From NCBI GenBank assembly GCA_008508345.1, contig QNGE01000432.1, forward strand, positions 124,001 to 188,000: 64,000 nt of DNA. The letters run 5' to 3'. The position numbers and the translations under genes are program-made. A model generated the notes under the pieces. It saw nothing but the letters and a program-made list of their open reading frames with translations. It did not search any database and was not told the origin of the DNA. Of this stretch, positions 1-64,000 are shown in pieces; position 1 is the first letter of the stretch, and each line of letters opens with the position of its first letter. This DNA comes from Paragonimus westermani (taxonomy: Eukaryota > Platyhelminthes > Trematoda > Plagiorchiida > Troglotrematidae).

Positions 1-1
1 G

Positions 2-2398
2 ATATTTTCTATGAACCTATATACATACTATGTGATTTTTGATCATTGGCCGCTGGGTCGCTTGGCTTGTGACTTGTGGCTTTTACTGGACTATACTGCC
101 TGTCTAACTTCACAGTACACTGTGTTAATAATAACCATTGATCGGTTTTTCTCTGTACGCATTCCGGCTAAATACAGAAACTGGAGAACTGACAGGAAAG
201 TTGGCATCATGGTGGCAATCACGTGGGTTATCCCACTTTCCATGTTCACGTTGTGCATCATTGTTTGGCCGTACTTTCCCACCAGCACCTCGCCGAGAGG
301 TTTGGAGGAGTGCTACGCAGAATTTTCATACGACCCCGTGTTTAATACCATATTCATACTGTGTTATTTTTGGTTGACATTGTGTGTAATGATTGGATTG
401 TACGTGGGAATTTACAAGGTGGCAGAAGATTTACAAAAACGTAGCGATGAAAAGCGGAATCGTGTGAGTGGACTAATTACCAACACAAAATTGGCAGCCC
501 CTTCAACTAGACTTTCAGGTTCGTCTGGATCAAAAGCGGCAGTGCTTCAACAGAAACAAATTCAATCAACTCTACCACACAGCAGTAGTAGCATGGTAGG
601 AGCAAACGAATCATCTGGATTCGATTCCGACGAAGAACAGAGGAAGCAGTTAGAAGGAAGTAGACAGGTGAAGGAAACGTTTAATCAGAGACACTCAGAT
701 AAAGGCAAATTACCGGTGAAACCGGCAGATACGTTGAGTGTCCCGGTGAAAACATCTCAAAATCAATCTACCTTGAATGCGAATAATTATACGGTTTGTG
801 GTCCCATAAAAAATACCAAAGACGTGAGTGTTCTGAAATCCTCTCAGTCTAAGATTGAAGCCGATAAAAGTCCAACCTGTAAAAAGTTGGATTTCGTACC
901 AAATGGGTTACTGGAACCCCGTGGGATGGACATCAGAGCTGTATGTTCAGTTAATCCCGAGAAAGCTACGTTGAAAGCGCAATGTCCTTTACATGGTAAA
1001 GCGTCAATCTTGAAAGGCTACGAATTAAGCGAAGGGACGAAAAATAGTCCAGATTCGGTGACACTAAAAATAAGTTCCCCCGTGCTGTCCGATGATGATA
1101 GTGGATTTGAGGTGAATGGCCTAAACGAGTATTTTCCGAGATATACCTACCCACCTCCATCTCCTGCACTATGTATATGTTCTGACTTAGAAGAGGAAGA
1201 GAACAGTGAATTAACTGTTTTTACGTCCACACTTATCGAGAACCCAGCTTTGTCGGGTAACAAAATCACTCAGATCAATAACAACTCAAGCACAAACAAC
1301 AATGATTGTTCTGAAAACGTATCCGCAAAAGCAGATTATCAAACACCTGAAAAACCTCTACAGAAAGTATCGGCAATAGTTTCTGTAGTGCCCCACCAGT
1401 CGGATCCAGAATATCATAGTCGTGTGATGGAAGCTTTCAGACGGAGAATGGCGGCAAACAATCTACCTGTTTCAGAATCACAGGACTCTGGATACGCTGC
1501 TTCTCAGCATCTATGTGTCAATAGACTAAGTATGCAGCCAGTTCGCCAAACCGTCAGTCACACAGAAGCTTTGAACGTGAAAGCTCAACCGTCTACATCA
1601 GACGAATATTCCGGCACGGATTTCACGTCAGCAATCGTAGAAAAAGAAAAGAGCAACGGACTTGATTCATCTTTATTGACTTACAAGAGTATTCAACCTG
1701 TTGTTGATCAAGATGGAACGTCCCCAATTTGGAAGCCGCAGCCTTACTCTGAGTTGGACAGTTTTAGCATTGCCTATTCAATGCATGAGGGTGTTTGCTA
1801 CAGCCATTCGGAAATGATGCAATGTGTTGAATCGCAGCAAGAATGCCTTGTATGTGCTGGACAACAAGATTCGGACACAAATCAAACAAGTTCTAGTTAC
1901 GCTGAATATGAAGGCGCCAGTTTAGTTGAACGAAGATGTTGTTGTTATAGCGTTGGACTGCACGAGGAACGACGCAAATCTTTCCTGGAATCCCAGAAGA
2001 GCAAAATTTCAAGATTGTCCTTACCCTGCTTTAAGTTGGACAAAAAGAACTTACTTACCCTAGTGCAACTCAAGGAAAAATTGTTCACGAAAAGAGATAA
2101 AACGACTGTGGAGCGCGGCAGGCGAGAGAATCGAGCTCGTAAAGCGCTTCGCACTATCACAATCATCTTGGGTGCGTTTGTACTCTGTTGGACACCGTAT
2201 CATGTGCTCTCAGTAGTCAAAGGGATTTGTGATGATCAGAACATAAAGTACAGTTGTATCGACGATCGCCTTTTTAGCGTTGCCTATTGGCTGTGCTATA
2301 TGAACTCACCAATCAACCCCTTCTGTTATGCGTTGGCAAATGCACAGTTCAAAAAAACATTCACCCGTATACTTCATGGCGACCTGCGACGAACCTGA
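2..2398 (+). CDS. Muscarinic acetylcholine-type GPCR, 5'-partial (GAR/mAChR-like)
   Basis: This is the C-terminal part of a class A GPCR of the muscarinic family, expected in the plasma membrane as a receptor for acetylcholine. The frame is open from base 2 (reads IFS before the first Met at 11), so that Met lies inside TM2 and the gene starts upstream of the window. Numbering from that Met: CDLWLLLDY contains Cys20 (3.25) and the amine-binding Asp27 (3.32); DRF at 44-46 is the DRY variant; ECL2 has EC at 100-101. About 570 residues of polar, Ser-rich third intracellular loop follow (about 135-707). TM6 has CWTPYH (Trp727, Tyr730, His731) and TM7 has AYWLCYMNSPINPFCYAL (NPxxY from Asn769). 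A basic tail ends at TGA 2396-2398. No intron interrupts these 2.4 kb. Muscarinic receptors normally have Asn at 6.52; here it is His. Subtype and ligand are inferred. Confidence 0.9.
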   Translation: MFSMNLYTYYVIFDHWPLGRLACDLWLLLDYTACLTSQYTVLIITIDRFFSVRIPAKYRNWRTDRKVGIMVAITWVIPLSMFTLCIIVWPYFPTSTSPRGLEECYAEFSYDPVFNTIFILCYFWLTLCVMIGLYVGIYKVAEDLQKRSDEKRNRVSGLITNTKLAAPSTRLSGSSGSKAAVLQQKQIQSTLPHSSSSMVGANESSGFDSDEEQRKQLEGSRQVKETFNQRHSDKGKLPVKPADTLSVPVKTSQNQSTLNANNYTVCGPIKNTKDVSVLKSSQSKIEADKSPTCKKLDFVPNGLLEPRGMDIRAVCSVNPEKATLKAQCPLHGKASILKGYELSEGTKNSPDSVTLKISSPVLSDDDSGFEVNGLNEYFPRYTYPPPSPALCICSDLEEEENSELTVFTSTLIENPALSGNKITQINNNSSTNNNDCSENVSAKADYQTPEKPLQKVSAIVSVVPHQSDPEYHSRVMEAFRRRMAANNLPVSESQDSGYAASQHLCVNRLSMQPVRQTVSHTEALNVKAQPSTSDEYSGTDFTSAIVEKEKSNGLDSSLLTYKSIQPVVDQDGTSPIWKPQPYSELDSFSIAYSMHEGVCYSHSEMMQCVESQQECLVCAGQQDSDTNQTSSSYAEYEGASLVERRCCCYSVGLHEERRKSFLESQKSKISRLSLPCFKLDKKNLLTLVQLKEKLFTKRDKTTVERGRRENRARKALRTITIILGAFVLCWTPYHVLSVVKGICDDQNIKYSCIDDRLFSVAYWLCYMNSPINPFCYALANAQFKKTFTRILHGDLRRT

Positions 2399-2712
2399 GT
2401 TTGTAATTGTGCATGGCTGTTTCTGTGTTCACTATTCTGTGAGGTCTCTTGAACTGTATCCAACAAAGATTTTGGAACTCATATGACAAAACATCCACGT
2501 CTCAATTCCAACCTCAGAACAGCCAGGATAATGTGGAGGTAAAAATTGATCCCGTGGGCATAATGTGTTCTCAGGTTTTTTTGATTGTCCAAAGAATGCT
2601 CGACCTTTGCAGTTCCCACGTGAATGATTTGTACATAAACACATAAACTATCACCTTCATTGCGACAGCTCGAAACATAAAGCTATTACTATTTTTTTTA
2701 GTTATGATCACT

Positions 2713-2718
2713 AATAAA
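2713..2718 (+). terminator. Candidate polyadenylation signal of the GPCR gene
   Basis: AATAAA lies 315 bases after the receptor stop codon and is the first exact match downstream. The sequence between (2399-2712) is non-coding and would be the 3' UTR. Cleavage just after it is an inference; transcript data would decide. Confidence 0.5.
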
Positions 2719-2730
2719 ACAGTGCTCTGC

Positions 2731-5700
2731 GAAAATCATAAACTATGTTATGTTATCGCAATTTTCAAGTGTTAGATAAATACGCTTGGTTTTAGTTTTT
2801 CCCTATGTTACGTTTATGGCTCAAGCAATCTGATGCAGACAGAGGCAGCTAACTAGACAGCTGTCTGCCACAAAATAGTATCCCGATAGGCATAAGTTTG
2901 GAGGCCACCGGTTAGTAAGTCAATGACGTTGCTGCAGAATAAACCCACCAGTTACACTATCACGTCACTCGCAACACGCTAGTGGACTCGGACAGAACAA
3001 TCCACTAGCGATAACACACACGGTATGGTCGACAACATAACTGTGTCGTACGTTACCGTAGTAAAAATTGATACTCGAAATCGACATGAAGCAGCTTTCA
3101 TGTCAGTACCATACAGTCGTCTTATTCCTTCGTCATGCAGACGTCGGCATATCCGGTAACTCAGCAAAATATCACCATACTAACTTAAATTATTTATCCA
3201 GAAATACGATGGTTTTTCTCGATTTGTTTTGTCAGGATGGTCAAATTTATTCACTCACATTTGACAGTAAACTTATGTGAGCAATTCGTATAAGATTGAA
3301 AGCGCATTGGGACTAATTCATAGTGACGGTTTTCCTTCCCTGTGTAACGCTGTCTTCGTTACACCAAAAACCTATAGTCATTTTTTGCAGCAGGATGGTG
3401 AAAAACGTAGCTGCGTCATAAAGAAATTATTTCAGTGACGGTGAACAATCTATTCGTTAAGTGGTTCTGCTCATAAGACATTTGCTACGATGAACTGAAC
3501 GCCGGAAATATAACTTGTTCAGGCCCCAAACTGTTTTTTAGTAAAACAATGTACTAAAAAAATGAATGCTTTATTACTCACGCCCGTTACTTCAGAGCTA
3601 GTGTGACGTTTCGGAATTCACCAATTGTGCCATTCACACTCCTTGTGTAAATTCATAAAAGAAACTTACCACTTCCGAATATAGCCATCCAGTTTTACTT
3701 TCAGTGTTCACCTCAACGAAGATAGTGATAAAACTCATTTGAACTAACTGTTTACGAGTTACAAAATTTGTTATCGCCAAAACATACCAGATCTCTCGGA
3801 CCTGTGCATTGAATATTCATTCGTAGTTGAAACGGATAGATCACGAGGATTTATGATTTCGTTTGCAGATGGACAGTGTACATCACTCTGGAGACTGATC
3901 GTCAAATCTATAGCAAAATATGAATCCCATTCTAAGGTTTACCCCGAACTAGTTTGGTTCTGTGAAAAGGACAAGTTAATCAAATAATCGCTAATACCTG
4001 CAGACGATACGCTTCGTAGACTGTTATTCGTAAGCACGAATGCTCAGTTGATATCGGAGCTGTCGTTTTCGGGACGGATCACTCAGAATCATGACCCAAC
4101 CAGTTGAGTGGATCACGAACTCAAGGTATTTTGGATGGAAACGAGGGCGAAGAAAATCATGCTTGATCACCTTTTACAGCTTTATAACCGACTAGACTAA
4201 CTGAACTACAGTACACAAAATACAATCCCCATTGTTTTGTTGATTCCCTAATTTGGTTCCCAGTGTCAGCATTTTCGGTTCAGGCGGTTTCGTGGTTTTT
4301 CTTTCTCATTTTTGCTTGGAAACCTCTGTAGATGTTACTGTTATTTGCATTAATATACACTCCTCACGCAACGCACGATAACCACGAGAAATTAGAAACT
4401 TGCAGAAGAAAGTTTCTTGATACTCCCATGAGCAGCTTAGGTAACCTACTATGCCGAAAATAAGCTTGGTGTTATCTGCTATGTTCTGTTGGATTCCATG
4501 TGAGTGGTAGATCAGTAATCCCATTGGACAAACGACTTTAACTGCCTTAGATGTTACCTATCATTGCAGAGAAGTATTACATTCATAGTCATCCGACGTG
4601 TAAGTTTTAGGCGTCTACAAAGGATTAAGTTACGTATTCTTTACCATTGTAAGGTAGCGAAATACTTTTTATGTTGAAAAGATTCATTTTTCTAATACTG
4701 ACGATGAATTATAGTTATTGCTATATGATATCATCGTCCAATGGTTCATCGGCACCAGTCGCATGGCATAGCCTACTAACACTAGTGTAGAAAGTTCTAA
4801 GAATGAGACGTCCTCTTCACATTACCAATCTTTCACTGTAGTCTAAGCGACATTAACAACTGACTTGGCAATTTGACTCAAGCAGTGCAGCATGACCTGC
4901 ACGTTTCTAGAATTTGCCCTCTAAGCCATACAATTTTGAGATAACAGTGTTAGCCAGCTTTAAGCTACGATGGTTTTGACATTAACATTAAAAAGTCGAA
5001 CTTTTGGGGTCAGCCGAAAACAATCCAAAATGTCAAGAATGAACAGCAAGTCGGCACCTGCGGGGATTTTATGTAAAGGGAACATCCCCACTAAGGTAAA
5101 CATTTGTTACATCATATAGTCACCACAGACAACGTTTATCGCACTATAAATTCGTCGTTCATACTACTCTCTACCGTAGTTTTGTTTCTCGCATCCAGTG
5201 AAACCAGTTGGTGTGTATGAAATGGAACCCTCTGGAATCTGATTTTTCCTCTGTTTTTTTTAAGTCAGCACCTCACTGTACACAGCAAAAATAACTATCT
5301 CTACTGGTCGACTACCGTACCACAGAGTCTATAGAATGATTCAATGCAACCACTTTTTGGTAATCTACTAGCACTCTTTAGACTCTATATTTTTCCCGTA
5401 TGGTTTGCCGTATATGAATATAAGTGTATTCACAAACTGAAACTCTGATGGTAACTCTCACTCACTACGCCCGCGAGTCAAAAATAAGATATTACCCTTT
5501 TTCGCACGAACTATAGTTACAGGACTATCTTAAGCCATAGTGAGACGAATCACAGAGGGTTGTTCTGAAAGTAACACACAATACCGTCCACCTGAAGTTG
5601 TATTCCCATCACTGCCGATATGTTTCATATATAATATATTTCTTATGCCTGCATAAATATGTACTGGTAAAAGATACCATTCATTACCCCACTACCTGTG

Positions 5701-8700
5701 CGCCCATCTTTATAGTCGCATACTTATTGGCATGTAAACTGTAAGTTGGCACCGATAGGTCTATTTTCTTTGCCTGAGAGTAACGGCGGTTTGCGGACAG
5801 TAGAATGAACACATAGATTACGGCTGAAGCAGATGTATTCATGTCACAATTCGTTACACTTTGTTTGCTCAACGTACAGTTTAGTCACTGTGAAGGTGCA
5901 CCTTTATTAAGAGAGTATTATTTCGTGCAAGAGCGATTCCCTTCTGTTAAATCGAAAGTTACTTTTCATTTGAAAATAAAATAAGGCCATGTGACAAAAT
6001 TCTTTTCAAATAGAATTGCAAATGGCCCTATTTCATTTGTTGTGCACGTATATCACTTCACATCTAGCTTTTATATATGATACCATCCTATTGCATGGAG
6101 GTTCAAATAGTTCGGCTCAAACTGCCCAACGACAAGCAGACGGGAGTAGTGGAGTGCATGAACCAAAGCATGGGAGGTCAGTGATATATATTCCATGCGT
6201 AGTAAAATGAATGAGAGGAACAAACTGATGTCCGTATGCTCAGGTTTTCACTGCATTAACGTGAACCAATGAAAAACGGTTTGCTCACTCACGTTTTTTT
6301 CACCTTAATTCAGTGTAATCAACCGATCAGGCCGTTTTAATTTAGAAAGGCAGCAATATGTCCCCCTGCTTCTGGTTTACCGATTAAGGGACTTGCCAGT
6401 AACGAGGACTCTAAGGCTGGTTTTTCGATAAGTCTTATAAATAATCCGTTACCAGTGAATGACCATGAATTTGTTGATTGTGAAATGCGGTAAATAACGT
6501 CTGCAAATCAGATAAATGGAAGGAAACTCTCAAGGCCTCTTGTTTCTCTAACAAATCACCATATTGTGGTGAAGAAGAATGTAATTCCAATTTTGACAAG
6601 GCTTTCCCGTTAGTTGCCGTTGACAGGAATGCACGAACAAACGAATCTCCGATTGTGAAACCATCCTCCCCATTAGAACAACGGAATAATTAATGTCAGT
6701 CAGATAAGTAATATAAAAAGCCGTTATATGTCCACTATAATTAGTTAGGCCGGTGGTTGATTATACCGTTTAGAAGTAAACAAAACCCGGATGAATGACG
6801 TTTAGCCAACTAGTGCATGCCACCATTTCGAGAGCAGGACACCGGGCTCAATGACCTTAAGTTGACAACTTCGCCCTTCTACCTATCTACAGAATGCAGA
6901 TCAACGGCCTCTGTTGCTTGGGATACGGCACCGTAAAGCATTTTACCATTCACACAGTAGTGCCTGCTGTGCTGTTAGTTTAACTATTCCTTAAAACGTC
7001 ATTGTGTGAACAGTCCAGCTGGGAAAGGTAACACAAAAATGCTACGCTCACAGATGAGTGATTGCAATACTTAACACTGTCAACCCTACTGCGCACATGG
7101 ATATATGTACTTCTATTGAATATACTGAAAGTTTTCCCCAAAACACTAATACAGCGTTTTTGCATCGATCGATCTCCCGAGTAAACGTGTGAAGCACAAA
7201 ACGACATGGCGTGTTTGACCCTAAAAATGCCAGCCGATCTGGTATAGCTTGTCAGTAGTGACCTTGGAATACATTCGTCTACCGCGTTCACAATAAGTCC
7301 ACAGACAAAAACAACATACTATGACAAGTTAAAGCCCGAAATGCCAGCAGAGCCTCAAAAATTTTACCGATTAATTAAAACGCGTGCTTCCAGAAAGCTC
7401 TGAATTTGCATAGCCTAGTGTATTAGACTTTGATTTTCCCGTACACTGGCTAACGGCATTGCCGACCAGTTCTCCGCAACTCTCTGTACTGCCTACGAGG
7501 TTGTTATGAAGCATACACGTGATAGCAAAGTCTACTCAAAGTCCTCATGCTGGCAGACAGTTTTTCAAAATTCAAAATAACACAAGGGGTAGATTTCTTC
7601 ACTTACTGTATACTGCACAGAAGCAACCAATGACGTACCCGAGTTGCTTGTGTAAAGTTATTGTTTCCTCAGATAGGTAACTTTAGACCAGCAGTACAGT
7701 TTTCAATCATGACTTAGAAATTAAGTTTTTCAAGGTAGAAAAGACCTTCATGCTAACGTGATACTCTTGAATCTTTCTGTCATCTGTCTAAACTGCCCAC
7801 CACACGTTCAGAGGAATTCAACCGCTCCAGGTAAGGGGTGCTGGTCAAAATGGACACGGCATTTCCGCTGTTGTATGGGCACAGTCCATATTATCAGAAA
7901 ATCGTGAAAATCAAATGATCACGTTAACCTCCGCTTTCAGCATACGTTAACTTTGATGGTGAACTTTCAGAGTATAGTTTTTTGGACGGGTCATCTTATC
8001 GGAATATTCATTAGGTCAACAGGAAAGCGATTGGGTTTGGCAGTTTTTTTCTTTGCCATTCTTGCTGCTAAAGCAAAGAAAGGTGATAAGCATGGTTTCG
8101 CTACTTTCGTCACGCTATCGATCGACTGCTTGGATTTGCATGCTGGTTGACAGAAACCTAGATAATTGGGCAGTATAATGAAATGCGGAGGGCGGAAAGA
8201 ATGTTCTGGGTATCAACCTTATTTACTCTACCCACAGAGTACTATCAGGCTATTCTGTCCAGGTGTTCCACGTTAACAGGTACCTCGATGAATAATGTTA
8301 ACTTGTTCCTACTCCATCCCAATTGCGACTACTCGGCTTTACTTGATTGACCACGTGTGCCCAATCGCACATAATATCGCTGATAACGGATTGATAGACT
8401 TACATTTAAAAAGTAACTCCAAAGCTTATACGCGTAATAGTAATGCTTTTGAGAATGTGAAGAGGAGGAAAGAGAACAAATCCTGGTTCCTACCAACATG
8501 AAGAGGAGAAATATTTCACGTGATAATTCACAACAAATTTAAACAAACTCAATGTGAACACTCAAAGACGAGAACTTCAATCGTCTGCTGATAAATCAGT
8601 ATTGATTAGGGTGTTCAATTTTATACAGTCCTCTAAGTGAGTCTTCCAGCCAGGATAAGGCGTGAATTATGTTGCTCCACGCGGAACTCGATAGTCGCTG

Positions 8701-10564
8701 GAGTTACCCATGTTAAACAAGGTTCATTCAAATGGTCGATGGAAACAATCATGAAATGGGGTGAGCAGAATGCGGACCTCACACACTGCTCATTCCACAT
8801 CCAGTCCGGTTATTCAACGCTAAATTCATTTGGTTTACTTTTTTCGAGATTGTACCTAGTGAAAGAGAAATACGTCAGGTGAGAAATTTGGGTGCAAACA
8901 TGACAAAACACAGCTGCATGCAGATCTATTATTTTAACACAGTGTTGTTCGTTCTCGTGGAAATGTTTGTTCTGTTGGCTACTATGTGATACCTTTAGTT
9001 ACTCACAATGTCCTCGTACTTCAAGTAGAACTTTTTCAATGTGTCTGTACAAGCGTGTGTAATTGTTTCTCTCGTGGTTAGATTCAAACGGGTAATATAT
9101 AATTTATTAAAATATTTTCAAAAATGGCCAGTACTGAGGAGCATTTTTGACAAAATTCATTGTACGTAGGTTAGAAATACGCGCTAACCTTTCAAGAGCT
9201 TCCATATTCAAACTGGGCGTCATACGAAACCTGCTCATTGCTCAAAAATAAAAGAATATGTGAAAAGCTTACAGCGAATTCTAAACAAAGGAGCCGTTTG
9301 ATAAACGTAAACGTATGTTGCTACTCAAAATGACAACCAAAGATTTTCATCGATGTAGACTAAACGGAATTTCAAAGAGTTTACATTACTGTGTGAAAGG
9401 TCAAGATCAAATATGAGTAATATTCGGTCAGTTTGAACCAATATTCCGATCTTTCATTCCCCGTGGTCTTCGAGCTACAGAGGAGCATTTTTGGAATTTT
9501 CTCATTATGAACAGTAGAAAAAAACCTCAAATAAAAATGCACACTTTTTTCAGTACTCATTGGAGCAGACAGTTTTTCCGAAGCATCCAATCGGAAGCAG
9601 CAATATTGCCAAAATCTTAGAAGATGGCCAGTTTTTGCAATATAGCTCACGTGGCATGTAGTTCTACCCTACACTGCTTACAACCGCACGGATATAAACG
9701 CTCCCTTCCAAAGAATTATCGCACCTCATTCCGCAGAGACATAAGTGTACCTACGACGGTACATGTGCTCGGTCACTTACTCTAACGAACAGAAATAGCC
9801 AAGTAACCGAAATCGGTCACAAAGTGGCGAGGTCTATATTGTACGCTACATACCAAAATATTAAGAAATCGCTGTTCAGTCTCGTTGACCCACCAACCAC
9901 TTTCCAGTACACACACCTAAGAAAGGGTTGGGAAAATTTATTCCGAATGATCTTTCAGCTATCAGCAACCGGCCACTGTGGCCTGTCTACTTTCTTTCGA
10001 TTTAATGTCTTTTGCTATCTCATTTAAACTAAGTTGCTTATGACTATCACATTTCTTAACAACAGCGGATTCGGGCGAAGTGTGGGTGTGTTTGCAGCCC
10101 ACATATTACCCTTCGTTCCGATTCTCTCCCGCTACCAATCAATGAAAACCGTGATTCTAATCATGCCTTTGTATGTGAGTATTATTCAAGTTGCACAATT
10201 GTCTAACTGGAAGGAACAAACACACTAACATTTGAAACAAGTCTTTATGAGTGTTAGATCTGCGAGAACGAGATTTATCCGGTTGATATCCCAGTACAAT
10301 TAGTAGTTATGAAAATATCGCTCACAAGGTCAGAACAAACATTCCGTCTGGAAATCACTAATATCACGAAGTATTGATATTCCACCATAGCTAGCATAAC
10401 GGTTGATTTGCCTCCTTTCACGTAGTTTGGCCAGCAGAAGTAGTGCATTTTGGCATTTGAAGTTAAACCTTTAGATGTGATAATCTGGCTCTATCCAAAA
10501 CTGCATCAGTGACGAAGTTGCCAACCCGGATACATCAAAGGACCAATGAAGCTAATGCCACTAC
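2731..10564. other. Intergenic, no supported feature
   Basis: Nearly 8 kb of AT-rich sequence. The longest open frame is 103 codons on the minus strand at 6980-7291. It has no recognisable motif, an ordinary composition and no conserved neighbour. No repeat family seen elsewhere in the window was recognised here. An upstream exon or regulatory element of a neighbouring gene cannot be excluded. Confidence 0.5.
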
Positions 10565-10800
10565 TGGTGATTAATCGGAATCTGGTTAGGCTGAAGTTGA
10601 AAATCACGCATTTGACCGCATCTCTCACATTTAGACAGACCTTCCAGCCAGCTTCTTCTAAAAAATAGCATTAAACTCGAGCTTTGCTCTCATCAGAGCT
10701 CGTCAACAGTGCATGCACTTGCCATAGACTGGATTAGAAATCCTATCTTGACTTCATGGAACAACCATGTTAACTACTGCGCCACGGACCTCACATTGAA
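10565..10800 (-). mobile_element. tRNA-derived SINE with hammerhead, degraded minus copy (copy A)
   Basis: The minus strand carries the family order: tRNA-like A box region (about 10772-10784, reading GGCGCAGTAG), then the hammerhead region (about 10675-10715), then the 3' tail shared with the copies at 16.4 and 54 kb. The B box is badly decayed. The ribozyme segment still has stem II GCTCT/AGAGC, but the cleavage strand has changed. It lies head to head with the plus copy that starts at 10836. Confidence 0.75.
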
Positions 10801-10835
10801 GTACTTGGAAATCTCAACCTGTTTCGGAAATTTTA

Positions 10836-11150
10836 ATCGTGGGGTCATCAGTTAGAGTTAACAGGAGAGTTACTGTACCTACTCTGCAGTCGATTGGGCA
10901 GCCTGATCACAGCTCACAAGCGAAAGTGGTTGACGGTCCAGATTTGATAATTTGGTCATGGCTAATGTCAGGAACATGCCCCAGTGGCCGGTATTCAGGT
11001 TCCGGCCGTGGCAGAAATGTGCACTAGTGGCGAGTTCTACCAAGATCAAAGCTCGAGTCCAATGCTACTTTCGAGATGAGGCTTGCTATAACGTTTGTCC
11101 GAATGTGAGAAATGCGACCAAATGAGTAATCTTCAACTTGAAGCCATTGT
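10836..11150 (+). mobile_element. tRNA-derived SINE with hammerhead, degraded plus copy (copy B)
   Basis: It starts with the family 5' motif (here TCGTGGGGTCATCAGTTAG, related to the ATCGCGGGGTTATCGATTGG of the copy at 46294). It continues through the leader, a tRNA-like segment with the A box lost, and a remnant ribozyme around 11018-11065 (CACTAGTGGCGAGTTCT, then GCTCGAGTCC). The tail ends in CAACTTGAA. Together with copy A it forms an inverted pair separated by about 35 bases. Confidence 0.7.
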
Positions 11151-14100
11151 GGAATGTTTTGTATGTTGGACGATCAGACCGCGCTCCCAGTGTTTTCTTT
11201 CGTACTGATGAAAACGCCACCCATCAGGGCGGAGTTACTCGCCCCTAACAAAATCTTACATCTCGTCATCTCACATGCCACACAGTCGCTGAGTGGCCAA
11301 ATGTATCATTAACCAAAAGTGACTATTCAGTGGACATTATTTTAATGTATGTGAAAGCTAATTGAACTCAGGTTGTAGGTTTCACTGACAATTAGAAAGC
11401 GCTATCATGTTCCGCTAGGTATGCGGACCAGGATTCGTGACTGCTTGATTAGTTCAAGCTTCTTCTTAGAGGGATTTTGTGAATGGTTACAAAGTATTTG
11501 TATGATTCCAATGGAAATTTCTCGGTTTCTTGTTTAAAAGCGTTTCTAATCATGAATAATCACTGAATACATTAAAGTTGTAACCCTTTTTATTGTGCAT
11601 ACTAATGATTTTGCGCGGACTAGATAAAGAGGCTGTCTGTCAAAAGAACAACTTGTCACAAATAATTTTCCCTACCTCAGTGTGTGTGCAGTGGTTAATT
11701 CTCCCGAACGTTTCTGTGTGTTCGATGAATAATTGTTTACCCCAGACTGACTATTCACTCAGATGTACGACGCGGCTAGGACATCATCAAATGATAACCA
11801 GACGCAAACAGTTGGTCTGTGCAGATAGTTTCTCACTTGTGGACGAACTCTTCTTCCAGTCTCCGACTCAAACTGAACTTAGGTGATTTCCACTACAACT
11901 ATTTACTAATTAACCATGCCAAATGTCTAGCTTGTTTAAAAGGCACACAATTCAACACTGGTGATAAAGCGCAAAAGTCACCTTACTCAAAATCGAAGTC
12001 AACGACGAAGACATCACATCTGTGCACCCAGAAAATTCTTCAGTGAAACTCTTTTTATCATACTACGATGAAGCAGCCATCTCCAAGTTATACACACACC
12101 CGCCCATTAATTGACAATGTGTTGGATGTTAAATGCAGCTGGAGAAGAATTTTGAAAAACCTTCAAAGTATTTGGAATTGTGGCTACAAGTTTTTCTTTG
12201 ATAGCGCAGACTTTTGTGATAAACATTAACGGATAATCGCTTGGTCACGCCTGTGCATTTTAACCACTTCTCATTATGCGCAGTCTCGAATTTAGGCCGC
12301 ACCGCAACCCTTTTATTCCTGAGATCTTGGCTTATCGACTGTCTGGACACATATCATCTCCTCTGTACAAAGCGATCCACGCTTGTCATCCGTGATCATG
12401 TTGTGAGACTGCGTCCGCGAAATCGTCAGATTGTTGTGTTCACCGTGCATGCTTTATTCAGCCAAACCATGTTTTGGAACGAACGCCGTAGAAGCGGGTC
12501 CCTTTCATAAATAAACCCAAATATTGGGTCAGAACGTTGCTCAAATCTGTCAAAGAAACTGAAATAATAAAACAACCCGTAGATTCAACTGAATTCCTTT
12601 GAACCCTAATTTGACATTGTGTGCAACCTATTCTCATCTTCAGAAATGTGTCTTTCAGCATGGATAGTTTTCTAACTTCAAACAAAACTCAAACGCGTGT
12701 TCACAACAGGACGACACCCGCTTCGTTTGCCTGAAGAGAAAAAAACATCACGAAATAAGGGTTTTGAATAATAAACACCTACGCCTATTAGCTAGTTCAA
12801 ACAAACTGTGTAAAACTAGCGTATTTTCTTCCGATAATTCCTGTAACTGAAGAAACGTATCAGAGGAAGAGGAACGGCTATCAAGGTTACAGCTGGATTT
12901 ATCAGAATACGAGCTGTCTCATAAAGTAAAACTGGTTTCCTAACGTCGCCCACCATGTATTATATGATAGCTTCTTATAATCACCGCGAATCAGTCGACA
13001 TGCTGATCGTTGAGGCGTGATCTAGTCAAAATACTCCTAACTCATTTTTCATTCACCCGCGGTTTCACACAAAGGAAACTATTAAATACTAGTTATCATC
13101 TGTCAATAGTTTACGATATCACACAAGTTTAATCATGAGAAAATTCACTACTTTTGATGCGCAATCCGACAATCTCACGCAGTCACTGTTTAGGGTTAGT
13201 AAAAGACAAACAGGACACACACTGACTTGATCGACTTTCTTTCTGAGAAGCACTAAGTTTGATGTGGATAATTCAATTATATCACTCATTTAATCCGGAA
13301 AAGTTAGTCCTCTTTCGTTTATGAATATCCACGAGAACCCAAGGAAAAAAAACATAAAGCTAATTTAAACATCTTTCAATCAAGACTTCCAGGTATTAAT
13401 TCGTATTCGGGCTTAAAATATGAGCTATATCACACTTAAATGTAGCATATAGTGGTAGAGGACTCTACTGTTGGGTTTAACGTGGGTTAACGTAGATTCG
13501 AAATTGCCACTCTCTCGAGTCCTAGCTGAATTACAGTACCACAACAGAACGCTGATACAAGCTTGTGTAGATCACGTATGGTATGTTGGTTGCGAGCAGA
13601 CTTTCTTCAGCTGAAACCCCGGTTGATTGAACAATCCGCAGGCCGGGCGTATACTGCCAATATGTGCATTTTTTGAGTAAATTTCTGTGTGCTGCAGCAA
13701 AAGCCCCGTTATTTTCACGACAGCACATTGCGTTGTATTTTATAGAAAAATACTTCTTCAAATATCACTCCTTCTTCAGTGAGCTACCGTAATTGTTGTT
13801 TCACAGTTTGACCTGGCACATATCATCGTCATAAGCAAAGTTAATGCTGTCTAGCCTGTTGTAGATGCTTACAAATTATGTGTGATATTAAACAGACTTT
13901 CACCTGTTTTATTGTGTACGCTCAAAACTGAACCCACACTGAGTACTTCATCGAATTGTTCCTGTCGCCCTTAAAGAATATGAAATAAACTATACATCTC
14001 TCAACGATGATCGTGAGTGATTATAAAATACGTACTATTAGTCGTGAGAGCAGATGGCCCAATGACTAACGCTGCGAAATTAGGACATACAAATTTGTTT

Positions 14101-16371
14101 AGATAAATGCCCGTTTAAAAATCTCCATAAATAAGGAGGCCACATTCAGCTTTTGGTAATGTCCAATCCTGAGTAGCTCGACATTCTGAAATATGAGTGC
14201 AAATGTCAAGCTTTTCAAATAAAAATTTCGAAGCTGACTTTAACTTATTTTAGTGGCAATAGAATTTTTATCCATTCGCAACATGACAACGTAATTAACT
14301 CCATAATGCACTTCAGGTAATTTTATAGAGTTCCGTAAAAGTTAAGTGACCCTAATGGGAGACAAATTGCAGAACTGACAGCTTGTTAGTATTTATTCGA
14401 CCCGCCGTTCATGTTCAAGATATACGAGATAACCAGTACATCATGACGGTGTACCAGAACCTTCGTGTATTTCTTGCAGATTCACAAACAGCTCTCCGTG
14501 AATCTGCGACTCATGTGAACGTAACAAAACTAAGTCTCCATGCTTTCTTTTCATATGTTGTTTTCTTTGCGTTCCGTTAAATTTACTTTGCTTGTTTTTG
14601 GGTTTTATCTTTCAGCACCGATGAGCGAATAAGAAATGCGGTTGTTTGACGTTTATCTTGTTCTGAGCTCAGTAATACAAATAACCACGGTTTAAAATGG
14701 TTTGTTTTATTACCAAATTTCTAAGTTGTACTGCAGAAATCCAACCATCTCTGCTACTGTTAACACATAGAATGCTGTGTCAACCGCACTACCGGGTGGA
14801 AAAATGTATTCCGATCCTACTTCCTGGAAAGCGACAGTAGTGTAACATCGTCCGAACCCACTTAGTAGCATTCTATAAAACATGGTTATTCTCTGATTTT
14901 CTAGTGTTTATAAAGACCGATGGTATGGTAATCATGTGGAATTGGTACAAGGAGCAAATTTATAGTCATTTTTTATTAGATACTACAAATTCTACTTGAC
15001 AGATCAACTGTATTACAAAAGGTTATCCAAGAACACGCAGGCGTTTCGGCTTACCCAATATGTGATATCAAACACACATTTTCCGCTTAAAATCTGACCT
15101 GTGACTTTGTTGGAGGGAACATATACAAACTTAGTTTTTCAGAGCTTTTGCCGGTTATTCTTCAAATAAGTCATACTGCTCGTGAATATCCAAAATAAAA
15201 GTTTATTCTTTCACTGAAAAATATTCACATTTATTGATCATCAAAGCCAATCGAACCTTCACTAATTGTGCGGATGAGTAATAATTTTATATCGATATCT
15301 TTTGAATCAACCTTTATTGCTGGAACATTAAAACAATATCAGAATAATAGATGTTGTTAAACTCCGCTCCTGTTACCCCGTTCTTCCATGCTAACGCCAC
15401 ACTCCATACACTTATATTCTGTATAAATAGAATCCAAGAAGAGAACTATAGGGAAAAAACGTGGGTGAACACATCCACAGATGCATCTGAGAATGAAAGA
15501 AACGCATCAAACAGAACTTACCAAATTATAATGATTAACGACAGTGGTCACTACTCGTATTCTCGAAGGTGACTACCGTAATAACAAGAGTGGTGTTTGA
15601 AAATCACCTCGTGGTTTAGCAATAATCAGTTCAAGAAAAAGCATCAACAGGTGCTACAAGAAAACTGTACATGGAATTCATGTGTCACGTCTACTTTGGA
15701 CTAACGGTGACAATCACTTTCTGATAAAAAGCTTCGTGCACATGAAAAGCTTTGGCAAGTTATGTAAGTCAGTTGTGGCTTAGTAGTGAAAGTCTTGCTG
15801 CCCCAATCCGAGACAATCGTATTTACTGCATGCCGAAAAATTTCCAGAATGCCGTGAACACCTATTTAAGCATGCTTTGAGTTTTCTTTCCATAGGCTGT
15901 TCCCAATAAAACGTCTACGGTGATCTAGATCTGTTTAATAACGACACACTAACAAGCGAAGTTCACAAGAAAGTTTGCATGCTGTGATCTTAAGTCATTC
16001 AAAGTTCATGTGACTGAACTCGCCGAATTCCAGTCTCACCGTAAGAGATAGTTAACACTCCCATAATTTTAACCGGCTCATTTTGCAGAACATAACTTTT
16101 AGCGGTGAAGGAGCATTTGTTGCGAAAAAATCATATCAGTTAGTACGTGACTTCAACTTCTAGTTCCTTCTTCTTCCACAGTTGAACTAAAGTTGTATCC
16201 GCACGATGAAACAAGGTTAAAATTCCGATAGAACGAACACATGAAGTACTAAACAGATTGAGTAAGAAAGAGAGTTTATTCTAGCCATAACATTAGAAAA
16301 AAGGAGTTGGCCAAGTTTGATGTTTAAACCAAGTGATGTGTGATTTTCATGGATAGTTCCAAACAGTAAGA
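11151..16371. other. Intergenic, no supported feature
   Basis: Several short open frames occur (97 codons at 11593-11886; 89 codons at 12241-12510), with no recognisable domain. The 12.24-12.51 kb stretch is somewhat richer in CpG than its surroundings, but no family could be named. No RNA gene or repeat was recognised. Confidence 0.45.
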
Positions 16372-16715
16372 GTTCTTCTTCCCAAGTTGAACACTACTCA
16401 CATTTGACCACAGCCTTCTCATTCAGATGGACTTTCCAGCCAGCATCTTTCGAAAAAAAGCACTAGACTCGAGTTTTGCTCTCATTAGAGCTAGTCAGTA
16501 GTGCATACCATTACCACGGCCAGCATTTGAACTCCAGCCACGCGTTCATGAGGCAACCGTGTTGACCACTGTACCAATGACCTCACATTAGGCACGACCC
16601 AATTATCAAATCCGAACGCTCGAGCACTTTTGCTTGTGAGCAATGACCAGGTTGCCCGATCATCTCTGGAGGAGACAGTAACTGTCCTGTTAACTCTAAT
16701 CGATAATCCCGCGAT
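16372..16715 (-). mobile_element. tRNA-derived SINE with hammerhead, near full-length minus copy (copy C)
   Basis: This is a solitary copy running (minus strand) from the 5' motif at 16715 through the leader, A box region (16556-16567), B box (near 16522-16535, GGAGTTCAAATGC), ribozyme (16460-16504) and 3' tail ending near 16372. In the ribozyme, stem I (GCACTA/TAGTGC), stem II and the palindromic stem III are intact. The core has two changes: CTGANGA reads CTGACTA and GAAA reads AAAA. Cleavage activity is therefore not expected. The 78-codon minus ORF here is only the repeat. Confidence 0.88.
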
Positions 16716-19700
16716 AAAAACTTCCAAGAAAGGTGGAAGTTACTGATCTCATTAAACCCGCAGGGCGATATTTTCGTTTTTCATCGCAAATGCAACATCC
16801 TTGACTGTCCATTCAGAAGGTTACCGTGATAAATGAGCTTCTTGCACACAAACCCGCTCTCCAACAACTGATTGGACGTCTTTTGAAGGAAACCTTGGTT
16901 CTCAATATTTACACTTGAGAATCCCTTTCTGTCCCCTCCCCTCGTCTCAAGTTATAATAATCCCCCCACTAGTTTCTTTATCGTTCAAATTGAGAAACAG
17001 TAGTTGATTCCTTATCAGTGGTGATGACACTCCCCAAGCCATAAATCGTTTTTTCGGTTGTTTTTACTTCTGTCTTCAACTAATTATTGCTGCACAGGAA
17101 AAAGGTGTCTTGGTTTCAACACTGCATATATGCATTTTTCAGAATAATCACACAAATCCGTATTACCACTGAAGTGTGTTTTCGAAATTTCGCATAAGTT
17201 TTGTGAGAGGAATAATGCTCAAAAATTGCATAGCCTCCTTCAGGATCCCAGTTTCAAACGCACATAATCTTTGATCCTTCCTATGTGAAACAATACAGGA
17301 TCGCAAGCTTATCTGTGAAAAATTCTTTTCGCGTATAACTAGACATGGTTTTATACTCACGCAACTTCGGGATACACAGTGTACCTTGCTATCCCGAATG
17401 TAGCTCACCTCTACACATTCCGGTCATCCACTATAATGTATAGTGTCTCGTTAAATTTCTGTTAGCGGTCGTCTGAATTGCAAACGTGCACTTTGTATGC
17501 CTTCGTTGGTTGTCGCCCCAGGTTCAGACTTGTACCTGAAACGACCACTTTTGATTTGGCTGACACTGGTTTAAATTAGGCACATAGTCCAACCACAAAC
17601 GTACATATCTTACATCCGCTCTCAGTTAGAAATATATGTGAAAACCTCTTGGAACGTCACTTCTGAACAACTGTCAACAAAAGGCATCCGTGTGCAGTTG
17701 CTACTCAATCTGTCATATTCTGAGCGCTAAATAATCAATTCAAAAGTAGCAATCCCAGCAAGCGTGAATATCTGAATTGTAAATATGGTAGTTCTGAGAG
17801 CATAATCCCATGAATAACTCGAAACCGTGGTTGTCTCAATAAACCAACAATTCTGTGTGATTAGTTTTCACAGGGATGGGGTTTTTGTGTGGCAATCATA
17901 TGGACATTTTCTAGAATGTTTGAGTTGTAATCACGGAATTTTGAATTATGTGACCCATCAACACTACACACACTGCAAAACCGGATGACTTCAGCTTGAG
18001 AAGGTAGAAAAACGGCCACTCATGTCATTTGAAGTTCGTTTAAGGGGGGCTGCAGACATTGTGAAATAACAACCAAAAGCAGACACTTAAATGATATGGA
18101 TGTGTAACTATGGATAGCTAGCAGGGGTTTTCAATTTATCGTCGTTGTTGTTTCAACGTACCAAAACTCCGGGTCACAATACCTAAGTGGATACTGTATT
18201 GCCCTTCCTGGATACGTCAAGCTAATATGCGCAGATCACGGAGACAGCGGCCAAAAACTTCATGTTCAAGTGAACAAACGCAACGAGCGACAAAAATTCA
18301 GGTTGGATGCTTAAGGTCCTAATATAACAAGGGCTCATTCGGTCGGCACCACAGGTGTTGCGGCTCTGGGGAATTTTCCTGCATTTCATGTGAATCACCG
18401 CACAGTATTTATAAAGTGGTCACAATTTTATAAACAGTCATCCTAATTCATCTGCGTCCAAACTTTCATTTAACGTTACTTGGGATCATAGAATTTATTA
18501 CCTATCTTCTTTAAAGTTATGTGATTTCAATCAAGAAGTTAGTACACGAAACGAAGACATTCAGCATCCACGCTTTTAAATGCAACACTTAGGTTTTAAA
18601 TACAGTGTAAGTTTACGTTCGAAACACCTCCGTCACAATACTCTATGGTCTACATTATGTGAATCAGATTAAACTTCAACGCATTCTAATCCCTCGTGTA
18701 CAATTATGCCTACTTAATTCAAGGATTTGCCATGGAATTATGTAAGTTCCTTTTCGAGATCCATTATTCAAAAGCTATCTTAGTCACAGTCTCAACTTGA
18801 TTTCGTACACACCTTTTGTTTACCTCCTTGATGTAACCCCCTGTGATATTGTTTCAGAATGCGATGGAATAACCTAGTGGTGGAACTGTGTAAACGAGCT
18901 TTTCCGTTTACCATGACTGCGCCGGAAGGTTTTATGACTGACTGTACACACTTCAGTATCTTGAGCTGTAATCATCGAGAAAAAAAACGTAGATTCTCAA
19001 CATCGTCTATAAAAACAGTATCAACCAATTACATAAAGAATGGACGTGCCTTTTTGCTGGTTATGCGACTTTGTCAGTCAGTTTTAGACAATCTGAACTT
19101 TAAACTCATAAGGTCGCAGATTCCAACAGATCCTATCGTTGTGCAACAACCTCTTTAAAAGCTGCAATAGGATTGTTTTGAGCAAAACTCACGAATACAA
19201 AAATCAGCCTGTCAGTCGCAAAGGCCACGGTCAATCATTGTCAAAAACGACAGCAAACTGACATGTCAACACCGCGCCCAATCCGGATGTCTTGGTGGTA
19301 TGTCATCGGATTAGGCAATATCAAACATCGAAGCAAAATGAGTTGTTGAAATGCGTCGCTCGTTAAAGCGAGCGAGCTATAGGCACAGCTGAGGGGCCGG
19401 CACCAGTTGTAATTCTTCGTTCCCCTGAAGCGTCGTATCTATAAAATAACCAGCGAAGATTTAATAAAATTGAATTTCCCCCTAAGTCACAATGTCTCCT
19501 TCGATTCCTCCGGAAGGCGGCGAATTTTTAGCGGAAACCGTTTGTGACAATGGATACTTTGTACGTAGTTTGAAGCTTATCTAAACCTAACTGAGAAAGT
19601 CCTAAGTATGAGTGAAGCGGTTTGCTTCATTTATCGCAACCCGAAACGTACCATACTTTCACTGTTGCAACGTATCGTTAAATTAACGCGGCTAACAATT

Positions 19701-20839
19701 ACTCATATATATATACCGTAATGGTTTGTTTTATTGGTCAGCCGCCACGGCGTTTGCCTAATTTCAATGTTTAAGGGCGAGGCAAGTAACTGACCTAAAG
19801 ACGATCATGCGTGTATAGTTGTAAATGTACAGGCAACGTTTAGCGGTATCGTAGTATTCACTAAACAGAATTATTTTAACAGTGAATGTTGACAATGTTC
19901 CAACAAAACCCCCCGTGTACAAATGGTGACCTATGGTAGATTTGTCCGAAGTAGCAGAAGGAAAGAGTTGAAGACGGACACCTTTGGAAAGCTGAAACAC
20001 GATTTATTCATGACTACCTATACAACTTGATCCGCGCTCACAATTTTCCAGAAGGATTTCACAACTGTTAGATCATACAATCCGCTTAAATAGCTAAGTC
20101 TCCACTAGGTTGTAGTTTCTTGGTGGCTGACATATTGTCGATCTCAATCATACCGGAATTCCGTGGGAACTATTAAATCCTAATATGGGCGCTAATGTCC
20201 AAAGGAGAAAAGTAGAGATAATTTGAACCCAGTATAAATTAATCTTCCGTTAAAACCAGTAACTATCCCTGTAGAAATTGTATCTCAAAGCAAGGAACAG
20301 GAATCCATTCAGTACACCACTGGACCAAATCAAGGGGCAAATTGGAGACAGTGTGTCTGTGACTACTTGCTCGTGCAGAACAGTTATGTCGTTGCGGTCA
20401 TTTCAACAACATTTGTTACTGTGTAACCCGTACGAGCACAAATATTAAATTAGGTGTAAGAGTAAGCAGCCTCTGGCACCTATTTAGTCTACTCAAATAA
20501 ATATACGCACGAATCTTACGTAAATATAGTGAGAAATACGAGTGCCATATTCCTGTCCATTTACGCGTTCTTACGTAAACATTAACTTGAAAGTGTGTGA
20601 GGAGGAAGACAAAAAATGAGCTTCTTTTTATAACTGGTGAATAGCGGGGACTTCCGGTTCCCAAGTACACTGAACACTGTTGACAAGTGATCGAAGCTAT
20701 CGCATCCCCTTAGATTTTGCTGTCAATCACTAGTTTATACGTGACTACCACGCTAACAGTTGCTCTTCACGAATTGGTGGAAGAGAGCGGGGACCTAGAG
20801 TGAAACATGGATAGACATTAACTGAATAATCGACTTTTC
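16716..20839. other. Intergenic, no supported gene
   Basis: A 99-codon frame at 18859-19158 is preceded by TTGTTTCAG, which looks like a 3' splice site, but the protein shows no motif. A perfect 7-bp hairpin (TCGCTCG/CGAGCGA, 6-base loop) lies at 19356-19375 in a slightly GC-richer patch. An ATATAT run lies near 19706. Nothing firmer is visible. Confidence 0.4.
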
Positions 20840-21500
20840 GGCACCCCAAGGATGTGCATGCTTCTGTTCGCAAACGAAAGCGTGCTGCTTGTGCATAGTT
20901 AAGACGAACGTCATCGAATGACCACAGCCTTCGTGACCACAACCTTGAGCTTTGGATTGAATATCACTACAGGTAGAATATTCTTCTTCTGTCGAGATTT
21001 CCAGGGCGGAGGTGCTGTACTCGCACATACGCCTGAAACTCACATCAACGGGGACGTTATCGGCTGTGTCCACAGGTCGCGAGTTAAGAGTCCGTGTGGC
21101 AAAGTCTAGTGTTCCTCTTGGGTGAATGACAACCTCAAGATGGTCATTAGGCTGTGCATCTACCACGCAATGGTGCTCTCTATGTTGCTGTGCGGCAGGA
21201 AATCTTGGATAGTGCGCCAGTGGAACAAGCGCTCTTTGAGCTGTTACCGTTTATAGTGTCCGAGGCGCATCCTGGGTATTCGGCGTTCGGACATGGTTCT
21301 AACCACTGAGGTACTGCGCGAGTGGACAAGGACAGGGTGGAGGGCGTGCTGGTGTCCAATCAGTCTGAGTGGTATGCCACGTTTGTCAGATGGACAGTGA
21401 TCGTGCTCTAAAGAAGCTACTGTAGAGATATCTGAAGTCAGATGGACGAAATCTTGGTCGCCAAAAACTGAAATACCAGGATGTTATTCACGTAAGTCTT
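20840..21500 (+). pseudogene. Non-LTR retrotransposon (RTE-type) reverse transcriptase 3' fragment
   Basis: Translation on the plus strand gives MLLFANESVLLVHS at 20858-20900, which matches the RT catalytic C motif (usually F/Y-A-D-D) followed by a hydrophobic strand. Then come SFGLNI and, after a frameshift, IYHAMVLSMLLCGRKSW at 21150-21200 and CPRRILGIRRSDMV at 21256-21297. These are the typical C-terminal blocks of RTE-like LINE RTs (VLLYGCETW and RRILGIRWSD types). The second catalytic Asp pair is lost (FANE, 20867-20878), in-frame stops occur (for example TAG near 21253), and the start is truncated. It is a dead 5'-truncated copy. The minus-strand 123-codon ORF over it is a shadow. Confidence 0.82.
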
Positions 21501-24500
21501 TTGCGTTGTTACATTGATTTTAAACGTTGAGAAGATTCGGTGTTAAACTTGACGGTCTGGATTAAGATGACCCACGCGAACGTCCGAAATTTCAATGGGC
21601 GACTATTTCGCGGCCGGAAACAGCAGCGCGTGTTATTCGAGGCAACCGTTGATGCCATAGGTCGTAGAGATGTAGCCGCGTGGTGTCGCGATGCTCGCAG
21701 TTGTAAATGCGCTGGCTGCTTCGGATTATCAGATCACCAACGTACTTATAGTACATCGTCGATGAAGAGACAGCTAGTACGGTAAAGTGATGTCGGTTAT
21801 ACTGGTACTATCCATTTTCTCTACATTTGTTCGCATTGGCCAACGACCACAACCGTTTGGGAACACACCCGCTTCTACTTTCCCAAACTCCGGTGTCTGT
21901 AGCCATCTACCCTTCGTTTTCTTTAGCTGTTTGGTGTACTGCATTGTGCAAGTTTTGTCTTTTTTTTCAGCCCAACCATGAATTTCTTTCTTCCTCCTTA
22001 TCCTACCTGGAATGCACTAACGTGGGCTTCAATACTGAAATATTTCTTACGTTATATTTTCAAAACTTTTCTTGCCAATTTCCATCTAACCGTTATGCTC
22101 TCTCTTTGTTCTGGAAAGTTAGAGGTTTCAGTTTCGGGGTCTCATACCTTCGAGTTCAAACAATATACGCGGTGTGTGACTGAAACATGAAGTGGTGCAG
22201 TGCAATCCGTTTGCGGTGGTGATTCGGCACAGGCGTCCTTTGGCTTTGGTCATTGTGACAGGCTAACCTGAACCGGTTGTCGTCTATCACGTTTGACCCC
22301 ATTTAGAATTGTTATGCGTTTTGATCGCCTCGCCCTGAAACCACTGTTTCTTACAGACTTAATGGCTGGCCTGTTGACGAATTATAAATCAAGCTGATTT
22401 GCCATGACATTATTTATTTTTATTCCAGAGATTTCGAAAGTCTGATTTCAAGCCTGGTATTTGTGATATACTCACCACAGCTTACCTGAAATCAGTCGAT
22501 TTTTAACGCGTCAGTGTGGATGTCTTGTTCACCAGTGATAGCAGTTTGAGAGACCATTAAGGATAAAACTTGTGTTGTACACAACAGTAAGTCTTTTGTC
22601 GTCGGACATCTGAAAACGCATGTTGCTCTAGCGAAATTATGCTGAAGCGATAGTATAAATAATTAATGTCAGTTAGTTTTTTCTACAATGAGCTATAAGT
22701 GTACGCATATTCGTAATCACGTCACCAGAGTTCAACAGGCCCGTCATTACCTTGAGCAAAGTGATGACTTAACATGACGTTTCGGTTGCGGTGACGAGAC
22801 AAACAAAGTATCGAAATGCCGAAATGCATCGTTAAACGTCATGCAACTGGCAGACCTGGAGTTCTACGAAGCAAATCACTCAACTGATCTGAGCTGGAAA
22901 CTAAAAAGCTTTGCTTTTGGGTGCTTTTGGGGAGCAGAAGAAACCAACAGGATGCGAGTGGAAGAGCTTCCGTTCTCATGCGTCGAATTCAGAGCGCTCC
23001 TGCTGCAACGTAGAATTTGTGAGAGTAAACAACAATTACTAGTAAGTGTTCCGCAAAAAGTTTTACGTGATGCAAAAACATTACACTTGCTGAACTGCAT
23101 TTCGCCTACTACGTAAATGCTGCTATAGCTGGTTAGCCGCTTAAATCAACCAGCCTTGACTTCGTGTGTATAAAAGAAATCCACTTTTTTTTCAAACTGG
23201 GAGCAAGGCATATCAACCGGAGCTAATACTGTTGTATAACTCAAAATGTTACAGGTAATAGTCGTATGTGATAAAACATCTGGTTGAAAGTGGATGTAAA
23301 TGAATCAGGCGGTATAACTATTAATGTAAACATAATTATTTACTATCACACGGCATATATTTGCATGTTACGTCTATTCTTATTGTGTGAATAAGATGCA
23401 GCTGATATACTCCAAACCTTTTAGTCAAAATTCAGAGAACTATTTTCAAGTTGATGCAGTATACCTGGGGCGCAGAAAGTTCCTAACTGACCGTGATGAT
23501 AGCTGCTCTGATACTCTGAATTGCACCCTGTGGGACTTTACCCCGGAGTATGGTTCTTTCAGAATCTGAAGATTACTACTACTTTCGATACCTTCTTCTG
23601 GATGCATTTTACGGTCACCCATGACGACAAAATACAGCCAAACTGAAATGTCTAGCTGTTATTAAATTTTATTGCCGGTGGAGTTTACGTCACAGGATGT
23701 TCTTTAGTACAATTGACACTCGGAAAATATCTTCATGCTCACAAGATGGATCATGATCATTTGAGACGGCGAGTAAATTTTAAAGGTGAGAGATGAAATT
23801 GCCATCAAATTCACGAAGGTTGTGTAGATTTTACTAATACTCTGTTAAGAAGTCATAAAGAGCTGGGCATCGGTTGCTGGCATACACTTAATTTCACTAT
23901 ACGAACAACTGGACTCCCAAACAGGCTGATTTTTCATTGATAGAACCAGAGTAACAAGCAGCATCTGATGTGTACGAAAGATATGCTGCTAACCACATTG
24001 CGAAGGATGGGGGCAAGTTTCGTATAGTAAAACATCTTTTTAGATGTTGACGTTTCGTGTTCTCTGTTCTCACAGATTTAGTGACCACCAAAAGTCTACG
24101 CGCATATTTGGCCATCAAAGAAGGAAAAGTGAAGTCTCCAGAGACTGATCAACTTAGCCCTTGAGCAATGAACGTAAGGACAAATTTTCAAGTGAATAAT
24201 TTTCACGTCAAGTGTGATTAAATTATGCATGAAAAACCGCGACATAGTTATATGGTTGTGTGTACGGCAGACTACAAAGATTATGTATATATAGGGAAAT
24301 CTGACTGGAGTCTATGTATGTGCGTGTGTGTAGATGGGAATAGGTTGAAAATTGCACGCACTAATCTCTTTATTTTCCCATTCATAGGACAGTTTGTCCC
24401 CGAATCGCAGGCGACAAGAGGACACGAATAATGCAGTGTGAGTCCGGCCTAACGCAAATGAGCAAACGCTGCGGCAATTGGACAGGCCACTGGCTGTTCA

Positions 24501-26125
24501 CACATTTTGCGTGCTGCTTTACATAGTAGATGGTCCAGTTGACACTGATCCGCATGACGCTTTTTCGGGACACAAGCTAAATTATGCAGTTCGTTACCCC
24601 AAGGCTTTCTATTCAGACGGTAATCTCTCGTACGTCCAGCAAACGTGTCGACCAATCAACGACAGAAATCCGCTCAGAAGTTAGAATAATACAATATAAT
24701 TTGGAAAATTGTTAAATTCCCTGCTGTTAATAAAAAAGAAGTCGCATTTGTTTCGAACTGCGTGAAATTGTTTGCATAGCACTAAGCATTTGAATCTTGC
24801 CACTTAGCCAGAAACAATTTTTCATTGAACGCCCTCTTCTGCACAATATTTCTCACTGAAAGCATTCTTTGTTCAATGAAAATCGGTGACTATATAGACA
24901 GCAAAATACAAGCTACCCAGTTCTATAAGGTTGGTAGTAATTCAGATGTTAAGTTATTCAGAAGGTTACGTGGTCAACTGGGAAGATGCTAATTCTATTG
25001 AAACTGGTTACGAAAACGTGAGAAGTAAATCCTTTTTCGCTAATAAAACCAGAATTACAAGTCTTCAACTGTTTTGTTGAAGTAACTTGTTTATGGTTTT
25101 GAAGAGATATGGAGGTATGAAATGAACAGAAGCAAACAGATCACCGTATTTCAGAATACCACCATAACCGGAGTTGCGAAGTAGCAGACCATTCTGCCAT
25201 GAAGTTCAACACAACGAGAATCGTTTAGCATCTAATCTACGTGGAGTCAACTAAACGAAGCTTTGCTAATTGTCACTTGCTCTCTTCATGGTGATTCACA
25301 GGAGAGGACATGTGAAAAGAATTCCGTTAAAACGTTTGACCGCGGGAACTTTCTCCATAACAACACTCCTCTTTTAACCGCTGAATCATCCGACGATCTT
25401 TTGGGTCAATCAACACAGCTTATTTCTACAAGCTTCACATACCAGCAGCTGACTTTAGGTCTGGCCCACCTTCCAACAAAACAATTAGAGTACCTGGGAC
25501 TCGCTTCTTTCTCTTCCCGTAAAGAATCACATTTTGCAATCACGTGAGCAGTGAGTCAGTGATTCGAGGCATTAACTTAGATCAACCTGCCGGGTATATT
25601 TTCTACCGAGCTGGCAATATGGGCAGTGTACTTGTATCCGTTGCTGCACCTGTTGTTGACCCTAAATTCGCCGTTCCACTGAGTTTGATGTAGGGAACCT
25701 CTATCGTACAAATAATTCACAGATTTGATAGTCTGTCATAAAATCAATACCGAACTTAAGCAGGCGATTTGTCCCAATTGATTATATGATATTGTTTTGT
25801 TTGTAGAAATATCGTGTTAGTGAGCTGCATTTCCGGAACAGCTTTCTGTTCTGCCAGAATTCATCAAAAGTTATAGATAGTTGCGAATAAGCACCAGTTA
25901 GATTTTATCCTTGACAAAAAGCAAACACTGAAGTTTAAATTAGAAAACTTCGAGAGATAAGCACTTTTTCCTCTCATAATTCACATACTTTCGTTTCGCA
26001 CAGTTCACAACTGAACATTGTCAGGCTGAATGCCCAAGAATCCGTTTTATTCCGTACCGTGTTATCACACCTACGGAGAAAATACATGGTTCAAGGTCAT
26101 TTGTGGTTGAGCAGGACGACTGTTT
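21501..26125. other. Intergenic, one weak splice-like signal
   Basis: A long pyrimidine tract ending TTTTTTTTTCAG lies at 21959-21970, followed within 8 bases by an ATG opening 70 codons (21978-22190). Other frames there are open too, because the sequence is T-rich. The 91-codon frame at 22841-23116 is open on both strands and has no domain. The 94-codon frame at 25263-25547 is unrecognised. No repeat family was seen. Confidence 0.4.
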
Positions 26126-26129
26126 GACT

Positions 26130-26300
26130 TCTGATTGTTAGAAATAGTGATGTCGTCGAGAGCTCGGATTGATTATTTGAACACTCGGATTTTCGACCAG
26201 CTTGACAATGGGGTTGCATACGTTTCATCACCGAACGAGGCGACATCACTACTGTGTACTTATTTCAGCGTATAAATTTCGACAATAAACTCCCTCATTC
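26130..26300 (-). mobile_element. Penelope-like element terminal (pLTR) fragment, degraded
   Basis: The minus strand aligns by eye with the terminal segment at 47.1 kb. Shared blocks are ATACGCTGAAA, then GATGTC-CCTCG, GGTGATGAAACGT-TGCAACC, then CAAGCT-G-CGAA and later TCAA-CCGAGCT. In the 47.1 kb copy these blocks hold a hammerhead-like core. Here the CTGATGA box has become AGTGATG, so the core is broken. No coding part of the element adjoins it. Confidence 0.65.
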
Positions 26301-26304
26301 AGAC

Positions 26305-29300
26305 AACCGAACACTTATAATATCACCTTGTTCGGTCGTAAAACATCTGCAATCTATATAACAGACTCGAAAAACAACTGAATATCGCACACGTTGGATG
26401 GTATTACACTTCATGTGATAACTTCATTATGTAAGTCAATACCAACCGTTTAGGGTACGAAAGAATGTACTAAAATTGTGAGTATTTATCTATCGTTTTA
26501 CGTTCTGTGAATAAAATGTTATTCTTGTACGGGATTCTGATGTCCAACTGAATGCAATGGTATTCAGTGAGACAATGAAAAATGGGTTAACACCCCACTT
26601 ACTTCCGCTTAACCCATAAGAATGTCACACCCGTTAGACGGTGGTTTAACCGATGGGGTTGCATCCACAATCCAGCAAACTACATAATTACGGTCGTTTA
26701 CTTCAGAGTTGGGTATCTAGTCTACGAATATGTTACTGTTAGGTCTGTCCTGCCTCTTAATAATAAAAGCAACTGTCCAACTGGATTTTTTGAGTGAATT
26801 GTTACAGTAAAACGGCCAATTTGCCAGCAAACTCCACTGCCGAACTCTGGTTGTAGGTATTTGTTGAAAAAAGAAATACAACTTGATTTTCATGGAGGGG
26901 GTTTAGTGTTGCATAGTTTACCCATGATTAACAACTTCGCCATTAACCCCGATGATGTGCTTTCGTTAAACCAAAACAACGGCTCAGGAAACAGCATTTT
27001 TGCAGTAAGTTTAACATGATGCATCTGCCTGACGGAGAAGACCCTCATGTTGTTTTAACTTATCTGCCCATTGTCAAGTCCTATCATACACTCAAGAATG
27101 TCTGCAAAACGATTGTTTCGTAGGCATTACTGGCTGCAGTAAAGAATGAAGTAACTACATCAATTAGGTCGTTCTGTTCAATTAAATATTTTATTCATTT
27201 TCAACGTTGGCAGCTGGATAAACATTTGACAGACAGTAGCTAAGTTTGCTAAATCTTCCTCGTGAGATACCTTCAATTATTCTAGTATCAAGAACATATG
27301 TGCATCAGCCGATAAACGACTTATTAAGCTGTACAGTTTTTCACATTGACTTAAAATAAAGGTAGTTTTTGCTGCAATGTCTATCGAAACTGTTGTTATA
27401 AATTGGATAATCAACAACATATGCCTCTGAAACGTTATTTGGTTTGACAGTGGAAAATACGAAAAATATCTCGTGTGTTGTGTCTTTTAACGAGCAAAAA
27501 TTTCATAACTGTCCAGAAATTAAAATGCTTTCGCTCAAAGCCACTGCTTAAATTCATAATTACGCCGTGTTTTCAGGTCGAATGAACTAAGTGCAACTGC
27601 ATGGTTGTTGAATCACGTAAACCGTAAACTCCACGCTAACCTGGGAGTAACCACTAAACAAAGTTGTAAGAGTTATCCCTCAGTGATGTTGTGTAAATTA
27701 TTGTTATCCCGTTAGCTGATTTTTCTCTCAATCATCGATATACACCCGTTTTCCCGAATCCGGTATCATGAAGCACGCACGAAATAAATTACTAAATATA
27801 TGTTTACCATACCCCTTTACTTCGGTCTGGAATAGGTTCTAGCACGTTCGTCCATCTTTTCTTAAAAGTCTCATTATCGAAAACATTTACATTCATTGCT
27901 TTATTTCCGGTGGAATTGTTTACAAACGATTTGCCGATACGGTTATGGCAGGTTGCTGGTCCTTAATTTAGTTAATGTCGGTGTACACATTACATTTACT
28001 GTATTAATTCCCATATAAGGCACGTCGACAAAATGCTGCTCTATACTAACTGTACCTAGTTCACATATTTATAATTGCGCGAACTCTTCTTATTCTAACT
28101 TTCACTTTCCTTTTCTGAAAAATATTGCTAAGTTCAGCTCGGCTTTTCCCAGCGAGTTACTTAGCTGACACCGGGAAAGTACACAGGAACTTGTTAGCTT
28201 TCGTGAGGAGTGGCAAAATATTCTAGCTCAATAAGCCTGCATTGGTGAATCACTGATTCGAAAGCAGCTAAGCTTTGGACAACGACACATGTTATTGACG
28301 AAGAGAGAATAAAGGGGAAGGGGGCAAACGTCTGTGAAAATTGTCTGGCTACTTTTGTCAGAATCCTTTTGCAAACGATCGACTCGCAAAGTAACACACC
28401 GATTATTGCCCAGAAATCATTCGTTCTTGAAATTGTCGTTCTACAGAGACCATAGTACAAATATTTGTAGCAACAGGTGACCGGCGTTAGATTAAACATC
28501 CTCTATTGAAGTGTTACAAATGTAGTTTTACCTACTTTCAGTAATATTTCGCATATTCCCGGCCGGGATTCACAAAGGTGGTTCAATACAAGCAACTTAT
28601 AAATTTAAGTACAGTTTTAATATTGTAAATTCGAGGGAGATGAACAAATATTTACGTCAGTTGACGATGAAACACTCTTGATAGCGTGTAGTACACGCGG
28701 GAGAGTAACACGCAGTGATAATAAGACTTCCTAACAGAAACCCTACAGAACGCCTGATCCCTTATTTATAAAAGAAAACAGAATGATATCTGGCAAACTC
28801 TTTCCGAAGATGCTGATGTAGTCAGTAACTAACTTACTTTACGCTTATAGCCGAAATATCCCAAGTAAAAGCGGTTACACCTGATCAAGTCGACGGCCGA
28901 CCTTTTTATCGTCAAGCCCAACGTGTTGTTCGCATAAGGTCATTTGGCTGAGCTGACACAAAGCCGTCGCAACTGTTAAACCAGGCGAAGTGTTACAGTT
29001 CGTCAAACACAACCAGAAACGGAAGTATGAGGCCACCAGATCTTTCGGCAACACATTCACTAGTAACGACCCCACAGGTACTGTTTTTATAGCAACTGAA
29101 GAAACATCCTTGAAGAACTTTGTACTGAATTTAATTCAAAAATCTTTAGTGGAGAACACAGTAAGCACAGATGTATAATAAATAACGGCGACGAAATTGC
29201 ACGACCAACGCAGATTGTTGTAGGACTTATAGACGATAGTCCTGCTGGCCTTTAGCTGACGGCGCTGATATCAGTTAGTGTATGAACCACCAAAAGCTCA

Positions 29301-31000
29301 TCTTTTAGTTGCAGCCAGCAGTATCGTTGGTCTGAATTTGGAACAATCGTTAAGTGACTGAGATCCACTTTACCAATATTTCATTCTTTAACTGTCCCCT
29401 ACACGGTACGCCAATAACCAAACAGATTAACTGGAAGAGTGGTCAGAAGGGAGGGCTTTGTCATTTATGACTGTTATAAATTTGTGCCAGAATACTAGTA
29501 TTAACAGTAGAACTTTGCTGCAATTCGCGTCAGCGGACCTAATTATGGGCATGTGCGTGCATGTAATGTTCTGACGTGATAATCAGTTGCTTAACCGATC
29601 GGTTTCGTTCTGCGTCATGTCAGTGTTTGTTGATCAGACTCCTATATGTGTTCGAATCGCTGATTTGTAACTAATCATTTCATTCGTCATAGTCACTGCA
29701 TCTCTGTTGCGTGAGCTCTGCTCATATTCATTTGAAATACCCCATATTTCCGTGATATTTTGAAAGGCAGAAATAAAGGTGCCACTTAAAAGTGTGTCAT
29801 CCGTAACCCAAACGTGTTTTAAGTGAGTATTTATCGAGTCTACCCCAGTTTGCTCTACACTCGAGCAGTACACTTTAGAGAAAGCAACATTGGGTGACGA
29901 GAACCGACATCCTATTTAGAAAAGATATATCTCCTGGAGACGATATACAGAAAGCTTTACCTATTTTGACATTTTCAATGGTTAACTGAAAAAATCATTC
30001 AACGCCACATTCTTTTGTATCCAACAGATCAGTTTCCTGAGTGAACCTCTGAGAAGAAGCACTTTTCCTTAACTAATCAAACTTTGGAAACAAGAAAAAT
30101 AACCATGAAAACCGTTCCCATTCTTAAGAGTATGAAAATTGATCACAACAGACATAAGCTTAAACGCAGTTTTTAAAAAGCCTCATCACTAGGGCTATCT
30201 GGAAACCGAACAGCAACTATGTCCGGGTGAGCGGACAATTAGGTACGGAGTCCTGTGCCGGCAAGCTCATCCGCTTGACATCAAATTGTCTTTCGATTTG
30301 TCAACCACAAAGCAAAACTGATGTGGTCTGAAAACCAGACAAATTTGAAAGATATTGCCAAACCTCGCTGGTTTACCATTCCAACTGGTCAGCCGGAAAG
30401 TGGATTTTTGAAATAATTCGTTCACATAAGCAAAAATGAACCGTTGAAATGTTCCAGTGATAGCCGGACCGATAAACTTACCTTAAAATCGGACCATCAG
30501 ACGCAGGGCAGTTTATCACTGCTTGTATCTACCTCTAGTATTTTTAGACAAAAATGAGAATGTACATGAACCACCAAAATCCTCAGTCTGAGTAAACGAA
30601 TTAACCTGCACAATAGTGGCCATGTCGGTCAATTCATTGTTCTCGACGTTAAATTTAGTCTACGGTTAATGAGTTAGTTCAGCTTCGATCAAGCCAGGTG
30701 TGACCTTGACCTGGTTAAACTTCAGCGAGTACGATGTCGGTCTCAGCAGTTGTCCAACTCGTTATGTACTGGACCAATACTGTAATGTCAGTTGTGGTAT
30801 ACACTTTTATTCAACTTCAACACAACTCCCAGCCACTGTTTTCATTGTTCTCGGTTGTGAAACTCTTCCCATAACGGTTGTTCACCAGCCCAGCTTCCAA
30901 CATAGCACCGATCAAGTATAAATAGTGCCTTCTACAGTTTCCGGTGGTTACGCATGTTCTCACACTTTAACCGAAATTTCCAGTGTGAGAAAGTAAACCA
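26305..31000. other. Intergenic, no supported feature
   Basis: The longest frames are 101 codons (minus, 28194-28499) and 79 codons (minus, 29634-29873), neither recognisable. Two patches rich in GGGTTAA/TTAACCC-like words occur at 26583-26660 and 26901-26960. They are not tandem and are not telomeric repeats. Confidence 0.45.
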
Positions 31001-31011
31001 AGTTCAGATTT

Positions 31012-31700
31012 AAAACATTGACATCCCTTGATACACTTCACCGAATACGACAGAAGACACGTATCACGAGTAATTATCGTTCTCTTTACTCTCTCCAGTC
31101 ACGAAAATAAGACACTTGAATGTATGAGAATGTATAACAACAACAACAACGGAAACAACCAACCGCTGGTTCTACATGAAACTGGAGCTGTTATCAGATA
31201 GAGAGCAGACAGACTGCGTGAACGTATAGGGCCGCACTGCGAGTGTCGATTAGTTTTGCCATGGAGAAAGCAAGCATTTCAAGGTTCCGATTGTGTAATA
31301 ACGTTCGGAGTGAGCTGGCAGGGTCAAAAACGTAAACTATTTGCAGGGTATGATGTGCAGTAGATAAGGTCGGGCTTCAGCTCAGTCATTCTGTTGCCAA
31401 TGCCTGTTGTATCGTTGAGCACGCCAACGACCGAGGCATATGTTCGGCCATTCTATGCCGTAGGCATCGGTCTGTTCTAACAATACAGACGTCACCGCAA
31501 CTGGAAGTGAACTGATGGATTACAGGTGGGGCAGAAAATGTCGGTAAGTCACAATTATGAACAATTTAAGTGACAACCCTATGTTGTGAGTAGCAACCGC
31601 TATTCAGCTGCAGAGTATGTACAAGCTAGAATAGATTGTAACCGTCGATTTACGACAGTTGTGTTATGAAGACCTTCCAAAGTTTTCCGTAATATGTAAC
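31012..31700 (-). mobile_element. Penelope-like element 3' fragment (copy 1)
   Basis: This segment parallels 32742-33450 along its length, including the 3' non-coding tail (TTTAAAACA-TGA block) and the endonuclease region. On the minus strand around 31500-31430 it reads SCGDVCIVRTDRCLRHRMAEHMPR, the GIY-YIG start followed by RMAEH. The YIG core has decayed to CIV and frames are broken on both sides, so it is inactive. It is useful because it keeps a CGA arginine where the copy at 33217 has a TGA stop. Confidence 0.8.
31136..31150 (+). repeat. (AAC)5 microsatellite
   Basis: Five perfect AAC units lie inside the 3' non-coding tail of Penelope copy 1. The matching tail of copy 3 has an A-rich stretch there instead, so the expansion is specific to this copy. 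Confidence 0.85.
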
Positions 31701-31734
31701 AACCTATGAATGGACATGTGGACAAACATTTTTC

Positions 31735-32290
31735 GATACTTCAAGAAAAAAGAAGCCTATGTTTGTCCGAGTGCCGTTCAAGGGTGGCAGTGCCGCAGGA
31801 TGGCTGACGAACAGGCTCAACCAGGTAAACAATAGGATCTACATCACAGCCGAACTCCGTATCCAATCCACCGCACCTCCGGTACTCAAGTATTCCTACA
31901 AATATAGACGGACAGTTCAGACCTCGCCTAGGTGCATCTACTCTTTCTCTTGTACCTGCAGATTAGGCTATATTGGTCAGACATCAAGACAGCATTTGAA
32001 ATGCACTCGAGAAAACCATCCACGGTGGCAAAGACAGAAACACGATTGCCTGAAAGTACTATCTTCACTAATCTGACCAAACAATCCAAATGGTATACGG
32101 CATGCCAGGCAACTCATCAAAAGCCGTCCGATTTAAAACACTTTGTATTGTCGTTGCTATCGGAATCAAGCCGTTGGACCAGGTATTATGTTACCAAAGG
32201 CAATACTCATGTGTTACACCTACCATGGCCACAAATCCACCGGTTCCATGGCCAATACGTGTGGCCAAATCAATGGACGACAGCGAAGAA
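31735..32290 (+). pseudogene. Penelope-like element C-terminal fragment, plus strand
   Basis: The plus strand reads KKPMFVRVPFKGGSA (linker block after the RT), then PRCIYSFSCTCRLGYIGQTSRQ around 31930-31995, the zinc-ligand-like cysteines and GIY-YIG start. It then passes through frameshifts to SKAVRFKTLCIVVAIGIK (catalytic Glu region of the family replaced by Val) and ends in LHLPWPQIH at about 32214-32240, the usual Penelope C-terminal LPWP. The RT domain is absent. It belongs to a subfamily different from the minus copies on either side and lies in the opposite orientation, between copy 1 and copy 3. Confidence 0.8.
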
Positions 32291-32299
32291 CTAGACCAA

Positions 32300-32741
32300 T
32301 CAAGTCATCGCCAACTGATTGACCAGTGGCCTAGTTTCTGTGTCGTAAGTCCAATCGATATCTCGATGTTACTCTATTAATTTAATTTATAATTATTTCG
32401 GACTGAATATGACTTATTGAAAACATATGTTTGCCTATATGTTTTGATTTTCATTATCTTAATGGTCGTATTAAAAAAAGCTGCATATAACAAAAATTCC
32501 ACTGCATGAATTATAAGGCAGAACGTTCTTTCATTTCTTTGTTTGCAAAGGCGTTCGTGTTAAATGCTTTATGGCGAAAACTTTTTGAGATTAACTAATA
32601 GATACTCGAGGTAACTCCTTATAATCTCCATCAGTAAATTCCTTTTAAAGCGAGCGTTCACTCCCGGAAGAAGACTCTAAATTGAAGGTTAGATCGCAAA
32701 TATGTTACTAATTTCCTTTTCCAGAGCCAACTGATTTATAA
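32300..32741. other. AT-rich spacer between Penelope fragments
   Basis: This stretch has no coding frame with a motif. It is AT-rich (for example a run of A at 32472-32479) and may include the tail of the plus-strand fragment. Its exact boundary with copy 3 is uncertain. Confidence 0.4.
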
Positions 32742-32778
32742 ATTTAAAACACTGAGTTCCCTTGATCCAGTTCACCAG

Positions 32779-34187
32779 TAGCGATAGAAGACATACATCG
32801 CGAGATGTTAAAATTTCGTTTACTCTCTTCAGTCACGAACGTAAAACATTAGAATATATATGGCATAGGGTTAGCAACACAATAAAAAAACATTCAGCCA
32901 TTGGGTTTACATGAAACGAAGACTGTCGTCAGTTCCAGAGCAGACAGACTGCGTGAGTCAACAATGTATGCACACGCAAGGCCGGACGGTGAGTAGTGAT
33001 CAACACCGCCTCGGAGAAAGCAAGCAACTTGGGGTTCTTATTACGTAACAGAACTTGAACCGAGTTGGCCGGGTCAACAACGTGACCTGTTTCCATGATG
33101 CGCTTTGTGATGGATGAGGTCGGATTTCGTCTCAGTCGTTTTGTTGCCAATGCCCGTTGCGTCATGGGGTGTATTAACCACCTAGGCATATGTTCAGCCA
33201 TTCTTTGTCGTAGGCATCAATCTGTTTTGCCGATATAGATGTCACCGCAACTGCAAGTGAACTGATAGATTACATGTGAGACAGAACATTTCGGTAGGTC
33301 ACGATTACAAATAAGCTGAGTGACACTCCTAGTTGTGAGTAGCAACCGCAATTCATCCGCAGGGAGTGTGCGAGTTAGAGCATACTGTAATTTTTTACTT
33401 ACGTCGGTTGTGATGTGATCGCCTTTGAAGGGTAGGTTCAAAAAGACCTGCTTCTTGGGAACCGTACTCACGACAGTCTTTGTCAGTCCCTTCTGGCTGT
33501 GAACATCGATTAACTTCTCAGGGTATCCGTTTGCGTGCAGTACCTTTCTTAATTTCATCTCTTCTCCCTGTAAACAGTCATCGGTACATATCTTCCGGGC
33601 TCTATGAAACAGGGTTCGTACCAGGCCTCTTCTGTAAGTAATGGGCGCAAAAGAAGAGAATTGCAAATACTGACCGCTCCAAGTAGCTTTGCGGTGCACT
33701 GAGCGTTGTAATGAGCCATCGTGCCGTCTGTTAATTGAACTGTCTAGAAAATATAAACTGGTGTTTGTTTCCTCCTCATGAGAAACAGAAAGATTAGGAC
33801 GAACGGAGTTGAAGTGGTTTAGAAGTGAATCAAAATGAATATTAGTAGTAAGAATCAAAATATCATCTACAAATCGCTTATAAAGGCTGGCACCATCTAT
33901 AGCATCAGATAGTTTTAATTCAATCATTCCTAAAAATATATCTGCAAGTGTAGGGCCCAACGGGCTACCCATTGCCACACCATCAACTTGCTTACAGGAC
34001 GGTCCGCCGAAATCAAAATGGATATTCTCTGTACACAAAAGTATAAGTTCCTTAAGATAATCGACTGAGAAACAAAAAGGCAAATTTTGATGGGAAATAA
34101 AATCCTACATATTCTAATGTTTTACGTTCGTTACTGAAGAGAGTAAACGAAATGTTAACATTTCGCGATGTATGTCTTCCATCGCTA
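32779..34187 (-). mobile_element. Penelope-like element copy 3 with inverted flanking repeats
   Basis: A reverse transcriptase/GIY-YIG coding part lies between two 77-base inverted repeats, 32779-32855 and 34111-34187, which differ at only 4 positions. Penelope elements are known for terminal repeats (pLTRs) that may be direct or inverted and often combine with 5' truncation. Both fit here, since the coding region lacks the first RT motifs. The high arm identity suggests that this copy is younger than copy 1. Confidence 0.8.
32929..34083 (-). pseudogene. Penelope-like RT plus GIY-YIG endonuclease, one in-frame stop, 5'-truncated
   Basis: One reading frame of 384 codons runs from 34083 to the stop at 32929, broken once by TGA at 33219-33217. 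From the first Met: VDGVAMGSPLGPTLADIFLG at 33-52 is the RT block before the catalytic site; FVDD at 71-74 (33873-33862) is motif C with both Asp present. FLDSSINRRHDGS and the linker FLNLPFKGDHIT follow. CSCGDIYIGKT at 277-287 starts the GIY-YIG domain, which continues past the stop as RMAEHMPRWLIHP. RT motifs before residue 1, including motif A with the other catalytic Asp, are missing, so target-primed synthesis by this copy is not expected. Copy 1 shows CGA at the stop position, indicating a CGA to TGA change. Confidence 0.9.
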
Positions 34188-34289
34188 TTGATTTATAAAT
34201 CCTGTTTGGGCGTTCATCCCCGTTGATGAGTTGCCAGTTTTCATGTAGCACAACAGCTTCGGTAAGTAGCCAAGTTCAGACGTGAAAGC

Positions 34290-34372
34290 TTTCCGCTTGG
34301 CTCAACTGGTAAAACAATTGCCGCGTCTGTGTGTGCTGTTTCTGTCGTTGGTTCGAATCCACTCGTAGTCCA
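34290..34372 (+). repeat. tRNA-like sequence with pol III A and B boxes
   Basis: TGGCTCAACTGG (34298-34309) resembles a tRNA D-arm/A box, and GGTTCGAATCC (34350-34360) is a perfect B box at the right distance. The bases that would form the acceptor stem (34291-34297 and 34364-34370) do not pair, and the T stem has a mismatch. It is therefore not a convincing functional tRNA. It is more likely a tRNA pseudogene or the head of another SINE. It adjoins the outer end of Penelope copy 3. Confidence 0.55.
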
Positions 34373-34375
34373 GAT

Positions 34376-35499
34376 TTTCAAACATGAGCCTCCTCTAGTT
34401 TTTTTCAATCAAAACGGTTGGTCTCTGTTCACTGAGTGTTTTTAATGCGTAGCTTATTACATCGACATTCAAACAGCTCTAGACAGATCTACATACTTTT
34501 AATTGCGCGAACGCTTCTCAACGTTATTTTTGAGTCTTCTGGGCCATTTCTTCTAAAAGTGACCCAAATCGAAAAGAACCAGAGGTACGTAAGCCATTAC
34601 CATGATTTTCTTTTCACCTCGTGTGTTTGTGTGCTTCTGCTTATATTTCACGGAGCAAGAAGAAATTCCTCCCCAACCATAACGACATATCATGACACTA
34701 ACACAGGTCAACATAATTGTGAACTGTTATTTCTCAAAGGCTGGAGACTTAACCTCACCTACAGCTTCCAAACCGACGGAAGCCATGTAGAAAAAGTCCG
34801 TAGGAAATTCAGTCTAACTGACTGCTAACCAGTAATCAACCTACCGTTGGAAGCGCCGGACAATCTCAATAAATGAAGTCAGTTTTTGATAGCTAATCAA
34901 TCGAGAAAAAGACCGCAAATACGTGAAAGAAATACGTAGATGAGTATACGTCCGCTCTGCTCGGCTGGACGTGACCAAACAAGAGTGATCGCCACATAGA
35001 ACTGGATACGAATAACCATGACACGCAAAAAAAACCTCTGACCAGCTGCTATCGTTCTTAACCGTCGGATTCACGCTGCTCACTCATGTTCCTTTAATTT
35101 AACAATGTTGGCGTGTTATTATCCTGCCCGTTACGGCGAGGTTGAACCATGATACGGTGTGATGGCCCACGCATCATGTAACCAACACACTGACAGGGTC
35201 ACTCACAATAAATAAGTCAATAAGTATAGGTCTGTCAGAATATAGCCTCTTGGTCATTCAGGTTGGAAGTTGTAAAAAGGCCGGCATCTTGTTTCAAGAA
35301 AAATACCAGTTTTGATACATTGCACCCACACACTGCCTTCACGAGACAGGCTTTAGATCCAGAGGGCTCTGCTCATTCTGATATCTAGGTCTGAGAGTCT
35401 TGGTAGTATCTCAGCTCAAATACAACCAGGAATACTTACATCACCCATACTTTCATACTGCATCGGCCATCTGTTAGTATAAACCGGGTAACCCTATCT
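34376..35499. other. Intergenic, no supported gene
   Basis: A 130-codon frame (34436-34828) is the longest in the area, with no recognised motif and Ser/Leu-rich random-looking composition. The part from about 35100 may be the 5' region of the non-LTR element that follows, but nothing diagnostic is visible. Confidence 0.4.
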
Positions 35500-37620
35500 A
35501 CTGCATACATCAGGATGGAGAAGCGAGAACATGTTACTGTTGACACATTCCCCACTGTCCTGTCAGCTTTAGCCCACAGGCCCCTTCAAAGCCTTATTTC
35601 TAATAATTACTGTGCGCCCCAAACAACACTTATAGTTACCCCTACTGGAACTATCTCGTTAAGTCTTATCTGTTACCATTCAGCCTCAGGCCTCCATCAT
35701 CCCTTGCTTAATCTAGGTGATTTCAACGTTCGCACTCTGAAAGAAATAGGTCAGCACTCTGCTATCACACGAATTGTTGAATGCCTGCTACTTCTCGAAG
35801 ACTAGAATTTAGGACAATAGTCAGTGTATTAAATTAACAGCACCCACAGTGTCTCTGATACTGGTCATACACGTTAGTTAACCTCGCGACAGCCGCTATC
35901 GGTAGGGCTGGAGTAGGCATAGTCCTGAACACAACAGCCGCAGCCGCAGTGATACAGTGGATTCCTGTCAACAGTAAACCTTCTGTGGTCAGCTTGGCAG
36001 GTTCTGTTTAGGCCGGATCTAGACGTGTATCTGCTTACTCTCCGGCTGACTGTAGTGACTTCGGTGTCAAAGACACCATTCGCTCGGATCCGGCCGCTTT
36101 CCTTCAGTGGACGCATCGTTCTGATATAGTCATTCTGGGCGGAGAACTGAACACCCAGGTCAACCGTCCTGGTGAGGTCGGGTCTCGTTTAGATGGCAGA
36201 TTTGGGATAACATCACACTGCTCGAAAAGTCACCAGTAGATTTTACAAATATGTGCCGGCACGAGAAATGTTTAGCCCAAATTAGCTTCAGGCATCATGC
36301 GTGTCACTGCTATACATGGTGTCCCCTTCCGTGAATCAGGTTTGGTCACAGATGGACCACATATCTGTTAGTTATAGGTGGCGTGGCTTAGTTCAGGACA
36401 GTCGTCCTTAGTAGGTCACACACGTGAATACGGACTATGCGTTGGTACGCTGTTATTTTGTCCTTGCTTTCTTCGGGCAACGATCCCATCGATCGTAATG
36501 CTTGGCTATGCCGTCAGTACCATACTAGCCTAGGAAGGGAGTTTACGAGTTCTCACTCCAATGATTCTAGTAGATGCTAGACCCAGATCTCACAAGTTGT
36601 TCACGAAGTACTTACTGTAGCATGCGGCACAGTGGTTCTTGAGGTAAACAAACATCGGATCCCTGAGAAGTCGCTGAACTTCTTAGAAGTCAAATGGGAC
36701 ATTCCACCTGGCGATTCTTAAGAGAGGTTTATAAGAGATATCCGTAAGAAACTAGAGCATAGCCTGATCGTTGATCGAGAGGTATGGTTAGCAATGAACG
36801 GCAGGGCAAGGGAAACTACTCTTGCTTCGGCGACAGTGTAAGTGATCCGGTCAGTGAAACTATCAGCAAGGCAGATGATGCACTCAACTACAAAAGTTTC
36901 AAAAGGGTAAAAACGCTGGATGGAGCATTTTGAAGGCCAATTTAGCTAGCTTTCCGCCTCTAATTGGTTGTCGTCGCAAACATGTGATGTAGCACCCCAG
37001 TCACTTGATTCAAGACCGCCCAATAAGAATGAGCTTGGGTGTCAAAATTAACGAGCCTGCTGGCCCGGATGACCTCGTGCCTGCAATTCGCAGAAACGTT
37101 TGATGAAACCTTGACTTGGTTGTTTCAACTAGGGTGGATGATTGAGACCATCGTTCCGTACATGGGTAGCTCGATTACAGTTTTCGTATTCAACAAAGGG
37201 GTCCGGAGTCGAAAACCGTAGAAGAAATAGCTAGGGCTCTAACATCCGTTATACTCCTTCGACTCATCACAGAACAGGCAGTTCAGGCAGGGGCAAGGAT
37301 ACACTGGTGAAATTTTCACTCCTCTAAATTCCAGAACAGCGTCTTGTGTACTAGCAGCACAAAATTGCCATATCTCTCAACCATAAAGGGGTGCTCAACC
37401 AGCAAGTTCAAAGTTAATTAAGCACGCAGGTGCACCGAACAGGTATGAAACGATTTCTGGTGCATCTGGCATGCAGTATGTTAAAAGTTACCAGCGGAGT
37501 CGATCAATTCAAGATCAATGGACGGACGGCCGGCGTTTCGAAAAGCGGCAGTCATATCAGTTTAGGTTCGCTCCAGCTTATCCGACGGTTAACTAGCACC
37601 GACCTGCTGTACTAGATCGG
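35500..37620 (+). pseudogene. RTE-type non-LTR retrotransposon, heavily mutated (endonuclease to early RT)
   Basis: Fragments appear in the family order with many frame changes. GDFNVRTLKEIGQHSAITRI near 35720-35778 is the start of the AP-type endonuclease. Next come YSPADCSDFGVKDTIRSDP and SDIVILGGELNTQVNR near 36036-36163, then HRWT and VIGGVA-FRTVV near 36350-36400 (the usual WTxIDHIAVSYRWRG block). DIRKKLEHSLIVDREVWLAM sits near 36740-36798, then MEHFEGQF near 36920, RACWPG-PRACNSQ near 37050, and LRLITEQAVQAGARI near 37260. Stops and shifts are throughout. The order endonuclease then RT supports a single long insertion rather than scattered pieces. The 3' half of RT, as seen at 20.84 kb, is not recognisable here. 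Confidence 0.82.
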
Positions 37621-38008
37621 CCTCCACTCGTAAGCTTTCTGTTCTTATTCCCTCGGGTTTACACTGGATACGTAATGTGTGAGGGAAACCACAAATGGTG
37701 CACCACAAGTCATTCGTGATTAAAGTCATGAGTAGATGTCCTTTTCTTTCAATCATTGTGAGAGGCTAATCCGGAAAAGAATGCTGTCAGACGTAGTTGT
37801 CCACGATTCACAACCGATTCACCCGACTGTTTACAAGGTTTTCAAAAATTGACCAGTTGGTGGAATTTCAGTTGTTGACTGTCACCGAGGTCAGTGTTGT
37901 CTGATTGCTCAACCCTGACCGGTATCCTTAGAAAAAATTCGTGCAGGCATTTAAATTTCCCTAGCTTTCAAATCTACAATCTCAAGCTTTAGAATCAACG
38001 ACCGCGTT
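37621..38008. other. Spacer between retrotransposon and TIR element
   Basis: No coding frame, RNA or repeat was recognised. It ends with ACTATT (38009-38014), the left member of the direct repeat that brackets the next element. Confidence 0.5.
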
Positions 38009-38014
38009 ACTATT
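38009..38014 (+). repeat. Left target-site duplication ACTATT of the H2B-carrying element
   Basis: ACTATT immediately precedes the first base of the left inverted repeat (38015). The same six bases follow the last base of the right inverted repeat at 38583-38588. This placement is what a cut-and-paste DNA transposon leaves. Confidence 0.7.
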
Positions 38015-38582
38015 GTTGAATAACAGGCAGTTTCGTTGTGGGTAGTATACTACTCACAAGTAGTGTATTACCCACAAGGGACATTCAGGAGCAAAAGAAG
38101 AAGCCCCGAACACGACGGACAAGAAGAGACTATCGAAACAGTGTGTACATGATGTGTGAGAACTTTCACCAAGGCGAATGACCACGTACTGTCACCCAAT
38201 GTATGTGAGTGCATGTCCGTCGTGCAAATGAGTGTACACGTTTGTGGTTTAGTTTTTTATATGACCTATACGGAAGTTTGCGCGATAAACCAACTTGTTG
38301 GCCAATCGTCTTTTGCGGACACAACAACTGGTGCCGTGACCAGGATGGACCTGTCGGAGTACCTTGTAGATGTAGATGGCGTAGGACTCCTTCCTCCTGC
38401 GTTTCTTCTTCTTGTCGACCTTCGGCACCTTGACTTTGGAGGCCTTCTTCGCCGGGTGAAAGTTCTCACACATCATGTACACACTGTTCGGGGCTTCTCC
38501 TTTTGCTCCTGAATGTCCCTTGTGGGTAATACACTACTTGTGAGTAGTATACTACTCACAACGAAACTGCCTGTTACACAAC
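38015..38582. mobile_element. 568-bp TIR element that carries a histone H2B fragment
   Basis: The ends are 98-base inverted repeats (38015-38112 and 38485-38582) that differ at 4 positions. Each contains a near-palindrome around GTAGTATACTAC and a second block AGTAGTGTATTACCCAC. Inside each is another shared block of 30 identical bases (38141-38170 and 38455-38484). The left arm has 28 bases extra between the two blocks. The left interior (to about 38335) is related to the element at 40430. The right interior is replaced by histone coding sequence on the minus strand. Six-base direct repeats flank the whole. There is no transposase, so it is non-autonomous, and I cannot assign the superfamily. 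Confidence 0.8.
38342..38455 (-). pseudogene. Histone H2B N-terminal coding fragment inside the TIR element
   Basis: Minus-strand codons give [20 protein letters not shown] followed by [18 protein letters not shown]. That is the basic N-terminal tail and first helix start of histone H2B, about 38 codons without a stop or shift. Full H2B is about 122 residues; the histone fold after VHP is missing. Beyond it the frame reads into the element ([11 protein letters not shown]), where a few bases may still be diverged H2B. The upstream border falls exactly where the inverted-repeat block ends (38455), and an ATG at 38482 lies in the element arm. The fragment cannot make a nucleosomal histone. A short GGCGAA shared by the H2B start and the left arm could be the microhomology used in capture. 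Confidence 0.88.
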
Positions 38583-38588
38583 ACTATT
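38583..38588 (+). repeat. Right target-site duplication ACTATT
   Basis: This is an exact match to 38009-38014, directly outside the right inverted repeat. Six bases is short enough to arise by chance, but position and symmetry with the repeat ends support it. Confidence 0.7.
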
Positions 38589-39954
38589 ATCAGACATGCA
38601 TACTGTGTTCATTATTGATCTCTGTTGGTACTCACCTTGGTTAGTTGTTCTGTTAAAATTGCTAACGATCAAGCACAGAAAATAAGTTCCATCTCTTCAC
38701 TTTTTTGTGAGTTCAGTCAATATTTTCGAAAGAGTTAACAACATATTGTTCAGGTAAACATAGTCTTCAAATCACGCAGAACGTTGAAGTAGGTAGAAGT
38801 TGTGCATGGTTTATCTAAGTGTTTATAATCAGCTATACCGGTCGTCATTGCATTGACTTTCCATTTTCAACAATTAAGGAGCTGACGGTCAGCATACAAC
38901 TGAACTGCATCATGTTAACTCCGCAAGCTAAAAAAAAATACTGACGATCGATTTCATTGGTATCCTCAGTTTGATTGAAAATCTAAAATTGTTTGGTGTA
39001 GGTTACATATTTGCGTGTTGGTTTGTGTATTTTAGTGATTCTGGGTATATGCAATTAACCAGAAATTGGACAGTTTCCTCGTGCACACTTAGCGAACGTT
39101 CACATTTGTTTACTTCCAGTACACACACCACAAGTGGACAAGTAGCTTGTCATATTCTCCAGTTATCTTGAATAAACACATTTGTTGAGTGGTTTCGTGT
39201 GCCTGCTTTTTGTGTAATTCTTTTAAGCAAACTAAGCTAAAAGCTACAATTCACCGTAGCCACTGGTATACCACACAACTGTCTGTATTCCCCAGTGGTT
39301 TGTATAATCTATGTGTCCTAATTTCCTTAACGGTCAGTGGGGATTCCGAGTCAACTCTTAGTGTTTGATACTCACACTTCCTTTTATGTTGCATCTCCAC
39401 TAAATTATTTGTCCATAAGAGATCATCTGTGCAGTGCAAGTATTTCAGATGAAAACTGAAAGAACCGCTAGTATTTTACATTTATCTTATCTGGCGGGTT
39501 TTTCCGTCAAAAATTTGGTGTAGCGAAGTCTTTCTTCCCGCCGGCGTTATTGTGGAAACAATCACGTGGAAAATAAAACCAAGACGAGTAAGTCCATCTA
39601 TCAAAGTAGGCTTGCTATAAAGAATATAGGCAAATTATTTACATTCTGGCATTACTAAGTAACCTACAGCGATTCCCCCCGATTACTCAGAATCGGCTAC
39701 AGTGATAACGCTTTCATTCACGAATTTTAAGAGGTCGTGAAGACAGACTGACTAAATGAATCTATTTGAAAAAAGTTGTATACAAAAAAGGCTTACGGCG
39801 GATTTGACACTAGTTGTATAAGTACCGTATCACCGTAGCGAAAGCGAGCCTCGTTCGAACGTTAAGATAGCCTAACCTTAGAGACACGTAATGTTGACAC
39901 CTTACAAATCACGGTTAGCGTCTTTTAGTAAAATTTTAGGAAAAAACTAACAGT
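38589..39954. other. Intergenic, no supported feature
   Basis: Short open frames only (66 codons at 38971-39171, minus 62 codons at 39251-39439), none recognisable. There is an A8 run near 38930. No repeat family was identified. Confidence 0.45.
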
Positions 39955-40262
39955 GAGTGATTGGGGATTCAGTTACTTCAAAGTTGAACATGACTTGCAA
40001 TCGATCGCAACGTTTGTTTCAGGTAAACCTTGCAGCCAACCGTTTTCGAAAAGGAGCATCTGACTCAATTTTTGTGCGTAAGTAATGCACATCCTTGCCA
40101 AAGCCCGAGGTGGATTTCCAACCACGCTTTCATGAGGCCACTTTGTTGACCACTGCGCCAGTGATCCCACAAAAGGTAAGACCGGATTATCGTACCTGAA
40201 TTCTCAACCACTTTCAGTTGTGAATAATGACCAGTTTACTCGATCTTCACGGTAAAAAACAT
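39955..40262 (-). mobile_element. tRNA-derived SINE with hammerhead, old minus copy (copy D)
   Basis: The tail (CAAGTTGAAC type, near 39980), the A box (minus TGGCGCAGTGGT, 40147-40158) and leader can be followed. The ribozyme segment (about 40053-40090) has lost the CTGANGA box and stem II pairing. This is one of the oldest copies in the window. The 65-codon minus ORF here is repeat-derived. Confidence 0.75.
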
Positions 40263-40429
40263 TGCTATTTACTTTACTGAGTGTATTCACACTTAGCTGT
40301 GTATTCGCTAGTTTGCTTCGTTACACCCAACAGGTTACCTGGTTGCAAAACTAATTCGAAGAGAGCAGTACTTTTATGTTTCTACAGGGATTAGTTGTGT
40401 TCAGAAAACATGGCATATTTAGACAAGCT

Positions 40430-40720
40430 GTTGCACAAGAGGCAGCCTCGTTTGTGAATACCATATTGCGTACATTCGGAAACTACAAGGCAAGTCTCAA
40501 CGCCAGGAAGACGGTGGACCAGAAGCGAATATCGGAATAGTGTGTGCGCATTATGAGGGCAGTGCCACCAGGGCGAATAACAACGAACTTCCACCCAATG
40601 TCTGTTAGTGCACGTCAGGCATGCATGTGAGTGGACTTATTCGTGGTCTTATGCTGTAACATTTACGGGAGTTCGTGCACTGAACAACTTTGCAGACCAA
40701 GCATCTTTCTCGATCAAAAC
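40430..40720 (+). mobile_element. Relative of the TIR element, without H2B
   Basis: It starts GTTGCACAAGAGGCAG, like GTTGAATAACAGGCAG at 38015. It then follows the left arm of that element, sharing GTGTGT-C, GGGCGAAT-AC-ACG-AC and CACCCAATGT-TGT-AGTGCA in order. It lacks the palindromic end blocks and has no recognisable right end or H2B sequence. It therefore shows the interior before histone capture. Confidence 0.65.
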
Positions 40721-41605
40721 AAAACTAACTGTAATTAGATAATGCGAATAGTGGCGTAAGAAGAAAGGATCCTGTTCTCGCAAATGACAAGCCATGGATA
40801 AATGTGTTTGCTTCATTATCTCCGTGTTAGTTACGTCAGTATTTTCACATTTTTGAATTACTTGTGGGCTATGCAAATTGAGGCAGACTGCTTGTATCCC
40901 TAGATTCTACTTCTGGTGCATTTGTTCCGAAAACCATTTCTGAGCCTAGAATGCTTGCCAGACAGATAATGAATGGCATAGCTGTCGTAAAAATAGATTG
41001 GTAACAGTCAAAGCTAATGAGCAACCAGGTTAGTGTAGAATAACTACTCGCTATTCACGATCAACTGACTGATTATGCCATACTTCCTCTTGAATCGATT
41101 ACCCTAACTCCCTTTTAGTAGACTGTGCTCCTACCACCCCGTAAAAATTGACTTTCATGGCTTGTCTCGCATAAAGTTTTCTCTTGCCATTTGTGGCACT
41201 CGGGAAAGACGTCCACTCACTGTTGAGCTGACCAAAATCGACCATCCCAGAGGGGCAAACCTTTGTGATGTATTGATGTGTAATGTGGGATGGGGATAAT
41301 ATAACCTCAGTGAAATATGCTGAATATTGATTACAAGTAGGTCCTTCAAATTCCCTTTCCAATGTAAACTCTTAAACAGCCTGAACCGTAGTTTTATGTA
41401 CAGCATTCAAAAAGTTGGTTTGTGGGAAACACTCGATTTGTTGAGCAGTATGTCTTAGCTGAGACGTAAGAGATCTAGGCGTCGGCAACTGTTTATGTTT
41501 TGAATACACTGATGACGAAGTTAGCCTGAAAATCAGCACAAATTTCTTTCGAACGCACAAGGTGCATTTTAACGTTTAGTAGCCAAAATCTCAGCAGTCT
41601 TTACG
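40721..41605. other. Intergenic, no supported feature
   Basis: There are three overlapping minus-strand open frames of 62-87 codons at 41099-41560, with no motif. No repeat was recognised. Confidence 0.45.
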
Positions 41606-41641
41606 GTGCATTTCTGGATGTTTCAAAGACTTACCGATAAC

Positions 41642-41796
41642 ATGCTACCACAATTATTTATCCTGCTTTCACTATGCTTTCTGACTGAAAGTGCTAAGTG
41701 TCGTTTTACTAGTTTTTCTAGTTATTTAGAAACATGTAGCCTTTACCGAAGTTACACCGATATCCTTAAAAACATTGCATTTAGTCAAAGGAATCG
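41642..41796 (+). CDS. Putative first exon of a small secreted protein (signal peptide)
   Basis: The ATG at 41642 opens MLPQLFILLSLCFLTESAKC, a textbook signal peptide with hydrophobic core LFILLSLCFL and a likely cleavage after TESA. About 33 further residues follow, including Cys at 20 and 32 and many Ser/Tyr. The frame meets a strong 5' splice site, ATCG then GTAAGA, at 41797, after 51 codons plus 2 bases. Without splicing it would stop four bases later. An in-frame upstream ATG exists at 41606, but the downstream one gives the cleaner signal. The protein is not recognised, and later exons could not be traced by eye. It could be a neuropeptide or a small secreted parasite protein, but that is speculation. 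Confidence 0.4.
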
Positions 41797-41802
41797 GTAA
41801 GA

Positions 41803-44800
41803 CTCTAGTCAGTTGTACTGTGTATGCTCTTACGTGCTAATCAGTTCTGGATATAGCAGATTTTAAAGTTTTCTGCGCCGTTGTTGGCCAGCCGTCAGGC
41901 ATAAACTGGGGTTAAAGGTAAGCTTTTATCGTTGCTACTTGTATTCGCTCAGTAGTATTTATGCTTTTGTTCCTAACAACCTACAGGTGGTAATCAGCGG
42001 TCGTCAGAAGGTCTGTTGGTACGCCTAAGTTTAATGGTGGATTGTCGTCCGTATGCAGTCCCTGCGTTTTGTACTTCACTTACGTCGCACGAGTCAATAG
42101 CCATCGGATTGCTCAGACTTTCCTGACCAACCTGGGTTCCTGCGGATAGGTCATTCCGCCGAACCGTCTGATCTTCAGGTGACTAGGATGTTCAAGAGAG
42201 AGGGCTATCACTCACTTCTTTCTGTCTCGTGAACTTAAGGTTTGATAGAGCTCCATTAATTTTTTAGAATAAAAAGTTGATTAAGTGGGTTTACAAAACT
42301 GACTAATATATCCAGAGAGGAGTGTCGGTGTAACTATGATTTTGATAGGGTTTTCAGATATTGCATATTTAACCTTGTGCATAGGGAAATCCCCCTGATA
42401 AGCTCGAAAAGCAATTTAACCTGGTGCAACGACTACCATGGTATTCAACAGTGTCAGGTTATGCATTTCTATTCCTTAATCTACGTCTTCAGTTCTTTAG
42501 AACTTTGTCTGGATAGGTGGAGTTAGTTACATTTTCAGATATCATACTAAAACATGAAATGTTATTCCGGAGCATATTGCAAGTGTTGCCTTTTTTCATT
42601 GTCTTAAGCATCGGTATTGTTGAGTAAAGTGGAACATCAACAACATGCGCTGACGGTCACTTTGGATGTTTGCTAAAAAAACGTATAAACCAGAACTCAT
42701 TTTTCACGAATCTTGTAGACTCAAAAATTCGCTGAGAAATCTCTCGTTTATTGCGTCCTATTATGTTTATTGTATTACTGTTGTATTTCTCGTTATTATT
42801 GATGATTATTATTGTTTTCTTGTTATTGTATATTATTATTGTATAGTAAGGGTCAGACTATCACTGCTGTTTCCACTACTGCATTTATGTACCGCTTTGT
42901 ACACACTGGTTTAAGTACCAATTCCACTCTATTCTGATGAGTAACTATCACTGTTCCTATAAAATTTGAAAGTGATTCACCCTCACAGAGTGACGTGGAA
43001 AATTATGTTCCAACAAACTTTATCCACAATGGATAATCTCCCAAATTACCTGATGGGTAATGGCTGCATCCGTTTACCATCACTCCAGAAACGTTCGTCT
43101 CATATTATCTAATTTTCTCTTCCTTGGCTATGATATTCAGCAGTTAATTTTGGAAATTACATTCTAAAAAGAATGCACTGCAGTCTATCTCATAGTTTCT
43201 ATAAAGTGTTTTCTCAAAACGAAATCCAGTTTGGTTGTTATGCTGAAGGGTACATTTGTGCAGATTGACAAAAATCGGTTGACACTACGTCCTACACTAA
43301 GGATGAATTAACCAGGCGCTAGATTATGAACATTCTTCTCTAAGTTCCTTTCAGTCCAAATCCTCACCAGAAGATTGAACTGCGCTGGAACAAAATGTTC
43401 ATCTTGTTGTGCTCATTTCTGTAACAACCGGTCTAACAGAATTCGTCACATAGTCACAGAGAGAAGGACTGATTGTCCACTCAGTCGCGAGGCATCCTCA
43501 CACGTATTCTGTTGACGCACATTTACCCATCGCCCTTGACCACGATTAAGTACAAATTAGTTGCCACCTGAAAATATCCTCAGCAAGGCAATCAACTGTC
43601 GTTTTAACAGTAGAACGTAGAGCCTTTTGCTTATTCATAAGATGTCGCACACTGTCTCACGAAACACTTGTACTACTCTGGTTACCCCTCCCAATATCGG
43701 CTAACTGATGAGCCAGCAAATTCACCTGGTTCACTGAATCATCCATCCTCAATCAGCCATGATATTTCGGTCTGTAAAGCAAAGAAATATGTCTGAACGG
43801 TGACATTTTCGATTGCTCGGTCAATCGTATGACCCTCTTACCTCGAAAAACTTCATGTGGCAAAGGTGGTCCAGAAGCTCAAACAATGAGAAATAGTCGT
43901 ATCCATACAAATGGCAATGTGGTCGACCTCAGTGATGCTTCCTCACTAGTTCAGTATGCTTGTAAAGTGAATATCTCCCCAACGACATACCCAAACCATG
44001 CGCATCCACCAACGGGGTTTAATAAAGTGCATCGTCTAGAATCCACGGAATTAATTTACCGTCACGTCAATTAACTCCTTCTTCCAGGGGTTTAAAACAT
44101 AATACGCCGCTTATAAGCACATTCCAGATAGTTCGCTTGTCAAATGGTTAGAACGCAATCGACGTGCAAACCAAATACATTATTACACTTGCACTACTAC
44201 GAACGTCTCATCCATTCCGATCGTGGCCCCCGCAAACGACACGGCAGAGGGGTAAGTAAACAAAGAATGTTAGTCTAGTTACGTACACGAGAATCCAAGC
44301 GATTAAACACCTCGCTGTCACAAAAAACACGAGGTTTATTCAAATTACGGTGGCGGTAATTGCTGCAACAGAACTTGCCTTACTGAGAGTGTATAATTTT
44401 TCGACTACTCAATCAACGGTTGAGCGTTATTCACCAAACTATACCGATTGCGCAATTTCAGACGAATTCTGGCCGATTTTTTTCAGTGACTAAACCTAGA
44501 TGTTACTGTTTCCTTATTGCATATTAGACCACTTCAAACATTTGGCACTTGGTCGACAGATACAGCTCAACCGAAAAAACGGTTCTGGATGCTGCTTCCA
44601 CTTCTATATTATAGTAAAAGTCGGGAAATGCTAAAATTTCGGTAGGCCTGGTCGCCATTGAAATGAAATTGGTTCTGCTACTAAAGTATATTTGGCACTC
44701 TCGCTTTTCTCTTCTAGTAGACGGTTGTCCATCTTAGACTATAGTGCACATTCGGTACTCGGGGATGATTTGTTCAGAATGGTGGCAAAGTGAAACTTAT

Positions 44801-45719
44801 TTCTTACAACCAAAGTGCATCTGCCTTGATTTCTTTTGTCAGTGTCCGCTATTGAAAAATCATTATAAGCTGGCGTTCAGGTTTGCAACGGCATTCGTGC
44901 AAATTTTTACCGTACATTTAGTCAAGTCTCCCTACGGAATCGTTAGAATTTTCCCCATCTAGGAAGTTCACCTTTCTCGCAAGTTCAAGAAGTGCTACAA
45001 ACTCAAGGGTCTTCTAACTGCTTATCTTTGTGGCTATTCGTCTAATGGTTGACATACGCAAAGTACCAATATACTGATTTGATTTTCTGAGGTAGCTGTC
45101 TATTTTAAATGCAACCAGCACAATTCTATGAAAACACCTTCTTTTCTTATGAGTGCGTTTGATTGATTTGCCGCATAAAAGGAAACCGTTCTATGCTCCA
45201 TTGTTTATAATCCTATCCTTTCGGACAACCATAGCAACCGTACTATTGACAACATGCCAAACCTAAACCCGTTGCTGTAGCACGTTATTTAGCAGCTGTT
45301 TTGTATCCGGTTTTGAAAGTGGTTAAATTCTTAGTACGCAACCAGAATTGAAGTGGAACTTGGACTTACTGTGATTCTGTGAGATCCGTGCAAGTCATTT
45401 TACTTAAGTAGCATGAACAGAATGTTTAAACCATCTAGCTTTTATTATGAATTTAAACTGATCAGAGCTTGAGAATACATAGTTGATACTCTGTCAGATT
45501 CCGTTGCATCACCACATTTGTTTGTCGCATGAAACAGGAAACAAATATTCACGTATACGGACCAGTGCCAATTGAATAATGATACGGCCTAGATTACAAA
45601 CAAATTAAGAGGACATAACATACCCGATGCAATTAATAATCCGCCAACTCTGTTCAGTTAAACAGACAGTTCTATGAAAATATAGATATGTGTTCTCAAT
45701 AACCCCACCATGAGTGTTA
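41803..45719. other. Intergenic or intron, low information
   Basis: If 41642-41796 is an exon, its downstream exons should lie here or beyond. No second exon is convincing. An 81-codon frame at 43829-44074 has balanced composition but no motif. The patch at 42000-42200 is richer in GC, yet its translation gave no family. Confidence 0.35.
42760..42846 (+). repeat. ATT/TTG-rich low-complexity tract
   Basis: Irregular TTATTG and TATTATT units dominate about 85 bases. They create an artificial hydrophobic open frame of Tyr, Ile and Val (42666-42914) that should not be read as a gene. Confidence 0.8.
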
Positions 45720-45950
45720 TACACGAGTTTTTGTGTCACAGCTTATCAATAATGCACATCCCTGTCACCGTTGGGACTAAATCTCCATCCATACTTTCAA
45801 GAGGTAGCCGCGGTTATCACCGTGTTGTTGATTTCACATTAGGCACGAATGAATAATCGTATTTGCACGCCCAATCCCATTATCTTGTGATTGGTACCCA
45901 GATTACCTGATTGCCTCAATAGGAGACGTAATAATTGTGCCGCTAATTTC
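45720..45950 (-). mobile_element. tRNA-derived SINE with hammerhead, degraded minus copy (copy E)
   Basis: On the minus strand the leader (from about 45945), CGTGCCTAATGTGA junction, tRNA-like part and a decayed ribozyme end (near 45725-45755, still showing stem I TGCATTA and CTCGTG) can be aligned with copy C. It is head to head with the plus copy that begins near 45969. Confidence 0.7.
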
Positions 45951-45968
45951 AATGGATGACCTCTCGCA

Positions 45969-46230
45969 AAAGACGATTCAACCTGCCGTTATGTCAGGTC
46001 GGGAGCGCGATGGTCAACACGGTTGCCTCACAAAACCATGGCCGAAGTTCTAACCCCGACAGCGGCAAGGATCTGCACTACTGACGAGCTCTAATGAGAG
46101 CAAAACTCGAGTCTAGTGCTTCTTTTCGAAAGAGGCTGGCTGCAAAGTCTATCTTAATGCAAACACTGCAATCAAACGTGACTGATGGTCAACTTGAAAA
46201 TAAACCAAATCCCCGACTAATCATCAGTAG
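45969..46230 (+). mobile_element. tRNA-derived SINE with hammerhead, plus copy (copy F)
   Basis: It lacks the leader but has the tRNA-like part (ATGGTCAACACGG at 46011-46023; decayed B box near 46045), the ribozyme (46075-46119) and the 3' tail ending in CCCCGACTAATCATC near 46225. The ribozyme keeps CTGACGA, stem I, stem II and stem III. Its only core change is AAAA for GAAA at 46102-46105, which removes G12, the general base of hammerhead catalysis. It probably does not cleave. Confidence 0.88.
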
Positions 46231-46293
46231 TCTAAAATGTCGTCTTGCAAGTATATTGAGATAAGTGATCTCGATCTGTCTCCCGGATGTCCT

Positions 46294-46662
46294 AATCGCG
46301 GGGTTATCGATTGGAGTAAACAGGACAGTTACTGTGTCTCCTCTCTAGATGATCGGACAACCTGGTCATTCCTCGCAAGCGAAAGTGGTTTGGCGTTCAG
46401 ATTTGATAACTCGGTGGTACATAATGTGTGGTAATTGGTGCAGTGGTCAACACGGTTGTCTCATAAACGCGTGGCCGGAGTTCAAATCTCGGCCGTAGCA
46501 ATGGTATGCACTATTGACGCGCTCTAGTGAGAGCAAAAATGGATTCATGCGTTTGCTTCTGAAAAAGACCGACTGGACAGTCTACGGGAATGGGAAAACT
46601 ATGACCAAGTGTGGGTGGTGTGTAATCTGTGTAAAAACCAAAATCCCCTACTGCTCAACATT
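46294..46662 (+). mobile_element. tRNA-derived SINE with hammerhead, near full-length plus copy (copy G)
   Basis: This is the best plus-strand view of the full unit: ATCGCGGGGTTATCGATTGG start, about 130-base leader, A box (GGTGCAGTGGTCAACACGG, 46437-46455), B box GGAGTTCAAATC (46474-46485), ribozyme region (46505-46550) and tail to CCCCTACTGCTC. The ribozyme is broken: CTGACGA reads TTGACGC and the stem III strand is lost. It lies tandem to copy F, 64 bases downstream. Confidence 0.88.
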
Positions 46663-47080
46663 AACTACAGAGACTTCGAACTCATTCCTTTTCAATGTAA
46701 CTTCCCAGTGTAAATCCGTCGTTATGAGTGCAGTTTCCTTCGGACGATGAGTTAAAACTCTTGTTTCACTGATAGCCAAAGCAAGTACACACAAACTGGC
46801 CACATCGGTCTTATTGGGTCAAAGTAATTGTCTGGTATAAATCTGTTTGTTGATCGGTTATGTCGATAGTATAGAAAAATCTGTTAGATAATTAGCCAGT
46901 TTTACTCCAGGGCCCATATGGTAGCAACATATCAATAGATGAGTACCTAATTTTTCATTCCTTTTGTAAATGGTGCGGCTAACATTATTTACCGTTTGAG
47001 AAACACGAAGCGACACAGGCTGTTTTATTCCAGGCTTTGGTTTCATTCTAACTGATCCCGTTTTTTAAATGTGATTTCGT
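46663..47080. other. Spacer, no supported feature
   Basis: No coding signal was seen. It separates SINE copy G from a Penelope terminal fragment. Confidence 0.45.
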
Positions 47081-47262
47081 AATATATATACGCTGAAACA
47101 CTTACGCACTGATGATGTCACCTCGCCTGGTGATGAAACGTTTGCAACCTAAATGCCAAGCTCGGCGAACATATGAATGCAAAAACCATCAACCCGAGCT
47201 ACAAACAACACCACCACTATTCCCAACCATCAGAACCTCATTATGTCTTTGATAACTCACTA
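47081..47262 (+). mobile_element. Penelope-like element terminal (pLTR) fragment
   Basis: The segment from ATATATATACGCTGAAAC through the hammerhead-like core, AATGCCAAGCTCGGCGAAC and CATCAACCCGAGCTACAAAC to CACCACTATTCCCAACC resembles the non-coding end sequence typical of Penelope elements. It matches the minus-strand fragment at 26130-26300. No RT coding region is attached. The nearest one is at 50.1 kb on the opposite strand. Confidence 0.7.
47103..47150 (+). ncRNA. Penelope-type hammerhead ribozyme candidate
   Basis: CTGATGA (47109-47115) and GAAA (47135-47138) are spaced by a possible stem II, GTCACC/GGTGAT (47117-47122 with 47129-47134, one G-U pair), with TCGCCT as loop. The sequence after GAAA, ACGT then T, gives a minimal palindromic stem III and a GUU cleavage triplet ending at 47142. 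Stem I can start GCA/TGC (47106-47108 with 47143-47145). Penelope elements are known to carry hammerheads with such tiny stem III. Weak points are the unpaired T at 47116 and a short stem I, so activity is uncertain. Confidence 0.5.
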
Positions 47263-47264
47263 GA

Positions 47265-50000
47265 TGTCAAGGTTTACCAATTGGTTTATTGTGTAACGAT
47301 AAACCAGTAGTAGTGTTTGACACAAATTGGCGTGTACATATTTACCGAATGACAAACTGGATGTATTTTCTTTATATCCGACACTTTAAGTAAACCAGAT
47401 GAAATATATTACGGGAGATTTAATTGTTGCCAACGGATTTGAAAACGATTAAGATGACTAGTGTTCTTGTGCCAAATAACTTTTATCTACTCATCACAGA
47501 GCGAGTACATCGTTCGTCCACTGTTTTGGTTACAATGCCCATTAATGCATAGTAGACTTTCATCGGAGCACATTGCCCACCTCAACTTCGTGGTTTCATC
47601 TGACACAACACACTTACGTGATGTTTTACTTGTGGAGTAGCAAGGGCCAACATATTTTAGTGAACAAGCATGTCCTTCCCGCGCTGATTTCAGTGACTAA
47701 CTTGCGAGTTTTACACGGTCAAAACATTTCGTGGCCGCCTTGCGGATTACCACAGATTTATCCAAAAATTCGGTTAGAATAGAATGAATATGGAAAGTCT
47801 GTGATGATTGGTTCCATGGTAGTACCAGCACTACTACGATACAAATGAACTCTGCTTCAGTCTACGTATCTCCTTTGTCACAGTCACTATCTTTGACCAC
47901 ATTGTCACGAATGGAGGAGAAGGTCTTTAGCACAACAGTATTCACGCAATGTTTACTCGCGAGAATGAGGGGATAATTTTTGTCACTCTCCAAAATTCAG
48001 CCACAGCAGTAATCGATCTCAAACGTTAACCAACTTATTGTTTGTATATCAGCAACAAAACGAAATTTCTCAGAGCAACCTAAGGACAAGTATTTTGATC
48101 TTTATGCTAATAATTCTTTGTTCTCAAGGTACGACATCTAACTGAAGCGAAGCTGTAGAACATGGATGAAGACCAACAACCACCAGAAAGTAACAAATAC
48201 TCTGAAAGCCTCCACCTTAACGTTTAGAAGTGAAACAGTCTGAGTACAGATCTATGAATCATGAGTAACAGCCATGTATATGATTGGCAAAACGTGAGCA
48301 CGCTCAAATTGTGAGCCAGAGTTTTTTGATTAAATCATACTGCAAGATAAGGATGGCGCTGAACATTCTTTGTGCAATAGTTTGTCACAGGCCGATTGAT
48401 ACTAAGAGCGGTTCTGGCTGCAGTGATGACACTTATTCTCCAACTCTCCAATTCACGAATGAGGGAATTTATGGCGTTGGTATGCCAGCACTGTTCCACG
48501 TGGAATAAACCCTCAATGTTGACGTCTGCTCTAACCGAGAACTAGTCAATACAAACTACTCCGGTTTTGCAACGATGACAGACTGCTAGTCCAGACCTTA
48601 TTCATGTGAATGCACTATTTAATTTCGTCTTGTAGATTGCTTTCGAAGCGGCTCCATAAACACTACCCACGTAAGTTGTTGCGCGGTTAAACACGCTTAA
48701 TCAAAAATGCTAAATTCGTTTACCAGACTGAAGGCGACCTTTTCAAATAAGCAATCGCGGGCAGAAAATCTATCAGGGGTCGTTTGGATAAAAATACCGG
48801 ACTACTGAGATTCGGAATCAAGCTACTTCACTCAGCATTGTCACCAAAAGCAGTCCGTTCATGTACAGCTGTACTACGGGCTCAAACCTTGTGCGGTCAT
48901 CCAAAGATTGGGGTGACGTAGTAGGCACATCAAGCCGTCACCGAATGTTTAGTGAGTTATCTAGTTTTGCCATCATTAGTTCCAGCGATCTCCCTTTGTA
49001 AATCTGCCATCATTTTTTGTAATTGTGCCACCTTGATGATGGACTATCTAAGGCGTGTTTGTCTATGTCGCTGTTTTCACTACCGTTATTGAGCCTACCT
49101 GAAAGATTCTAAAACCCGTTCATACTCAAGTTAATAGGGATTACAGAAGACGAGAAATATTTCAAATCATAAACGGTAGTTTCGTCCACGTTTGATATTC
49201 AGCGGGTTTTGTGTAAATCTTGGGAAGTTCGTATGGACGAAACCCTGATAGTAGTCCAGAACACTCTAGATATTCCAACGCCACACTCGTACAGATTATG
49301 GTTTCAAGTCAATTTCTGTTCTAAAAGCTGCTTGATTGTAGCGTCTATCAGTATCTATGCCGGTGTTGAGGACAAAATAGTTATATACGGTGTTCTTCCA
49401 TTTAACTGATTTAACTATGCTGTAATTCTAAAATAGGCATGTTCGAAAAATGAACATATGTTACTTCCTCGAATTTGCGACAAAACTGCACTGGCATGAA
49501 AATACGTTTTCCAAAAGACACCCACAGTTTACCAGCAACCCAACAGCCTTTACTTTCTGTACACTTCCGCATACAACTTCGAAGTTCACATGCTGTTCAT
49601 GATAAGTCTCATCATTCTAAAGACCAAGAGCAGTAAACAGCCCAGTTACAGTAAATCCTGCAGACCCATGGATGGAACAACTAAGCGCCGACAATCGGCG
49701 TAGTTTGGGTAGCGCGACCTAAATACCTTAATTACGTAATGTGTGGTTTCTGCTCGCTGTGGTCTTGCATTTGCTCCCCAATCTCCATCGCCAACAGCAT
49801 GGTGTTCACCGGTCGCATATACAGCAATAGCGCTTCGACCAAATATCGTAAACCAATGAAGGCCAAGTAATTTATAGTGTAGAGAATAATGATTGGGTGA
49901 GTGACTAGTATTCATAAAAGTCTGTTTAAATAAAGAGTGGATTCAGAAAAATGGTGTAGCGAACAAGCTCGTTTTCGGTTATTCATCAACAGGCCAAATA
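47265..50000. other. Intergenic, no supported gene
   Basis: The longest frame is 89 codons on the minus strand at 49646-49915, with Arg-rich, CpG-containing sequence that might be repeat-derived, but I cannot name it. The other frames (69-74 codons) are unremarkable. The last few hundred bases may be the 3' tail of the Penelope copy that follows. Confidence 0.4.
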
Positions 50001-50123
50001 CATAACATTTATATGAAACAGAGTTGTCATGGCAAAGCGAACAAAACAAATGGCAAGTTCAAGTGAGGTCAGACACGTCATAGGCACACACGGAGACGAC
50101 GTTTTGATACGATTATGTCACCA

Positions 50124-50999
50124 TTATGACGTAACTGGAACCATGGTGTTTTGATCAGTCGTGGTGTGGATGTTTGGCCATGGCAACCTCAACGCCTGAA
50201 CAAAGCGCTTTTGTGCGCACAAAGGTGGATTATTCAATCGAATTCCGATCGCTTCAGCCGTGGCCAAAATTCGGCATCTGACAGATTTTGAGTGAATGCC
50301 TTTGACTCGGTAAATCAGACGAAACGAGGAGGCCAGGTTGACAGTATGATTGGTATCAACGAGGTGTGCAACAATTGCGCTGGTAATCGTCTTGGTGACT
50401 CCGCTATTGATCCAGGCTGGATGATGCTCACGGATACGTTCGGATAAGCGCCTGGTCGTGCGACCCACGTAACTAGTTCCACAGGAACAAGTAAATGAGT
50501 ATACACAAAAGGAAGTCGCAGAAGCGGGCACTTTATCCTTTAACCGTAAACACAGGGCTGGAGTAGAGGTGAAACAAACACGTAGGTTGGCAGCATAGAA
50601 TGTTCTATTGATAGCATTATCAAGTCTCCTAGTGATTGTTTCGGCGAGTGTATCCCCCTTGAATGGTAATGAAATAAATACTGACTTCCTTTCCGCTAGA
50701 GTCATCTTACCTTGTTTCTCGCGACGTTCCATAGTCTTGCCTACAAAACGTTTTGGATAGCCATTTTGTAAGAAGAGTGTGCGTAGAAACGTTAATTCAT
50801 CGGAGACCGTATCCCATGTACATATTCTCATGGCTTCATTGGTCATGCAGTTTATGAGATTTCTCTTCTGCCCTAGAGGAACAAAGCTGCCAAAGTGGAT
50901 ATACTGCCCATTCCAGGTCTCTTTCCTATAGATTTTACGTTGAATCGATCCATCAGCACGCCGCTGGATGAGTACGTCCAGAAAAGAGTGGATTCGCTG
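50124..50999 (-). pseudogene. Penelope-like element: end of RT plus intact GIY-YIG endonuclease domain
   Basis: One frame is open from 50999 down to the stop at 50124. It starts QRIHSFLDVLIQRRADGS, the RT block after motif C, then ETWNGQYIHFGSFVP. Numbered from the first Met (50846), VFISLPFKGDTLAE is at 56-69, SFTCSCGTSYVGRTTRRL at 117-134 with Arg132-133, Glu140 in RIREHHP, a second acidic residue in TAEAIG at 196-201, and LRLPWP at 219-224. The endonuclease is therefore complete and uninterrupted, but the RT catalytic motifs are missing, so the element is 5'-truncated. A Met at 50846 could only make the endonuclease part. Whether it is expressed is unknown. Confidence 0.9.
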
Positions 51000-51115
51000 T
51001 CAATACATGAGGGCAAATAGCTGTAAGCCTGGGAACGTCAGATAGAATTTACGTGCAGTGTGCACCTGATCAAAGAAAGCTGAAAGCAACGGGGTTGAAC
51101 CGCGAAATTCTGTCC
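51000..51115 (-). pseudogene. 5' remnant of the same Penelope RT
   Basis: Directly upstream (minus strand) of the stop at 51002-51000, the same frame reads STPLLSAFFDQVHTARKFYL, the region just after the RT catalytic aspartates. The match ends near 51115, so the RT core was lost at insertion or later. Confidence 0.6.
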
Positions 51116-54036
51116 AGACCTAAGACGTTTTTCATTCATACGAAGACTGTGTTCTTATCGAAGATTCATTGCCTATTCGTCAGGCAAAAATAGAATACTC
51201 CTGTACTTATAAGTAAACGGTTCATGACAAAAACTATATTCGCGTGATCATTTACTACAGAACGCCTGACGTAATCAATAATTCCGGTGTATCATGGTGC
51301 AAAACGGTTGGACAGAAAAAATTGGCGGAATAAATTTCCATCATCCGTTAGGCACGGCCTGGGGGTGGAAGGACATCACTTAATATCTCGGATCACGCAA
51401 CGTTTTCGAACACACGCATACAAAATTACCTCTGAATTCATCGACAGCGCCTACTTACACATGATGAACAACCAACTGGATAGAAAAATGTAGGAATGGA
51501 ACCATTGCTTTTTTTAAATTAGATGAATTGTTGTCATGTTTGTTCCGATTGTCTTTTCTTGGAGGTGGACATGGTAGTTGCCACTCCGTGTTCTTTAGAC
51601 CACAATGGATGGAAAATTGATCATCTTAGGCAGGATGCGTTTATCAATGCAAACGAAATGTGAACAAACTGCCCAACCGTTCACTGGATATCCTACCTAG
51701 TAAGCCATGGCAGTGTCTGTAATTCTGTTATATCTATTAATTAGAAGAATAACGCATCTCCTAAGCTTGTCTACACGTCGAATATATAAAGTGGACCAGG
51801 TTGCGTGAATTTGCACACAGTGACAACCACATATTTGCAGGTCAGACATACTTCAGCCAGCCCAATTATTTTTCCAACCGTATACATAAGCAGACATAAG
51901 TATTGACATTCCGGTCGAAGTTGACTGTGGTTCTGACTAGCACGCAGCCTGTCCTGCAAGCTGCCCGTCAGTTCCTTCACCTTCATTACTCAGCCTTAGC
52001 CAGCCAGACGAATCAACTTTACACAATTTTTGGTTAAAAAGAACAGAAAATAATACTTCTAGTTACATTTTCGTCATCGTTCTGCACAGAACATAAAGCC
52101 TTATTAAACTCCACATGGTCTGTTTTTGTGGTGGCTACGAGCAGAACTAAACTGTTTGCTTTTGCCGTAATAGGGGTGTAATTCTCTGCACGGTTCTATG
52201 GTCACCGATGCAACCCAATTATTCCCAAGTGTGATTAGTCCTGCCAAGACCTAATGATCAGATGACATCATCATCACCCTTTGAAATGAACAAACTGGCC
52301 ACATTTCATCTCACCGATGAGGCCATAACTAATGTGCAGATACCAGGACACACGTAATCGGTCAATGGTTCCAAACTTGAAAAGCGGACAAAAGGTGGGA
52401 TAAACACGGCAGCCAATTCACAAGCTGTCCTTTGGGAAGCCGACGGTAATTCTGTGAGGTCAATGAATTTTCAAACAATCTTTCTTCATTCTTTCTAACT
52501 ATAGATGTGCTAGGCTTGTTAACACGCTAAGTGAATAGAGGCTCCCGAGTATGTGGCTGGACGGTTGATCTTTACTTTCCTCTTAGTGGGCGACAAAAGA
52601 ATTGTCTCGCCGGTCACTTTACGGGATTGTACTCAGTAGAAAATCTACGAGTAGATGAAAATATCGCATTAAACTGTTGAATACCAGTAACACATATTGC
52701 GGTCCGGTGAATCTGCAACAATTTTCAGTATTCCAGTCTTCAGAATGACGGTTTTGGTGATACGACAATTAGGAGGATAAAGTTGGCACACTCGATGTCC
52801 ATTCAATTTTATCCCGGAAGGTACCCATTACACAGGTTTCGGGAATGAAGAAAATATATTGATTCTGACTACTACTGACATAAAGCTACTATAGCTAACG
52901 AGCTGACGGATGGTAACTTGAAATTACAATATGTTTTTTGCCTGCTGCTCACTACGCAACCGAAAAATGATTTACTCTCCTCTTTAGAGGTGACGATTAA
53001 GCACATTTAGTAGTAATCAGCATAGTAACCTAAGCGCCATGATATAGGAGCTGACCCCTCATTCTTGATTGGAACCAGTACTTCTGATTGATCCTACCAG
53101 GATTGCAATTCATTTCGGTTGCGTTTTTTTGCACCGAGCCAGCAAGCTGACTACAATGGACTGAGATTGATGCTCAGCTGACAATGATAATAATGACTCC
53201 TAGTAATTAGAGTGTATGAAAAATCCACAAATTAGGAAATCTTATTTTGTTGGCGAGAAATTTTTTTTCCCAAAATCGTACCTCCCCAAACGAATACTCT
53301 TGGGAATGAGCTGTAGTATACAACTTTCATCTTCACTATCCATTGGCCAACTCCAGATGAACGCCCATTCATTTGCCAACATTGGATTTATTCCTGTTCG
53401 ATTCGAGTTGTTCTAGAAATACATGATCCTGGACTAGTTGACAGTTTGACCTGCTCTGTCACAAATCCCGGACAAGAGTGAGATCGAACCAACCTGAATT
53501 CTCGATCTGCCCAATAGGCCTGTTGCACAAAATCCGCTGTAGTCAGGGTGAAATTGAGAAAATATTTATTGTAATGAAAAAATAAACGTTTGATCCCGAA
53601 TATCTGGCAGAAAAGTTGGCTTACCTGTACAGCATAACTCATCGGTATAAGATCTTAAGTTGCTTGACCAACTGCACGCAACTGGCTGTGAAACGGCACG
53701 TTGTAGACGGCCTGACGGTTTTACAAATATTCGAACTCCGTTGTATTCGAACAACGGTTTTTCCTGTAGTGTTGCAACCATATTCTGATCATTGTTTAAC
53801 TATCGATTGCTGCGTTCTACCTGTGTGAATACAGTCTGTCTGCTTGACCATCATCACTTCTGAGACCATATTCTAACTGGCTAACGACCACCGCATTCTA
53901 CCCATCCTGCTAATGTCGTTCTTTGGCTCTCAAAAAATGAGGATTCCGCCATCCAGCTTGAGCTTAGTCCCACATTCTGGTAAACACAACCCTGTTGTTC
54001 GGGTTGTTCCGAAGTCCAATTATTACCGTGGCTGTA
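51116..54036. other. Intergenic, no supported feature
   Basis: Short frames only (66-84 codons, for example minus 53388-53642), with no motif. No known repeat until the direct repeat at 54037. Confidence 0.45.
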
Positions 54037-54048
54037 CAGAATTAAACA
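54037..54048 (+). repeat. Left 12-bp direct repeat around the inverted SINE pair
   Basis: CAGAATTAAACA here recurs exactly at 54600-54611, immediately outside the right end of the pair. It has the size expected of a target-site duplication made by retrotransposition. Confidence 0.8.
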
Positions 54049-54098
54049 ACCTTCTCATTCAGATAGACTTTCCAGTCAGCCGCCTCCATCGGAAAGAA

Positions 54099-54143
54099 GC
54101 ACTAGACTCGAGTTTCGCTCTCATTAGAGCTCGTCAGTAGTGC
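54099..54143 (-). ncRNA. Type I hammerhead ribozyme, intact core (copy H1)
   Basis: On the minus strand: stem I GCACTA (54143-54138) pairs perfectly with TAGTGC (54104-54099). Core CTGACGA (54137-54131). Stem II GCTCT, loop AATG, AGAGC (54130-54117). GAAA (54116-54113). Stem III is the 8-base palindrome ACTCGAGT (54113-54106), then C17, so cleavage is predicted after GTC between 54105 and 54104. All invariant positions match the hammerhead consensus CUGANGA-GAAA-NUH. Stem III can give only a 2-bp hairpin in a monomer, or 8 bp in a dimer. Confidence 0.88.
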
Positions 54144-54161
54144 ATATCCTTGCCACGGCCG

Positions 54162-54173
54162 GGATTTGAACTC
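54162..54173 (-). promoter_or_regulatory. Pol III B box of SINE copy H1
   Basis: The minus strand reads GAGTTCAAATCC, close to the B box GGTTCGANTCC. It sits in a T-arm-like hairpin (GGTCGG before, CCCGGCC after), about 31 bases after the A box. Confidence 0.75.
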
Positions 54174-54204
54174 CGACCATTCCAATCATGAGGCAACCTT
54201 GTTA

Positions 54205-54216
54205 ACCACTGCGCCA
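54205..54216 (-). promoter_or_regulatory. Pol III A box of SINE copy H1
   Basis: The minus strand reads TGGCGCAGTGGT, matching the tRNA D-arm consensus TRGCNNAGYNGG. Confidence 0.75.
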
Positions 54217-54352
54217 TTCACCTCACATTAGGCGCGACGGAATTATACAATCTGAACACTCAACCACTCCCGCTTGTGAGCAATGATCAGGTTGCCCGAT
54301 CGTCTCTAGAGGAGACACAGTAACTATCCTGTTAACTTCAATCGATAACCCC

Positions 54353-54599
54353 GCACTTGTGCCTAATGTGCGGTCAATGACGCAGTGATTAACAAGGTCG
54401 CCTTATGATTGGAATGGCCGGAGTTTAAATGCCGACCGTGGAAGTATATGCACTACTGATGAGCTCTAATGAGAGCGAAACTCGAGTCTAGTTCTTCTTT
54501 TCGAAAGAGGCTGGCTGGAGAGTCTATCTGAATGCGAAGGCTGCGATCAAATGTGAGCGCCGTTCAACTTGAAAACAAACCAAATTCCCGACTACTCTT
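54353..54599 (+). mobile_element. tRNA-derived SINE with intact hammerhead core, plus half of inverted pair (copy H2)
   Basis: It joins H1 directly at 54352/54353 and begins inside the unit (GTGCCTAATGTG), without the leader. The A box is decayed (TGACGCAGTGA, 54378-54388) and the B box is mutated (GAGTTTAAATGCC), but the ribozyme core is intact. The full 3' tail runs through GTTCAACTTGAAAACAAACC to CCCGACTACTCTT, abutting the right direct repeat. With H1 it forms a 551-bp head-to-head inverted element. Confidence 0.92.
54450..54494 (+). ncRNA. Type I hammerhead ribozyme, intact core, one stem I mismatch (copy H2)
   Basis: GCACTA (54450-54455), CTGATGA (54456-54462), GCTCT-AATG-AGAGC (54463-54476), GAAA (54477-54480), ACTCGAGT (54480-54487), C at 54488, then TAGTTC (54489-54494), which pairs with GCACTA except for one T-C. 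The core is fully consensus. Cleavage is predicted between 54488 and 54489. Confidence 0.85.
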
Positions 54600-54611
54600 C
54601 AGAATTAAACA
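54600..54611 (+). repeat. Right 12-bp direct repeat around the inverted SINE pair
   Basis: CAGAATTAAACA is identical to 54037-54048 and starts at the first base after the SINE tail. Confidence 0.8.
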
Positions 54612-57600
54612 GCTTTATCCAGTTTGCGAGTGGTTAGGCACGTGTGTGTCAAACTGGCGCACGAGCTCATCGAAGCGGTGCGTTCGACATACGTGCTCAC
54701 TTCGATCGAAACATGATTCTAGATTAACGCACTGCACATCTGCCCATGTTCTAAGTCACTCCGTTTAATAAACAATGCTGGAAAGAAACACGCAAAAAGG
54801 AGTCTCATTGTGTAAGTGTTCGGAAACTACTACCGCCGGAAATATCAGCGACAACGGACCAACGTTCCTTTGATTGCTGTCTAATCAGCCATCCGAGAAG
54901 ATTACATTGCAGTGCAATTATTTACACATCCACTAGCCTTGCCATATTATTTGCACAATCAGAAATCGAGGCGAATCTAATGTATACTCATCGTCTGAAT
55001 GTTCATTAATCGTAAAACTCAATGGAACAGGGTGAAAAACAAGCAAACTAGGTGTACTCTTTCATGTAACTTGTGTAGTAAAAATGCTTACGATTAAAAT
55101 AGGTAACACCAATTTCGGTACACAATAACATGCTACATTTTACACTGTGCATGGTACAGACAGTAATAACGAATAAATCACATTGCCCAAACCTTCTCGA
55201 TAACTTTTCAATCACTCCGAAATAATGTACTCAAGAAGGTAGTTATTGCGTTTACAAGCGGACATTAGTGGTCACACCCATGTGCTGATTTTAAAGATGA
55301 TCTTCCTTTGAAGTACAACCATAAGCAAGATTAAAACGTCTTACTAACCATATTAACGCCGCACTGATGCTGCTGGCTGTCTGTAAATTACATGCGTGAA
55401 TCGAGTGGGTTAGTTACACAGAGTGGCCAAGCAAACCACAAGAAATGTTAGGGCAATCTCTTAATGATGTCCAGAATACCCGCCACAAACCAAAAATACC
55501 ATAATTACTGCAAAAATCAAGCTGAACCCTGTGTACACATGACTTGCTTTCCGTCTGGGTTCTCAGTGTCTTGTCACAACTTTTGGTTGACTGTTTGCAT
55601 CTTATGTCGCACAGGTGTGCAAGAGTCAAGTACCAGACAGACAGGCACTTTCTGTCGCTCTGTCACAGAATTTAAACCACCGGCATACACGGGTGTACTA
55701 GAGCGAACAGTGAAGTCTACAAAGCTGATTGCCTTCCGCCAGTGAATTCTTGTATGTTAAAAGCAGTCGACCTTTCCTTAGGCGCTTCAGAAAATTGAGG
55801 TGCACAGGTTGCAACCAGCTTATGTTACACTTAATTAGGAGATAGGATCCCAGACGATTAGATCAGCATATTTGATTAAATTACTTATTTGCGCACGACT
55901 TTAGACTAGGTAAACGTAGCCCACCTGACCAGCCGGTTGCTAGAAAGCACTATTAAACTGCTGACGACTTATTCACTGCATCCACGTGAGCAACTGTGAC
56001 TGATTCATTCTGACCACCAGTTTATCGATCGAAAAACGCACTACTTATCAATTTGCTGGTTCCAGTTTCTAACCAAACCTCTCAGTGATTTCCTATTGTT
56101 TCTTATTCTCCGTTTGTTTTAAGCCTGATACATCCACAAAAACCACTACGTATATTGAATGAGGAATGAAGAACAATTAAATCGGTTTTGATTAGTTTGA
56201 TTGCATAAACTCTATCTGTCCCATAGCTAGTCAGCACTTGACACATCTACAAATATTGAAAGTTAGAGAGGTGCTAATATACACACTGAATATCGCTCAC
56301 ATTCCGTAGACTTTTGGCCAGCATAACTCACATACACTACTCAATAAGTGTTTGCATACAGTACTTCGGTCGTGTCTAATGTATGAGCAGTGGCGTAATG
56401 GCAAGACAACTTTCCATACAAATTTGGGCGGTGTTCAACTTCACGCCTGGACGAACATGTGTACTCAAGGCAATCTTTAACAAGAGGGAAGCAATAGTAT
56501 ACAGCTTTTTAGGAGGGGGTTGGGTGAAACTCCTCAAGTCAACGGAAATTCGATACCTAAACTATTTCGTCGCTCGCTGTCAAATCGAACATCCTCTGGG
56601 GCTGGTTTCGCCCTTGTTTCAACGCACCGCGTGAAAGCAGTGACATCGACATTCAGTCGACCGGTTCGATGAATACGTTGTCATACGTTGTAATTTAGAC
56701 CATTGCAGTTGAATTAGGCGGTTATGGTGAAAGATGTATCGATCAATTGTAGAACACAGTACATTGTATTTTATACCATGACTTGCCATATGGCCAAAAA
56801 TAAGTAACATCTCATTACTTTCTATCGATTACCAGTCGTGTATTCAGATAATAATTGGAAGCACATTTAGCCAGGGATTTATTTCAGCAGCTACTTGTTG
56901 TTAACTTCAGGGCGAGAAATCGCATTGCTTCACTGGCTAGCAATGTTTCGCAATGTGACTGATCACAGACAGTAGAAAGTCGCTCTACGTTTGCAGCTGC
57001 TACAATTACACGAATCAGATCGAGGAGTAATGCATCTGTCTCTCTTCATCACACGCCAGATTGCAGCACATAATACTAAATATACTGGCAACTTGGTTGA
57101 GTGCGTTCGTTTGTTGTATCATTAGCTGGTCCGGTGTATTGCTGCCCGGTACAGCATAGGATAAGCTTCCGTGTCAGCTTTCTAAATAGGTGCCTCCTTG
57201 TAGGGTTTCTTAATTGTTCTGTTTGTACTTAAGGGGTTGCCAACGACAGAGGCGGTATAGAAACAGTTCCTAACGAATGAAAATTGCGTCGTATGTAATA
57301 CTGCGTAGTTCGAACAAAACATAGCTACCGCTAGAACAACAGAATTCGCAGACTAGTCATGTGCTCAGTTTGCTTACACATTTAATCGCGATTTCCCGCT
57401 CAGACACAAGAGTCCTGTGCTGCTCTCTGGTTACGACCTAGTTAAAAACATTTCGGAAGAATCATTCTAGTTTTCTTCTGTGTGCCGAGATGGGCAATGA
57501 AATCACAGTCTGTTTATCAAGATTACTTTCGGTCAATGAGAAATTCTAAGGTTACTGTTTGTTCGAACTTTAGCATCTGGTGACATCAACCTCAAACACA

Positions 57601-59030
57601 GCTGGAATCGAGAAGATGCGATAGTCGTTTGTCTTGGTAGACAGTTAACACTACGATTTTTCAAGTATCACTATTTTGTTTCATTTAAATCGAAAAGCAA
57701 AGGGTTGACGATCCAGGGCCAAATCTTTTCCAACCTCCCTCTATATTGTGGGAAATATAATTTTTGTGGGTTTCTATTGTGACGTTTTAGTTTGTGAACA
57801 GTAGAGGTGATAAAATATTGTCTATCACGTTTGGTCAGCAATAATTACCCAACAGTCTGCCACTGTATAAGAGTTTAACTTGTTGCGTTCACACTGCATT
57901 GTGTGCCCACTGAGTGAGACGTGAACATTAGTGAGAAGGTGGGCACGTCCATATACACTCCCACAAGACAAACCTGTACCGTACCTTAGAATGAGGACAA
58001 TAGGTTATATCTTAAAACGTTCCAAACGGCTCGGTTTTGCGTGATGCAGTAAAGGCCGTGTTTCAGGTTAGTTTCAAAAGCACCAATAAGTACCATTTAG
58101 AACGACAGAGGGAAAATAGAAACCAACCCAATAAAATCAAACCCGTGGATACGCGATAAAATTTTTCATTGTGGTTTGTACTAGTAGAGGAAGTGTTGAT
58201 TGACGTTGAAAAAAACCTTTACGTAGACAGTCCTAGCAAGACAGTTAACTTTGTCACCCACATCGCATAGAAGCGTAAGCACAAACATGTGCGTCGTAGT
58301 TGGTCACAAATGTCGTGTGCATTGTTCAGTCACAAGTTGGTCGCAACAGACAATAAAACTGATTTACGAGCCGTTCAAGCGCTTGGTGTACACTAGCCGA
58401 CACAAACCTTAACAGCCAGGATGTGAACAGACGACCAGCTGGGAATAGCACGAACACTGTGAACAGCGTACTGATGTGTTCCCCACCACAAACTCAACAG
58501 AATTTTTGGTCCCCAAACTAATCATAGGTTGTTTCATCCGTACTGACAACTACAGCGCAGCGTATTTTATGTAATCTGCCAACCGCTTAGACGGCAAATT
58601 TTTTTCGGACTGGTCGATAATCGAAGAAAGTGTAATGCGAGGTAAGTTAACAGGAATCACAGATAGCCACAGAAGAACGAGTAAGGTTAGACTGAATCTA
58701 TTGAGTAAGTGTAATAAGTGTACGGCGGACCCTGACGTTCAACTTGGACATTTCGGTTCAATTAAATGTGCAATTGCCTGCAGCTTGAGATGGTTGATCC
58801 CTCAGTGATTAATAATGTCAACTTCCCGAGGTGGTATTCCATACTTACGGTCAGAAATTAGCAGTGAGCATTCGACATCCGTAAATTTGTCATGGTTTCA
58901 AGAAATGTTGATTTGAAGGCATAGCCAGCCACGTGAAATCTGTCCTACTCCAACTATTTATCAAAACCGACGAGGATTTGCAGAGAACACATTTAGCCAC
59001 CAGGTTTGTTCAATCTGCAACTAAAGATTT
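54612..59030. other. Intergenic, no supported feature
   Basis: The longest frames are 93 codons (55464-55745) and 83 codons (56383-56634), both without motifs and open beside other frames. No repeat family or RNA gene was recognised in these 4.4 kb. Confidence 0.45.
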
Positions 59031-59130
59031 GAACAAAGCACTTAGAACACAAAAACTGATAGATGTAAGCATTTCGTATTGACTAGTATTGCTTACATCT
59101 GCCAGCTTTCGTGTTCTAACTGTTTCGTTC
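59031..59130 (+). repeat. Long imperfect hairpin (41-bp arms, 18-base loop)
   Basis: Arms 59031-59071 and 59090-59130 are reverse complements at 34 of 41 positions (36 if RNA wobble pairs on the plus strand are counted). The loop is TTTCGTATTGACTAGTAT. The 14 innermost base pairs of the stem, AGATGTAAGCA side, are nearly perfect. It could be a microRNA precursor-like foldback, a small MITE or a chance inverted duplication. No coding sequence crosses it. Confidence 0.75.
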
Positions 59131-59939
59131 AAATTGTTCAAAGGAACCGATTGTTTTAAATCTAAAGATTTTGGTGACTGCACTCACGGTCTGGACGAAA
59201 CCCATCATATGGTCTACGGAGTACAATGGCTGTGAAGTATTTCGACGAAATTGGTATCATGCCAATTCCTCGGTGGTTTGCAAGCCGAATGCTTGAGCCA
59301 TAATTGAAGATGTGAATGGTGCTAACCAGAATACGGTCACGTGGGGCGATTTAATTGACCAAGTGTTTCTGGAGCCGTCAGCTTTTTGTCCAACGCTGGA
59401 ATCACCCCATACAAATTGTCTGGATAGGGTATCTTTTGAATTCCGCAATTTGGCTTCAAACGAAACTTCGTTTTCCGTTGACTGAAGAATGTAGACGTAA
59501 AACTGATTACACCGAGAGTTCGGAGGCTTCGTTAACTACACAGGTGACATTTTTAACCACTTCCTAAATCGTCCTGAACGTCGTTGCATGTTATGAATGA
59601 GCCTACAGCTTGGATGGTAGGAAAAACTTTCGATTACTCCTGGTAACAGCAGCTTCTTCTAACTTGATGGCGCGTCATGTCCACAAGGCTTCGCGACCCT
59701 TTTGCAGTAAATTCCGGATTTGAAAAGGAACAGTGCCGTGTGGAATACTCCGTTAACTATCCAGGAGTTCCATTGATTGCGCAAACACAGAGGTTAGCAA
59801 TCACACTGGCAACAATATCGCACGTGGCATTACCACACATGCTTTGTGTGCCCAACGTCATTCAGTGTCGTCTGGCCGGCTGAGTCGTGTACTAGAGGCA
59901 AAGAGGTGTGAAGCGCTTGTGTCCCTTGCTTAAATGCAC
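59131..59939. other. Intergenic, one stop-to-stop frame
   Basis: A 62-codon frame without ATG, 59297-59485 on the plus strand (includes TVTWGDLIDQVFLEPSAF), has balanced composition and could be an exon or an old element. It has no clear splice sites that I can defend. Short ATG frames at 59355-59567 and 59677-59883 overlap or follow it. Confidence 0.35.
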
Positions 59940-60260
59940 CAGTTGGTGTTCAACGACGAAGGAGTACACTTTCAAGTCGCACGCTGAACTTGGCATACAC
60001 TAGTACATGATCGAAATCCACAAATTTCCTCAAAACTAACGTAATCTTGCCATAGCCACGCCATCGACAGCCGGAGGCAATGCGGTTAATATGTGTTAGT
60101 GACTGACTTCGCGATGGTTTTCGCCGGTTGGAGCAACGACGACTAGAACACCGGAAATTAGTGTATGTCAGAAACGGACAATTATCATCATATAGGTGTA
60201 GCAAGGTTCACCTCTGTCCATCCGACTGGTATCTTAAGAATGTAGCCCATCTAGATCACA
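59940..60260 (-). pseudogene. RTE-type non-LTR endonuclease fragment
   Basis: The minus strand reads LLHLYDDNCPFLTYTNFRCS, then HINRIASGCRWRGYGKITLV and KFVDFDHVLVYAKFSVRL. These are the end of the AP endonuclease of RTE-like LINEs, where the usual text is TNF, WTxIDHIAxSYRWRG, and SDHALV. The catalytic His block (FDHVLV) is recognisable, but Asp in the IDH motif reads Asn (INR). The frame is open for 84 codons and then lost. Both the N-terminal endonuclease part and the RT are absent. Confidence 0.82.
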
Positions 60261-63200
60261 ACTGTCAACAATTAACCTGCCTATTTTAGTGTCAAACTTT
60301 TCAATCAGTACTGAAGCATCCGTACCTCCTGCATTGAACAGAACGTCAGTCAGCTGTTAATGGAAACATCGTTGAATTCGCCTGGAATATATTCCATACA
60401 AGTACATACCACAGCAACAAACAGCAAATATTTGTTATGGTACCTCTCGAGGCTCTAACCGTATCTTCGAATTTGACAGCGCAAAAGCTACTACTAACTG
60501 ATGTCCAATACATCTGCGTTCCTTCAACGTATGTACCAAGGTTATTTTCGCAACCAACCAGACCATTGGCTTGAGATCTCGCACAAGCACACAATATACA
60601 GGTATGGTGGTGCGGCCGACGAACAATACAGCTGTAACACCGCGATAGCATCCTGAAACACTTTTTCGGCATGACAGCGGATATCGACGGCAGTGTAACA
60701 CTTGCTTGATGACCGACCTATATAAGTGTTCAACCGTTGTAGATAACAAGCGTAAATGGTGTTGGGAACAAGCAGGGTTTTGTATCCGTGAGGCAAAGAA
60801 ACCCCATCGGTAACTGGCAAAACATAGTGGTGATCATGCTTTCTGTCGAAAGCAGCAACTGAGTAAGTCACTGGAAGGTAAAAGAACGCGACCGGAAGAC
60901 CATAAATTGAGGAATAATTTAAAAAGAAGGGGTAATTGGGACTGATTGGTTTTTGTGATGGAATGAGACAGTGGTAAGAAAATGGTCCCCAACACCCCAG
61001 TATTTTTTCTGGGAGCCCATATACTCCCGTTGGAAATATCTGAAGCCATTTTGTTATCAGATGACATGTAGCATGCCGTATCGCCGCCAGAATTTGCGTG
61101 ACATTTTATGGGAGACTCAGATGCCAACTGTGGGTCGGCCACGCTCTGCTAATATCGTCACTCACTTTTCACGATTGTTTATGTGCCAGAAGAGGTACAA
61201 TTACTTCGCAGTTGGCTCTCAAGTGGGAGACTGTTCATCAATCCACGACCCGCGGAAACGTCCACTGGAGCTCAGCTATCATATCAGTCTGCCCAAGAAC
61301 CGGGTGCCGACGATAAGACCGTCGTAATTCACGAGCTGATCGCAACACCCATACCAAAATGTCCACGTCTTCTTTATGCATTGCTTGCATGTTTTCTTCT
61401 ATTCAAATTCCCTATATGTAAACAGTAGTATTAGCCAAGGAACATTTTGTTAAGATAAGCCGCCTACTTGAACTGTAAACACTTTAGCGTCTGAATTTTG
61501 CGTTTTGGGATGATTGAAAGCGCAACTTAATATTATGGTCTGGACTGTGCTCAAAGTCTGAAAGCTAAGCCGCTGAAATATTTCACTCCCTTTGTGGACT
61601 CAGTGCAATTTAACCAGGACACAATCCCCAGCTCTGAGCTTACTGGTGGCAGTTCCGGTGGGACTTTAACCAGTCAGCCGAAGCCATGAGAGAGATATAG
61701 GGCTGTTGAAAGTTATAGGCCCAATAATGAATGTATCGATCAGCAGTCACCTTGAAAATTAGCAAGTGCATGGACGTAGAAGGATAGTAAATTAAGTGCC
61801 AAGGCATGAAACTATTCGCATCGATTACAAGCCGAATAAATGTTGTTGACTTTAACGACCCAATTTCCACACTAGTATACATCAAAGAGGTGTCCTTCAA
61901 CGAAAAGTGGTTGAAAGTATCAAATGAAACTGTGTCTAATAGGTCATCGTGACCTAAAAGTGGATAGGTTTATTCATTCTCTGCGTCACTCTATCTCCTT
62001 TTAAACCCTGCACGTTGTCTTGTGGACACTGTACCAGAACAGTTCATGCAAAAAGATGTGACCAGTTTCTAACGAGGTAAATCAACACAGGAACACTTCG
62101 TCGCGAGCATTATCCGTTTTAATGAGTAGCGCGGGCTGCGAAGCACGTCCTTTAAAAATGTTGTCAACCACTGACTGTCGGTGTTGCAAACACAAGCAAA
62201 TGACACTTTATCGTTTGGTGACGTGCAATGTGAGTTTCGTTTATCTTGCTGGCAATGTAACTGCGTTCATTGTGTTATGACTTGATGGTTGGAAAGACCA
62301 CGTTCGCATTGTTTAACCGTCCTAAACATCATCATATCGGAAGAACTTTCGGCAGATCAATGTCCACCGGTAGAGGAAAGATGAGAACAACTGCACATTC
62401 GAGCTGTAGGTTCTTAGAAGTCATCACTTCTTTATACTGGCTCCGAACATATTTATTGGCACTAAGTGACTGTGTGAGCTCACTTATACACAGAATTCTA
62501 ACCTTCAGTGGTGCAGGAGAGATCTTCTCAGGAGAACGTAGATTAGGAGCAAATCACCCCGGATATCACTTTTTCAGGGATACGTTGTCAACAAGATGTG
62601 TTACCTCTGGGGTGATTTCAGAAGTACTTTGAGATGTACTTGCAACATATCAATGATCAGCTTATTCCGTCACGTTATTAGAACCTTGTTTACTTATTTC
62701 GCTGTACATACTTCGTTTGATATTACTGTGCAAGTAACCTTCCTCAATATACTCTCGCAGTATACTCAGTAACCTATTTAAACAGTTTAACCACGGCCCA
62801 TTTTACGGCCGAAAACTCACAATTCTAAAACAAACGCACATAATGTCTACAGCGAACCATCCCTGTCTACTTATTTGGAGTCGTAAGGAGGCTCTGGAGT
62901 TAGACATTAGGGATATTCATGTGAAGCAAATAAGCAATTCCAACTTTAAAGGGCAAACGACATGTGCGGGTCTTGTGAGAACCAATGCTGTGAACAGAAA
63001 GAGAATGAAAACATTTCGTACTGCAAAGTAATTACAAAAACTTCTTACCCACACAGAATGCGACTCCTTAAAGGGCTATTTCAATCAGTAGGCGTAACCG
63101 CGTGTGAGTGGGGATTTAGGACAGAAAGGCAATCCCTCCTATTTGTCTTCTAACTTAAAAAGCTTGCACCTTGTGTTGGTACAAGCGTAGAATGAAGTAT

Positions 63201-63388
63201 CATGGGAAATATAGTATAGGCTAAAGATGTCACATGGCCAGATGAGAAACAGTTTGTCTGACACCCTTTGTTACTCGTGAACAAAACGTGTTTTCCGTCC
63301 TAATGAGAATAACTTAAAGGTTTAGAAAACTGACTCTGGTAGTATAGTACAATAAGTAGTGAAGGTTCTGGAAGCAAGGTTCTTTCAA
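60261..63388. other. Intergenic, no supported gene
   Basis: Several overlapping open frames of 102-120 codons occur at 60346-61428 and 62270-62632, on both strands. The mutual overlap and lack of motifs suggest chance or very old repeat sequence. None has a codon pattern like the receptor gene. Confidence 0.4.
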
Positions 63389-63640
63389 AGTCCAACACCA
63401 CCCACACCTGACCATAGCCTGCGCATCCAGATAGGCCTTTCGACCAGCACACTTCGAAAGGAAGCACTAGACTCGAGTTTCGCTCTTATTAGAACATATC
63501 AGTAGCAAATATCCTTGTCCGCATCGCAGTTTGCACCGTTACTGTTGTGCTTGTGAGACTAGCGCGTTAACCACAACGCCAGCAACCTCATAACAAGCAT
63601 GACCAAATCCAAACACTCAACCACAACCTTCTATGAATAG
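63389..63640 (-). mobile_element. tRNA-derived SINE with hammerhead, minus copy (copy J1)
   Basis: The tail (63389-63440), ribozyme region (63464-63108 equivalent, about 63464-63510) and tRNA-like part (A box remnant near 63575) can be aligned with H1. In the ribozyme GAAA and stem III ACTCGAGT (63471-63478) are intact, but CTGANGA reads CTGATAT (63102-96 equivalent, 63502-63496) and stem I is mispaired. It is probably inactive. Confidence 0.8.
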
Positions 63641-63862
63641 TGATCAACTCATCCGATCATTTCAAAAGGAGAATGAACAGAATCACTCTGTTCTGCCCAG
63701 TCGATGACACTGTGATCAGGACTCCTCAATTAGATTGAATTTACCGTCTTCATTGAACCACCTGGTCATGGTTTGAACAAGCAGTGAAGTCTAGTGCTTT
63801 TTTTCAAAGTGGGTTAGCCGAAACGCTTATGTGAATGTGAAGGTTGTGAGTGGTGTACGGTT
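63641..63862 (+). mobile_element. tRNA-derived SINE, plus partner copy with internal loss (copy J2)
   Basis: After a leader-like piece (CACCTGGTCATG near 63749), it jumps to the end of the ribozyme, AGTCTAGTGCTTTTTTTC (63788-63805), and the 3' tail GTGAATGTGAAGGTTGTGAG. The tRNA-like part and most of the ribozyme are missing. With J1 it again makes a minus-then-plus pair. Confidence 0.65.
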
Positions 63863-64000
63863 TTGACGTACAGTAAATGTTGTTTCGTTTTTGGGAATAA
63901 ATTGCTGCATAGAGTTACTCAAATCCCTGCCAATGAAATGTGGACATTTGATGAGCGAGTGAAGAACCCAAATTCGCTCCAGCTGCGTTAACAATCTCAT
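63863..64000. other. Window end, nothing recognised
   Basis: The last 138 bases contain no coding signal or repeat that I can identify. Confidence 0.5.

Follow-up and report, generated by a model that had tools for sequence, protein, structure and literature searches.

Head-to-head hammerhead SINE copies in Paragonimus westermani share their insertion geometry with a resident Penelope-like copy

The locus described here touches the question of which enzyme moves animal hammerhead retrozymes. Metazoan non-LTR retrozymes carry a type I hammerhead ribozyme, are a few hundred bp long and are flanked by a target duplication of more than 4 bp, and the SINE analysed here resembles them in these respects (PMC7229834). 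The retrozymes are reported as direct tandem repeats, whereas the SINE copies at this locus pair in inverted orientation; the main text of PMC7229834 uses neither 'inverted' nor 'head-to-head'. The SMalpha and Sjalpha elements of schistosomes are also SINE-like, hammerhead-bearing and from flatworms (PMC8490949), a likeness that we draw by description only. At the level of titles and abstracts, no printed precedent for head-to-head hammerhead SINEs was found, the literature on hammerheads in Penelope-like elements being incompletely covered by this search.

Penelope-like elements have been named as candidates for the mobilisation of retrozymes (PMC7229834, PMC7761336). The grounds given for regarding them as strong candidates are the type I hammerheads found in both, their tandem occurrence and their co-existence (PMC7229834). 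In rotifers, Penelope elements carry an inverted pLTR, most often head-to-head, with a tail optionally present on one inverted pLTR. Their target duplications, where present, measure 8-10 bp, and self-priming on an antisense template is the explanation favoured by the authors (PMC3846280). A Penelope-like protein from a lizard was able to cleave both strands in vitro and to extend each of them, in which it is said to differ from R2Bm and L1 (PMC11167929). Another kind of inverted insertion is made by human L1 through twin priming. Where the two cDNAs of such an inversion overlap at all, the overlap has a median of 12 bp, with quartiles of 4 and 17 (PMC12016303).

A SINE pair enclosed by one target-site duplication

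The window, by which we mean the whole stretch of 64,000 nucleotides that was analysed, contains at 54049-54599 a pair of SINE arms that we call pair A. A minus-strand arm, A_l, lies head-to-head with a plus-strand arm, A_r, and the two arms are 87.5% identical across 184 aligned columns in a BLAST comparison. The features of pair A are listed below.

54037..54048, plus strand: left target-site duplication CAGAATTAAACA, from sequence reading, flank test and 12-mer count
54049..54352, minus strand: arm A_l, a SINE that has the 5' leader, a tRNA-like part and a hammerhead but lacks the 3' tail
54099..54143, minus strand: type I hammerhead ribozyme of A_l (Rfam RF00163, 34.7 bits, above the gathering score of 34)
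54163..54175 and 54207..54217, minus strand: B-box-like and A-box-like motifs of A_l, assigned by eye against the Pol III box consensus
54353..54357, no strand: head-to-head junction, about 3-4 bases outside both arms, by reading
54358..54599, plus strand: arm A_r (start approximate), leaderless, starting about 19 nt before the A-box-like motif (54378) and reaching the 3' tail
54378..54388 and 54420..54432, plus strand: A-box-like and B-box-like motifs of A_r, likewise assigned by eye against the Pol III box consensus
54438..54511, plus strand: hammerhead of A_r (Rfam RF02275, 34.6 bits, E 5.9e-5, below the gathering score of 52)
54600..54611, plus strand: right target-site duplication CAGAATTAAACA, from sequence reading, flank test and 12-mer count

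In both SINE arms the tRNA-like stretch sits upstream of the hammerhead, and ARAGORN called no tRNA in this part of pair A. No open frame of at least 130 aa lies within 54049-54599, no poly(A) was seen at the 3' end of pair A in a reading of 53400-55400, and the predicted RNA fold of A_r was no better than those of shuffled sequences (z 1.24). The possibility that pair A is a fold-back artefact of assembly was considered and rejected, because its two arms disagree at about 12% of their sites.

An earlier sequence-only reading had described a minus copy and a plus copy between two identical 12-mers, and both reading and repeat finding confirmed this arrangement. The boundaries given for the minus arm held. 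The plus arm had been started at 54353; it really begins at about 54358-54361, and 54353-54357 form the junction. Two strings had been called private to the two halves. ACAAGGT is indeed limited to the two A arms among the ten aligned arms, but it occurs 15 times in the window, and the claim failed for CATGATTGGAATGG, which has a single occurrence in the window. A string that is found in both A arms and nowhere else in the window is ATGATTGGAATGG.

To judge the flanking repeat, the boundaries of pair A were compared with random boundary pairs. As a duplication enclosing both arms, the 12-bp repeat scored 12.5, which 0/3000 random pairs reached, and no duplication was found around either arm alone (fractions of 0.98 and 0.62 of random pairs). 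With one mismatch or fewer, CAGAATTAAACA occurs in the window only at the two edges of pair A. At least two such 12-mer matches appeared somewhere in 18/100 shuffles, so it is the position of CAGAATTAAACA at both edges that matters and not the count. The CAG part of the repeat is also similar to the 3' end of the family itself, which leaves 9-12 bp that can be counted as duplication without ambiguity.

The arms themselves were compared among ten pieces of the family (45 pairs), with the right arm of pair D excluded as too short. The two A arms have diverged alike, with 14/188 and 18/188 non-majority sites (p=0.58). They have 5 derived states in common against 0.4 expected, a ratio of 11.43 that ranks first of the 45 arm pairs, although strictly private sites common to both number only 2. 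Because the arms are equally diverged and show the highest excess of common derived sites, they most likely entered together, in one insertion. The proposal of the sequence-only reading that the pair was inserted as one unit is thus upheld by a duplication that brackets the whole pair.

Recurrent inverted pairs of the SINE family

Further copies were identified by BLAST of both A arms and by self-comparison of the window; a weak family match at 56322-56527 (59.7%) was excluded from the counts. The family comprises seven counted insertions, namely pairs A to D and the single copies E, F and G, and 4/7 are therefore head-to-head.

10562..10797, minus strand: arm C_r of pair C, leaderless, tail present
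10798..11145, plus strand: arm C_l of pair C, leader present, tail cut short
16370..16774, minus strand: single copy E, full leader
39954..40300, minus strand: single copy G
45716..45985, minus strand: arm B_l of pair B, leader present, 3' part missing
45986..46232, plus strand: arm B_r of pair B, leaderless, tail present
46234..46660, plus strand: single copy F, full leader, immediately after B_r, head-to-tail
63365..63775, minus strand: arm D_l of pair D, full leader and tail
63784..63862, plus strand: arm D_r of pair D, a 3' fragment whose start (63747-63785) and end (63841-63886) depend on the reference used

The starting points of the shorter arm in pairs A, B and C lie no more than about 7 bases from a common position, some 19 nt before the A-box-like motif, and this leaderless arm may end at a Pol III start. 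The tail of these three pairs is found on the shorter arm only, the other arm stopping short at different places, and the single copies E, F and G extend to the tail region. In pair D the tail sits on the leader arm. Pair D is a less clear case: the match to arm D_r covers 61 bp of the 3' part (75%, E 3e-5), and the ends of this short fragment shift with the reference. A start of D_r exactly at the hammerhead cleavage site was considered and rejected, because only the secure part of the match begins at that site and fainter similarity may reach further upstream.

Measured on the longest leader, the leader arms of A, B, C and D end at approximate positions 60, 48, 20 and 1, respectively, and these differing ends make the junctions look independently made. 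Pair A also aligns across the inverted junction with pair B and with the reverse complement of pair C. When 11 pieces were placed independently, at least two head-to-head contacts within 10 bp arose in 1/200,000 runs and at least three in none. The contact from B_r to F is the one direct, head-to-tail contact; the pairs are otherwise inverted. At this contact (46228-46240), B_r is followed by the 5' leader of F with almost no spacer between the two family copies. The 5' leader in E (16716-16774) and F (46234-46293), and probably in D, is about 60 bp longer than in A.

By the random boundary-pair test, no significant target duplication was detected at B, C, D, E, F or G. Copy lengths are about 240-430 bp, in keeping with a retrozyme unit of about 170-400 nt that F slightly exceeds, and the 9-12 bp duplication, longer than the 4 bp of that definition, is seen in pair A only. 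The arms of B are unequal in divergence (44/135 vs 30/189, p=0.0005), so B may represent two events or two templates. No divergence difference was found between the C arms (p=0.32), which have 8 private sites in common, the most of any of the 45 pairs. The excess of common derived sites was 2.88-fold for C (rank 6/45) and 2.15-fold for B (rank 11/45), and several cross-locus pairs rank higher. Belonging to the same class does not bring arms closer together: ratios were 0 for A_l-B_l, 1.87 for A_l-C_l and 1.88 for B_l-C_l among leader arms, and 1.06 for A_r-B_r, 0.74 for A_r-C_r and 0.88 for B_r-C_r among leaderless arms. The arm tree is poorly resolved. Sub-threshold RF02275 matches were obtained for B_r (E 0.0061), E (E 0.019) and D_l (E 0.43) in addition to A_r, and scans with exact hammerhead-region patterns gave 0 matches in viral contigs and 0 in genome contigs.

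Two other inverted structures were observed in the window. At 38008-38589 there is a near-perfect inverted repeat with arms of about 170 bp and an extra stretch in one arm, enclosing a minus-strand fragment that by eye is histone-H2B-like. A 108-bp hairpin at 59027-59134 is 79% self-complementary and gave a weak, sub-threshold mir-759 match.

Resident Penelope-like copies

Penelope-like sequence is present in three copies in the window, here called PLE1, PLE2 (31008-31680) and PLE3 (around 50124-50999). PLE1 consists of the following parts.

32732..32743, plus strand: left target-site duplication TGATTTATAAAT, with its right copy at 34189-34200
32742..34105, minus strand: main arm with the 3' tail, including a reverse transcriptase open frame at 33217-34104
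34106..34190, plus strand: inverted arm of 85 bp at the head of the copy, 93% identical to 32776-32860 and without the last ~34 bp

The duplication TGATTTATAAAT scored 12, a value reached by 1/3000 random pairs, and two ambiguous bases at each edge set its length at 10-12 bp. One internal segment of PLE1 is present in both orientations, with the tail of about 34 nt on one arm only. This geometry is the same as that of pair A. Head-to-head arms within one target duplication are present in both pair A and PLE1, and a 3' tail on a single arm is found in A, B, C and PLE1. Adineta Pen2a and other Penelope-like elements resemble pair A in having head-to-head arms with the tail on one arm, and in the single duplication around the insert, which measures 8-10 bp there and 9-12 bp in pair A (PMC3846280). 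The length of a target duplication cannot by itself separate Penelope-like elements from LINEs.

No inverted arm was found at PLE2 or PLE3, so that PLE1 is the one case among three resident copies. PLE2 was considered as a second head-to-head case and rejected, the score of the plus-strand fragment at 31738-32300 against PLE2 falling within the range of shuffled scores; against PLE1 this fragment scored 26.0, barely above the shuffled maximum of 24.5. The fragment, a diverged plus-strand piece that is Penelope-like and nuclease-like, lies beside the minus-strand Penelope-like 3' fragment at 31008-31680 and by sequence looks like a different, diverged copy. No significant target duplication was found at PLE2 (fraction 0.12).

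The minus-strand open frames at 33217-34104 and 50124-50999 encode pieces of reverse transcriptase/nuclease proteins. The former gave a sub-threshold RVT_1 match (23.5 bits against a cut-off of 29.6) and has 273 relatives at E<=0.001. Among the 120 relatives listed, those named as eukaryotes are flatworms, three carry bacterial bin names and most are nameless. The open frame at 50124-50999 had no Pfam match; it could be aligned to a relative from Dicrocoelium, with 123/277 identical, and to protein P0088, whose GIY-YIG domain (275-316) faces the C-terminal half of the open frame. When the Penelope relative P0040 was searched against solved structures, other reverse transcriptases came up as 4 weak matches, the best with E 0.0099. 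Rfam found no hammerhead in the resident Penelope-like copies, which are truncated; as PLE1 is 5'-truncated, the absence of a hammerhead from it is weak evidence.

Unlike Penelope-like elements, the SINE is non-coding and has a tRNA-like part, and it has no detectable sequence in common with the resident copies. In pair A, neither a reverse transcriptase with a GIY-YIG nuclease nor common Penelope sequence was found. All 18 comparisons of the SINE with the three resident Penelope-like stretches scored no higher than the maximum of 60 shuffles, and a 3' tail common to the SINE and the resident Penelope copies, considered as a candidate link, was rejected when none was found.

Proposed priming from both strands and the probable enzyme behind pair A

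On balance, we favour the reading that 54049-54599 is one insertion produced by dual-strand-primed copying of SINE RNA, most likely by a Penelope-like enzyme. The element would be a non-autonomous hammerhead SINE of the non-LTR retrozyme type, inserted by retrotransposition. Where the target was cut, each of the two 3' ends would prime reverse transcription of the SINE RNA, one at the 3' tail of this RNA to give A_r and the other at an internal point to give A_l. Each cDNA would then run toward an RNA 5' end, the ends would be joined mid-insert, and filling of the staggered cut would leave the duplication of about 12 bp. The template could be one RNA copied with strand displacement or two RNAs, both of which fit the data, and self-priming, as favoured for the Penelope elements of the rotifer, would also be compatible with them. 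A Penelope-like enzyme is suggested because the geometry is a published habit of Penelope elements and a resident copy shows the same; from geometry alone, this type of enzyme is the most likely one.

Priming from both strands is also how twin priming is described for L1 (PMC12016303), and an ordinary LINE might have made pair A if both strands primed on a single SINE RNA and the cDNAs came to overlap through strand displacement. L1 inversions resemble pair A in their inverted 5' part and in the duplication around the insert, and the internally primed second arm and the 12-bp duplication of pair A fit as well. However, little cDNA overlap is expected of L1-type twin priming, and the segment present in both A arms spans 184 columns against the median of 12 bp among overlapping L1 insertions. 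Inverted Alus are very rare, with a 5' inversion in 0.02% of germline Alus and, as cited in the same paper, in 1/130 somatic Alus (PMC12016303), whereas 4/7 insertions are paired here, and pair A has no poly(A) at its 3' end. We therefore consider an ordinary LINE rather unlikely, and the remark in the sequence-only reading that ordinary twin priming does not place one segment in both halves is supported. A distinctly unlikely alternative is that the inverted dimer is the element itself, a two-arm hairpin RNA that is transcribed and copied whole, its left arm shortened by ordinary 5' truncation. Alignments that span the junction, as A gives with B and with C in reverse complement, would be expected of such an element, as would the variable left and fixed right ends, which are those of 5' truncation, and the divergence gap of the B arms, which two arms of an old unit could show. 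Against it, the leader-side junction points vary between pairs, the arms do not group by class (ratios of 0-1.88 compared with 11.43 within A), the singles E, F and G exist, and the tail of pair D lies on the leader arm.

The template that the sequence-only reading had proposed, an RNA that the hammerhead had turned into a circle or a tandem dimer and that was copied more than once, appears improbable. The SINE does have a hammerhead, metazoan retrozymes do produce circular RNA (PMC7229834), and F follows B_r directly, head-to-tail. Rolling a circle, however, gives direct and not inverted repeats, and pair A lacks the head-to-tail junction that such a template should leave, so the proposal is unsupported. 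PLE1 has the same geometry with no hammerhead found there, though PLE1 is 5'-truncated, and a circular template is not needed for pair A. It is highly improbable that two separate insertions abutted by chance. The unequal divergence of its arms makes this possible for pair B, but the duplication of pair A brackets both arms and neither arm singly, and simulated placement gave a tiny chance of such abutments. Priming from both strands, most likely by a Penelope-like enzyme, is thus the reading that we carry forward.

More tentatively, Penelope-like elements may mobilise hammerhead SINEs and retrozymes in trans, with a head-to-head pair in one duplication as a routine outcome. A common insertion geometry is a different and checkable type of evidence on the enzyme, one that can be counted in any genome holding both element types. 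If this proposal is true, a head-to-head pair in one duplication would be a readable signature of the enzyme behind animal retrozymes.
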